From positions 1 through 41,482 of IMG/VR virus record IMGVR_UViG_3300035459_000040: a DNA stretch of 41,482 nt; one strand, 5' to 3'. Of the stretch, positions 1 through 41,482 are shown piece after piece (positions within the stretch are counted from its first letter, which is position 1; each line of letters starts with the position of its first letter). The notes under the pieces were generated by a model, which did not search any database, had not been told where the DNA came from, and saw only the letters and a list, made by a program, of their open reading frames with translations. This stretch comes from a virus. The translations under genes were made by a program, and so were the position numbers.

Positions 1-123
1 CATGAAGAAGTCGTTGCCTTCGAAGGGGAATCGGAAACCCAACCCGGCGCCAATGATCTCGTCCAAGCAATGCTGAAGGTTGATCTTTTTGGGTGGGTTT
101 GTGAGCTTGCCGAGCGTATAGAG
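1..123. repeat. Terminal direct repeat (circular-contig overlap), left copy
   Basis: These 123 bases recur exactly as the last 123 bases of the window (41360-41482). An exact end-to-end overlap is what an assembler gives for a circular or circularly permuted molecule. An open reading frame continues cleanly through the join, which supports true circularity rather than a biological terminal repeat. The unit length is therefore 41,359 bp. Confidence 0.93.
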
Positions 124-240
124 GTTGGCGGGAACCACGCCGTAGTCGTCAGAGACGGCCAGGATGCGGATGAACATATTTTGGGCTGACAAAGAGAGGG
201 CATTGAACTCTTCGTCGATAATAAACTCCTGGGAGATCAT
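1..240 (-). CDS. Replication initiator / replisome organizer, N-terminal part
   Basis: First 80 codons of a protein that continues across the contig ends into 41359-40808, 263 residues in all. The start ATG (240-238) lies one base after the stop of the HNH gene. The N-terminus contains DEEFNALSLSAQNMFIRILA and DDYGVVPANL, typical of the winged-helix DNA-binding domain of phage replisome-organizer and DnaD-like initiators. In that family this domain binds the origin and the C-terminal part recruits the helicase loader or helicase. It is the replication gene of the early operon. That it is an initiator is inferred from the N-terminal pattern and from the ori-like repeats inside the gene; the helicase partner is unknown. 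Confidence 0.75.
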   Translation of the reverse strand, partial: MISQEFIIDEEFNALSLSAQNMFIRILAVSDDYGVVPANLYTLGKLTNPPKKINLQHCLDEIIGAGLGFRFPFEGNDFFM

Positions 241-241
241 C

Positions 242-634
242 CTACGCCTGGCCATGGCCCTCCTGGAATTTCTTGATTTCGTTGAGAACGTGGGTGCGGA
301 ACGGTATTTGCCTTCCCTCGATGATTTCAGTCGATATTCGCCCGAGATCCTCGCTGGTAAAGCCAAACTGCTTCAGTACCCCAAGGAGTTCAGTCTCTGC
401 CTGCTGTCTCGACTCGGGTTCCGCGGAATGGCAATCCTCGCAGAGGGTGATCAGGCTTTGTACTGGATAGTCCCAAGGTTCGCATCCTGCAATATAATAT
501 GAGTGATGGACCGCGAGGGTCTTTGTGGTCAGACAGCAGACCTGGCATGTCCAATTGTCGCGTTCGAAGATTTCCAGTCTGAGTTTTTGCCAACGCGGAT
601 CTTTCAATTTTTCAGAGTAGTTTGGCTTTCCCAT
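242..634 (-). CDS. HNH endonuclease
   Basis: A 130-residue HNH nuclease. Zinc-binding Cys pairs are visible at C30/C33 and C65/C68, with the catalytic region around AVHHSYY (H43, H44) and CEDCH (H69). HNH enzymes use a beta-beta-alpha metal fold to cut DNA. In phages they serve in packaging, in recombination or as selfish nucleases. This one sits beside the replication initiator rather than the terminase, so a packaging role is not indicated by position; recombination or homing is possible. The ATG has a good ribosome site (GAGGAATT). Its stop is one base before the initiator start, implying coupled translation. Confidence 0.82.
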   Translation of the reverse strand: MGKPNYSEKLKDPRWQKLRLEIFERDNWTCQVCCLTTKTLAVHHSYYIAGCEPWDYPVQSLITLCEDCHSAEPESRQQAETELLGVLKQFGFTSEDLGRISTEIIEGRQIPFRTHVLNEIKKFQEGHGQA

Positions 635-643
635 AATTCCTCT

Positions 644-1042
644 TTACGCTGCTTTTTCCGATAGTGAAAGCTGTTCAATGTATTCGAGCAGATCGTCGTA
701 CTCTGTCTGCACGTCGAAGATCGTGAGCTGCTGTTGATGGGCGAGGTTGTGACGAATGATGTTCATCGTCCGGAGCGTTGAGAGGGCTTGGCTGCAGTTC
801 TTCCTGAACGTCTCGGAGAATTCCTGCCAGTTGTTCGCGAAGTAGTAGCCGCCGGTGGGTCCCTTGGCAATCGGCATCTTTTGGCTCCGGGCAAGCTCGA
901 CAAATGCTCTGACTGTTCGCTCCGAGATCTGAAGCGCTTGCATCAGCGCAGCAGTACTGACTGGACGCTCGCGACTTGCCTCGCGGATCATCTCGAGCAT
1001 CCGGGTGTATTTCTTGACGAGTTCCTGTTCGATCTGGATCAT
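644..1042 (-). CDS. Winged-helix/HTH DNA-binding protein
   Basis: A 132-residue protein whose first third is a helix-turn-helix: residues about 25-60 read VSTAALMQALQISERTVRAF, followed by a wing-like GPTGGYYFA turn, as in HTH_11-type regulators. The rest (about 70-130) is predicted helical, probably for dimerisation. It overlaps the methyltransferase stop by ATGA, so it belongs to the same early operon just before the HNH and initiator genes. It could be an early-gene regulator or a replication accessory protein; nothing in the sequence decides between them. Confidence 0.65.
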   Translation of the reverse strand: MIQIEQELVKKYTRMLEMIREASRERPVSTAALMQALQISERTVRAFVELARSQKMPIAKGPTGGYYFANNWQEFSETFRKNCSQALSTLRTMNIIRHNLAHQQQLTIFDVQTEYDDLLEYIEQLSLSEKAA

Positions 1043-2211
1043 GCCGCTTCATCCTTTCGTGAATATCCACCAAGCAGGCTCTCACATAGCGCCTCAGCAA
1101 GGTTCACTGGAACAGCGTTTCCGATCTGCTTGACCTTCGCCTCTCGGTTTCCCGAGAACCGGTAATCATCAGGGAAAGACATAGCTCGGGCAAGTTCGTG
1201 CGGCTGTAGCATGCGGAAGCGAATGTCGAGCGCCGTTTCACCGGGTTGGACGAGCCCGAAAGAATCCTTCGTGCGAATGGTATGCAATGGTTCGCGCACT
1301 GATTGAACGCTCCCATTGCCATAGAACTTTACGAGATATGGCTCGATGAGGCCCCAGGCGTCGACCGTCGTGAGGGCGGGCATAGGGTTGTCGATCGAGT
1401 GGGACCGCTTATCGTCCTTGCCGTGATTGAGCGGAACGATAAAGGGCTGCACGAGCTTGATTCCTCTGCTCGTTGTCGACAGGGTGTTCAACGGTAGGTC
1501 GATCGATCGGGGGACGTTCCCGCCAAACTGCGGCAGAATGAAAGGTTCACAGAGCGCGTATTGCTCACCGCCCGCCGCGATCGTTGGCATGGGCTCTTGA
1601 ACACTGTGGACCCGCTTCTTTCCGGCTTCACTTCTTCCCCCGTTGTATCGCACGAGAAATGGTTCGATCAACCCAAAATTCGCACCGCTCGTCGTCAATG
1701 CCGGGATCGGTTGATCAAGCGATGAGGCGTCCTGGTGATTCCGAAAAACTATCAGGAACGGTTCGGCGTTCTTGCCCCCAAACTTTTTCAGACCTTCGAC
1801 AATCCGGTTCATCGTGCTCGGAGCGAGGGGTTTCTTGCGTTCGAAGATGCTCTTACCGGGGATTGACCAATCGATGATCTCACGCGCCGTTCGCCAAGGC
1901 TTTGTCGAACCGAACACATCCGATGCGCCTTTTGCCGAGTGAGTCGGTTCAGGCCAAATGATCTTCTTGTTTCCACGGCGAGCCATGATGAATAGCCGCT
2001 CACGGGTTGTGGGATCGCCGTAGTTTGCAGCGTTCAAGATTCTCCAGTCGACATTGTAGCCGAGCGCTCGCAGTGCTTCGATGAACGACATGAATGCCCG
2101 GCCCCGCATTCGCTTGAGCGGACGGCCGTTTGTCCCGAGCGGTCCCCAGCTCTGGAACTCCTTGACGTTTTCAATCAGGATGTTGTCGAGGAGGGAGGTT
2201 TGTTTGGCCAT
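1039..2211 (-). CDS. DNA cytosine-5 methyltransferase, C-terminal half only
   Basis: A 390-residue protein that begins inside the C5-methyltransferase fold. Motif VI (ENV, residues 14-16), motif VIII (about 65-78, GDPTTRERLFIMAR), a long target-recognition region and motifs IX/X (about 335-380, ending QIGNAVPVN) are present. The SAM-binding motif I (FxGxG) and catalytic motif IV (PCQ) are absent. An in-frame TGA lies upstream of the ATG (2211) and no other gene in this genome supplies the missing half. As encoded it should not methylate DNA alone. It may be a remnant, a half that pairs with a host subunit, or a DNA-binding decoy. The recognition region carries five imperfect repeats. It overlaps the next gene by ATGA. 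Confidence 0.8.
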   Translation of the reverse strand: MAKQTSLLDNILIENVKEFQSWGPLGTNGRPLKRMRGRAFMSFIEALRALGYNVDWRILNAANYGDPTTRERLFIMARRGNKKIIWPEPTHSAKGASDVFGSTKPWRTAREIIDWSIPGKSIFERKKPLAPSTMNRIVEGLKKFGGKNAEPFLIVFRNHQDASSLDQPIPALTTSGANFGLIEPFLVRYNGGRSEAGKKRVHSVQEPMPTIAAGGEQYALCEPFILPQFGGNVPRSIDLPLNTLSTTSRGIKLVQPFIVPLNHGKDDKRSHSIDNPMPALTTVDAWGLIEPYLVKFYGNGSVQSVREPLHTIRTKDSFGLVQPGETALDIRFRMLQPHELARAMSFPDDYRFSGNREAKVKQIGNAVPVNLAEALCESLLGGYSRKDEAA

Positions 2212-2226
2212 CTGCGCCTTTCTTAA

Positions 2227-2247
2227 ACTATCCCGTCAGGGGATAGT
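2227..2247 (-). promoter_or_regulatory. Perfect 8-bp inverted repeat upstream of the methyltransferase
   Basis: ACTATCCC and GGGATAGT flank a 5-base loop, ending about 16 bases upstream of the methyltransferase ATG and leaving the ribosome site (AAAGG) free. No T-run follows the stem, so it is a poor terminator. It resembles an operator or a translation-control hairpin. The role is inferred. Confidence 0.4.
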
Positions 2248-2331
2248 ATTCTTTGACGGTGCTCAAAGTGACGAGGGCCGCCGGGCGGCCTATGGCCGTG
2301 CCGGCGGCCGCTATTGCGGGAGAGGGTGAAT

Positions 2332-3963
2332 TTATTTCCTGGTTTGCTTCTTGGTCGGTTTCTTCTTTTTCTTTGTTGCCCGCTCTGCCTCAGGAGACCT
2401 TCCTGCCACTTTTTTCTCTGGCGCCGCGGCCTTGAGTTTTGATTTCAATTCCTCGGCATACTCCGCTTCAACCGTCGCACGTATATTCTTCTCGATCGAG
2501 GGAACAAAGATTCCAAGTCTCTTGGCCTCCTCGATAAATATCGTATCCTCGTATCCTCCAAACCCATTCTCGGCCCTTTCGATCATGGCGAACATCCTCA
2601 CAACCTTCAGCAAATCCTTGGCGCTCCAATTCTGAGGTTTTCCCTCCAGACCGAGAAGCCTCAAGACGCTTTTGGGAACGTCGCTAAATATGGTGTCATT
2701 TAGAACATCATATATCAGTTCCAGATGATACTTGCTGATCTCGTCTGGAAGGGCCTTGATGATCAGGGGCATCAGAGCAGTGTTCAATCTTCCCCCGATC
2801 TCCCGAAAGATTTCCTCCTGGACGCGTTTGATGCGCTCTTTTTCCAGCCCTTCTGCTATTTTGGGTTCGGGACCGACGCCCATCATGTTGTGGGCATTCT
2901 GGCTTCTGCGCTTCTTGCAGGTCCTGTCGTTGCAGATCGTCAGCACTTTGCCACGGTTGGGTCCGCCGACGAGCAATCCGGTCGCGACGTGCGAGCACGA
3001 TCCGGGCGCCGCCTTGACGTAGCTTCGAACCGTGATCGAATCCGGATAAAAGGACGGCTTTCGCAACTCAGAAGTGATCAATACGACCGTCTTCCCTTCT
3101 GCCTCGAGCCGCTTGCGGATTGCTAGAAGGTGCGCCCTCATCTTGAGTTCGAAACAGGCGGGATCCATGCAACGATCGGCTGCGGTGATGTCGTTGAAGA
3201 GATCGCGGTTGAAACCCGTGCGTTTGGGACAGCTCACGCAGCTGCCGGCGTTCTCGATCAGGAGCAAGTCTTTCTTGTCGAATGATGCTTTCCGCAGATC
3301 AAGCTCGAATTCCAGCCGGATGAATCCCTTGAGGTCGTCGATGCTCGCCGGCATGCCGGTCGGACCGAAATTCTCATTCGAGTCAAGAGTGTATTCGAGC
3401 GTCTTCTCCTGATCCTTCGGTTGAAGTCTGGCGATCAGAAGCGCGTGCTCAAGGAAGATGGTATTGCTCCGGAGTGCTTTCTTTGCCGGTTCGATCAGGT
3501 TGACGAGTTGCAGCCGCTTGGCGATATACGATCGCTCCTTCCCGACCTTGGCCGAGATCTGGGCGATGTCGAAGCTCTTCCGCCTGAGTTGGTCGTAGGC
3601 TTCGGCCTCGTCCAGAGGATGGATGTCCGCTTTCTGTACGAAGGAAATCAACTGGATCTCGATCACCTGTTCATCGGTGAGATTCCGTACGATCGCCGGG
3701 ACAGTTCTGAGTCCAGCCTCTTTGGCTGCCCTAAATCTCCTTGCGCCTTCAACAATTGTCACCGGCCAAGATTCAGAGAGCCGCAAGAGGAGTGGTTCGA
3801 TGACGCCCTTTGAGCGGATGCTTTCCACCAGGCTTTTTTCCTTTGCGGCATCGAGCGTTTTACGTGGATTGTCCTTCGATTCGACGAGGTCCGCGACAGC
3901 GATATCTATTAGCCGATCGGGCGCGGGGATGAGATGGTTGGATAATGGAGGGTTTTCGTTCAT
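2332..3963 (-). CDS. ParB/RepB/Spo0J-like protein
   Basis: A 543-residue protein with an N-terminal ParB domain. Residues about 20-110 contain the hallmark ENPR-like region (SKDNPRK) and VEGARRFRAAKEAG (the box that binds nucleotide in ParB CTPases), followed by an HTH region to about residue 170. A cysteine-rich middle (SCVSCPKR, then ADRCMDPACF) looks like a zinc site. The tail is very Lys-rich (KKKKKPTKKQTRK). No ParA gene is present, so plasmid-type partition is unlikely; phage ParB-like proteins are often nucleases or regulators. It starts in an ATGA overlap with the preceding gene. Confidence 0.8.
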   Translation of the reverse strand: MNENPPLSNHLIPAPDRLIDIAVADLVESKDNPRKTLDAAKEKSLVESIRSKGVIEPLLLRLSESWPVTIVEGARRFRAAKEAGLRTVPAIVRNLTDEQVIEIQLISFVQKADIHPLDEAEAYDQLRRKSFDIAQISAKVGKERSYIAKRLQLVNLIEPAKKALRSNTIFLEHALLIARLQPKDQEKTLEYTLDSNENFGPTGMPASIDDLKGFIRLEFELDLRKASFDKKDLLLIENAGSCVSCPKRTGFNRDLFNDITAADRCMDPACFELKMRAHLLAIRKRLEAEGKTVVLITSELRKPSFYPDSITVRSYVKAAPGSCSHVATGLLVGGPNRGKVLTICNDRTCKKRRSQNAHNMMGVGPEPKIAEGLEKERIKRVQEEIFREIGGRLNTALMPLIIKALPDEISKYHLELIYDVLNDTIFSDVPKSVLRLLGLEGKPQNWSAKDLLKVVRMFAMIERAENGFGGYEDTIFIEEAKRLGIFVPSIEKNIRATVEAEYAEELKSKLKAAAPEKKVAGRSPEAERATKKKKKPTKKQTRK

Positions 3964-4301
3964 GGCCGATCTCCCCCATGTTCACTGTGGTCGCGCTCCT
4001 CGGTTGTCGACAGAAGCCTCGACGTGTCGACTTTCTCCATCATAGCTTTGATATCGTCCAGGAATTTCTGGGCGCGCTTAACCTCGACGCCCCGGTACAT
4101 GTCTGGATTCTTCACGACCTCTTCCGCCTCGGCGATCTTGCGTTTCGTCGGCTCGGCGATCAAATTGATGTAGTTGCGCGCCTGGTCGACCACGCCCTGG
4201 ATGCTCTCCCCTTCGGCAACCTCCATCTCGACGCCGATCTTCTCGTGCTCGTAGTTGCCCAGGTTGAACAGGCGTGAGTAGCTGACGGTTTTTACAGTCA
4301 T
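3960..4301 (-). CDS. Conserved phage protein of unknown function
   Basis: A 113-residue acidic, helical protein starting MTVKTVSYSRLFNLGNYEHE, preceded by a strong GGAGGAGC ribosome site. The N-terminal pattern (SRLFNLGNYE followed by alternating hydrophobic and acidic residues) recurs in early regions of many phages, as I recall, without an assigned function. It lies between the ACP-like protein and the ParB-like protein, with ATGA overlaps on both sides, so the three are translationally coupled. No catalytic motif or membrane segment is visible. Confidence 0.6.
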   Translation of the reverse strand: MTVKTVSYSRLFNLGNYEHEKIGVEMEVAEGESIQGVVDQARNYINLIAEPTKRKIAEAEEVVKNPDMYRGVEVKRAQKFLDDIKAMMEKVDTSRLLSTTEERDHSEHGGDRP

Positions 4302-4540
4302 GATTGCTCCTCCATTGTTTTTATGTTGATCGCATCCAGGACGTCCTGAACGCTGTGCATGTTGTCCGTCTCCCACGGGCTGAACGTGATCTTGAACTCC
4401 CGCTCAAGCATCGATTGAAGCTCCAACTCCGCGGCGGTGTCAAGCCCGAGATCGGCAAAGCGCGATTCAGGAGTGACCCTCTCCACGTTGACGCCAAAGT
4501 GCCGAGAGAGCAAAACCTTCAGAAACAGTTCTTTGTCCAT
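4298..4540 (-). CDS. Acyl-carrier-protein-like protein with Ser replaced by Thr
   Basis: An 80-residue protein with the acyl carrier protein pattern. A helix I region is followed by PESRFADLGLDTAAELEL (residues 24-41), then the acidic helix II/III pattern and VQDVLDAI near the end. In true ACPs the Ser of the DSL motif carries phosphopantetheine. Here the motif is D34-T35, so the standard 4'-phosphopantetheinyl transferase reaction is not expected. Length and charge match ACPs. It may be a decoy or structural ACP that binds host enzymes known to use ACP as a partner. It is ATGA-coupled to the next gene. Confidence 0.65.
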   Translation of the reverse strand: MDKELFLKVLLSRHFGVNVERVTPESRFADLGLDTAAELELQSMLEREFKITFSPWETDNMHSVQDVLDAINIKTMEEQS

Positions 4541-4636
4541 TGTCTTCTTCGGATAAAATCGGGGCGACGCTTAGGCTTTCCCTGAACCATAAGTCGTTAG
4601 TTAGTTTGATGCACGCCGCCCTGACGTGAGAGAGGG

Positions 4637-7051
4637 TTAGTAAACGAACTCGATCTTGTGTTCCTCTGGCAGGAACCTGAGTTGCTGTTGGATCTGCGCG
4701 ACGAGGTCCTGACGGTGCGAAACGATGAATGTGAAATAGTAACCTTCGGAATCGTGCGAGATCCGGATCATATCCAGGTAGTTCTGTGCTTTCGCTCCGG
4801 ACAAAGGGCCGTCAGATTCGTCGAGCCAGCGGCATGAGAGATCCCGGCCGGTTTGTTTGCGGAGGTATGATGCAATCGCCTGACGGATTGCTGCTTCGAT
4901 CCACACCTCTTCACCGCCAGAGAGATCCTCGATGCGCTTGCGCCCCTGCTCGCCGTAGACCCAGATGTCGAAATCCTCGATCTGCTTCTTGCCGTCCTTC
5001 GACTGCCGCGTGGTCTCGAAGGCGATCTGGAACTTCGTCCCGAATGTCGAGGCGAGCAGCTCGTTGGCGATCTGAGACACAGCCGGACCCGCAGCGTCAA
5101 GCTCAAGAGCCGGTATGCCATCCTTCGAGCACGCCCGTTGCAAGAGCCGCCAGTTCTCGAGCTGCGTGAGCAGCCGCTTGATCTCTGTTTCGATGCGCTC
5201 GGCGTCGACGGATGCCTGGTCGAGTTGCTTGATCAGCTCCTCACGGAATTGAATGTCACCCATCAGGCGCGAGCGTTTCTCCTGCAGCGCCTTCTCGTTT
5301 GCCGTCAGGTCTGCCAGCGTGTGTTCGAGCATCGTGTGTTTAGTCTGAAACTCAAACGGCAGGAGCGACGCCTTAACCTCTTCCCACTTCTCTCTCTTGT
5401 CCTTCGCTTGCCCGTCCAGGTCTGCAGCCTCTTCGTGATATTTCGAGCTGAGCTCGATCAGCCGAGCCTTGAGTTCATCCAGAGCTTTTCGTTTTTCCTC
5501 GATCGACACCTCTGCGATCCGTAACTCGTCAAGCGATGTCTCCCACTTCTTGCCTTCGAGCGACTGAATCTCGGCCTTGACTGTTGCGTGTTGTCCGGCG
5601 TCAAAGCCGATAGCGCGCTTACGATCTGCGAACTGATCAACGACGTGGTTCACTGGAGGGACTAACGATTCCATTCGATCTTTGTTGGCTTTGATACGAG
5701 CCAGGATATCTGCAAGACCATGCGCTAAACGAAAGTCTTCAGATTCCAATTCAGAGATTCGCGCCTTGGCGACCCCTATCTTCTCCCGGGCATCCATCGC
5801 CGATACAAGCAGTTGGCACACCTCAGGAAGTCCAGCTATTGACCGACATGGCACGTTATCCAAAAGTCCCGCAGTTCGCTCCAGCCTCAAGAGTTCCTCA
5901 GAAGATGCGACCAGGTCAACTTTGAACCCCCTGAAGAAGTCAGCCTTCTCTTTGTCCAGCGCGACCGCTTCAGATCCAAGTCGCATTGCCATCGAATCGA
6001 ACTGATGTTTCGCTTCCCGGTAGGCCATCTCAGCTTTCGACTCCTCCCTCTCCACTTCGACCAACTCGGCCTTGCGCTCTTCCAGTCCTTTGAGTTCAAG
6101 CCTCAAGGCCTGCAAGTGAATCACGTTCTGCTCGATGTCGTGCTTGTGGCTGACGACCTGCTCCTTGCGCGTGATATCGGCTTCGATGTCGTCCTGCGAG
6201 GTTTTGATCTTGCCGACAGCGGCTTCATGGTCCCGGTCCAGTTTCCACTTCCTGGATTCGAGCACACCGATTTCGTTGCCCAGATCGTGGACCTGAACGC
6301 CCCGCAGTTTGTTCTCCGCGATCTTCCGCGCTCCCTCAGCGACTTGCCAAGCCAATTGATCGATCTCCACACGAGCCTTGTCGATCTCGCCGTTTGCTTC
6401 GATGATCTGCATCCGGACATTCATCAACTCTTCCTGGACGATGGACCGCTTCGACAGGCTCTCGTTGATTTGAGCAAGCTTCCCGCGTCCGGTTGCAACC
6501 TGCGTCTCAATCTCGTCGGCCTGGGTTTTGCAGTGCTGGGCGTAGAGTTCGTATCGCTGGAAGCCCAACAGTTCCATGAAGAGTTCTTTGCGCTTGCCGG
6601 CGGTGAGAGAGGTGATCGTTTTCGCTTTCTGACTTGCAAAAACCGATTTGAAAAATATTTCTTCGGATCCGAGCAGCTTCTCGATCTCGACGTCATAGGT
6701 CGACGTCTTGCCGTCGTTGAGCGGCTTGCCGTCCTTGTAGAGATAAGGCTCTTGCTTGCCGGTCCGGCCGTCGATCAGAATGTGCGAGCGGTAGACATGG
6801 CCGCCGACTTCGAACGAGAAATCACGGTAGGAGTCTTTGAGGTAGAACTGAGTGGCGAGTGCGCCGTCACGGCTGGGCAGACAACGGAAGGGTTGCATAT
6901 TGCCCATGCTTGTCGTCTTGCCTGAGCCGTTGTCGCCGATGATTGCAATGAGGCCGGGAGAGAATCGGGTGAAATCGATCTCGACCTGTTCCAACCCAAG
7001 ACCGTCACGGATCCCGATGGCGCCACGAAGTTTGAGAGAGAGTGGTTTCAT
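4637..7051 (-). CDS. sbcC: SbcC/Rad50-like ATPase
   Basis: An 804-residue SMC-like ATPase. The Walker A motif GDNGSGKTT is at 39-47. A long heptad-rich coiled coil occupies about residues 170-630. The ABC signature LSGGE is near 710, Walker B LDE near 743-745, and the switch His in FIVSHRQD near 779. With the SbcD-like nuclease two genes upstream it should form an ATP-dependent end-processing complex like SbcCD, Mre11-Rad50 or T4 gp46/gp47. These trim DNA ends and cut hairpins for phage recombination-dependent replication. A clear CxxC zinc hook is not seen at the coil apex (only spaced Cys in the PCRSIAG...VCQLL region). ATGA-coupled to the small gene before it. Confidence 0.92.
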   Translation of the reverse strand: MKPLSLKLRGAIGIRDGLGLEQVEIDFTRFSPGLIAIIGDNGSGKTTSMGNMQPFRCLPSRDGALATQFYLKDSYRDFSFEVGGHVYRSHILIDGRTGKQEPYLYKDGKPLNDGKTSTYDVEIEKLLGSEEIFFKSVFASQKAKTITSLTAGKRKELFMELLGFQRYELYAQHCKTQADEIETQVATGRGKLAQINESLSKRSIVQEELMNVRMQIIEANGEIDKARVEIDQLAWQVAEGARKIAENKLRGVQVHDLGNEIGVLESRKWKLDRDHEAAVGKIKTSQDDIEADITRKEQVVSHKHDIEQNVIHLQALRLELKGLEERKAELVEVEREESKAEMAYREAKHQFDSMAMRLGSEAVALDKEKADFFRGFKVDLVASSEELLRLERTAGLLDNVPCRSIAGLPEVCQLLVSAMDAREKIGVAKARISELESEDFRLAHGLADILARIKANKDRMESLVPPVNHVVDQFADRKRAIGFDAGQHATVKAEIQSLEGKKWETSLDELRIAEVSIEEKRKALDELKARLIELSSKYHEEAADLDGQAKDKREKWEEVKASLLPFEFQTKHTMLEHTLADLTANEKALQEKRSRLMGDIQFREELIKQLDQASVDAERIETEIKRLLTQLENWRLLQRACSKDGIPALELDAAGPAVSQIANELLASTFGTKFQIAFETTRQSKDGKKQIEDFDIWVYGEQGRKRIEDLSGGEEVWIEAAIRQAIASYLRKQTGRDLSCRWLDESDGPLSGAKAQNYLDMIRISHDSEGYYFTFIVSHRQDLVAQIQQQLRFLPEEHKIEFVY

Positions 7052-7344
7052 TTTGCATTCCCTCCCAGGACAAACCCGGCCGCCTCAGCTTCCTTCATTG
7101 AAAGCGATCCCTTCGTCTCTCCTTCTCTCCGGGTCCGGACGTAGTCGATTGCTCTGAACTCTACGAACGTGCCGTTGGGCACAACGATCTGATACACAAC
7201 CTTGTCCGCAGGGTCCTGGAACATCCGGCCAACCTGCAACTGCGCCATTCTTCCAACCAGATCGGCGTTGACCTCTTTGAGTTGACGAACAAGATCTTCT
7301 CGCTTCTTTGCGAGGGCGACGAAGCTTTGCTCTAACTCGTTCAT
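7048..7344 (-). CDS. Small protein between the SbcD-like and SbcC-like genes
   Basis: A 98-residue protein with an N-terminal coiled coil (residues 1-40, rich in E, K, L) and a compact C-terminal half containing YQIVVPNGTFVEFRAIDYVR. It is overlapped by ATGA on both sides, so it is made together with the nuclease and the ATPase. Function unrecognised. Its fixed position suggests an accessory subunit or a regulator of the complex. Confidence 0.6.
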   Translation of the reverse strand: MNELEQSFVALAKKREDLVRQLKEVNADLVGRMAQLQVGRMFQDPADKVVYQIVVPNGTFVEFRAIDYVRTRREGETKGSLSMKEAEAAGFVLGGNAK

Positions 7345-8585
7345 AGTTGCACCATCCTTTCCACTTCGGCGGCCAAGCTATAAACTTCAAGCGGGATCTC
7401 CTTCTGGATGCTCGATCCCCACTGTTCTACCTTTTCTGAGAGCGTCTTGGCCTTCGTGATCTCACCCGAGCGGACCCGTTCCTCAGGGATGATGATCCGT
7501 TCGATCTGATAGCTGAACGCACCGGGGTATACATTCTTCACGTCTTCGTCAGTCACCAATGCCGACTGTTCCTTCGTCAAGTGGACCCGGATACGGAGCT
7601 CTGCGCCTTCCCAATCAACCGCCGTGCATGATCCGTCCACGTCCCCGACGAGAATCCAGGGCGCATCGTCATCGCTGGCATATTTGCACTCATGAAGCGA
7701 CAGCGGACGGGAAGGAATCTCGACTTGACAAACTTCCACCTCCCGATGGATGGTGTCAGGAACCTGGGTTCCGCCAAAGGTCTGAAAGGAACGCGGCGGC
7801 ACGCTCTTGATCGACACCACAACATTGTTGAAACTCTTCTTCTCGACCTCTCCGAAGTTGCAGTGATAGATCGATCCGGAGTACCACATCCGAGGTCCGA
7901 CTTCCTGCGCCTTGTGGATGTGCCCAAGAGCGTAGTAGTCAGCTCGAGCTAGAAGCAGATCCTGCTTGCTGATCATGATGTCCTGGCCGATCAGCGTCTG
8001 ACCACTGGAGAGTAGCGCACCGCTGACATTACAGTGCCCGACGAAGATCACGGGGCACTTGGCGTCCATTGATATTGCACCAAAGCCCGTGAAGATCTTC
8101 CGCAGTGCATCTTGAATGAGCAGATTCGATTCGTCGATCGAGACGTTCTCCTTGCCGGCGAGGAACCATGATTTCGTTGGATAAGGGAACACATGAATAA
8201 GCGCAATTGGAACTGTTGGTGCGTCTGTCGTGAAGATGCCGCTCGATGCAAGCCAAATAGCCTGAGCCCGACTGCTGATGAAAATCGGGAACTCGGTATC
8301 GAGGTCTCTGAAGATCTCGTAACTGCCCGCGGCGTCATGCGCCTCGTTGCCGTAGATCAGGATGACTGGAGAAATGTCGGCGAGCAACTTCATTGTTTCG
8401 AGAGCGGGAATGACTGCGCTTGAATTGGTGAGCATCTGTCGACGATTCCAGTAGTCGCCGGCGATGACGTGGAGATCGGGCTTGAGCTCGCGCAGTTGAT
8501 CGAATATGAAATCTGCCGATGCCTGGCATTTGTCGAGCTTGTCTGCTTCCCAGTGCCAGTCGGCTGAGTGAACAATTCGTAGCAT
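7341..8585 (-). CDS. sbcD: SbcD/Mre11-like metallophosphoesterase nuclease
   Basis: A 414-residue calcineurin-like nuclease. Metal-binding motifs run in order: D9-W-H11, GDYWNRR (D44), GNEAHD (N80, H83, D84), VGHCN and LGHIH. GDYWNRR has Asn where GDxxDR is usual, and GNEAHD replaces the usual GNHE, so the active site departs slightly from SbcD. Its partner is the SbcC-like ATPase; together they process DNA ends. I chose ATG 8585, which overlaps the preceding stop by one base (TGATG), rather than an upstream start inside the previous gene. Confidence 0.88.
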   Translation of the reverse strand: MLRIVHSADWHWEADKLDKCQASADFIFDQLRELKPDLHVIAGDYWNRRQMLTNSSAVIPALETMKLLADISPVILIYGNEAHDAAGSYEIFRDLDTEFPIFISSRAQAIWLASSGIFTTDAPTVPIALIHVFPYPTKSWFLAGKENVSIDESNLLIQDALRKIFTGFGAISMDAKCPVIFVGHCNVSGALLSSGQTLIGQDIMISKQDLLLARADYYALGHIHKAQEVGPRMWYSGSIYHCNFGEVEKKSFNNVVVSIKSVPPRSFQTFGGTQVPDTIHREVEVCQVEIPSRPLSLHECKYASDDDAPWILVGDVDGSCTAVDWEGAELRIRVHLTKEQSALVTDEDVKNVYPGAFSYQIERIIIPEERVRSGEITKAKTLSEKVEQWGSSIQKEIPLEVYSLAAEVERMVQL

Positions 8586-9622
8586 CACGACTGCCCTCCC
8601 TTCTCCCAAGGCAACGCAGTTTTTTTTTCGGGCGTCGGAAGGCCGTTGTAGTACCACAGGGCTTCGACCTGGCGGGCGATGGCGAGCTCGCCGTAGATTG
8701 TGGCCTTGGGGAATTCAGCCGACTTCTCAACGAGCAGGCGTTTCAATTCGTCCTCGCGCTCGTTGACTGACTTCTGCAGCCAGTGACGCTTGAATCCGTC
8801 CTCCGTCCGCAAGTCCGGCATGGTTTCCGCTGCTGCGCCAGAAGCCCTGTCGTCGACAACCTCCGCCATCACTCCAGGGACCAGGTACGGGTCGGCTTTG
8901 GGTTGTTGTTGCGACTGCGGCCCAAACACCTTGTCTACGATGCCGAGGGAATTGGCGACGAGCATCTTGCGGATCTCCGGATCATCCTTCGCAAGTTCGT
9001 TCAGATCCTCGACCACGCACGGAACCAGGAAGGGCTTGCGCAACTCGTCGATTGTGAAGTGACGCGGCAATTGCTCGAGTGCTTCGAAGATGGCCCTGAG
9101 CTTCGCATTCGACTCAGCCAGACCCTCAGCGAATCGCCTGCGTGTTTCAATCTGTTTCGGGTTTGCTGCGAGTTTGGCCTTATCCTCCTCATAGCGATAA
9201 TGCCCCGTCGTGACTCCCTTCTTCGTCGATCCGTTGATCTTCTTTACCTCCCATTCCACAACATGTTCGATGTAGATCACCCGTCCGTCAGCGCCCACAT
9301 CACGCTTTGCCGCGTAGGATTTTGTCCAGTTGATACCCGCGGCCCCCGCGATCTTGTTTGCCGCTTTGTAATGAAGCGTGTATTTTCCCGAACTATCGGG
9401 CGAATAGATGTCGATGCCGTTGCCCTTGTTGTCGACCGTCGCATCCAACTGAACGGCCTCTAGGGCGACCTTGTGCATCAGAGATGAGAAGTTCATCTGC
9501 GCCGGGACTAGTACGTTGAAGTGCTGGCGCATTCTGTTTAGCGCTTGATTCAGCTCCACCTGGCTCTTCACCGCGGGGAGCTGCTCAAACGTCGCTGGTA
9601 GGTTTGTTGCGGGCTGTGTCAT
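8585..9622 (-). CDS. Conserved phage protein upstream of the SbcCD-type pair
   Basis: A 345-residue protein preceded by an excellent ribosome site (GGAGGAG). The N-terminal part (PAVKSQVELNQALNRMRQHF) and a middle section with YTLHYKAANKIAGAAGINW resemble proteins I recall in recombination modules of many phages. The C-terminal third is charged and probably helical. Position directly before the nuclease and ATPase genes suggests a DNA-recombination role, perhaps strand annealing, but no motif proves it. I would not assign RecT, Erf or Sak from sequence alone. Confidence 0.6.
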   Translation of the reverse strand: MTQPATNLPATFEQLPAVKSQVELNQALNRMRQHFNVLVPAQMNFSSLMHKVALEAVQLDATVDNKGNGIDIYSPDSSGKYTLHYKAANKIAGAAGINWTKSYAAKRDVGADGRVIYIEHVVEWEVKKINGSTKKGVTTGHYRYEEDKAKLAANPKQIETRRRFAEGLAESNAKLRAIFEALEQLPRHFTIDELRKPFLVPCVVEDLNELAKDDPEIRKMLVANSLGIVDKVFGPQSQQQPKADPYLVPGVMAEVVDDRASGAAAETMPDLRTEDGFKRHWLQKSVNEREDELKRLLVEKSAEFPKATIYGELAIARQVEALWYYNGLPTPEKKTALPWEKGGQS

Positions 9623-9646
9623 GACTCCTCCTGTTTGATTGACCCG

Positions 9647-9943
9647 TTATGATGCTGTCTTTACGATTTCATTAGCCGGCGGCCGATCGCCCTCAGTTCC
9701 ATCCGGCGTTGCTCCTCCTTCATTCGCTTCCGCATCTGTCGTTCGGGTGAGTTCGTCGACCGTCTGACCCACAACGCGAATGACGCGAAGACGCCTGCAA
9801 TTTTGAGTCTCAGTAGCTTGAATCGCGTTCGAAGGGTCGAACAAAAGAGATCGATTCTTGCGAGCAACGAGATCCACCGGAATGATAATGGCAGTGCGAC
9901 GCGAGTGAGCTGTTTTCCTTTTTGTGGCTTCATCGTTGTTCAC
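9647..9943 (-). CDS. Small hypothetical protein
   Basis: A 98-residue frame starting at GTG with GAGGCGG just upstream. It has a basic N-terminus, a short beta-like stretch (TAIIIPVDLVA) and an acidic tail. An overlapping frame (9661-9933, ATG, 90 residues, with a possible membrane stretch) is an alternative. I prefer this one because its codons follow the purine-first, pyrimidine-last bias of its neighbours. No function recognised. Confidence 0.45.
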   Translation of the reverse strand: MNNDEATKRKTAHSRRTAIIIPVDLVARKNRSLLFDPSNAIQATETQNCRRLRVIRVVGQTVDELTRTTDAEANEGGATPDGTEGDRPPANEIVKTAS

Positions 9944-9954
9944 CTGCCGCCTCG

Positions 9955-10350
9955 TTATTGGGACCGTTTGACTTGAATGTCAATCTCCCTGTCCGTTCCC
10001 GCGTCTACAACAATCAGGTCCGGGTAGCGGTCCGGCAAGGGAACGATCGTGAACTCACCAGATCCCGTCGAGGGCGCGTCCATTCGCTCGCCGGTCGAGT
10101 AGACGAACGTAACCGTGTGCTGCGCGCTCACCTGGTCTTTAGCCTGCTCCGTAGGATGCGTGCAACCGGCAAAGAGCAGAACGTAAGCGAGAGTTAGGGC
10201 GACGACCTGGATCCCGAAGTTGATCGAGTATCTCCGACGCCCAACAGCGACGACGAGAGAAACCACTTCAGAATAAAACCACAACCAAACGCGATACCGC
10301 TTCCAGTTCGTGCGGTAGTTGCGGATGAATAGACGCCAGTGCTTTTTCAT
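9955..10350 (-). CDS. Membrane protein or lipoprotein near the immunity region
   Basis: A 131-residue protein. A basic, aromatic N-terminus (MKKHWRLFIRNYRTNWKRYR) is followed by hydrophobic segments at about 22-37 and 45-62. The second ends LLFAGC (C62), a good lipobox for signal peptidase II, although the N-terminal extension is longer than in ordinary lipoprotein signals. The remainder is soluble with DRYPDLIVVD. Such envelope proteins next to a repressor region sometimes mediate superinfection exclusion; here that is only a guess. The ATG overlaps the preceding TGA. Confidence 0.55.
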   Translation of the reverse strand: MKKHWRLFIRNYRTNWKRYRVWLWFYSEVVSLVVAVGRRRYSINFGIQVVALTLAYVLLFAGCTHPTEQAKDQVSAQHTVTFVYSTGERMDAPSTGSGEFTIVPLPDRYPDLIVVDAGTDREIDIQVKRSQ

Positions 10351-10630
10351 GCAACCCTCCTGTTCTTGCGGATGAATTGTTCTGGATCGATGGGGATAAA
10401 TGGCGGTGCGTCTTCATTGTCGACGTCGAACGAACGTCGGACCTGCCTTGAGATGATAAATCGAGCGACACTCTCTTCGTACCACCGGTAACCGCGCTCG
10501 GACTCTTGCCATAGTTTCACATCGGGCGCGGAAATTTCTTCAGCTTCACCTCACGATACAGCATTGAGAGACTACAGCTCAGTCGCTTGGCGACATCTTT
10601 CGGGGCGAGTAGTTGAGGGGCTTCGATCAT
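10347..10630 (-). pseudogene. Excisionase/AlpA-like HTH gene, frameshifted
   Basis: Two adjacent frames together make one excisionase-like protein of about 94 residues. Frame one (10630-10517, ATG after GGAG) gives an HTH_17-type helix-turn-helix, LLAPKDVAKRLSCSLSMLYR, then KKFPRPM and a stop. The second frame (10520-10347) continues the expected pattern, VKLWQESERGYRWYEESVAR, as the wing and C-terminal helix usually follow. A -1 shift, equivalent to one missing base near 10520, joins them. No canonical slippery heptamer is present, so damage or a sequencing error is likelier than programmed shifting. It lies where xis is expected, and the downstream stop overlaps the lipoprotein start. Confidence 0.65.
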
Positions 10631-10806
10631 CGCTCCGACACCGTCTTGATTCGGATTTCAACCCTCTCGCCAATGCGGTTCTTCAGCATGAATCCAATTT
10701 CGAGAGCGATGAGGGGAATGTTTTCAGCTATCACATCGGCTGTAAAGGACCTTTCAAGCGTTCGTACGCTAATGTCTTTCGACTGTGTGGGCCTCTTTTT
10801 TCTCAT
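10627..10806 (-). CDS. Small protein between the CII-like and excisionase-like genes
   Basis: A 59-residue basic protein starting MRKKRPTQSKDISVRTLERS, with ATGA overlaps with the genes on both sides. The overlaps, a full-length open frame and codon bias support a real gene. The C-terminal half alternates hydrophobic and charged residues (ENIPLIALEIGFMLKNRIGE). It is of the size of small DNA-binding or anti-repressor-type proteins, but I do not recognise a family. Confidence 0.6.
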   Translation of the reverse strand: MRKKRPTQSKDISVRTLERSFTADVIAENIPLIALEIGFMLKNRIGERVEIRIKTVSER

Positions 10807-11264
10807 GATTGCTTCTCCATCGCTTCAAGTTCCTGCAACGCTGCATCGCTCGCCTCAATGATGCCGAGCAACTCCTTGCGGCAGCAACGAATTGACTTGT
10901 TTCCTTCCCTCACCGCGGCGACAGCCTTACCCAGGTGCTGAACGATGTCGAGTGATTCATCCTGAATTGAACCGTCCAGCTTCGATGCGCAGACGCGCCG
11001 GGAAACCGAAAGCCCAAGCTTCGATGCCTGGAATCTCAGCATCGCCTCGGCAAGCGGTTTCAGTTTGGGAGTGTTGAGTGCGGGAACGAGACAAGCGGGA
11101 AAGTGGAAATCGCCAGGGCTGAACCAACGGCTAACCGTGCCGTGATTGACACCGAGAACTCCTGCGATCTCCTCGCGCGTGATCTGATCTTCCGTGATGA
11201 ACTGGAGGCAGTCACGTTTGAAATCTTCCGACAACCCTCTCATCTCTTCGCTAAAGAGAAACAT
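10803..11264 (-). CDS. CII-like phage transcription regulator
   Basis: A 153-residue protein. The N-terminal HTH reads ITREEIAGVLGVNHGTVSRW (residues 28-47), followed by FHFPACLVPALNTPKLKPLAEAML, the pattern of phage regulatory protein CII/Cox-type families. The C-terminal part is helical, probably oligomerising. It is the second gene of the leftward early operon after Cro, the usual place for a lysis-lysogeny regulator. The ATG has a GGGGAGGA ribosome site. Its target promoters are unknown. Confidence 0.68.
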   Translation of the reverse strand: MFLFSEEMRGLSEDFKRDCLQFITEDQITREEIAGVLGVNHGTVSRWFSPGDFHFPACLVPALNTPKLKPLAEAMLRFQASKLGLSVSRRVCASKLDGSIQDESLDIVQHLGKAVAAVREGNKSIRCCRKELLGIIEASDAALQELEAMEKQS

Positions 11265-11315
11265 GCACGTCCTCCCCAGGCTAAGTGCAACTATACGGTG
11301 CTCAGAATCGGTAGA

Positions 11316-11579
11316 TTAGGCAGTAATCTTTTCACCGTAGCGGCGCTCAAGGTAATCGAGATGACGCGTGATGCGCGCAAGCAATTCACGCCGCTTTCCA
11401 GCCAGGGCCTGCGAAATTGCAGTCTGACTGCGGTGGAGCTTTTTCGCCAGGTAAGGCTGATCCAGAAAGCGAAATCGCGTTTGCTTCATCGTGAGCATCC
11501 GAATCCGCACTTGCAGGCCTTCGTCGATGATTTGACTTTCGGCTGCGTTTTGGGTAACGTTGTTCGCTTGGTCGTTCAT
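11316..11579 (-). CDS. Cro-like repressor
   Basis: An 87-residue protein, first in the leftward operon and divergent from the CI-type repressor. The HTH is visible as YLAKKLHRSQTAISQALAGK (about residues 43-62), matching the short Cro-type fold. I chose ATG 11579, which has AGGGG about nine bases upstream, over more distal starts. By position it should repress the lysogenic side and modulate the early promoter at 11616-11644. Confidence 0.68.
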   Translation of the reverse strand: MNDQANNVTQNAAESQIIDEGLQVRIRMLTMKQTRFRFLDQPYLAKKLHRSQTAISQALAGKRRELLARITRHLDYLERRYGEKITA

Positions 11580-11615
11580 AAGCATTACCCCTGTTTGTTG
11601 ATTTGTGACGAGGGG

Positions 11616-11644
11616 AATATAATACACTTCCTAACCGTTGTCAA
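11616..11644 (-). promoter_or_regulatory. Early leftward promoter (cro promoter)
   Basis: On the minus strand a perfect -35 TTGACA (11644-11639), a 17-base spacer and -10 TATATT (11621-11616) precede the Cro-like gene by about 37 bases. This is the best sigma-70 promoter I see in the window and should drive the whole early operon. Confidence 0.82.
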
Positions 11645-11657
11645 GTGCTTGTATACA
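11642..11657. promoter_or_regulatory. Candidate repressor operators in the CI/Cro intergenic region
   Basis: Two small palindromes lie side by side: CAAGTGCTTG (11642-11651), which overlaps the cro -35 box, and TGTATACA (11650-11657). A repressor bound here would block the early promoter. For the opposite direction a plausible -10 TACAAT is at 11670-11675, without a good -35, as expected for an activated repressor promoter. Assignment to a particular regulator is inference. Confidence 0.45.
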
Positions 11658-11697
11658 TTTTGTTCATATTACAATCAGAAGCGAACTATCAACTCCT

Positions 11698-12345
11698 ATG
11701 CCGAGCAAAAACCCCCGAGAATTTGAGGAGATTGGTGAGCGGTTGAAGGCGTGGTTGGAAGGCAAGTTTGGAAATGTCCACCATGCGGCGATTGAATTAG
11801 GGATGTCGCCGCCGGTGCTCTATCAGTATACGATGGGAGTGAGGAAGCCCGGCAACAAGATGCAGGAGAGATTGAGGGGTGCGAAGTGTGATGTCGAATG
11901 GCTGATGACCGGCAAAGAACCGGCGACGCCGGCGAAAGCCCAAACGACATTTCTCGAAGTTGAGCTTCAGAAGATCCCGGTATTTGAATATGCAAGAGCA
12001 GGAGAGAAGAGTTTGGTTCTCGCGCAGGAGCCCGCATACTACATCGGGACGCAGAAGACGAAAGACGATTCCAGGTTCGGGGTTGTGGTCAAAGGTCGCT
12101 CAATGGAGCCGGTTATCAGCGAGGGTGAGGTTGTGATTGTGAGTAAAAAGAAGGAAGTTAAGTCCGGCGACGTTTGCCTTGTCGTGTTCAGCGACGGCGA
12201 TGCGTGTCTGAGGCGACTTCACTTCCAGGACAATACCGTGACGCTTACGAGTGCGAACGAGAAGGAGTACCCGCCGTCGATTCATAAGAAGTCAGAAATC
12301 ACCCACCTGTACCGTGCAGTTCAAAAGCTCTCAACTATCCAATAG
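11698..12345 (+). CDS. CI-type repressor with S24 (LexA-like) peptidase domain
   Basis: A 215-residue repressor divergent from Cro. An N-terminal HTH (about 12-60, including AAIELGMSPPVLYQYTMG) is followed by an S24 peptidase domain. The autocleavage dipeptide is A101-G102 and the nucleophile S135 is in GRSMEPVI. The catalytic lysine, normally in a pattern like TVKRL, appears as R172 in ACLRRL. In the S24 family the Ser-Lys dyad performs RecA-stimulated self-cleavage, so induction by DNA damage may be lost or weakened. The ATG at 11698 is chosen from the domain start. Confidence 0.88.
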   Translation: MPSKNPREFEEIGERLKAWLEGKFGNVHHAAIELGMSPPVLYQYTMGVRKPGNKMQERLRGAKCDVEWLMTGKEPATPAKAQTTFLEVELQKIPVFEYARAGEKSLVLAQEPAYYIGTQKTKDDSRFGVVVKGRSMEPVISEGEVVIVSKKKEVKSGDVCLVVFSDGDACLRRLHFQDNTVTLTSANEKEYPPSIHKKSEITHLYRAVQKLSTIQ

Positions 12346-12353
12346 GGGGAGTT

Positions 12354-12509
12354 ATGAGGATGTCGCTGAGTATTGTCATCCTGTTTTTATGTTCGATTCG
12401 CATCGGCTTCTGTCAGGATTGGGACGCAATCATGAGCAACCAGGCTGATTCCCTCAGACGAATCGAGTACCACCTTCTGGTGAAGGTGCAGACGGGGATG
12501 AGGGCTTGA
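12354..12509 (+). CDS. Small secreted peptide after the repressor (or integrase relic)
   Basis: A 51-residue frame with a strong ribosome site (AGGGGGAGTT) nine bases after the repressor stop, so co-transcribed with it. Residues 1-20 (MRMSLSIVILFLCSIRIGFC) look like a signal peptide, which would leave a mature peptide of about 30 residues. The end reads VQTGMRA, which matches the tyrosine-recombinase box I arginine motif TGxR, and the integrase remnant starts at the same place in another frame. It is either a lysogeny-expressed exported peptide or a fusion made when integrase was deleted. Confidence 0.5.
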   Translation: MRMSLSIVILFLCSIRIGFCQDWDAIMSNQADSLRRIEYHLLVKVQTGMRA

Positions 12510-12925
12510 AAATAACGCTCTCAGACATCGATTTCGGCTCGAAAATACTCAAGATTGATCAACCAAAGCAGAACAATTACCGCTCCATTCCCATCAGTTC
12601 AGACCTCCAGACAGTCCTGAAACGCCTCATGAAGAAGGCCGGATCTGACGGCAGGCTGATACCGCTCACCGGCAGCGCCCTCTATAACCGGTTCAAGCGG
12701 GCGGCTCTCAAAACAGACCTGAAGCGCAACGTTCGCCTCCACTCGCTCCGGCACACCTTTGGCACCTGGCTTGCCAGCCACGGGGCAGCACAGCGCAACC
12801 TGCAGGACCTGATGGGACACTCTAACCCCCAGACTACTTCCATCTACACTCACCCCGTAGCCGATTCCATCCGGCGCGACATGAATCTGCTGCATCTTCC
12901 CCGAAAGAAAAAGAAAAAACCCTGA
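12506..12925 (+). pseudogene. int: Tyrosine integrase, C-terminal catalytic remnant
   Basis: 139 residues corresponding to the C-terminal half of a tyrosine recombinase: SDIDF near the start, RSIPISSDL, LHSLRHTFGTWLASHG (H79, R82), LMGHSNPQTTSIYTH (H105, nucleophile Y114). Missing are the core-binding and arm-binding domains and box I arginine in frame. The bases just upstream encode TGMR in a different frame, consistent with loss of about ten bases (a TGMRxGEIL motif would restore the frame). It starts at TTG with no proper initiation context. It lies next to attP, as integrase genes do. Alone it should not integrate the phage. Confidence 0.78.
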
Positions 12926-12926
12926 A

Positions 12927-13117
12927 TCGCACTTACATATCACTTACAGTGAGTGCAAAACAGGGTTATTTCCTAATGAATCTGAGTAGCGGGGGCAGGA
13001 CTTGAACCTGTCAGACCTGCACTGATTCCCGTTCATTCTCGCAATTTCGCCTATTTAAGCCGTCTATAAGCGGCACAAAACGCATAAAAGCCGTCGATCA
13101 CTTACAAATCACTTACA
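12927..13117. other. attP: attP region with integrase arm-type repeats
   Basis: This non-coding stretch between the integrase remnant and the lysis genes holds four copies of a 10-base element. A-T-C-A-C-T-T-A-C-A is exact at 12939-12948, 13097-13106 and 13108-13117; the copy at 12928-12937 begins CG instead of AT. They form two closely spaced pairs flanking a tRNA-like core at 12987-13010. Paired arm sites on both sides of a core are typical for tyrosine integrases. The rest of the stretch (13011-13096) shows no gene. Confidence 0.75.
12987..13010 (-). other. tRNA 3'-end fragment (att core)
   Basis: On the minus strand this reads as a T-arm (CAGG-TTCAAGT-CCTG) followed by an acceptor end (CCCCCGCTA). 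Upstream bases do not continue a tRNA, so it is only the 3' piece a phage carries to rebuild the host tRNA gene on integration. It marks the likely attachment core and implies a host tRNA gene ending in this sequence. The amino acid cannot be told. Confidence 0.72.
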
Positions 13118-13118
13118 C

Positions 13119-13631
13119 TTATTTTGTGAGGAAAAGGGCTACGAGGAGCCCAACGATCAGCGCTCCGGCCGTAACGAGCCAGTCGATAGCGGTCACGGTC
13201 TCGGTCGTTGTCACGCGTGCGGCCCTAAGGATAGCGTTTTGGACCGCGCGGGTCTTTGTGATGATCCTCGTCCACGGGTCGACCTCCACAGTAGTCGTTT
13301 CCTGTGCCCAGAATGACGCCAGCGAGTCTTTCACGTCCAGGGTGTCAAGATACGTCGCTGTGAAAGGTTTTGAGTGCTCTACAGCCCATCCACGGAGCGA
13401 ATCGCACGGCTCTTTGAGGATAATCGTGTCCCGCCTCGCTGTCTCGAAGGATGGAGGCAGCGTTTTCCCCGGCTTCGTTTCAGTCTTTGGCGGGATCACG
13501 ATCTGCTTCTCATACCATTCGATCCGGGTTGTGATGCGCGGCTTCTCGACGCACGACCGCCAGATCACGGCCCCGAGTACCAACGACAAGGCTATCAACG
13601 CAACGACGAGGAATCCAGATCCGGTCTTCAT
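13119..13631 (-). CDS. Two-membrane-segment protein of the lysis region
   Basis: A 170-residue protein with an N-terminal membrane segment (FLVVALIALSLVLGAVIW, residues 6-23) and a C-terminal one (WLVTAGALIVGLLVALFL, near 150-168). A soluble, probably periplasmic or external, loop of about 120 residues lies between. It is last in the late operon and starts inside the ATGA of the transglycosylase gene. It might take a spanin- or antiholin-like role, but both ends in one membrane do not match classical Rz/Rz1. Function unrecognised. Confidence 0.58.
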   Translation of the reverse strand: MKTGSGFLVVALIALSLVLGAVIWRSCVEKPRITTRIEWYEKQIVIPPKTETKPGKTLPPSFETARRDTIILKEPCDSLRGWAVEHSKPFTATYLDTLDVKDSLASFWAQETTTVEVDPWTRIITKTRAVQNAILRAARVTTTETVTAIDWLVTAGALIVGLLVALFLTK

Positions 13632-14173
13632 TGCAGACCTCTCATATAGCGGTCCCTCCAGGATTGGATCTTCGGCGAGTAGTTGCGCGTCTCCTGCGGC
13701 AGGCTTTCCACGATCGATTCCCAGGTGAAACATTCTCGCCTGCAGAGTTTGAGCACCCTTCCCTGGCCGGTGTTGTAGCTCGCATCAGAGAGCATCTGAT
13801 GGTCCTTCGCCTGGATCTTCATCTTCGCATTGCGCTCGAGCAAGCCCCAGATGTCCCGGATGTAGCGGACCATAGCGTTGATCGACCATGAAGGATCAAG
13901 CCGCTGCGCTGTTGTCTTTGCCCCGTAGTCCAGAGCTGTCGCCGGCATGAATTGAGCAAGCCCGAGCGCTCCAACCGGACTCTGAGCATTCGGGTTGAAA
14001 TTACTCTCAACCTTGAGCCGTGCCTTGTGCCATAGATAATCCGACTCGAGGCCGAATGCCCGGTCACTCGCAGACTTGATCACTTTGTCGTACTGCGCTT
14101 CAGAGCGCTGAGACGACGTAAGCCATAGCAGCAAGCACAACAGCGGCAGCCACATTGCCTTTGAGAATTTCAT
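13628..14173 (-). CDS. Lytic transglycosylase (endolysin), SLT type
   Basis: A 181-residue peptidoglycan hydrolase. A signal sequence (MKFSKAMWLPLLCLLLWLTS, likely cut after SEA) is followed by an SLT fold: the catalytic Glu is E56 in KVESNFNP, then SPVGALGLAQFMPATA (about 65-80) and YNTGQGRV. SLT enzymes cleave MurNAc-GlcNAc bonds to anhydro-muropeptides. Together with the adjacent membrane proteins it forms the lysis cassette. A signal peptide suggests Sec export or a signal-anchor endolysin. The ATG 14173 lies within the upstream membrane-protein gene (74-base overlap). Confidence 0.85.
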   Translation of the reverse strand: MKFSKAMWLPLLCLLLWLTSSQRSEAQYDKVIKSASDRAFGLESDYLWHKARLKVESNFNPNAQSPVGALGLAQFMPATALDYGAKTTAQRLDPSWSINAMVRYIRDIWGLLERNAKMKIQAKDHQMLSDASYNTGQGRVLKLCRRECFTWESIVESLPQETRNYSPKIQSWRDRYMRGLQ

Positions 14174-14402
14174 CCTGGAAGTCCGTCCGTTTGAATGTGA
14201 ATTCGAGCACAAGTCCGAGCATGAGCAGCCGGATCGCCGGCCGCAATACCAGGACGCTCAAGTATTCCCCTGATGTCGAGTTGGCCGAGACGTTCAGGGC
14301 GACCACGGCAAGGATGATCAGCACGACGTAGACTAAAACATCCTTGAGCACATACCACAGCTTGCCGACGAGCTGCAGGGGAAAAGTTCTAATTTTGCTC
14401 AT
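14100..14402 (-). CDS. Putative holin (three membrane segments)
   Basis: A 100-residue protein with three hydrophobic segments: VLVYVVLIILAVVALNV (about 22-38), SVLVLRPAIRLLMLGLVLEF (about 49-68) and NVAAAVVLAAMAYVVSAL at the end. Size and topology fit a class I holin, and it directly precedes and overlaps the endolysin. No family signature is visible, so holin is an inference from topology and neighbours. Confidence 0.58.
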   Translation of the reverse strand: MSKIRTFPLQLVGKLWYVLKDVLVYVVLIILAVVALNVSANSTSGEYLSVLVLRPAIRLLMLGLVLEFTFKRTDFQDEILKGNVAAAVVLAAMAYVVSAL

Positions 14403-14409
14403 AGTTGCC

Positions 14410-14514
14410 TCAGAAGACGATTGCGCCGATCACGACGCCGGCGACGAAGATCGATCCTGCCACGATCGCCAGGGTTGAGATCCGCACAGTGATGGAATTG
14501 GTTATGTCACTCAT
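14410..14514 (-). CDS. 34-residue single-span membrane peptide
   Basis: Starts MSDITNSITVRISTLAIVAG and continues hydrophobic to the end (IFVAGVVIGAIVF). A strong ribosome site (AAAAAGGAGC) precedes the ATG, which overlaps the previous stop as ATGA. A one-span peptide in a lysis cluster could be a small holin or a holin regulator. No family assigned. Confidence 0.58.
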   Translation of the reverse strand: MSDITNSITVRISTLAIVAGSIFVAGVVIGAIVF

Positions 14515-14858
14515 TGTGATGCTCCTTTTTGTCTCGAACGATCCGCTCCCACATGATGCTGCAGCGCCGTCTTGATCTCGGTCAAATTTAGAATGATGAG
14601 CGTGTCTCTCTTGCTCTGTTGCTCTCTGAAGAGCTCCATCGCATGGGCTTGCTCTGAAACCTCCTTCTTCACGTTCGCAATATCCGCCTCGAGCACCTGG
14701 ATCTTCGCATGATCGTCCCCAACCCATAGGATATTTCTAACCTGGCTGAACACGACCCCTCCCGTGACCACGATCGCCGAGAGAATACCGGCAACCATCC
14801 ACGCTCGCTTGACGATACCATTTACAGCCCAAAGCCGGTTCCAGATCTTACCCACCAA
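14511..14858 (-). CDS. Membrane-anchored coiled-coil protein of the lysis region
   Basis: A 115-residue protein with an N-terminal membrane span (about 20-40, AGILSAIVVTGGVVF) followed by a coiled coil (about 52-85, IQVLEADIANVKKEVSEQAH). Start is TTG 14858 or GTG 14855 after AAAGGATC. The layout resembles XhlA-like hemolysin/holin accessory proteins and i-spanins, though the order here (span then coil) is closest to an inner-membrane spanin. Assigned only as a lysis-cassette component. Confidence 0.55.
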   Translation of the reverse strand: MVGKIWNRLWAVNGIVKRAWMVAGILSAIVVTGGVVFSQVRNILWVGDDHAKIQVLEADIANVKKEVSEQAHAMELFREQQSKRDTLIILNLTEIKTALQHHVGADRSRQKGASQ

Positions 14859-14868
14859 TGCGATCCTT

Positions 14869-15105
14869 TCAATTTGCTTGCACCACTTTCGAGGTAACCA
14901 TATCCAGCCTCGTGTTGAGCGCTGCGATCGTAAGCCTGAGTGTTTCGACAGCCTTCTGTGTCGGGGCGATCAGTGGCTCGTTCTTGACTTCAATCGCCAC
15001 TTCGAGCCGGATCCGAAGCCGAGACTCCTCCTCGATGCACTGCATGAGCTCGGTCGTGATGCTTCTGATGCTGATCGCCGTTTGTTGCTGTTCCGAGAGA
15101 ACCAT
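14869..15105 (-). CDS. Small helical protein
   Basis: 78 residues, largely alpha-helical with heptads (EESRLRIRLEVAIEVKNEPL), preceded by a strong GAGGAGGT ribosome site. It sits between the tail and lysis clusters. No known family is recognised; it could be a small structural or chaperone protein. Confidence 0.5.
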   Translation of the reverse strand: MVLSEQQQTAISIRSITTELMQCIEEESRLRIRLEVAIEVKNEPLIAPTQKAVETLRLTIAALNTRLDMVTSKVVQAN

Positions 15106-15120
15106 AACACCTCCTCATTG

Positions 15121-15321
15121 TTACATTGCTAAAAGGTTGTATGATGTGCCGCCGATGTTGAGTTCAATCTTCTTCAGTTGCGTTGTCGGAGAACCTGCCG
15201 ATGCGTTCGCGACATAATATCCCGACGGAGCGCTGCTCGCCGAGAGCGGTTTATCGCAGACTGGAAATGGTACCTTTCGAGCCTCAGTGGTTAACTCGGG
15301 CTCCTGTGTGTTGTTCTCCAT
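15121..15321 (-). CDS. Small protein sharing a C-terminal motif with the tail protein
   Basis: 66 residues with a low-complexity, Ser/Ala/Pro-rich middle. Its end, KKIELNIGGTSYNLLAM, resembles the last residues of the neighbouring large tail protein (LKRTLNIGGVSVDVACYN). That suggests a shared terminal module and perhaps a virion or tail-tip location. Ribosome site GAGGAATAG. Otherwise unrecognised. Confidence 0.5.
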   Translation of the reverse strand: MENNTQEPELTTEARKVPFPVCDKPLSASSAPSGYYVANASAGSPTTQLKKIELNIGGTSYNLLAM

Positions 15322-15336
15322 ACTATTCCTCCCTCT

Positions 15337-18300
15337 TTAATTGTAGCAGGCGACATCAACCGAGACGCCCCCGATGTTCAGGGTCCGTTTGAGTGTTGGG
15401 CCGGTTGCTGCTAACGAACTACCCCAAGCGAGTTCCGATCCGTTCAGGTTCAAACTTCTAAATGAGGCAGACCCATCATAAGAATTGATTTCCCAGGTTA
15501 TTGATGGTGGGTTCCCAAACTCTCCCTGAAGCCCATATGGACCGATCGAGGTTATTGTCGGTGGAGAATCCGCATTCACGAATACTAATCCACCATCAGC
15601 AGTGAGATGAGCGAACCCATTTTCACCCTGCAATTCAAACTCGGTTGCTTTGACTGAACCCTCAACATCTGCGTCATGAGCTTTGACGTGTCCTGCTTGT
15701 GTCACCCGAAATGGCGCCGCGTCTCGCCCCGCGAAATCGGATCCAGCCCAGATCATTGTTGAGGACGAGTTCTCACTGGTAATGCCTGCGCCGCCTGAAC
15801 TCGCTCCGGCGACCGCGATCGTGATCTGTGAAGCGTAGACGTTCCCGCTTTGATAGACCCGAAATGGTGCCGTTGCACGACCAACGTAGTCAGATCCAGA
15901 GAAGATCGTCAGTGGATCAGCTCCGGATTCATCACCGAGCATTCCCGTCGTCAAGCCGGTCGAAGGATCTCCGACTATAACGTTGCCGGCCAGCACCCAG
16001 TTACCCCTGATCTCGGGACTGGAAACTTCATTCGCATCAAGATATGTCGACTGGATGTAACCGGGGATGTCGCCGAGAGCAACGAGGTTCGCCGGACGCC
16101 CCGTGATCTCGGTTGTCCAGTCGAACGACGTCGGCACGCTCGGGGCTCCGGTGACGCACGCCCAGGAAATCGAACTGCCGGCGCCAAGGATCATATCGCC
16201 GCGCAGATAAACGTTGTCAGAGTAGAGGCCGTAACCCTGCAGTATCCCGAATGTCGGATCCACAACGCCGTTCAAATTGCCGAGCCGGACCCGAAGAGAT
16301 GCCATCGCTCCGAACTGGGCGACAGACGTCACGCCACTTCGCATCTCCATATAGGGCGAGTTTGCATCGTCGCTCGTCATGTAGATGAGGTTTGCTCTCG
16401 ACGGATCAGTGACGTTGCCGATCACGATCCACTCAATATCCGTTTTGAAGACATCGATCTGATCGCCGCCAGAGAGAATCTGGATATCGGAGAACTCTTT
16501 GCCCTGCGAGTCGACGCCGGTTGCGATGACGCGTCCGAAAATGCGGAACCAATCGAATGGGGATCCGGATGCATCAAAGTCGCTCCGATAAGACATAACG
16601 ATGTCGTCGAGAACGAACCCGGGTCCCTTGTTGATCCAGGTGTTGCGATAAGCGCCCGAAGTGACCCGGGGGTTTATTGTCTTTGCGACCGCGGATGCCG
16701 TCGACGGCGTGACAGAGAGAGACCCGAGAACGACGTCGGGCGCGGTTGTCTTTGCAATCGAGGACGAGGCGGCCGGAGTGATCGATGCCGAACCCCACCA
16801 AAGCGAGGGATCTGTCGCGTGTGCGATCGAGGATGAGGCCGCTGGCGTTATCGACGTCGAGCCGAAGATCAGCGTCGGATCGAGACTCTTTGCGATTGCC
16901 GTCACGGCGGCCGGGTAGATCGTAAATGCGATCGATACCGTTGGATCCGTTTTTGTGCTGATTGCCGACGCATGTGCCGGCGTGACACTGATTGATCCCA
17001 GAACGACCGATGGGTCTGTCTTGGTGCTGATCGCTGATGCCGCCGAAGGCGTGACGATGACGGGGATTGAATAGGTCGCGCTGATACAAGGCACGACGCC
17101 GGACTCGCTCATCAGGAGTTCGACGCTATCGCTCGGCGGCGGCTCGTTGTCCGTCAGGTCGTCGACCTCCCTGACTGCGAACGTTGTCCAGGCTGCTTTT
17201 TGGATATACGCAGCGAGATTGCTGATCTCCGCCCACCCCTCACCTGCCGAAGAGTTGAAATTCCCGGTCCCTATTGCCGCAGCCCCAACGAGATGAAAGT
17301 CGCTATTCGCCAGCGCCGAAGTCGATGCTTGATTTGCTGTGACAAGACTCCCAGATCCCGCGTTTAGACCATTCCCAGTTCTGTAAACGAAGACAGACGC
17401 CGAAGAAATAATCGCACTCGCATCGATGCTCGACGTATTGAAGGGGAAGAAGAGTCGGGTGATGTTGAGTGTTACGTCGGGATCGTCGTATATCCAACTC
17501 GAGACCGCTGATAGACTGGCGTCGGTTGTACCATGGTCCGTGCCGTTAGTTGCCGTCCTGACGGTTGACCAAGCGGTGTTGACCTGAGAATTGCGAACAT
17601 AGCCGTCACCTGATCCGGCATAGAAACTCGCGGTTGTGTCACATTCGAGCCACGCCCCGGCCTCGTTGAACGTCCGATCGATGAACGCCTGATCGATGAT
17701 CTTCTGAGCGACAAGTTGCTTGCCACGCATAGTGAACCGAAGATCTGCGTCGATATGTTCGCCGCGATGATTCCATGCGCGCACGGGACGGATAAACGTC
17801 ACGCGGTCCTTTGTGCCCATGAGAATCTGGACTGCTCGATGCGAGGCATTCAACGGCGGGCCATCTGTACCGGCCGATGCGATGACTTCGAAATCAACGA
17901 TGTTAGAGAGAGGTTTCTTGTCGAAGTGGAATATCTTGGCGAGTGAGGTGTTGCGGGCCTCGACGATCTGGTGCCCGCCATCCTGGATGATATTGCGCCA
18001 AATGAGAGCCTTACCCTGCTTTCCCCAGCGCGATCCGAGATATGCCTCTGCCTCAACGCTCCGCACATTCGGCAACCGGAACTCGATCGAGTGATCAACA
18101 TTGTGGAACCGGACAGATCCAAGTAGTCCGATCTCCGCCTCGTAGGAAGCCGAAGTCATCTGATAGGACTTCGACGCCGCGTTGAAGTTGAGCGTCGTAT
18201 CGATGTCCCGGAGAGCGCCGTTCTTTAAGGCGCCGTCGGGAAAGTGGATATGACTCGCGAAGCCCCTGAAGAGGAATCTTCCAGGCTCGATCTCGAAGTG

Positions 18301-18342
18301 CTTCGCGGTCAGCGTCCGATGTTCGGTAAGCTCTCGCATCAT
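15337..18342 (-). CDS. Large tail protein / probable tail-tip host-interaction protein
   Basis: A 1001-residue structural protein, the last long gene of the tail cluster, where host-interaction proteins usually sit. The N-terminal 250 residues look like a tail-attachment domain. The middle holds six tandem repeats of about 23 residues (16654-17055). The C-terminal third has a twice-repeated block (SGSDYVGR..APFRV.QSGNVYA and AGSDFAGR..APFRVTQAGHVKA), then a beta-rich tip ending LNIGG. No enzymatic motif seen. ATG 18342 shares a base with the preceding TGA. Receptor binding is inferred from position and repeat architecture. Confidence 0.68.
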   Translation of the reverse strand: MMRELTEHRTLTAKHFEIEPGRFLFRGFASHIHFPDGALKNGALRDIDTTLNFNAASKSYQMTSASYEAEIGLLGSVRFHNVDHSIEFRLPNVRSVEAEAYLGSRWGKQGKALIWRNIIQDGGHQIVEARNTSLAKIFHFDKKPLSNIVDFEVIASAGTDGPPLNASHRAVQILMGTKDRVTFIRPVRAWNHRGEHIDADLRFTMRGKQLVAQKIIDQAFIDRTFNEAGAWLECDTTASFYAGSGDGYVRNSQVNTAWSTVRTATNGTDHGTTDASLSAVSSWIYDDPDVTLNITRLFFPFNTSSIDASAIISSASVFVYRTGNGLNAGSGSLVTANQASTSALANSDFHLVGAAAIGTGNFNSSAGEGWAEISNLAAYIQKAAWTTFAVREVDDLTDNEPPPSDSVELLMSESGVVPCISATYSIPVIVTPSAASAISTKTDPSVVLGSISVTPAHASAISTKTDPTVSIAFTIYPAAVTAIAKSLDPTLIFGSTSITPAASSSIAHATDPSLWWGSASITPAASSSIAKTTAPDVVLGSLSVTPSTASAVAKTINPRVTSGAYRNTWINKGPGFVLDDIVMSYRSDFDASGSPFDWFRIFGRVIATGVDSQGKEFSDIQILSGGDQIDVFKTDIEWIVIGNVTDPSRANLIYMTSDDANSPYMEMRSGVTSVAQFGAMASLRVRLGNLNGVVDPTFGILQGYGLYSDNVYLRGDMILGAGSSISWACVTGAPSVPTSFDWTTEITGRPANLVALGDIPGYIQSTYLDANEVSSPEIRGNWVLAGNVIVGDPSTGLTTGMLGDESGADPLTIFSGSDYVGRATAPFRVYQSGNVYASQITIAVAGASSGGAGITSENSSSTMIWAGSDFAGRDAAPFRVTQAGHVKAHDADVEGSVKATEFELQGENGFAHLTADGGLVFVNADSPPTITSIGPYGLQGEFGNPPSITWEINSYDGSASFRSLNLNGSELAWGSSLAATGPTLKRTLNIGGVSVDVACYN
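16654..17055 (-). repeat. Six tandem 23-residue (69-bp) repeats within the tail protein
   Basis: Each unit follows the pattern xTPxxxSAIAKTxDPxVxxG. Two of the six are nearly identical over ITPAASSSIA...; the third is one residue shorter and the last ends early. The units are Ser/Thr/Ala-rich with a constant DP or NP turn. They look like a beta-repeat spacer whose copy number could change fibre length. Confidence 0.85.
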
Positions 18343-18752
18343 CAGACCTGGACAGCGACAAAGAGTTTGAACTTCTTTGCCGGCGCAGACGTGATCCTGA
18401 GTGCGAGTGTTTCTCCACACTCTTCGTGGAGTTTTGCCGTGAAGTACTTGCGAGCGATCTCGATCGCCTTCGCACGGTTGACGAGCCGCTCTTGCGTAAA
18501 TCCTTTCGCGGAATCGGCAAGTGCATCGCTGAAGGCCTCGATCGGCAGCGTCTTCGCTTTCGAAAGATAGGTGTGCTCTGCCGATGTGTTATCGCAGAGC
18601 GATGGATCTTTGAGCTTCGCCGTGAGATCGGCGATCGCAGCGGGGTAGATCGTTTCAGCTGAACCGGTGAACAATGCACCCATTGACTGGGCGGACTCTG
18701 CGGCGCGGAAATCTTCCGGATCCGCCTCTTTGACGAATTGCTTCGCTTTCAT
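18342..18752 (-). CDS. Hypothetical tail-region protein
   Basis: A 136-residue protein starting MKAKQFVKEADPEDFRAAES, largely helical, with no membrane segment or catalytic motif. It overlaps the large tail protein by one base and lies after the 147-residue structural-type protein, so it is in the distal-tail gene group. It might be a fibre chaperone or a small baseplate component; I do not recognise it. Confidence 0.55.
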   Translation of the reverse strand: MKAKQFVKEADPEDFRAAESAQSMGALFTGSAETIYPAAIADLTAKLKDPSLCDNTSAEHTYLSKAKTLPIEAFSDALADSAKGFTQERLVNRAKAIEIARKYFTAKLHEECGETLALRITSAPAKKFKLFVAVQV

Positions 18753-18760
18753 GATTCCTC

Positions 18761-19204
18761 CTAAGCTTCAGTGAGATCGAGTTCCTGATCGACGAGTGTG
18801 AGCGTTTGACCGTCTGAAACGGTGCGATCAGAGCCGAGTGACCAGTAGTTCCAGACCTCTCTATTGGCCGGGGTCGCATTGTCATCCGTAAGGACGGAAT
18901 AACGAGCGGCGGTAATTGGGCCTCCCGATCCGGTCCAGGAGAAGTTTTTTAACTGGATCAGCGCCCGGTCGTTCGCGTCGTCCTCCGTGTAGACGTCGAA
19001 ATCGGTCGAGTTCAAGTTGACCTGCGATCCGTTTGCGGTATATCCCGTGCCGGCTCCAACCTGCGTTAGTTCGCCGAGTGTATTCGTATCGGCAACCGGG
19101 GCGACGGCACTCGTTACCAGGGCGAGGTAGAAATGCCCCGGCATGGCGACGCCCCGATAGGCGCCGAGCAACCGATATTTGCCTTTATTGGTGAACCCTG
19201 ACAT
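18761..19204 (-). CDS. Probable minor structural (tail) protein
   Basis: A 147-residue protein with a beta-rich pattern (HFYLALVTSAVAPVADTNTL, then GYTANGSQVNLNSTDF). This closely follows the style of phage virion proteins built of short beta strands that sit before fibre genes. It lies between the hub-like gene and the large tail protein. The ribosome site is AAAGGAGC. The exact role is unknown. Confidence 0.58.
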   Translation of the reverse strand: MSGFTNKGKYRLLGAYRGVAMPGHFYLALVTSAVAPVADTNTLGELTQVGAGTGYTANGSQVNLNSTDFDVYTEDDANDRALIQLKNFSWTGSGGPITAARYSVLTDDNATPANREVWNYWSLGSDRTVSDGQTLTLVDQELDLTEA

Positions 19205-19222
19205 GGCGATGCTCCTTTCGTT

Positions 19223-21442
19223 TTAAAGTGGTATCTCTGCCATCTTCTTCGGCTTGCCTGTTCCGGCGCGAGCAATCGCAATCGAGCCGTTGAATGTCCG
19301 AATCTGTTGAATGAGGAACGATGCCGCCTGGATGTCCCCGCGCACAACGAGACCGTCACAGAAAATGATCGCCTTGCCGTTAATGACCCTAATTGCGAAA
19401 CCGGTACCGGCGAACCCATCTGCGAATGCCAGTGAACCGGCGTAAACGTCTCCGTGAGAGCCGACGGCGCTTCCACTCCGGCGTTCAATGGCGCCGCCGA
19501 AGATCCCGAGTACATCGTCATCACGCAGTTCCCGCCATTCACCCTGCCACCAACCCGTGTTCGGCGTGAACGATCCGCCGTTGAAGGCGTAGACTGCACC
19601 GCGAAAATTCAAAGTATTATGCGCCTGAAAATCAGCATGAAGCCCCGCCTTGATGATGCGGTTCGGCATCCAGGTTGCGCGCAGAACCATCAGTGTATTC
19701 AGCGAATCAAGCGAAAGATCGTCAGACAATCCGCGCCGGGACCAAAGCGTGGTATCCTGGCCGGCGACAGTGATCCGGCTTAACGTGGCCACTGAAGGAC
19801 CGTCACCAATCGCAGTATCCCCCAGGTCTTCGTCTGTCGTTGCTGACGAGAGATCGAAAGAGCAACTCGTCGTTTTGGAATCAACCGTGTCATCTTCTGC
19901 GTTGCCCTCGAGGGGCGACATGATCTCGACAGCCACGTTGTCCCATCTCACGTTGTCCACATAGCCGTATGCCTGGCTGTCGGCAAAGGCGCCGTCATCG
20001 ACGCCCGTTGTGATCTTGAGGCTGAAGAGGCCGCCGGTAAACGGAGTGACGGGCGTGTTGAGTTCGAAGTCTCCCCAACCGGATAAGCACTCGATGCGGA
20101 CATAGTAATCGATCGGCGTCTGCTCCCATCCGATAACTTGTTTTGTGTTCTTGCCGCCAACGGGGATCCAGGCTTCCTTGAGCACCCAGTCGCCAACCCG
20201 GATGCAGACGTAAGCATGGCGAGGCTCGTAGTCCGGCGTCCAATCATCCGGAGGAGCTGAGAAGAGTTGAGACCAATCGCGGACGGAGTACCCGATCGAT
20301 CCGGAGATCTTGAGCGAGGAGACGTAAGCAAAGAGGCCAATGTCGGAGCCTTGGAACTCAAGGCGCAGGAGTGTTGCCGGATCCGGCTCGGGATAGATGT
20401 CGTTGAAGTGGGGTAGCATCTTCACCGCGTACTTGCCCGTCTTGGCTATGGAGGTCCGCTCGACATCGCCGTTGACCACCGTCCAGCCAACCGGCATGTT
20501 GCCGCTTCCCGACGGCAGTTCCCACTCTTCAAAGTCCCCGTTCCTGACCGTGAACTCTTTCGTCACGTCATACGTGATCTCGGCAGATCTGAGCGGCTTT
20601 GATTTCGAATGGTGGATTTGTTGCATCCGCACATTCAGGTTGTCATAGGGGACGCGCAGATCGACATAGTGCGCCAGGGTAAACGCCCCGGACGAATTGT
20701 ATTCGATCACATGGATCGCTGCATCCTTGAGGGCTTGTTGCTGAATGATCTGCCATGCTCCGTTAGCCTGCGTGACATGCAGACTCTTCTTGAGCAGGAG
20801 CGACTTCAGAACGTCACTACACATCCACGGGAGGCCGTTCTCATCGTAAAAGATTCCCCGATCGACAAGCGCCTGAACGAGCGCATCGTCTCCCAGATTT
20901 TGAGTCATCAAAGTCGAGAACCAATTGTCCGCCGTGACGAAGGGCAGATCCTGCCCAAGCTTGTTCAGGATGTCGACAATGATTTGAAGCTTCGAGACCC
21001 GGCCTGAGTATGCCTCAGCATTATCGTCCCGGAAAGGAATGCCGTCGAGCCGCCCGAGTCCACAAGTCGCTGTGATCGTGTATGCAAGGGGGAACGCAGC
21101 ATCTTCAGTCTCAGAGAGCTGCGGCAGGACGGATCCACGCCAGAAGAGGTTTGAATTCTTCAAGATTTCGATTCGATACGAGCCTTCATCCGCCTCGAGG
21201 ATCTGTTCAAGATCGTACTCGACGCCGCTCTCCTGCGCTTCAATCGTGTATTCACATGAAGATCCTCGAATGGGATTGGAGAATGGGAATTTGCCCTGGC
21301 CTTCATAGGTAAGCACAAACGGCGGATTGGCGGCGACTACAACCTGAGCTACGCCCGAGAAGTCCACTTCCCAGAGGGATATCTCCCAGGAGTTGCCGAG
21401 ATCGTCGCCGAATGGCGTATAATATTTTTTGCCGTAGTTCAC
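19223..21442 (-). CDS. Tail hub / tip protein with a carbohydrate-binding-like module
   Basis: A large protein (739 residues from GTG 21442) directly after the tape measure, where siphoviruses encode distal tail and hub proteins. The N-terminal 300 residues have the look of a hub domain. Near the middle a region reading NGDFEEWELPSGSGNMPVGW resembles the start of CBM4/9- or DUF642-like carbohydrate-binding domains. The C-terminal 80 residues are glycine-rich beta. Binding of host surface glycans is an inference from that module. The start after GGAAGTTGAGA is preferred to a TTG inside the tape-measure gene. Confidence 0.66.
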   Translation of the reverse strand: MNYGKKYYTPFGDDLGNSWEISLWEVDFSGVAQVVVAANPPFVLTYEGQGKFPFSNPIRGSSCEYTIEAQESGVEYDLEQILEADEGSYRIEILKNSNLFWRGSVLPQLSETEDAAFPLAYTITATCGLGRLDGIPFRDDNAEAYSGRVSKLQIIVDILNKLGQDLPFVTADNWFSTLMTQNLGDDALVQALVDRGIFYDENGLPWMCSDVLKSLLLKKSLHVTQANGAWQIIQQQALKDAAIHVIEYNSSGAFTLAHYVDLRVPYDNLNVRMQQIHHSKSKPLRSAEITYDVTKEFTVRNGDFEEWELPSGSGNMPVGWTVVNGDVERTSIAKTGKYAVKMLPHFNDIYPEPDPATLLRLEFQGSDIGLFAYVSSLKISGSIGYSVRDWSQLFSAPPDDWTPDYEPRHAYVCIRVGDWVLKEAWIPVGGKNTKQVIGWEQTPIDYYVRIECLSGWGDFELNTPVTPFTGGLFSLKITTGVDDGAFADSQAYGYVDNVRWDNVAVEIMSPLEGNAEDDTVDSKTTSCSFDLSSATTDEDLGDTAIGDGPSVATLSRITVAGQDTTLWSRRGLSDDLSLDSLNTLMVLRATWMPNRIIKAGLHADFQAHNTLNFRGAVYAFNGGSFTPNTGWWQGEWRELRDDDVLGIFGGAIERRSGSAVGSHGDVYAGSLAFADGFAGTGFAIRVINGKAIIFCDGLVVRGDIQAASFLIQQIRTFNGSIAIARAGTGKPKKMAEIPL

Positions 21443-21446
21443 TCTC

Positions 21447-23078
21447 TCAACTTCCCGTGATTGTCTTACGATCGTCTGTTGCTTGATCAAGTACGAGGAG
21501 AAGGTCCCGACGGTTGATCCGGAACGATCCGGTCAGATGCATGTTGCCGCCCATGCCGCGAAGTTTGGAAAGCGGGGCAATCACTTCAGGATCACTCGCT
21601 GCACGAGGATTGTCCCCAACCACAGCCAGCATCGGAGAATAAGCAAGCCCTCCTTCAGCAAACTTGGGAACAATCGAGGAGAACAGGGTCGCCGCCGCAG
21701 CTCCAGCGAGACCGGCCAAAATCACATTGAAGGGGAACGGGGTTGAGATGAGGGATTCCTTGACTGCGCCGGCGACCCCGATAGCGATGAAGCCTGCAAT
21801 CATTTTGCGAGCCATGTCGACGAAACTTTTCAGCATGTCGTTGAACCCGCCAATGGTGTCGGATGTTGCGAGGGCCCATTGATCGGACATTGCCTGGATG
21901 CTTTCGGTGTACTGATCCAATGCACTCTTCGATTTGAGCCAACCGTCAACTGCCGTCTTGAATATTGGGTCTTGCAGATCACGGGGCATTTCAATCTTCG
22001 GCCCCTTCATTGTGCCGAGAGATTGACCCTTCATCATCTGTTCGAATGGATTCGGCTGCGCAAAATCCTCGATCGGCGTCGGCGGGGGTTCCTTCATCAT
22101 GTCGAGCATCAGTTGCAAACGGATTCGCTCTGCGAGGCCTTGGGTCGCAAACTTCTCTAATTCGATCAAGCTGTCAAGGAACGAGATCTGATCTTTTTGA
22201 GCCTTCACGGCTGGGGGCGCATTCATTGCGGCGACTGCGGCGTCCCGTTTGGTTTTTGCATCACCGAGAGCTGCGTTTACCTGGTCAAGGCTCGTCAACT
22301 CTTTAAGCTCTGCATCGTGCGCTGTCAAATATGCGACGTATTGCTTCACGAGGGATCGGGATGTTGCGTTATAGATGTCGACACCCTGTTGCATCAGCGT
22401 TATGCTTTGGGCGTCAGTGAGGTTACCCGCCGTCATCACGTCGCTCAACTGTTGAAGGACCGAGACCTTGTGTGTCCAGCTCTGAGCTTCTTCCTTTGAG
22501 ATTTTTGCATCCGCAGCGTTTGTGCCGCTCAATCTATCCTGCCACGATTTGTAAGCCTCGACGAGATCGTCGACCGCCTTCTTTTGTTCTTTGATTTGCC
22601 CCGTGCCCGTGTTCAAAAAAGCGAAGAGAGAGGCACTGAGTCCGACGACGAGCTGCACGGCAGTTGCCCAGCCGCCGGAAGCGATGCCAAGGGCAGACAT
22701 TGCGAAGTTTGTTGCCTCAAAAGAGGTATAGCCGGCCAAGAGAACTGAATTGAGCCGCTGCATGTCCTTCGAATTCCCACTGGTTGCGCTCGATAAAGCG
22801 AGCATCGACATTGTAATCGTGCCAACAACTCCCACGCCCTGGCGGAAGAGGAAAGCCTGCTCCCGAGACTCCGTTCGCTGCTCCCGGATGAAACTCGTGA
22901 GACCGCTGGTTGCCGTTCCGGCGCGATTCATGCCTTGGGTGTAGGCTCCCGTGGCCTGGACCCCTGACTGCATGATGGAGGAAGACAGTCCGCGGATTTC
23001 CGCGCGCAGTTCCCCAATCGCCTTTTCGAATGGCGAAAGATCTGCCCCAATCCCGACTTCAAGCACCGGCTGAGCCAC
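21447..23078 (-). CDS. Tail tape measure protein
   Basis: A 543-residue protein starting at GTG immediately after the stop of the tail chaperone. It has an N-terminal helical region (ADLSPFEKAIGELRAEIRGL), hydrophobic segments around residues 120-155 and 440-470, and a C-terminal FAEGGLAYSPMLAVVGD turn typical of tape-measure C-termini. Tape-measure length sets tail length, so the tail should be short for a siphovirus. Position between chaperone and hub is standard. Confidence 0.85.
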   Translation of the reverse strand: MAQPVLEVGIGADLSPFEKAIGELRAEIRGLSSSIMQSGVQATGAYTQGMNRAGTATSGLTSFIREQRTESREQAFLFRQGVGVVGTITMSMLALSSATSGNSKDMQRLNSVLLAGYTSFEATNFAMSALGIASGGWATAVQLVVGLSASLFAFLNTGTGQIKEQKKAVDDLVEAYKSWQDRLSGTNAADAKISKEEAQSWTHKVSVLQQLSDVMTAGNLTDAQSITLMQQGVDIYNATSRSLVKQYVAYLTAHDAELKELTSLDQVNAALGDAKTKRDAAVAAMNAPPAVKAQKDQISFLDSLIELEKFATQGLAERIRLQLMLDMMKEPPPTPIEDFAQPNPFEQMMKGQSLGTMKGPKIEMPRDLQDPIFKTAVDGWLKSKSALDQYTESIQAMSDQWALATSDTIGGFNDMLKSFVDMARKMIAGFIAIGVAGAVKESLISTPFPFNVILAGLAGAAAATLFSSIVPKFAEGGLAYSPMLAVVGDNPRAASDPEVIAPLSKLRGMGGNMHLTGSFRINRRDLLLVLDQATDDRKTITGS

Positions 23079-23079
23079 G

Positions 23080-23738
23080 TCAGTTCCACCTGGCTTTCAG
23101 ATATTTGAATCGCTCTTTGCTCATGTATTCCACATTCTCTCGATCGTCTTCTGGGAGTGGCAGGAGCTTCTTGGGTGAGATTGGCGATCGCTTCCTATCG
23201 CGGTTGACATTGACGATAACCGCGCCGAGCCATCTAATCTCTCTCCATCGTTCAATCTGTTCTCTACGGCGTTGTTTGACGAGCAGATTGAAATCCGCGA
23301 TCGTCAGGTCCCAGAACTCTTCTGGCTTGAGTCCGACCTCTCCGAAAGCGAGTTGTCGGAGAGCGCTCCATGAGAGAGTTTTATGAGGCTTTTTTTTTCC
23401 TCCTCGCCCATCCCAATCATCGATGCGTCAGAGATTGAGTCGCTGAAGAGTTTTGCGAATTCCTGGACGCGCCGGAACCCCTCTCGATCGAGCCAGTCGC
23501 CGACGTCGTTCTCCGTGAAGTCGACTTCGGTCTTTGTGACTCGACAGCCTTCAATGAGCCCGACGACGACAACCGCGGTGCGGAAACTGGCGGTCAGGAG
23601 CGCCTGAGATATCTCATAGGGATTGAGCGCATTAACTTTGGTGCGCTCCTCCAGGAGCCGCAAAGAGTTCCACCCATATTTCACCGGACGTTCTTTTCCG
23701 CCGATTGTCACCTTGGTGAATCCTGTGAGTTCGTTCAT
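23080..23738 (-). CDS. Tail assembly chaperone, long (G-T) frameshift product
   Basis: A -1 ribosomal frameshift at the A9 run (23398-23390) joins the 144-residue G frame to a frame with no start of its own. That frame ends at 23080, giving about 219 residues. The extension reads PEEFWDLTIADFNLLVKQRR and continues without a stop to TGA just before the tape measure. This is the gpG/gpGT arrangement of lambda and many siphoviruses, in which the rare long form recruits tail-tube subunits to the tape measure. The extension follows the family pattern (PEEFW..T), so it is a genuine coding region. Confidence 0.85.
23304..23738 (-). CDS. Tail assembly chaperone, short (G) product
   Basis: The zero-frame product of 144 residues, made by most ribosomes. 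The N-terminal part has the TIGGKERPVKYGWNSLRLLE motif common in tail chaperones. The end after the A9 run is low-complexity and polar (SDNSLSERSDSSQKSSGT), as expected for a frame that need not be conserved. It lies between the major tail protein and the tape measure. Confidence 0.83.
   Translation of the reverse strand: MNELTGFTKVTIGGKERPVKYGWNSLRLLEERTKVNALNPYEISQALLTASFRTAVVVVGLIEGCRVTKTEVDFTENDVGDWLDREGFRRVQEFAKLFSDSISDASMIGMGEEEKKSLIKLSHGALSDNSLSERSDSSQKSSGT
23390..23398 (-). promoter_or_regulatory. Slippery site for programmed -1 frameshift
   Basis: Nine A residues on the minus strand, read in zero frame as GAA AAA AAA AGC. It contains the heptamer A AAA AAA that allows tandem slippage by one base. 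After slipping, the frame continues AAG CCT CAT into the T-domain extension. No mutation need be assumed. Confidence 0.85.
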
Positions 23739-23739
23739 A

Positions 23740-24150
23740 TTACACCGTTGAATGAGAGGGTTCGCCTGTTCCCTCGAATGTCGCCGAGAAGGTTACCTTG
23801 TCTTCGAGCGGCGCAGTCTTGTCAAGGGACGTGATGATAACGTAGCCTTCCTGGTAATACTCTCCACTCTCTTCGGTCGAAATCCGGACCATCAATGGCT
23901 GTTTCAGCTTCATCGCATCGAGCAGATCGTTGTATCCGAACGTAGCGGCGTCATCAAACACCCCATCAGCCGAAAATGAGAAGGAATTCGTTCCAGCCAG
24001 GAGTTCTCTCCAACCGTTGGAGTCCTTTGTGGTAACGTCGATGGTCTCGCCTTTAACGTTGAAGGCGTTTGACGTCAGACCCGCAATCGCTGTAGGATTT
24101 GAGGAGACATTCACATACAGCAGCATCTCTGTGCCGTTCTTCGCACCCAT
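23740..24150 (-). CDS. Major tail tube protein
   Basis: 136 residues. The N-terminal GTEMLLYVNVSSNPTAIAGL and the central VTTKDSNGWRELLAG match the TP901-1/lambda-V-like tail-tube family, with a C-terminal KVTFSATFEGTGEP strand. These subunits stack into the tail tube around the tape measure. It directly precedes the tail chaperones, the standard order. Confidence 0.88.
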   Translation of the reverse strand: MGAKNGTEMLLYVNVSSNPTAIAGLTSNAFNVKGETIDVTTKDSNGWRELLAGTNSFSFSADGVFDDAATFGYNDLLDAMKLKQPLMVRISTEESGEYYQEGYVIITSLDKTAPLEDKVTFSATFEGTGEPSHSTV

Positions 24151-24174
24151 TGTCGTACCCTTTCTGTTAGCGTG

Positions 24175-24591
24175 TTAGAGTTCCTCGACGAGATGCGTGA
24201 ATCGAAGCACTCGGCGAATGAAGTTCTGCGGTAGATTCCTCGGGTCCTCGACAGTCGTCGCTGACTCGATCTTGCGCGTGATAATATGAAAACCTGATCG
24301 GCAATCCAGAGGACGGTTCTTGTCCGTGACAGCATCGATGATCAGAGAGCCCTCCAATTCGACCTCCTTCTTTCCCCCGGCGTCGCCGGTGTAGGCGGCC
24401 CAGGCGGTAATTTGAACGGTGACCCTCTGCATTGACGACGTCTTCGTCGACTCGTCTCGCATCGCCACGTTGTCAATTGTGATATATGGCGCATTTGCCC
24501 TGCCGTCTGGCCGATCGAAGACAGGCCAAAAGCCAGATTCCGAGAAGCGCTCGAAGTAGGCCTTATGGATCTCGAACGAACAATCCTTCAT
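24175..24591 (-). CDS. Tail completion protein (DUF3168-like)
   Basis: 138 residues with APYITIDNVAMRDESTKTSS, then VQITAWA and a C-terminal FIRRVLRF, the pattern of DUF3168/gp17-like tail-terminator proteins. These cap the tail end that joins the head. It is ATGA-coupled to the HK97 gp10-like gene and lies before the tail tube gene, as expected. Confidence 0.78.
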   Translation of the reverse strand: MKDCSFEIHKAYFERFSESGFWPVFDRPDGRANAPYITIDNVAMRDESTKTSSMQRVTVQITAWAAYTGDAGGKKEVELEGSLIIDAVTDKNRPLDCRSGFHIITRKIESATTVEDPRNLPQNFIRRVLRFTHLVEEL

Positions 24592-25046
24592 TGCTTAACT
24601 CCGAAAATATTCCTGACACGCCTGATGAACTCTGGCATCTCAAGTTCAAAAGCGTAGAATAGGAAATGCTTCGCCCTGATGTTTACCCGTCGAATTCCCT
24701 TCCCTTTGAACTGGAGGGCGAAGTCCTCAAAGCCTTCAGGGACGTCGACGAGTGCCCCGGTTCCGAACTCTTGATATGGCGCATAGGGAGCAGCGGCCCA
24801 AACCCTGCCGCCATAACCGCTGGCGCTGATCTGAGAGAAGATGCGCGACCGTAGGAATCCTCCAAACTTACCTTTGCCGGCGACCGGAGCGCTACGCTTG
24901 GCAGCCGTCTCGATTAGATATGTCGTCTCGGCAACAGCCTCCCGAACCTGGCTCTGCCTCATTGCATCGAAAGCATCAATGTTCGCGATGCAGTGAGCAA
25001 CATCTGCGTCGCTGACACTGAAAGAGACGTAATTGTTAAGAGTCAT
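24588..25046 (-). CDS. Head-tail joining protein (HK97 gp10-like)
   Basis: 152 residues. The KRSAPVAGKGKFGGFLRSRI and YAPYQEFGTGALVDVPEGFE segments are hallmarks of the HK97 gp10 family (neck or tail component). It sits between the SPP1 gp16-like adaptor and the DUF3168-like tail completion protein, in the usual connector order, with ATGA overlaps on both sides. Confidence 0.82.
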   Translation of the reverse strand: MTLNNYVSFSVSDADVAHCIANIDAFDAMRQSQVREAVAETTYLIETAAKRSAPVAGKGKFGGFLRSRIFSQISASGYGGRVWAAAPYAPYQEFGTGALVDVPEGFEDFALQFKGKGIRRVNIRAKHFLFYAFELEMPEFIRRVRNIFGVKQ

Positions 25047-25453
25047 GGGTTCAATGGCTGATATTCAGAACAGATCAACTCCAGGTATTCCCCTCTGTCG
25101 ATGACGCCTTCGATCTTGTAGATATGTTCATAGTATGTGAATCGATACAACCGTGAGACTGAACCGGTTGCGGCGAGTTTCAGTGTTAGGTCACCGGGAT
25201 TGCGCATGACGATTCGCGTGTCGACAACCGTTCCCATCTGAGCGGCCTGCGCCACTTCGTATGCACTCAGCGGCGAAACTTTTGTCCAGAATGGCGAGAC
25301 GTCGTCCCAATGTTGCACGTTTCCACCGGCGCCGTCTGGCGTCAACAACTGCTCCTGCAGCATCGCTCGATGTCGCAGATCTGAAGTTCTATAACGCTTT
25401 GAGGTTTGGAGATGAGCAAAAGATTGCGCTTGCGGTGTTCCCGAAGACATCAT
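25043..25453 (-). CDS. Head-tail adaptor (SPP1 gp16-like)
   Basis: 136 residues with a DLRHRAMLQEQLLTPDGAGG start pattern and FWTKVSPLSAYEVAQAAQM, then YRFTYYEHIYKIEGVIDRGE. This is the head-closure adaptor family of SPP1 gp16, which seals the connector after packaging. Two ATGs in a row begin the frame; AGGTG precedes them. The gp6-like connector gene ends two bases upstream. Confidence 0.8.
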   Translation of the reverse strand: MMSSGTPQAQSFAHLQTSKRYRTSDLRHRAMLQEQLLTPDGAGGNVQHWDDVSPFWTKVSPLSAYEVAQAAQMGTVVDTRIVMRNPGDLTLKLAATGSVSRLYRFTYYEHIYKIEGVIDRGEYLELICSEYQPLNP

Positions 25454-25454
25454 A

Positions 25455-26072
25455 TCACCTGTAGTTTGTCAGACCGGAAATCAGTGCCGTCGCTGTCGGC
25501 GTCATCAGACCCGAGAGTGGAGCGCCGTCACTCGTCTTGAACTGTCCCTTGTTATCGTACGCGACAAGCACCATATCGAGGATTGCCGGCTTGATGCGTT
25601 CGTCTATGTGCTCCTCATCGTCACCTTCCCCTGCATTGAACGTCACCCTGAATGGGTTCTCCATCCTGGCGACGGTCGAGAAGACTCGGCCGATGTCGAT
25701 TCGGAACCGCTTCAGACCCGTTACCCGATAGCCCGACGAGCTGAGCGTGTGCCAGTTGTGCCCGTCGAATGACTCAACGGAAACAATCGACTGATGCGGC
25801 GCCCTTGGAAGGACCACGTAGTCTCTCATCCGATCCCACTGTGCGACGATTGTCTGGGTGATGAACGCCCGGTTCGTTGTCTGCTCGGCATCCTTCCTGC
25901 AGGCAGTGATGAGCCGTTCAATGAACGCATCGTCGTCAGTTCCATCGATCCTGCAGAAGGACTTCGCCTCTTCAAGCGTCACCGGTTCAACCGTGGGCTC
26001 AGTGATCAGTTCGATCTCAAGCCCTTCGCCCTCACGTTCGACTGACCGCCTGGTTGGATAGAGCGATTTCAT
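25455..26072 (-). CDS. Head-tail connector protein (HK97 gp6-like)
   Basis: 205 residues. EPVTLEEAKSFCRIDGTDDD followed by FIERLITACRKDAEQTTNRA is the signature of gp6/gp15-like connector proteins that stack beneath the portal. A C-terminal helical region (RIKPAILDMVLVAYDNKGQF) completes it. It follows the small 64-residue gene by an overlap. Confidence 0.87.
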   Translation of the reverse strand: MKSLYPTRRSVEREGEGLEIELITEPTVEPVTLEEAKSFCRIDGTDDDAFIERLITACRKDAEQTTNRAFITQTIVAQWDRMRDYVVLPRAPHQSIVSVESFDGHNWHTLSSSGYRVTGLKRFRIDIGRVFSTVARMENPFRVTFNAGEGDDEEHIDERIKPAILDMVLVAYDNKGQFKTSDGAPLSGLMTPTATALISGLTNYR

Positions 26073-26263
26073 TTCTCTTCCTTTCCCTGAACGATCTTCG
26101 TTCTCCGCAGCGCAGCGACGAGCGGCGAGCGGCCGGGAACAATCTCAGCCTTCCGCTCCCGGACATAGAGCCTCGCCTCGTCGTCCTGGACGTTGAACGT
26201 CTGTCCCCGATGGATCATCTGGCCGTTGTGATAGACGTCCTTCAATGCTTTCAATCGTTTCAT
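26069..26263 (-). CDS. Small basic protein after the glycan cassette
   Basis: 64 residues starting MKRLKALKDVYHNGQMIHRG and ending in a Lys/Arg-rich tail. Proteins like this (VYHNGxMIxRGQTF) are often encoded near the head-tail connector gene in phages. It overlaps the connector start by ATGA and is the first structural-module gene after the inserted sugar cassette. Function unknown. Confidence 0.55.
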   Translation of the reverse strand: MKRLKALKDVYHNGQMIHRGQTFNVQDDEARLYVRERKAEIVPGRSPLVAALRRTKIVQGKEEK

Positions 26264-26280
26264 GCAGATGTTGCCTTTCT

Positions 26281-26433
26281 CTAACGCACTTGACGGACCC
26301 AGCCGAACTTGACGAGAGCGATCGATTCGGCCATGTTGACGTGCAGGGCGTTGAATGTGTGGACCACGCCGCGGCGATATAGTTTGTGATGGAAGTAGAT
26401 GTCCCGGGTGAACGAAAAAGTTAGATTTGCCAT
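26281..26433 (-). CDS. Small 50-residue protein
   Basis: A frame that starts in a TAATG overlap with the GT29-like gene and runs MANLTFSFTRDIYFHHKLYR to VRQVR. The overlap and the clean frame support expression. The aromatic/basic pattern and size resemble small head-region proteins, and its neighbours are the 64-residue and connector genes. Unrecognised. Confidence 0.5.
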   Translation of the reverse strand: MANLTFSFTRDIYFHHKLYRRGVVHTFNALHVNMAESIALVKFGWVRQVR

Positions 26434-27239
26434 TAGACGAGCACCGCCCTTCTTTTTCGGATGAGAATATCAGCATCACGCTTGATGCGCAACATCGTAT
26501 CCCCAGCGACGATTGTCTCAGCTCCATGACGCTGTGTGACTGTGGCCTTGAGTTCGACGACCTTATCGTTGCCGATCCGCTGCAGTTCCTCGAGTTGCTT
26601 CTGCACTGCGAGCGTGCGGTCGAAGACGTGCTGCATCACAGCATCGATCTCAACCGGGATAGCGGAGGATGCGATCAACTCCTTCAGGTATGCCTTCGCC
26701 GATGTCTGGTCGTGTCCAGCCTGGCCGCCCTTGATGTTCGGGACCTTCGGATTGTAGCCGGCATAGTATCCGTCTTCGTAGAAACTGAATCCCGTCAGGT
26801 AAAGCGACTTGATCGGCAGTGAGAGCAGATGTGTTATTGCGACCACGCCGGCGTTAGGGGCCTTGCGGACGTGCAAACGCACACGCTGGACCACTGAGAA
26901 CGGCACGCACTCACAAGGGATGCGTCCCCGGTTGATTGCCTTAAACCGTGCGAACCGCGGCTCACCCTGATGATGCGTCGAAACGATGAAGCCGACATGC
27001 CCTACGAGGGGCGCGAATTCTTTCTCGTTCGCAGCCATCCCCACAGAGAGCAGGTGAAAGAGAATGTCACAGCGTTCGCCGATGTCCTCAACCATCGCCA
27101 GGGGGACCGGGAATCCCCGGTTGATCCTGGCAACGAGATCAAACCCGTCGATCTTCTCGCGTTGCTTCGTGCCGGCGAGGTATGCTCCCGGTGCAATCAG
27201 TGCAATCGACTTTCCTGTGACCAGATCAGCGAAGGTCAT
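26433..27239 (-). CDS. Sialyltransferase-like protein (GT29 type)
   Basis: 268 residues. The N-terminal GKSIALIAPGAYLAGT followed by KIDGFDLVARINRGFPV (30-45) matches the sialyl-motif L pattern (ID..D.V.R.N), which binds CMP-sialic acid. The middle PNAGVVAITHLLSLPIKSLY followed by TGFSFY matches motif S. GHDQTSAKAYLKEL resembles the region carrying the catalytic His. It would transfer sialic acid from CMP-sialic acid to a glycan acceptor. It is the last gene of the cassette with NeuA, NeuB and NanE. The acceptor is unknown. Start ATG overlaps the GT8 stop. Confidence 0.78.
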   Translation of the reverse strand: MTFADLVTGKSIALIAPGAYLAGTKQREKIDGFDLVARINRGFPVPLAMVEDIGERCDILFHLLSVGMAANEKEFAPLVGHVGFIVSTHHQGEPRFARFKAINRGRIPCECVPFSVVQRVRLHVRKAPNAGVVAITHLLSLPIKSLYLTGFSFYEDGYYAGYNPKVPNIKGGQAGHDQTSAKAYLKELIASSAIPVEIDAVMQHVFDRTLAVQKQLEELQRIGNDKVVELKATVTQRHGAETIVAGDTMLRIKRDADILIRKRRAVLV

Positions 27240-27970
27240 TGATAGCGCCTCCACAAACGATCAAGCTCTGCATAGCCCGGCTCTGAAGTCTGCCAGGGCT
27301 TCTTGCCAACGAAATGGACGAACTTCTTGTCAGCGACGGCGTTCCAGATCTGCCGGTGATGGACGAAGAGGCGTTTCAGGACTTCCCATTCGATCCCAAG
27401 CAGATGGACCTGATCGGCATGGCCGTTGGCATAGAAGAAGCCGTTTAAGATGGACTGATCAGCCAGGGGGAACTTGCCCGGGTACTCGAGGGCGAACTTC
27501 TGCAGCTCGTCATAGAGGCCCTCTGAAGGCTCGAAGACAAAAGACCCTCCGGAGAACATTGGCCGGCCGCAGACTGAATGGGGAAGTGAGATCCCGAAGA
27601 CTACCGTCGATGAGAAATGCTTGAACTGCTCACACGCTCGAATGTCGCCGACGCAGATGATGTCGCTATCGAGAAAGTATATCAATTTCTCGTTCGTCAG
27701 GTTGAAGAGCGTCAGCTTCTGCATTGATGCGACGAGCCGCTGCGCTCCCGGCATCTGATCGGGTCTGATCGTGAACTCGCCGAGCTCGCTGCGCCTGATT
27801 AGGTTCGTGACGTGCAGAGAGGCGAGAGCGTCAATCGATTTCCGCGAGAGTTCACCTTCGAAGAGAACAATCATCGCGAAGTCGTCGAGCCTGCTATTGA
27901 TGCGCAGCGACTTCACGAGTGCGATCGTGCCGGGCATGTAGTTCTCAGATGTGAGGGTCGCGAATGTCAC
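27236..27970 (-). CDS. Glycosyltransferase, GT8/glycogenin-like
   Basis: 244 residues of the GT-A fold. The N-terminal TFATLTSENYMPGTIALVKS and DSD motif (D101-x-D103, in IYFLDSDIIC) are the metal and nucleotide-sugar binding sites of GT8 enzymes, with GIEWEVLKR near the end. It would transfer a hexose from a UDP- or similar sugar. It probably builds the acceptor that the sialyltransferase completes. I chose GTG 27970, whose GTGA overlaps the methyltransferase stop. Confidence 0.8.
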   Translation of the reverse strand: MTFATLTSENYMPGTIALVKSLRINSRLDDFAMIVLFEGELSRKSIDALASLHVTNLIRRSELGEFTIRPDQMPGAQRLVASMQKLTLFNLTNEKLIYFLDSDIICVGDIRACEQFKHFSSTVVFGISLPHSVCGRPMFSGGSFVFEPSEGLYDELQKFALEYPGKFPLADQSILNGFFYANGHADQVHLLGIEWEVLKRLFVHHRQIWNAVADKKFVHFVGKKPWQTSEPGYAELDRLWRRYQ

Positions 27971-28599
27971 TTCTTCACCCAATGCCAGGAGATGTTTGTT
28001 CCCGTCTCGCTCGTGAGTTCAACCTTCCAGATCCCGTTGGCGAAGGCGAATGCGTCGACGGCTTCCTTGACCTGATAGCGCTTCGAGCCAACCCACTTAT
28101 TCCCATGCCGGATCCGCTTGGCGGCGCTTCTGCCCTTTGTGCCGAGCAGATAGTCGTGACCGGAGAAGAATCCTCCGTGTTTCAGTTTTGGATACCAGAT
28201 CGCCAAATCGATCGACACCGCCTCAAACGAGTGATCGCCGTCGATGTAGATAAAGTCCAAACTTTCATTAGCGAACTGCGCAGCGGCCCGAAAGCTTGAC
28301 AATCGTAGCATCTCCGCACGCTCGCCAAATCGCTCAAGCCGCCGCTTGCAGTCCTCGAACACCTTGTCCCAGTCGGCCTGTGATGCCTTCGAAGCGTTGA
28401 AGTCTTTGCCATCGACAAGACCGAGTCCCGGCCCGTAACCAGGCAGGACCGCCCAGGGATCGACGAGATAGAGTTTCGTTCCCTTCCAGGTGTCAAGGAT
28501 CGTCTCTGAGAAAGCGCCTTCGAACACCCCAACCTCGACGCCAACTCCGAGTAATCCCAAGTCGTTTAAGTACCCGCCGATCTCAGACCTCGACTTCAT
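27967..28599 (-). CDS. SAM-dependent methyltransferase (class I, Methyltransf_24-like)
   Basis: 210 residues. The SAM-binding GxGxG equivalent is VGVEVGVFEGAFSETIL (near residue 20), and YIDGDHSFEAVSIDLAIWYP supplies the acidic motif, followed by LKHGGFFSGHDY. This architecture is common in sugar-modification clusters, where such enzymes methylate sugars or lipids. It probably modifies the sialic acid or an acceptor sugar in this cassette. The ATG 28599 has GGAGGACTC upstream. The substrate is inferred from context only. Confidence 0.74.
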   Translation of the reverse strand: MKSRSEIGGYLNDLGLLGVGVEVGVFEGAFSETILDTWKGTKLYLVDPWAVLPGYGPGLGLVDGKDFNASKASQADWDKVFEDCKRRLERFGERAEMLRLSSFRAAAQFANESLDFIYIDGDHSFEAVSIDLAIWYPKLKHGGFFSGHDYLLGTKGRSAAKRIRHGNKWVGSKRYQVKEAVDAFAFANGIWKVELTSETGTNISWHWVKK

Positions 28600-29284
28600 G
28601 AGTCCTCCTGGCAATCATCAGTTGTCGCATACACCGCAACTCCTCAAGATCTTCCTGCGTGTCCAGCTCAACCAAGGACTGGAACGGCATACCGTAGGAG
28701 CCAATGCTTCCGTTGAGCAGTTTACCTGTCCGCTTGAAGTCTTCAGGCTTGAAGATGTAGAAAGCACCGTTTTCCACGAAGAACCTTCGCACCTTCGAAA
28801 GCCCTGGCCGTGTCTCAGTATCGAAGTCCGCACTTGCAATATCGCTGGGATAACCCTTGACGCGACAGTATTGATAGCGGGCAAGCCAGACGCCTGAGAC
28901 GAGTGAATCAAGCTTGAACGCCCTGAGATCCCTTATCGCCATCGCCAGGTCGAATGCAGTCGTGAAGATGTTGGTTGCCTGGATCAGGATGACGAGATCA
29001 AAGTTTGTCTGATCGACGAACTCTTGAACGACGTCCTCAGTCCGGGCGTCGTCTGTGCACGAGTGTTCACTTCGGTTGAAGAAGACAACCGTGCGATCGC
29101 TCAGGTGATCCCGGATCGCCGGATCGTTTGTCGCCACAAACGTGCAATCCCGTTTGATGTCAGGGCAACACAGCGCAGCGTTGACCGCCACATCTGCCGG
29201 CGTGGTTCCGCAGATGTCGAGGAGGTGCTTTCCCGGCAGGCGTTTCGATCCTGCGCGCATCGGTATCAAGGCGGCAATGGTCAT
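28583..29284 (-). CDS. neuA: CMP-sialic acid synthetase (acylneuraminate cytidylyltransferase)
   Basis: 233 residues. The CTP-binding signature IPMRAGSKRLPGKHLLDICG lies at the N-terminus, and ILIQATNIFTT matches the conserved loop. DARTEDVVQEF holds further conserved residues. NeuA activates sialic acid: CTP + sialic acid to CMP-sialic acid. It is the step between NeuB and the sialyltransferase. The relation is to the NeuA/KdsB/PseF superfamily, so the sugar could be a related nonulosonic acid such as legionaminic or pseudaminic acid. ATGA-coupled to NeuB. Confidence 0.82.
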   Translation of the reverse strand: MTIAALIPMRAGSKRLPGKHLLDICGTTPADVAVNAALCCPDIKRDCTFVATNDPAIRDHLSDRTVVFFNRSEHSCTDDARTEDVVQEFVDQTNFDLVILIQATNIFTTAFDLAMAIRDLRAFKLDSLVSGVWLARYQYCRVKGYPSDIASADFDTETRPGLSKVRRFFVENGAFYIFKPEDFKRTGKLLNGSIGSYGMPFQSLVELDTQEDLEELRCMRQLMIARRTHEVEV

Positions 29285-30084
29285 AAGCCTTTGAATTTCT
29301 TCCTATTCGCTATCTCACATTCGACAAGTCCCGATTCCGGTTTGTACTCCATCGCATCCGCAGCGTCGGCTAAGTACTTCACAACCTTGCGGAGTCCGTC
29401 CGGTTCGAGGCTTGCCGCATGGTCTGTTCCCTTCTGCGTCCGGTCCAGCGTGAAGTGACGCTCGATATACTCTGCCCCGAGCGCGTACGCGACAAGGTCA
29501 AGAGCGACGCCGGGGTGATGATTCGAAAAGCCTATGTGACAATGCGTCTCTGATTTCAGCATTGAGATTTCGAGCAGACACGCCTCGGTTGACCTGATTG
29601 GATAGTTGGTTGTGGTATGGTAGAGGACAATGCGATCAGAAAACCTTCTGGCGTGATTTACAATGATTTCTCGTTCAATGTTCGTCAGCATCCCAAGAGA
29701 GATGTGGACGGGCAGCGACGCCTCTCTGATTGCAATCCCAATCAAATCCTTTCTCTGGTTGACGGCACTTCCAAACTTGATGTATGACGGGCCAAGTGAC
29801 AGAATCTCACTCAGACTCTTTTCGTCGAACACGCTGCATCCGTAGTCGACACCGAGCGATGCGCACAGGCCCCGCAGTTCGCCGTGTTGATCGATCGAGA
29901 ACTCAAGAGCCTTTCGATGCTCATAATATGCCGGATCCGTTCGATACTGCTCGATGTCCCGCTTCTGAAACTTCACAGCCTGAACTCCACAGAAGTCCAC
30001 AGCAATGCGGATCATCTTCTTCGCAGTCTCCAGGTCGCCCTGATGATTGCAACCGCACTCGCTAATTATGTAGGGTCGTTTCAT
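29281..30084 (-). CDS. neuB: Sialic acid synthase
   Basis: 267 residues, the catalytic TIM barrel of NeuB/NnaB-like synthases without the C-terminal SAF (antifreeze-like) domain. Marks are YIISECGCNHQGDLETAKKM, VKFQKRDIEQY, HISLGMLTN, GFSNHHPG, then IERHFTLDRTQKGTDHAASL. The family condenses phosphoenolpyruvate with N-acetylmannosamine (or its 6-phosphate or a related sugar) to a nonulosonic acid. A missing SAF domain is unusual; SAF helps bind substrate in the partner monomer. It overlaps NanE by 23 bases. Confidence 0.85.
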   Translation of the reverse strand: MKRPYIISECGCNHQGDLETAKKMIRIAVDFCGVQAVKFQKRDIEQYRTDPAYYEHRKALEFSIDQHGELRGLCASLGVDYGCSVFDEKSLSEILSLGPSYIKFGSAVNQRKDLIGIAIREASLPVHISLGMLTNIEREIIVNHARRFSDRIVLYHTTTNYPIRSTEACLLEISMLKSETHCHIGFSNHHPGVALDLVAYALGAEYIERHFTLDRTQKGTDHAASLEPDGLRKVVKYLADAADAMEYKPESGLVECEIANRKKFKGL

Positions 30085-30718
30085 GCTCGAATTGTGAAAC
30101 GAATCGTTGTATGACGACGTCGGGTCTCGTTACCGCAGTCCCGATGCAAACGGAAAAGGCACCCGCCCTGATTGCCTCTTCGATGTCGGCGGCCGTTCCG
30201 TAGCGACCTTCGGCGATCAACGGTGTAGACAGAACCTTGGCCAACTCCTCGATCGCGGCAATGTCCGGATCCAGTGAGAACCGGTCATGCGTCTCGGGGG
30301 TGTAGCCAAACAATGTGGTCGCTATCGCTGCCACGCCGAACGACTCAGCAATCTTCGATGTCTCAAATGCGTCGGCTTCAAATATGATCTTCGAACGATG
30401 GTAATCGTCGGCCGATTCAACCACGGCGAGTGATTCGGTTGCCGCATAATCCCCACCGGCAGCAAAGATCCGGTCGAGTTGTTCTTTTGTCACAGTGATC
30501 GGGAACCTGGGGACTCGATTAAGCCTCATCTTCACGATGCCGATCACGGGGATCGATACGACTTCCTTAACGGCTTCAATTCGCTCGATGCCTTCGATCT
30601 TGACCGCAACCGCTCCACAAGCCTCAGCCGTCTTGGCGTAGTCGCAGATGCGCAGGACGCTATCAAACACAGATCCTTTACTTGGTTGGATCGAGATGAT
30701 TATCCCTGGCTTGAACAC
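30062..30718 (-). CDS. nanE: N-acylglucosamine-6-phosphate 2-epimerase
   Basis: 218 residues, a TIM-barrel epimerase with the conserved ACGAVAVKIEG, IPVIGIVKM and AIATTLFGYTPET segments, then PLIAEGRYGTAADIEEAIRA, as in NanE. It interconverts ManNAc-6-P and GlcNAc-6-P. In catabolism it works toward GlcNAc-6-P. In a cassette with NeuB it probably runs the other way, supplying ManNAc-6-P from the host's GlcNAc-6-P. Start is GTG with GGAGGAA just upstream. It is the first gene of the sugar cassette, after a hairpin following the capsid gene. Confidence 0.85.
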   Translation of the reverse strand: MFKPGIIISIQPSKGSVFDSVLRICDYAKTAEACGAVAVKIEGIERIEAVKEVVSIPVIGIVKMRLNRVPRFPITVTKEQLDRIFAAGGDYAATESLAVVESADDYHRSKIIFEADAFETSKIAESFGVAAIATTLFGYTPETHDRFSLDPDIAAIEELAKVLSTPLIAEGRYGTAADIEEAIRAGAFSVCIGTAVTRPDVVIQRFVSQFEHETTLHN

Positions 30719-30731
30719 TCTTCCTCCGATT

Positions 30732-30769
30732 GATAAGGGGGAGGGCGCATCTTCCGACGCGCCCTTATC
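30732..30769 (-). terminator. Hairpin between the capsid and glycan-cassette genes
   Basis: An inverted repeat with a 7-bp GC-rich stem (AGGGCGC at 30742-30748 with GCGCCCT at 30759-30765), extended outward by GATAA/TTATC around a G bulge. It is not followed by a T-run on the minus strand, so it is more likely a partial terminator, a transcript-stability hairpin or an RNase site that lowers expression downstream of the abundant capsid gene. Confidence 0.5.
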
Positions 30770-30803
30770 CTATCCGCGTGTTCCCCAGATCCCCCTTCTG
30801 ATG

Positions 30804-32075
30804 TTAGCTTGCTGACGGGCTTGAAGGCACGCCGTAGACGAATGCGGCCGGCCGGAAGATCGGAAGCATAATCCGCTCTTCTGCCCTGATCGCAATCATG
30901 TTCCGGGTGAAGAAGTCTTCATGCTGTTCTGCAATCTGCACGTTGGCCTCTTCCCGATCGTACAGCGTGGCGCCCATTCCGAAGGCTCCGCAGAGAGCGT
31001 TGCCCTGGATGATTGATTCCGACTGAACGACAGGCAGACCCCAGATGCGTGAGCCGAGCATCGTGTTCGGATCGCCGATGATATAGCGCCCCACTTTATC
31101 CTTCTCCAGTTCGACCTCAACCCAATCCAGCGGATTGGCGACGAAGCCTGTGGCAGGGAACCGGGCCGCAAGAACCTGGGCGATCATTCGACGCAGTCCA
31201 TCGATGCCTGTGTCTCCCGGTTGTGGGTTGTAGACCTGAGCCAGGAGCGTGATGCCTTCGAGGTTCGGGGCAATGCCACTTCCATAAAGAACCTGCAGTT
31301 CCTCTTCGAGCAGGAGCGAGTAAAGCAACTGCGTGTCGATGAAGCCGCGCAGCACAGGAGCGTCGGCAAGGATCTGTTTCGAGGCCGGCAGCCAGGTTGC
31401 GATCGTGGAAGCAACAGCCTGTTCCTCCTTGAATCGCATGTCAGCCCTCGGCTTCGGATCGCCTTCAGCAACGACGTTCGCATTGCCGTTCAACTGGCCG
31501 CTCGATCCAGACTCGGATCCGAACATCAGCGAACGGACATATTGCAGGACCGGCGTTGAGATCGGTGTAACAGTCAGGATGTCCCGAAGCCGCAACTGTT
31601 GGTTCGGCACGGGCTGGATGATACCCGGAACGCGAAACGGGATAACGAGGTCGCCCGCACTACCGGGAGTTCCAAGAACTTCCTTGCGGAAGCTCTTGAC
31701 ACTGATACTCATCGGCCGCACGCTTTGAATCGATTTACCCGTAAGAGCCTTGATCTCGTCGTTCTCGATGACGAGTTGCCCTGCGGATTCTGGTTTTTCC
31801 CCGACTCCACTGGCCAACCCCGCAGCGTTGAACTTCACTTCGAGTTCGTCGATGCGCTTCTGCATTTCCTTCTTCATCGCCTCACGGCCATCGTCAGCGA
31901 GCTTGCCAAAGTCCTTCAGCCTGGTCTCGATCTCCGCCTTGAGAGCGGCAACACCGGGACCGGCTTTCTTCACCTCTTTGTCCAGTTCGTCCAGCTTCTC
32001 CTCGATACCCTTGAACGCCTTGGACTGCTTCTCGACAAGTTCTTTGATCTCCGTGTCGTCTTCGACTTTCATCAT
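30804..32075 (-). CDS. Major capsid protein (HK97 fold) with N-terminal scaffold domain
   Basis: 423 residues. The first about 110 residues are a coiled coil (EKLDELDKEVKKAGPGVAAL and after) typical of the HK97 delta/scaffold domain, cut off by the prohead protease. The body begins near residue 120 with SVKSFRKEVLGTPGSAGDLV, contains NLEGITLLAQ and IIGDPNTMLGSRIWGLPVV, and ends with FRPAAFVYG. It overlaps the protease gene by ATGA. It is the most abundant virion protein. Confidence 0.92.
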   Translation of the reverse strand: MMKVEDDTEIKELVEKQSKAFKGIEEKLDELDKEVKKAGPGVAALKAEIETRLKDFGKLADDGREAMKKEMQKRIDELEVKFNAAGLASGVGEKPESAGQLVIENDEIKALTGKSIQSVRPMSISVKSFRKEVLGTPGSAGDLVIPFRVPGIIQPVPNQQLRLRDILTVTPISTPVLQYVRSLMFGSESGSSGQLNGNANVVAEGDPKPRADMRFKEEQAVASTIATWLPASKQILADAPVLRGFIDTQLLYSLLLEEELQVLYGSGIAPNLEGITLLAQVYNPQPGDTGIDGLRRMIAQVLAARFPATGFVANPLDWVEVELEKDKVGRYIIGDPNTMLGSRIWGLPVVQSESIIQGNALCGAFGMGATLYDREEANVQIAEQHEDFFTRNMIAIRAEERIMLPIFRPAAFVYGVPSSPSAS

Positions 32076-32869
32076 TGTCGTAGCCTTTCGTTGAGTGATT
32101 CCATATCGTGAATTTGCTTCCTGAGCATCGATGCGATCTCGGACCGCGAAGCCTTTTGCGATGCCTCTTCGATTGCGGCTATGCGCGGATCGTCGAGGAC
32201 GAGGCTTTTAGCGAAATCCATTATGCCCTGTTGAAACTGTCTGATCCAGATCTCCAATGTCATCGCTGTATCATCCGTTACCACGTCGGTGAGTGCGCGA
32301 TTGATGTTGTCGATCTGATCGAATGCTTTTGACCAATCCTTGACTGACTTGAACCCGAGGAACGGCGTCTGATCGTTCGCTCCCCAGGTGACTGCAGAGC
32401 CATCCCACAACCTGAGCTCGAGCAAACGCGTTGGCTCATCCTGCGTTCGCTCCTGCTTGACCACGTCATAACCGATGGAGTGCTCGTTGATCACGCCGTC
32501 CTGGTAGAGCACCATCGTGTCCTTGCCATAGGATGTCGGACTGATCTTCGATTCGAAGTAGAGCCCCGTCTTGTCTTCCTTGAGAACCGTTGGCCGGCCG
32601 AGCAGCAACTCCGGCCTGTGCTGACGAAGGAATGCAACCCGGTTTGATCCTGAGGGCCCTCGCTCTCTGATGGATCGCCTGAACGCTCCCGGCACGACGA
32701 TCTCGTTGTCGGAGTCGACGTTGTTGAAGGCCGAGAAGTAGCCGGTGATGATCCCGTTCTTCACGTCGACGTCTTTGACCATCGAGGCGAACTCGCAGTG
32801 TTGATGCGTTGCCATGCCTTTGATTCGGTAGAGGTCAGGCAAAGGTTCGATACCGTTGTTCTTCTTCAT
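32072..32869 (-). CDS. HK97-type prohead protease
   Basis: 265 residues of the S78-like (herpesvirus-assemblin fold) protease. Catalytic residues are H84 (in AFLRQHRPELLL) and S131 (in NEHSIGYDVV). Conserved GYFSAFNNVDSDNEIVVPGA near the N-terminus matches the family. It removes the capsid scaffold domain during maturation. The C-terminal third is helical. The gene starts four bases after the MuF-intein stop and is followed by the capsid gene. Confidence 0.92.
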   Translation of the reverse strand: MKKNNGIEPLPDLYRIKGMATHQHCEFASMVKDVDVKNGIITGYFSAFNNVDSDNEIVVPGAFRRSIRERGPSGSNRVAFLRQHRPELLLGRPTVLKEDKTGLYFESKISPTSYGKDTMVLYQDGVINEHSIGYDVVKQERTQDEPTRLLELRLWDGSAVTWGANDQTPFLGFKSVKDWSKAFDQIDNINRALTDVVTDDTAMTLEIWIRQFQQGIMDFAKSLVLDDPRIAAIEEASQKASRSEIASMLRKQIHDMESLNERLRQ

Positions 32870-32873
32870 CGCT

Positions 32874-34517
32874 TCAACCCTTTCTCAAGTAACCGATCGT
32901 GCAACGACAGTTGGAAATGACGATGCCATTTGCTATATTCAAGCCGTAGACAGACTGGAGGTCATACACATGCCCAGAAAACTTGAAATAGCGAACATCA
33001 ACAACCTCATCGGTCTCTATCGCAAGGGAATGTCGATGAATCAACTTTCGAAGAGAGCCGGTATCGCGCGACCCACGTTGATGCGACATTTCGCCGAGAG
33101 CGGCGTCGTCACGAGAACTCAGTCCCAATCGGAGGCTTTGAAATGGTCCCGACTTAAGAGGAACAGGATCGCTGTTGAACGACAATGCGCGGCCGCATGG
33201 GATGCTCGTCGTGGACAAAAAGACCCTATGGAGCGGAGGATACGGAGAGCCAGAACTATGTATCATCGACTCCTCAGGGTTGGCAAGTTGGAAGGCGAGC
33301 TCGCCAGCATTCTGCGACTCCGCGGGGTTGCCGTTGAGCAGCAATTCCCCGTGAGGAACTACAACCTCGACATCGCCATTCCCAAAGATCGCGTCGCCGT
33401 GGAGATCGAAACCTCGAACCACTACGACACGAACGGGGTGCGAAAGAGAGAGCGACTCGAATATCTTCTCCACCGCGGTTGGAGCGTCCTTATCGTCTTT
33501 ACACCTTGGCCCAGCAAGGGCGTTCATCCGAACATTCCCTCGCTTGCAAACAAGTTCATCGCCTTCCGCGAGGCCGCCCGCAGGAACAAGTCCTCGCGTG
33601 GTCATTATGGGGTGATTGAGAGTAACGGAGAGCCGACGACCGCCGCGTGTTGCGATCTCGATGGCCGGGCCAGAATAGACGGATTTTAATACTGCGTTGA
33701 AATCGCCCTCCATCGTTGCCCCGGGCAAGAGACAGTTGATGACGTTCCCCGCGCTCCCGCTTGGATCGCCAGGGAACTGCATCGGCTCAACGCCGGCGGG
33801 ACGCATAGGGACATCGAACAAATCGTCCAGCTCCGCCTCCTTCGAATCCATGTGCCAGTGATCGAACTCGTCCGTCGGCTTAAGTCCCCTGGTTGCATCG
33901 TCCCTTGTCGAGATCCATTGCTTCCTGACGTCCGCGCCAGAACTCTTCGCCCCCATTAACGAACCCCAGTTAGAGGCGCTCAGAGTTTCCGTATGCGCTA
34001 TGACCATCGCTCGCTTGGCGATGATCTGCTCAAGGATGACGTTCGAGTTGATCGCAGCGGCAATCTCCCTCAGCGACTTGCCTTCTCCAGTCATCTCATC
34101 CACGATCGACATGATGCGCTTGCGCGTCTCGTCGTTAATCTGTGTGATTTTCGCTCCGCCTTGCGTCGAGAGATAATCTGACACTCGTCGTTCCCAACTT
34201 GCAGTCTGGCCGGCAGTGGCTTTGATCGAGTCCAGAACCTTGGCAGCGAAGAGCGGGGCAATCATCATATACAGCCGATGATAGACCGCCGTGATGAGCG
34301 GCTTCGAACTCTCGATCGAGCGGGTGATGTTGTCGTGCAGCTCGCCGGAATAGGCCGTGTGATCAATCGCTTCAGCGGCAAGGTGAGTCTGCGATCTCAG
34401 GGCCGCTGCGATCTTGATGTTCGCCCATGAGGTATAGCGGGACCGCTCTGCGTGTGCGCCAAGCCAGGCCATGCGCTTCTGCTCTTCGGATCGGTTCTCT
34501 AAGGGCGACCAGTTCAA
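32874..34517 (-). CDS. MuF-like head morphogenesis protein containing an intein
   Basis: 547 residues. Residues 1-261 are the Mu gpF-like minor head protein (VIAHTETLSASNWGSLMGAK near 172, HWHMDSKEAELDDLFD, then FPGDPSGSAGNVIN). Residues 262-536 are an intein, and 537-547 (CRCTIGYLRKG) complete the MuF motif NCRC. Splicing should give a 272-residue extein. MuF proteins sit inside the procapsid near the portal and take part in head assembly. The gene overlaps the portal stop by ATGA. Without splicing the conserved CRC end would be displaced from its fold, so splicing is probably essential for the head. Confidence 0.88.
   Translation of the reverse strand: MNWSPLENRSEEQKRMAWLGAHAERSRYTSWANIKIAAALRSQTHLAAEAIDHTAYSGELHDNITRSIESSKPLITAVYHRLYMMIAPLFAAKVLDSIKATAGQTASWERRVSDYLSTQGGAKITQINDETRKRIMSIVDEMTGEGKSLREIAAAINSNVILEQIIAKRAMVIAHTETLSASNWGSLMGAKSSGADVRKQWISTRDDATRGLKPTDEFDHWHMDSKEAELDDLFDVPMRPAGVEPMQFPGDPSGSAGNVINCLLPGATMEGDFNAVLKSVYSGPAIEIATRGGRRLSVTLNHPIMTTRGLVPAGGLAEGDELVCKRGNVRMNALAGPRCKDDKDAPTAVEKIFESLSLSHPVRVVVVRGFDLHGDAIFGNGDVEVVVPHGELLLNGNPAESQNAGELAFQLANPEESMIHSSGSPYPPLHRVFLSTTSIPCGRALSFNSDPVPLKSGPFQSLRLGLSSRDDAALGEMSHQRGSRDTGSLRKLIHRHSLAIETDEVVDVRYFKFSGHVYDLQSVYGLNIANGIVISNCRCTIGYLRKG
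32911..32939 (+). promoter_or_regulatory. Candidate promoter of the antisense endonuclease gene
   Basis: Plus-strand TTGGAA (32911-32916), a 17-base spacer and TATATT (32934-32939) precede the endonuclease ATG by 31 bases, with GGAGG between. Both boxes lie within the intein; the -35 begins at its second base from the C-terminal border. The -10 is the complement of the intein's Asn-Ile codons and the -35 overlaps its final Ser-Asn codons. The score is good for sigma-70 but not proved. Confidence 0.55.
32970..33689 (+). CDS. Vsr-like (EDxHD-type) homing endonuclease, antisense within the intein
   Basis: 239 residues on the strand opposite the intein. An N-terminal HTH (residues 12-45: LIGLYRKGMSMNQLSKRAGI...) and a basic linker lead to a Vsr-like nuclease core: LEGELASILRLRGVAVEQQF (E110, Q124), YNLDIAIP (D134), VAVEIETSNHY (E145, E147, H151), then RLEYLLHRGWSVLIVF. 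This is the pattern of the EDxHD homing endonucleases (Vsr-like; type example I-Bth0305I). Ribosome site GGAGG is at 32957-32961, 8 bases from ATG 32970. The stop is at 33687-33689, inside the intein. Its cut site is probably the intein-less MuF gene. Every codon is the exact reverse complement of an intein codon. Confidence 0.82.
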   Translation: MPRKLEIANINNLIGLYRKGMSMNQLSKRAGIARPTLMRHFAESGVVTRTQSQSEALKWSRLKRNRIAVERQCAAAWDARRGQKDPMERRIRRARTMYHRLLRVGKLEGELASILRLRGVAVEQQFPVRNYNLDIAIPKDRVAVEIETSNHYDTNGVRKRERLEYLLHRGWSVLIVFTPWPSKGVHPNIPSLANKFIAFREAARRNKSSRGHYGVIESNGEPTTAACCDLDGRARIDGF

Positions 34518-35926
34518 GGCTCAACTCCCATCTTCTTCAGGTATGCGATCGCTTCCTCGAGTTGCTGTTGCTGTCCGGCCGGCGTCGGAGGCTTGACTCC
34601 GGAGGCGGCTGCCTCAAGGTCGGCCTCAGAGAAGATTTGTGCTCCCATCGGGATCAGGCGAATGTTGCCGACGTCGCCGATCTCCGATTCACCGATCTTC
34701 TTCAATGCGTCGTTCATTGTGTAAAGCCCCACCTGCCATGCCTTCGTTGCCCGGTCCATTACTGCGGTCCGTTCTTCCTGCAGGATCTCTATTCCGTTGA
34801 TGTCAAAGTCCAGCCAGATCGTATTCGGGTTTCTCTCCCATTGCGGCACGAGCCAGCGATTAAGCCCGTCGCGAAGCGAAGCCATCTCAGGGATGATCTT
34901 GCCATAGTAGAAATAGCGGATCGCCTCTGGCATCGAATTGTAGGTCTTGTGCTCCGAGTCGCCGAGCAGTTCAGGCGGCATCTCAAAACCCATCGCTATC
35001 TGGTTGGCTGTGATCTTGAAGCCGTTGACCCAGTCGATGTCTTTCGGGTTGAAGGCGATGTCCTGCCACTTGATCGTTGCCCCGGTGACGATCGGAAGGC
35101 CGCGCTTGTCTCCGCTTTGATCTTCGATGAACTGATCACGGATGTCGTCCCGGGTCTTCTTGTCCCCCGCTTTCAGTCCTTCAACCGAGAGCACGCCAGG
35201 CATCCGGAACAGATTCTGGGCGAGTGTCGTGTTCGTATCTGTAAAGGAGTTCGTCATCGTGATCTGCTTGAGTAATACCTCAAGCGGAGAAAGTCCGATG
35301 CGCCTGGAGTCCAGTCTCGGATCGAAGTACCGCAGATGCAGCATGTCCTCCTTGGCAACGGGCTTGTGATGGATCGTGTAACTGTCAACTGGCTGCGGAT
35401 AGGGACCGGCCTTCACTTCGACCACGGAAGGAGAGATCGGGAAGATCATCTTGATCTTACCTGAATCGGGACCGGTGCCAAGTCTGCCGCCCCAGATGAA
35501 GGAGTTACCCATGATGTGCTTGAAGGCAATGACCGACTCTACGAACTCACTCCAGGTCTGCAGGTAGTTGGGATTATAGAACAGGTCGTTCAGCGGATGG
35601 GCGTCGTTCGCCTCGAGAGCTTCATCCTTCATCGCCCGCGTCTCTCGTGATGCAATGCTCATCTTCTGCAGGGACTTGAACCGCTCGAATGACTTTACAT
35701 TCTTGACATCATAGACGCGCCAGGGAATGGCTGCGCACTTGGTTGTGATCTGGCGAATCGCCGAGAAGACATAGACGTTCGATCCATAGCCCTTGTCAGC
35801 GAACGACTCCGGATCCGCTTTCATCCACACCGTTGAGTAGCGCGGGGAGAAGGCGAACGTCTGGAATGCGTTCGTGAACGGGATGATCGATTTCAACCGC
35901 TGAAGGAAGCCGGGTTTGCCAGCCAT
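34514..35926 (-). CDS. Portal protein (HK97-type)
   Basis: 470 residues with VFSAIRQITTKCAAIPWRVY, LFYNPNYLQTWSEFVESVIA, HLRYFDPRL, NMTNSFTD-like and GFEMPPELLGDSEHKTYNSM segments, all characteristic of the HK97 portal family. Twelve copies form the DNA entry ring. The gene lies between large terminase and MuF genes, the standard order. The start is ATG 35926 with GAAAGG upstream. Residues about 380-440 form the wing and clip area. Confidence 0.92.
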   Translation of the reverse strand: MAGKPGFLQRLKSIIPFTNAFQTFAFSPRYSTVWMKADPESFADKGYGSNVYVFSAIRQITTKCAAIPWRVYDVKNVKSFERFKSLQKMSIASRETRAMKDEALEANDAHPLNDLFYNPNYLQTWSEFVESVIAFKHIMGNSFIWGGRLGTGPDSGKIKMIFPISPSVVEVKAGPYPQPVDSYTIHHKPVAKEDMLHLRYFDPRLDSRRIGLSPLEVLLKQITMTNSFTDTNTTLAQNLFRMPGVLSVEGLKAGDKKTRDDIRDQFIEDQSGDKRGLPIVTGATIKWQDIAFNPKDIDWVNGFKITANQIAMGFEMPPELLGDSEHKTYNSMPEAIRYFYYGKIIPEMASLRDGLNRWLVPQWERNPNTIWLDFDINGIEILQEERTAVMDRATKAWQVGLYTMNDALKKIGESEIGDVGNIRLIPMGAQIFSEADLEAAASGVKPPTPAGQQQQLEEAIAYLKKMGVEP

Positions 35927-35938
35927 GTCTGAGTCCTT

Positions 35939-37150
35939 TCAACGAAGCCGGGCGAAGGAGATGTCGCCTCGTCCGTCTCGCAAGCTCTTCAAATGCGTAT
36001 AGAGCGCATACCGTTTTGCATCCATCAGGTGGTTCTTGAATTTGATCGGTTCATCCATGCGCTTGCCGTTCTTGTCTGTCTTCCACTTGTAGGCTGCACG
36101 TTCAGCATGCAGATTCACATTCGATGACCGGCTGTAGAGCTTCAGGCCCTTGACGAACTGAATGCCGGCGATAACGCTATCGGCTCCCTTGTCGGCAGGA
36201 AGGACGTTGAAGCCTGCGCCGTGAATCTCTGCGATCCGGTTCGGGTCCTCTGCGTCTGCATAGATCTCGCAGTTCTTATCCTTGATGAGAGACTCAAGGC
36301 GCTGGATGAGCCGGGCATTGGTAAGCCCCGATTCATAGAGCAGTTCCGTGAGGTAAAATCGCATGTCCTTGATCCCGATCTCAAGCAGTGCCGTCGGATT
36401 GTTGAAGCCGAAGTCGATTCCGTAGATCGTTTCCTCCGGCTCAGGATAACTGACAAGGATGTCATAGGGCCGATAAATGACGTTTGATCTGTGGCCCCGC
36501 TTACCCAGTCCGTAGATTGACCAACTCTCAGGATCTGCATCTTCGAGCAACTCGATCTCCCGGATGATCTCATCAGGCAAGAACTCTTTGGCATCGAGAT
36601 AGGTAGACTCAAGGATTGTGCAGTCTTCAGGCCGGGATTGCATAAGTTCATAGATCCACAACTCTTCGTCTGAGGGGTTGTAATCGAAGAAGATCTGCCC
36701 GCGTGTGCGCCAGTTGAGTTGTTTGAAATCCTCGATCGCAAATTCGTTCGCCTCGTTAAGCCACAGATAATCACGCTTGCGGCCTCTGATTTTCTGAGGC
36801 TCGTCAAGCCCGAAGAACTCGAACTCGTTGCCATGCAGCCGGTAGATGTTCTCTGATTTGTTGTGGCACGCATCGTCATAGAGTCCATATTCTTCAAACA
36901 GTGTGAAGAAGTCTTTCATCGCACTCGACCTGAGGGAGGGCATTGTTTTCCTGACTATCGAAATGACAAGCCCCGTCTCTTCGAGTGACTTGATGATCAG
37001 CCGCTGTGCAATCGAGTACGTCTTGCTTGAACGCGTGCCACCCTGGTTGATAACGAACCGGGTCGTGGCGTTGATGTTGCGCTCAAGTACGTTGGTTCCT
37101 TTGATCTCGAGTACATCTGCTTCATTTTTCGTCAGGACTTCGATGCTCAT
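35939..37150 (-). CDS. terL: Terminase large subunit (Terminase_3/PBSX-like)
   Basis: 403 residues from ATG 37150 (a TTG four codons upstream is an alternative). The Walker A motif GGTRSSKT is at 37-44, Walker B WLNEAN at about 125-130. The RNase-H-like nuclease aspartates appear in IYGIDFGFNNP, EIYADAEDPNR and LMDAKRYAL. The ATPase pumps DNA and the nuclease cuts the concatemer. It matches the PBSX/Terminase_3 family. PBSX-related enzymes often package by headful, which fits the circular contig. It overlaps TerS by 29 bases. Confidence 0.93.
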   Translation of the reverse strand: MSIEVLTKNEADVLEIKGTNVLERNINATTRFVINQGGTRSSKTYSIAQRLIIKSLEETGLVISIVRKTMPSLRSSAMKDFFTLFEEYGLYDDACHNKSENIYRLHGNEFEFFGLDEPQKIRGRKRDYLWLNEANEFAIEDFKQLNWRTRGQIFFDYNPSDEELWIYELMQSRPEDCTILESTYLDAKEFLPDEIIREIELLEDADPESWSIYGLGKRGHRSNVIYRPYDILVSYPEPEETIYGIDFGFNNPTALLEIGIKDMRFYLTELLYESGLTNARLIQRLESLIKDKNCEIYADAEDPNRIAEIHGAGFNVLPADKGADSVIAGIQFVKGLKLYSRSSNVNLHAERAAYKWKTDKNGKRMDEPIKFKNHLMDAKRYALYTHLKSLRDGRGDISFARLR

Positions 37151-37715
37151 TGACGATGACAACCTTTACGATTTGAGGCACGAGCGGCGCCCCATCTTTG
37201 CCTGTGACTTCATGCTTCTCGGCGAACATCTCTCTCTGCTTCCCCAGAAGTTCAAGTGGACCCTTCTTATCGTGCAGTTTGAATTTCACGCCGCCTTCTC
37301 GGGTGATCGTGATCTGCGATACCGCTGCGAGATGATCGCGTGAGAGTTTGCTCCAGTCTTTGAGCATCACATCGCCGACGGGAATTTCAGTTGGAGGAGT
37401 TGCCGATGGATTTGCAGTTGACGGCGCGGGAGCTTTGAACTCCACGAAATCACCGATGTTGGAAAACGCACACTTCGCCAACTCTCGCATGATCGTGCCC
37501 TGAGTGATGAAGAGTTCTTTCTGGAGGGCGAGCTGACGCTTGCGGATATAACCTTCAATTTTAGGCTTCCTTAGCATCTTGAAAGCCTGAACGCCGGCGA
37601 CGTTTGCGTTCTTCACCTTGTAACCGGCACGGACATAGGCGGCTGAACCGTTGTAGTCGGTCAGGTATTCGTCGGCGAATCGCTGCTCTTTCGGTTTCAG
37701 TCCGGTGCTTTTCAA
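37122..37715 (-). CDS. terS: Terminase small subunit
   Basis: 197 residues of the Terminase_2 family. The N-terminus, KEQRFADEYLTDYNGSAAYV followed by RAGY, is the HTH that binds pac/cos DNA, and the middle has KRQLALQKELFITQGTIMRE. The C-terminal half (FKLHDKKGPLELLGKQREMF) is conserved. The start is a TTG overlapping the HNH-AP2 stop, which supports coupling to the gene before it; a downstream ATG is not obvious. Confidence 0.88.
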   Translation of the reverse strand: MKSTGLKPKEQRFADEYLTDYNGSAAYVRAGYKVKNANVAGVQAFKMLRKPKIEGYIRKRQLALQKELFITQGTIMRELAKCAFSNIGDFVEFKAPAPSTANPSATPPTEIPVGDVMLKDWSKLSRDHLAAVSQITITREGGVKFKLHDKKGPLELLGKQREMFAEKHEVTGKDGAPLVPQIVKVVIVNEHRSPDEK

Positions 37716-38200
37716 GTATTAACCGAGAAATTCAGCCGTGCAAATTCACCGAATTGCTCTCTCGCTTTTGCATCGTATTTTCTTGCTGCGTCAATCGGTG
37801 ATTTGAAATATCCAGCATGAATGGTCTTCCCATTAACTGAGAGATATGCTCGAAAACCATGCTTTGAGCGCGAAACACCGCGATATCCCGACGTGTTGTT
37901 CCGGTGCACCTTGCTGTTCCGCATATTTTCAGCATGACTGCAGCGCCGAAGATTCATTGTGCGGGAATTGTTGAGGCCATTACCGTCGCGATGGTCGATT
38001 ATCTCGCCCTTGGCAGCATTCATGATATATCGGTGCATGAACTCCAATGTCTGCTTCCCTCGTGCCGCTGGAATGACTCGAACAGCATAGACGAGATTTT
38101 CAGTCACACGGAGGGCATACCAATCGAATAGCGAGACACGCTCGTAGTCTTCGTCATCGACAAATGCAATTTCACCTGTGGTCAATGGAATCGTCTTCAT
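37712..38200 (-). CDS. HNH-AP2 homing-type endonuclease
   Basis: 162 residues from ATG 38200 (GTG 38206 is possible). HNH residues appear in LEFMHRYIMNA, IIDHRDGNGLNN and NMRNSKVH. They are followed by an AP2-like DNA-binding segment SGYRGVSRSKHGFRAYLSVN with GYFKSPIDAARKYD. Free-standing HNH-AP2 enzymes in phages are selfish elements that cut alleles lacking them. It lies directly upstream of the small terminase and right after a terminator, a typical intergenic home. It could also serve cos cleavage with terminase. Confidence 0.87.
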   Translation of the reverse strand: MKTIPLTTGEIAFVDDEDYERVSLFDWYALRVTENLVYAVRVIPAARGKQTLEFMHRYIMNAAKGEIIDHRDGNGLNNSRTMNLRRCSHAENMRNSKVHRNNTSGYRGVSRSKHGFRAYLSVNGKTIHAGYFKSPIDAARKYDAKAREQFGEFARLNFSVNT

Positions 38201-38216
38201 GTTCACCTATAAATAC

Positions 38217-38250
38217 AAAAACCCGTTACCGCCGTTCGAACGGTAACGGG
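38217..38250 (-). terminator. Rho-independent terminator upstream of the late genes
   Basis: On the minus strand a perfect 10-bp stem (CCCGTTACCG and CGGTAACGGG) with a 9-base loop is followed directly by TTTTTGTATTT. It ends transcription 16 bases before the HNH-AP2 start codon. No promoter is visible between it and the late genes, so readthrough or antitermination may be needed to express them. Confidence 0.88.
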
Positions 38251-38333
38251 CTCATCACAGGGAGGTTGTTATGTTCCCGAGGGTCGGTCGGGCTGGAAGA
38301 AGATACGACCTTGCAGAATGGGAAGTGTGTTAA

Positions 38334-38362
38334 AATATAGATTCTATGGCCAGTAGTCTAAA
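38334..38362 (-). promoter_or_regulatory. Candidate promoter of a short leader RNA
   Basis: Minus-strand TTTAGA (38362-38357), 17 bases, then TATATT (38339-38334). Transcription from about 38327 would meet the terminator at 38217, making an RNA near 110 bases. The -35 box overlaps the end of the small membrane protein gene. It may be a late promoter controlled by antitermination or the source of a small RNA. Confidence 0.5.
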
Positions 38363-38495
38363 TTTTAACATCCCGTTCTTGGAACGCGTTGCGGAGATCA
38401 CGGCAAGCGATGTCTAATCCGATAACAATTCCGAGCAAAAAACTCAAAAGAGCGACGAAAAGAAAGCATATTACCAACAGTGTGAGAGTTGTCAT
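38358..38495 (-). CDS. Small single-span membrane protein
   Basis: 45 residues starting MTTLTLLVICFLFVALLSFL, essentially one membrane segment of about 25 residues and a polar tail ending ERDVKI. A strong ribosome site (GGAGGAAG) precedes ATG 38495, which overlaps the previous stop by ATGA. It is the last gene before the terminator. No function recognised. Confidence 0.6.
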   Translation of the reverse strand: MTTLTLLVICFLFVALLSFLLGIVIGLDIACRDLRNAFQERDVKI

Positions 38496-38710
38496 TTGAC
38501 TTCCTCCAGTGCATGTCGTTGTTCCGTTGTCAGGCCGTAGCCCTTGTAGGTCGCGATCAGACGAATCGTGTCGTGACGCAAGCACCAACGCCGATTCTCT
38601 TCTGACTCAAAGATCGCGTCAACCGCCTGGGGACCGGTGAGCCCCCGACGCAATCCCTGCATATACATCGCGGCGATCTGCTTGTTCCTTTTCTCCCTGG
38701 CTTCTGACAT
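38492..38710 (-). CDS. Small hypothetical protein
   Basis: 72 residues: helical, basic N-terminus (MSEAREKRNKQIAAMYMQGL), then EENRRWCLRHDTIRLIATYK. It may be DNA-binding (TGPQAVDAIFE resembles a short HTH-like stretch), but no family is recognised. Coupled at both ends with its neighbours by one- or four-base overlaps. Confidence 0.52.
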   Translation of the reverse strand: MSEAREKRNKQIAAMYMQGLRRGLTGPQAVDAIFESEENRRWCLRHDTIRLIATYKGYGLTTEQRHALEEVK

Positions 38711-38895
38711 CAGTCCTCCGGTTCAAATTGATTCCGCTTCAAATGGACCTTCTTCAGGTCCTTATGGTCCAGGAGTTCGACCTCATACATCCGGCCGAAG
38801 TCCTTTCCCTCTCGGCTTGCAACCTTGCCGTTGATCAGGCCGTGATAGTCGCCGCTATTGAGATGCGCGATTACACGTTGACGATCGTCCTCCAT
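38710..38895 (-). CDS. Small hypothetical protein
   Basis: 61 residues from ATG 38895 (AAGGATGG ribosome site): MEDDRQRVIAHLNSGDYHGL, then GKVASREGKDFGRMYEVELL. The pattern (GLINGKVASREG) suggests a small beta-barrel such as an SH3 or OB-like fold. Function unrecognised. It overlaps the next gene by one base. Confidence 0.5.
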   Translation of the reverse strand: MEDDRQRVIAHLNSGDYHGLINGKVASREGKDFGRMYEVELLDHKDLKKVHLKRNQFEPED

Positions 38896-38897
38896 TG

Positions 38898-39227
38898 CTA
38901 CCATCCTTCCGATTGCCGCAACTGCTTGTAGCTGTCGAAATCTCTGACGATGTGATATCGCCCTCCCGATTGCTTGACTGCTCGCTCGTGCATCTGTTGG
39001 TCTAGGCTTTGCTTGTCCTTCCCGGCCTTGACCTCCAGCTCGAGGTATCCTCCGCCCTTCAGGCAGCAGACGACATCGGCCGTCCCGATCGCTGAGCGGT
39101 CTTTATTCCTCCGGTAGCAGTGGCGCTCCTGGTCCCACACACCCAGAGTATTGTTGTTCCATGCCAAATGGCCCCTAGAGTTTAGATCGCTGATGATGAG
39201 CCGCTTGAGTAGGTTCGCTTCGGTCAA
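38898..39227 (-). CDS. VRR-NUC nuclease
   Basis: 109 residues from TTG 39227, which overlaps the preceding stop as TTGA and has GGGAGA upstream. The nuclease core is GTADVVCCLKGGGYLELEVK (D51, E65-x-K67) followed by Gln77 in the SLDQQ segment, the PD-(D/E)XK pattern of VRR-NUC proteins. These are structure-selective nucleases. In phages they act in recombination and resolution of DNA branches, which fits the SbcC/SbcD-type pair in this genome. Confidence 0.78.
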   Translation of the reverse strand: MTEANLLKRLIISDLNSRGHLAWNNNTLGVWDQERHCYRRNKDRSAIGTADVVCCLKGGGYLELEVKAGKDKQSLDQQMHERAVKQSGGRYHIVRDFDSYKQLRQSEGW

Positions 39228-39346
39228 TGGACAATCTCCCAGAGATGCCAGAGCAAGATTGCGACGAGATATAAAACCACAACCACGCCGATGATTGTGC
39301 CGACGATCCCACGCGGTAACTTCTCCGGAGTGCCGAGCTCGTTCAT
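39224..39346 (-). CDS. 40-residue membrane peptide
   Basis: Begins MNELGTPEKLPRGIVGTIIG, followed by one membrane span (about 15-32, VGTIIGVVVVLYLVAIL). ATGA-coupled to the ASCH gene and TTGA-coupled to the VRR-NUC gene. Function unknown. Confidence 0.52.
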   Translation of the reverse strand: MNELGTPEKLPRGIVGTIIGVVVVLYLVAILLWHLWEIVH

Positions 39347-39768
39347 CGCTTCCACTCCCATAGTCCAAGAGCGCCTTTTACCCCAACCGGCGGAGAGATG
39401 ATTTTGATCTGTGGAGCAAAGACCCAAGCGAACCGCCCGGGCGTATAGTCTCCAAAGGATATTTCCGTCTTCGATGCAACGACACTCTGCGTCGGAACTA
39501 CTTTGACAAGCTCTCTGATGCAGAGGACCGCCCCAAGGTTGAAGATGATGCTTCCTCGATCGTTCATCTGCAATTCGATACAATGGGATGCGAGAGTAGA
39601 GACTACATCGGGAGTCCTAAGAAATTCCACCGCCTGCCGTGGCATCGTCTTCGCCGCGTGAATCGCGATCAAGCCCCGATAGTTTGTTTTCCACGACCTT
39701 GTCTCGATGTTCTTTTCGCCGAGCATCATCAGCGTCGCCCAGGGTTCGGTGAGTGTGAGCGCTTTCAT
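39343..39768 (-). CDS. ASCH domain protein
   Basis: 141 residues. The ASCH signature appears at the N-terminus (LTEPWATLMMLGEKNIETRS) and continues YRGLIAIHAAKTMP, then GAVLCIRELVKV and PGRFAWVF. ASCH domains are PUA-like beta-barrels that bind RNA or modified bases and may act in RNA or nucleotide metabolism. In phages they occur in early operons as probable host-modifying proteins. No specific target can be read here. Confidence 0.8.
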   Translation of the reverse strand: MKALTLTEPWATLMMLGEKNIETRSWKTNYRGLIAIHAAKTMPRQAVEFLRTPDVVSTLASHCIELQMNDRGSIIFNLGAVLCIRELVKVVPTQSVVASKTEISFGDYTPGRFAWVFAPQIKIISPPVGVKGALGLWEWKR

Positions 39769-40059
39769 TGTTTACCCGCCGTGAGTTGCTTGAATCCTCC
39801 TGCCTTCAATCGCTCGAAAAGCGTTTGATCCTTCGCCGGATCATAGTAGTATGGCAGGAAGACCTCGACGACCTCAACTTGGTCGATCATGATCAGTGAG
39901 ATCTGCACGGAAACGGAATCGTAGAGCAACTTCCAAGCAGTCCGCTGTGCCTGCTCTCGAACGCGCTGCTCAGTTTCAGGCCTTGGCCTCTTCACTTCTT
40001 TCATCATCACGTCGAAGCACTTCTTCCGGAACGCTTGATGTATAGTTTTTCAGGTTCAT
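39765..40059 (-). pseudogene. Conserved phage gene with an internal deletion/frame change
   Basis: The first codons at 40059 (ATGA-coupled to the upstream gene) read MNLKNYTSSVP, the start of a widespread phage protein family, as I recall it, then the frame closes after 27 residues. A second frame (stop at 39765, ATG near 40004-40007) carries the family's C-terminal part: RPRPETEQRVREQAQRTAWK and VEVFLPYYYD...FERLKAGGF. About 60 central residues seem to be lost and the two ends lie in different frames. The downstream 79-81-residue frame may still be translated. Interpretation rests on the remembered family pattern. Confidence 0.55.
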
Positions 40060-40358
40060 CGTGGATGCCTCAATTGACCCTTTGGTTTATCGTGGTGGAC
40101 GTTGATCGAAGTATAGCCAGCGCCGCGCCACATGGCCTCGTAGATTCCTTCTACGAACGATAATTGCCCGGGTGTAAGACTCTCGCCACGCTTGAGCATT
40201 GCGTCGAAGTCCTTCGCGGCTTTCAGCTTCTCGAACCCGCCGCGGATGCGTAGGAGATATTCCTCGTTGACAAGAACCATGTCCAGTTGCACCCGGGCGG
40301 TCCCCATCGCCAGCTCTTCGCTTCTCTCGAAGCGATCGATTACTCGGTCAAGCGGCAT
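40056..40358 (-). CDS. Conserved small phage protein
   Basis: 100 residues from ATG 40358 with a GGAGGAAAA ribosome site. The end, RGESLTPGQLSFVEGIYEAM, matches a small family found in early regions of many phages, where a helical protein ends with a conserved LTPxQLxxVxxIYE. The N-terminal half is charged helical. Possible DNA-metabolism accessory; function unknown. Confidence 0.58.
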   Translation of the reverse strand: MPLDRVIDRFERSEELAMGTARVQLDMVLVNEEYLLRIRGGFEKLKAAKDFDAMLKRGESLTPGQLSFVEGIYEAMWRGAGYTSINVHHDKPKGQLRHPR

Positions 40359-40392
40359 CCCTGTTTTCCTCCGGGATGGAGAGCGGGCTATG

Positions 40393-40758
40393 CTAAGGAA
40401 GCTTCGGAGTTGCGTCGCTGACAACTTCTGCCTGCGTGAACGGAAGATCTTCCTGTAAGTCTTCTTGGGTCATGTCGACGACCTCGATCGTCTCCTTGGT
40501 ATCTGGACGAATGACCGACTTCTTTCCAGGCTCTGGGTAGTTGTAGACGATGTCGCACTGGATTTCTACATCCTCGAAGCCGCTGTTGTATTTGCTCCCC
40601 AGGAGCGTCATCTCCTCCCGCAGCGGGGTGATTCTCTTCTTCGCCGTTTCGATTGACTCGATCTCCAACACCTTGTCCGACATTTCTTTGCCGATTGCAA
40701 GCAGCTGTTCCTCACCGAGCTTCCTCTGTAGCCGGCGTGTTGTTGTCTGTGGACGCAT
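40393..40758 (-). CDS. Hypothetical early protein
   Basis: 121 residues: a charged helical N-terminus (RRLQRKLGEEQLLAIGKEMS) and a C-terminal section with VEIQCDIVYNYPEPGKKSVI and an acidic tail (EDLQEDLPFTQAE). A good GGAGGAGC ribosome site precedes the ATG. It follows the initiator gene after about 50 bases, in the same orientation. Function unrecognised. Confidence 0.55.
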   Translation of the reverse strand: MRPQTTTRRLQRKLGEEQLLAIGKEMSDKVLEIESIETAKKRITPLREEMTLLGSKYNSGFEDVEIQCDIVYNYPEPGKKSVIRPDTKETIEVVDMTQEDLQEDLPFTQAEVVSDATPKLP

Positions 40759-40807
40759 AGCTCCTCCTGTGGATAACTTGTGAATGAACTTCGATTGACT
40801 GCATAAC

Positions 40808-41482
40808 CTATCCTGTTTTGCTCAGTGATATTGTTTTGAGTTTCTCACATCCAGCGGCGTGGGCTTGGTACTGGTTGACGAACATCTTCTCCTTGCATCC
40901 TGGGCATAGAACCACCTTCGGCGCTGCTGGCACCTTGCCAAACTCGACCGCCTTTCTGAGCCACGTCCTCGCGGCTGCCCGCCAACTCACCATCTTGCGC
41001 GAGGCTCCCCTGGGGATCCAGTTGCGCGTCTCGTGGTGATCGAAGAACGCTGACGCCTCTTGAGAAAGCATCTGTTTCGCAAGGTCAGACCGGATCGTCG
41101 ACATATAATCGAATACTTCCCTCACTGATGACGGTTGCGATTCATCGGCTTGCGGCGTCTCTTTCTGCTTTATGCTTTGTACTTCATGCTTTGTACTCTC
41201 TATGGACCTCAAAACAGATTTGGAATTCTTACTATAAGTTCTAAGAAATTCTTGGAACTTCTCGGAATCCATCTCTTTGCTGGTCAATCTGAGATATTCA
41301 CTCTTTGTCCGCTTCGAGATCAGGTAGCTCTGATAATCGTCAAAGCGGTCCCGCTTGAGCATGAAGAAGTCGTTGCCTTCGAAGGGGAATCGGAAACCCA
41401 ACCCGGCGCCAATGATCTCGTCCAAGCAATGCTGAAGGTTGATCTTTTTGGGTGGGTTTGTGAGCTTGCCGAGCGTATAGAG
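40808..41482 (-). CDS. Replication initiator / replisome organizer, C-terminal part
   Basis: Continuation of the initiator whose start lies at 240. The window end cuts it in frame, because bases 41360-41482 repeat bases 1-123. The middle holds a low-complexity linker (ESTKHEVQSIKQKETPQADE) encoded by AT-rich, repeat-bearing DNA. The C-terminal part (VSWRAAARTWLRKAVEFGKV) resembles the tail of phage replisome organizers, ending in a small zinc-finger-like motif CPGC...H...C (CPGCKEKMFVNQYQAHAAGC). The structure suggests origin binding at the N-terminus and helicase recruitment at the C-terminus. Confidence 0.75.
   Translation of the reverse strand, partial: LYTLGKLTNPPKKINLQHCLDEIIGAGLGFRFPFEGNDFFMLKRDRFDDYQSYLISKRTKSEYLRLTSKEMDSEKFQEFLRTYSKNSKSVLRSIESTKHEVQSIKQKETPQADESQPSSVREVFDYMSTIRSDLAKQMLSQEASAFFDHHETRNWIPRGASRKMVSWRAAARTWLRKAVEFGKVPAAPKVVLCPGCKEKMFVNQYQAHAAGCEKLKTISLSKTG
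41172..41260. other. Candidate replication origin inside the initiator gene
   Basis: Two 12-base direct repeats (ATGCTTTGTACT at 41172-41183 and 41186-41197) and an imperfect 25-base palindrome (41236-41260, arms AAGTTC.AAGAA with one mismatch) lie in AT-rich DNA coding for the protein's linker. In lambda and relatives the origin iterons lie within the O gene at the same place. Only two repeats are seen, fewer than in lambda. Confidence 0.45.
41360..41482. repeat. Terminal direct repeat (circular-contig overlap), right copy
   Basis: An exact copy of bases 1-123. See the left copy. It should be trimmed for a non-redundant genome. Confidence 0.93.

Follow-up and report, generated by a model that had tools for sequence, protein, structure and literature searches.

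A predicted nonulosonic acid pathway encoded among the head genes of a tailed phage

Organization of the block

Why should a phage carry genes for the synthesis and transfer of an acidic sugar among the genes that build its head, and where might such a sugar go? The question is raised by a viral stretch of 41,482 nucleotides (IMG/VR record IMGVR_UViG_3300035459_000040; hereafter the window), in which six overlapping minus-strand ORFs are flanked by the major capsid gene on one side and the head-tail connector gene on the other (Table 1). An initial annotation had described this arrangement, a block on one strand between capsid and connector genes. The first gene of the block starts 85 nt beyond the end of the capsid gene, and the five junctions within the block are overlaps of 4-23 nt if GT8 and GT29 are taken with their longest starts, the GT8 and GT29 overlaps being 4 nt each with shorter starts. 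Alignments indicate probable starts slightly inside the longest ORFs for the methyltransferase (28599), GT8 (27970) and GT29 (27239). The G+C content of the six genes is 52-57%, and that of the protease, capsid and connector genes is 54-57%.

Table 1. Genes of the block and its flanks, with positions in the window
Feature	Position	Strand	Evidence and remarks
Major capsid protein	30804..32075	-	PF05065 (Phage_capsid) 6e-37; phrog_10 1e-60; flank upstream of block
NanE-type N-acetylmannosamine-6-phosphate 2-epimerase	30062..30718	-	PF04131 7e-31; PDB NanE 5e-24
NeuB-type nonulosonate synthase, catalytic domain only	29281..30084	-	PF03102 2e-50; alignment to 1xuu, 6ncs, 1vli
NeuA-type CMP-nonulosonate cytidylyltransferase	28583..29284	-	PF02348 (CTP_transf_3) 2e-19; PDB PpNeuA 9t4z 3e-15
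SAM-dependent methyltransferase (Methyltransf_24)	27967..28599	-	PF13578 3e-15; TylF weak, under cut-off
GT8 glycosyltransferase	27236..27970	-	PF01501 (Glyco_transf_8) 5e-12
GT29 sialyltransferase-family protein with conserved C-terminal extension	26433..27239	-	Intermediates, PDB profile search, fold; without direct Pfam match
Small protein between block and connector	26069..26263	-	DUF7210 weak, under cut-off
Head-tail connector (gp6-like)	25455..26072	-	PF05135 (Phage_connect_1) 7e-10; phrog_442 1e-20; flank downstream

Synthesis and activation of a nonulosonic acid

Pfam matches (Table 1) bear out the identities first assigned to the NanE, NeuB, NeuA, methyltransferase and GT8 proteins. 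NanE, an enzyme whose products are 6-phosphate sugars, scores 107 bits against PF04131 (cut-off 27) and 142 bits against NF002231, under the cut-off of 189; K63 and E170, which we take to be the catalytic Lys and Glu, are invariant across nine aligned phage NanE proteins. NeuB, at 267 aa, ends before the SAF (antifreeze-like) domain that forms the C-terminal part of NeuB proteins, and the same domain is absent from all 11 aligned phage NeuB proteins. Eight residues (E9, K38, K103, S106, H189, E208, H210 and D221), presumably the metal and PEP residues of the catalytic barrel, are invariant in these 11 proteins and align with identical residues of 1xuu; together with the PF03102 match they identify the catalytic barrel. 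The Glu that lies two positions past the Ser of 1xuu aligned with S106 is replaced by Val. NeuA scores 70.7 bits against CTP_transf_3 (cut-off 22.6) and reaches no NCBIfam cut-off, and NeuB scores 159 bits against the N-acetylneuraminate synthase equivalog TIGR03569, under its cut-off of 399.65. Because none of the block proteins reaches the curated NCBIfam cut-offs for NeuB, PseI and PseF, the term sialic acid, as first applied to this locus, holds as a family-level label and does not extend to the exact sugar.

The route had also been called complete, which overstates it. The NanE, NeuB, NeuA and transferase families are indeed present; however, a search of the window for the phosphatase of a nonulosonic acid (NulO)-9-phosphate came out negative, as profiles from four phage proteins gave no HAD/KdsC match at E 1 in ORFs of at least 50 aa, nor did they in stretches L001-L007. 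Co-occurrence of NanE with a NeuB that lacks the SAF domain suggests that the block uses the 9-phosphate route, in which a host phosphatase could fill the missing step.

The transferases

The nearest solved chains to the GT8 protein are glycogenins (glycogenin-2, 4.5e-7), with a Skp1 galactosyltransferase at 2e-5 (PDB). The GT29-like call, the weakest of the original identities, was upheld by cellular intermediates, a profile search of the PDB and fold comparison. The protein itself has no direct match in Pfam (E 0.1), PHROGs, NCBIfam or a single-sequence search of the PDB; nevertheless, a profile of the phage copies detects two cellular proteins (L080, 2e-24; L097, 9e-7) that match PF00777 (Glyco_transf_29) above its cut-off (1e-6 and 3e-11, respectively). 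A further profile, which takes in three cellular relatives, detects ST3Gal-I in the PDB at 1e-9, and 8 of its 11 PDB matches at E 1 are sialyltransferases, so that homology to GT29 is established through intermediates over the regions of sialylmotifs L and S. H181, invariant in three phage copies, is by eye a candidate for the catalytic His of sialylmotif VS, but an alignment with cellular proteins puts H181 elsewhere or in an ambiguous position.

Five AlphaFold models from a six-row alignment gave mean pLDDT values of 64, 60, 47, 34 and 34; the best (pTM 0.65), in which only 114 of 273 residues reach a pLDDT of at least 70, was used for searches. A three-row run was poor (pLDDT 34) and was not used. 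The first 31 Foldseek matches of the model are all sialyltransferases. Its alignment to ST6Gal1 (Z 12.7, rmsd 3.8, 185 aligned residues) and to the GT42 enzyme Cst-I (Z 11.5, 194 aligned) both give high Z values, and thus the fold alone cannot tell GT29 from GT42; the model also bears a resemblance to Maf (5mu5, Z 7.4), at a value that may reflect just a common arrangement.

The possibility that the C-terminal extension of the GT29 protein shares a domain with the neighbouring small phage protein was rejected. The window pair scores 47, a value reached by 1 of 2000 shuffles, whereas the corresponding pairs of L002 and L003 are at chance (888 and 829 of 2000), cross pairs fall at 553 and 16 of 2000, and two other window proteins score equally high against the extension piece of L002. 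The hhalign probabilities are 1.7 and 0.6, and a Pfam search of the two pieces found no family.

Conservation in related phages

The same block is found in further viral contigs: L001-L004 have the identical six-gene order between capsid and connector. Since L001, L002 and L004 are 100% identical across the block and L003 is distinct, they represent two further versions, in the same place and order and at 43-73% identity. In L003 the block is interrupted by HNH-like and DNA-methylase-like ORFs (named by reading), yet the order is still kept. Five profile-supported families, and a sixth supported by intermediates and fold, thus keep their order across related contigs, and chance or mis-annotation was rejected on this ground. 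Between L002 and L003, dN/dS is 0.168 for NanE, 0.087 for NeuB, 0.052 for NeuA, 0.119 for the methyltransferase, 0.135 for GT8 and 0.101 for GT29, in comparison with 0.132 for the protease, 0.038 for the connector and 0.170 for the major tail protein. Judged by these ratios the block is under purifying selection, and from the kept order together with values of 0.05-0.17 per gene we conclude that it is selected.

Distribution of the pathway genes

In a second lineage of phages, whose capsid protein belongs to a different family, NanE, NeuB and NeuA genes and HAD-like ORFs come after the minor-capsid gene, and a gene matching a head-tail connector profile follows the set in 6 of 7 stretches, namely those that reach far enough. 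The HAD-like ORFs were counted with profiles built from four such ORFs; one (L023) is a clear HAD, and the HAD assignment of the small ORFs is weak (that of L024 has Pfam matches under cut-off only, and that of L123 has no NCBIfam match). The transferases of this lineage have weak MptE-like matches, under cut-off, to PF01973, a family that we take to cover part of the Maf flagellin transferases.

That phages seldom carry the whole route fits a collection of 50,697 phage records, in which three match the window NeuB (E 1e-5), 11 others match NanE (E 1e-3) and the GT29 protein has no match at all (E 0.01). In IMG/VR, however, 36 loci encode relatives of the window NeuB. Several of the 11 NanE-matching records look like bacterial fragments. 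Of 37 viral stretches with NeuB, 15 also have NanE (12 of 32 once duplicates are removed), compared with 0 of 80 cellular ones; as it is absent from 22 of the 37 within the DNA examined, it is no rule for phage NeuB. This coupling, seen in viral stretches and in none of the cellular ones sampled, may be a sign that phages wire the pathway in a way of their own.

The terminase has phage matches below 60% identity only, from many different hosts, and megablast of the head region against phages returned nothing. NeuB relatives occur in 99 plasmid records, all below 60% identity; none turned up in genome_contigs when these were scanned with the single NeuB sequence. Several cellular relatives of NeuB and GT29 lie in loci that read as surface-polysaccharide clusters, and flippase, polymerase or exporter families are present near cellular NeuB relatives among the best 25 of 87 neighbour families (tallied from 83 of 86 ORFs picked from every second cellular locus, after exclusion of two that contain unknown residues and of one that begins where its stretch ends). 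In a quick tree, which omits rows that are mostly duplicates (L001, L004-L008, L012-L017, L025, L108 and L115), the virus group needs nine changes, at least five of them forced by starred branches; with these counts and long branches meeting in the tree, the number of acquisitions is unsure.

Proposed pathway and its acceptor

The block very probably constitutes a phage-owned NulO pathway, which would be expressed together with the late head genes. NanE would convert host GlcNAc-6-P to ManNAc-6-P, from which, by condensation with PEP, the SAF-less NeuB would form a NulO-9-phosphate. Once a host phosphatase had taken off the phosphate, NeuA would form CMP-NulO; in the cytoplasm, the GT8 enzyme would start the sugar and the GT29 enzyme add NulO onto it, with the methyltransferase perhaps capping or modifying the product. 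Our favoured reading, to which, pathway and acceptor taken together, we give an even chance, is that the acceptor belongs to the virion and is in all likelihood a protein of the head or tail, yielding a glycosylated, negatively charged particle. The Ser/Thr content of the capsid C-terminus (four of the final 12 residues in the window versus 1-3 in 12 other stretches listed) was set aside as a hint to the acceptor, phages with and without the block being not clearly different.

The enzymes would act as naturally on LPS or capsule, because several cellular NeuB and GT29 relatives lie in apparent surface-polysaccharide loci, some adjoining polysaccharide flippase, export and glycosyltransferase genes. 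GT8 enzymes are well known in LPS core synthesis, and the GT8 and GT29 enzymes of the block might extend the LPS core or another lipid-linked glycan of the infected cell with NulO, blocking adsorption of competitors or loss of progeny to debris. Prophages of Acinetobacter baumannii offer a precedent in that they modify capsular nonulosonic acids (summarised in PMC12053666). We nevertheless consider modification of the cell surface rather unlikely: in two lineages that differ in capsid family the genes lie between structural ones, their late co-transcription would presumably take effect just before lysis, and no flippase, polymerase, ligase or exporter family is among the Pfam matches of the six proteins.

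It is improbable that the genes serve sugar or PEP metabolism or merely hitch-hike with the head module, with no glycan being selected. The phosphatase step not found in the window would fit such passengers, but the whole block of six, with its three transferase genes, stays in one piece and under purifying selection, and similar gene sets recur in another lineage. Transfer of the sugar to phage DNA or another cytoplasmic target is more improbable still, even though phage glycosyltransferases do modify DNA (PMC12619734): no DNA-base hypermodification gene was noticed near the block in the part of the window genes scanned, the block sits among structural rather than replication genes, and human GT29 enzymes transfer to sugars (as summarised in PMC10225777).

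Decoration of the particles, if real, would mean that phages make nine-carbon acidic sugars to put on their shells. It would bear on how virions escape adhesion to debris, binding by competitors or recognition, and would offer sialyltransferase-family enzymes of phage origin; what glycosylates phage heads, and why, becomes testable. More tentatively, and at somewhat less than an even chance, two or more lineages of tailed phages, each with its own capsid family, may have brought a NulO pathway into their head modules and may cover their virions with a sialic-acid-like sugar drawn through NanE from a central host metabolite; such a coat, independent of host-made NulO, would be the bacterial-virus counterpart of a sialylated envelope.

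Relation to known systems

Maf systems glycosylate flagellin with NulO in the cytoplasm, and we know of no nonulosonate route in the virion glycosylation of mycobacteriophages. In Caulobacter, NeuB and FlmG accomplish cytoplasmic NulO O-glycosylation of flagellin, a structural protein (summarised in PMC7591256). Like these two flagellar systems, whose acceptor is a self-assembling structural protein, the window would combine NeuB-dependent NulO synthesis with a cytoplasmic transferase; unlike them, its block is phage-encoded, includes NanE, GT29 and GT8 and lies in a head operon, and its acceptor is a predicted one. Mycobacteriophages, with glycans reported on capsid and tail tube (Freeman 2023, as cited in PMC12619734), likewise encode their own glycosylation, which acts on late proteins, the acceptor in the window being a proposed one. 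The epaA-epaB genes of an Acinetobacter baumannii prophage also act on a nonulosonic acid, changing one made by the host for its capsule, and the abstract mentions neither de novo synthesis nor a position among head genes (PMC12053666). That virions can be glycosylated and that prophages can modify nonulosonic acids is thus already known, and what we judge to be new is a de novo nonulosonate route within a head operon; the titles and abstract openings of the literature matches listed mention no NanE-NeuB-NeuA set among the head genes of a phage, which is weak evidence of absence.

The cellular SAF-less NeuB locus of L080 (Verrucomicrobia UBA5540) shares the NeuB, NeuA and GT29 families with the block; it differs in its polysaccharide-type neighbours, with a flippase-like gene and no NanE in the stretch, and in a phosphatase-like HAD domain fused to NeuA. 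This or similar cellular loci are a plausible source of the block.

The cassette and its setting
The nonulosonic acid (NulO; sialic-acid-type sugar) cassette of the window is real, selected and recurrent. On the minus strand it is preceded by genes for the terminase small and large subunits, portal, head-morphogenesis protein, protease and capsid, and followed by genes for a small protein, head-tail connector, head closure, neck, tail terminator and major tail protein. Adjacent block genes share 4-23 nt, going by the ORF ends adopted, and resemble the flanking genes in base composition. Promoter and terminator sites in 25000-33500 (3 and 5) are no commoner than in shuffled sequences (4.1 and 7.4 expected); thus, a transcript of its own is not indicated for the block.

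Coordinates of the block and of other features in the window and related viral contigs
Stretch	Position	Strand	Feature
Window	1039-8657	minus	SbcC/SbcD-like pair, ParB-like protein, DNA methyltransferase
Window	26433-30718	minus	Block, in order: NanE, NeuB, NeuA, methyltransferase, GT8, GT29
Window	32874-34517	minus	Head-morphogenesis protein split by intein/Hint-like stretch (about residues 263-536; PF14890 1e-4, under cut-off); short C-terminal piece beyond
Window	37712-38206	minus	ORF with HNH_3 and weak AP2-like match, immediately upstream of terminase small-subunit gene
L003	5886-6383		HNH/AP2-like ORF between NanE and NeuB (named by reading the sequence)
L003	9415-10053		DNA-methylase-like ORF between GT8 and GT29 (named by reading the sequence)
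L018	2749-10004		Different NulO-type cluster with NeuB, MptE-like protein and cytidylyltransferase-like, aminotransferase-like and dehydrogenase-like ORFs (ORFs named by reading)
L020	7971-16739		Different NulO-type cluster with NeuB and the same three kinds of ORF (named by reading)

The enzyme assignments of the initial annotation are upheld: five of the six genes have Pfam matches far over cut-off, and GT29 is supported through cellular intermediates, a PDB profile and fold. The GT29 gene of the window has no direct match in any library searched and none in phage records. A profile of the phage copies reaches a protein of a Verrucomicrobia cellular NeuA-NeuB locus (2e-24) and a protein adjoining NeuB in a proteobacterium (9e-7); PF00777 is present in both and in a third, weakly matched cellular protein, and with these three added, eight of the 11 PDB chains matched by the profile are vertebrate sialyltransferases (best 1e-9). 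In a Foldseek search with an AlphaFold model (six-row alignment; pLDDT 64, pTM 0.65), places 1-31 are all sialyltransferases; the model matches ST6Gal1 with Z 12.7 over 185 residues, outside which falls a conserved extension at the C-terminus, some 50 residues long, and GT42 enzymes come next (Z 11.5). A GT29 homologue and NeuA share a stretch at nine of the 11 loci L134-L144 (L135-L139 and L141-L144), with NeuB beside them in L142 and L144; phage sialyltransferase-family genes are thus not confined to the window group, the phages with the window-type block.

Conservation and selection
Two other versions of the block were found, both with the same gene order and location as in the window: one is 100% identical across the block in viral contigs L001, L002 and L004, and in the portion carried by the short contig L014; the other is that of L003. 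Alignment identity to the window is 59% for NanE, 72-73% for NeuB, 44-45% for NeuA, 49-50% for the methyltransferase, 43% for GT8 and 64-65% for GT29. The L003 block contains two inserted ORFs, yet all six cassette genes are still open; the cassette tolerates insertions. Between L002 and L003, dN/dS is 0.05-0.17 in each cassette gene, values also covered by three structural genes used for comparison (0.04-0.17), indicating that each of the six enzymes is maintained; window versus L002 was left out, its synonymous sites being mostly at or near saturation. An intein/Hint-like stretch also occurs in the head-morphogenesis gene of L003, and L001, L002 and L004 are without one.

Recurrence in viral structural modules
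Searching with 11 aligned phage NeuB proteins gave 36 viral loci, which with the window make 37 viral stretches; the cellular set is the best 80 of at least 583 NeuB relatives. NanE is present in 15 of the 37 viral stretches versus none of these best 80 cellular ones (Fisher p 3e-9), a viral count inflated by duplicates that becomes 12 of 32 when L001, L004, L025 (97% identical to L026), L108 and L115 are dropped; flanks reached their full length of about 8 kb in 52 of the 80 cellular stretches and 21 of the 36 viral loci. The NanE profile, built on six phage proteins, found no NanE in 22 of the 37 viral stretches, and it reaches the non-seed NanE of L110 (8e-35), a canonical one (2e-63), and of L113 (2e-34), so cellular NanE should have shown up. 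All 15 NanE-bearing stretches also carry NeuA: five belong to the window group, seven to a second group (L022-L026, L121, L123), and the others are L110, L113 and L112, whose NanE is weak and 6.3 kb away from NeuB.

In the second group, the set lies downstream of a minor-capsid gene, and a connector-profile gene comes after it in six of seven cases, the L026 stretch ending before that point; PHROGs matches in L024 are minor head (2e-40), connector (9e-4), the next connector-type gene (3e-7) and tape measure (3e-28). The capsid protein of this group is in a different Pfam family from that of the window, Phage_capsid_4. HAD/KdsC-type ORFs, the small ones among them with a weak HAD assignment, accompany eight of the 15 NanE sets (all seven of the second group and L113; none in the window group); Methyltransf_24-type genes occur in five of the seven, and transferases of the second group have weak matches, MptE-like and GT4. 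NeuB-NanE-NeuA lies a short way upstream of a terminase gene in L110, and NanE a short way downstream of one in L113. A quick tree separates the two groups, and its well-supported branches force at least five virus/cell changes, a number made unsure by long branches; accordingly, phage structural modules seem to have acquired sets of this kind at least twice. The identical viral stretches L107 and L108 place NeuB-NeuA amid a long series of glycosyltransferase-like ORFs (by reading).

Predicted chemistry of the route
NanE substrates are 6-phosphates, and standard bacterial NeuB uses the free sugar; the window NeuB, unlike the standard enzyme, is without the C-terminal antifreeze-like (SAF) domain. 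NeuA is near 63 of the best 80 of at least 583 cellular NeuB relatives; 44 of the 63 NeuA ORFs listed from cellular stretches have 380-422 aa, and the one examined is a fusion with a KdsC/KDN-9-phosphatase-like domain that scores below those cut-offs. The NanE substrates, the SAF-less NeuB and this fusion together point to a putative route via NulO-9-phosphate. No phosphatase for NulO-9-phosphate was found within the window, and a host phosphatase would supply the dephosphorylation; the route that had been called complete thus stands in its enzymes and is one step short. The sugar (Neu5Ac, KDN or another) is not readable from sequence; no equivalog cut-off was reached.

Proposed acceptor of the putative glycan
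The nearest solved relatives of GT8 are glycogenins and Skp1 galactosyltransferase, whose acceptors are protein-linked and cytosolic; since LPS enzymes share the GT8 family, this likeness is no more than a hint of a protein-linked acceptor. Together with the position in the head operon, and with Pfam giving no membrane partner for any of the six block genes, in contrast to the neighbours of cellular relatives, it favours as acceptor a protein that is assembled and glycosylated in the cytoplasm. Caulobacter flagellin would be a parallel case (excerpt of PMC7591256), and such an acceptor agrees with the glycans reported on mycobacteriophage capsid and tail tube (work cited in an excerpt of PMC12619734).

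The putative glycan might instead be destined for the host surface: some cellular relatives sit in a polysaccharide context, with many glycosyltransferases and families of polysaccharide flippases and exporters nearby; prophages tend to alter surface nonulosonic acids (excerpt of PMC12053666); and no acceptor signature was found in the capsid proteins, which counts against a virion protein. The head-operon position, the membrane-partner result and the GT8 relatives nevertheless lean towards a protein acceptor, making the host surface the less favoured target; between the two purposes proposed in the initial annotation, modification of the virion is favoured.
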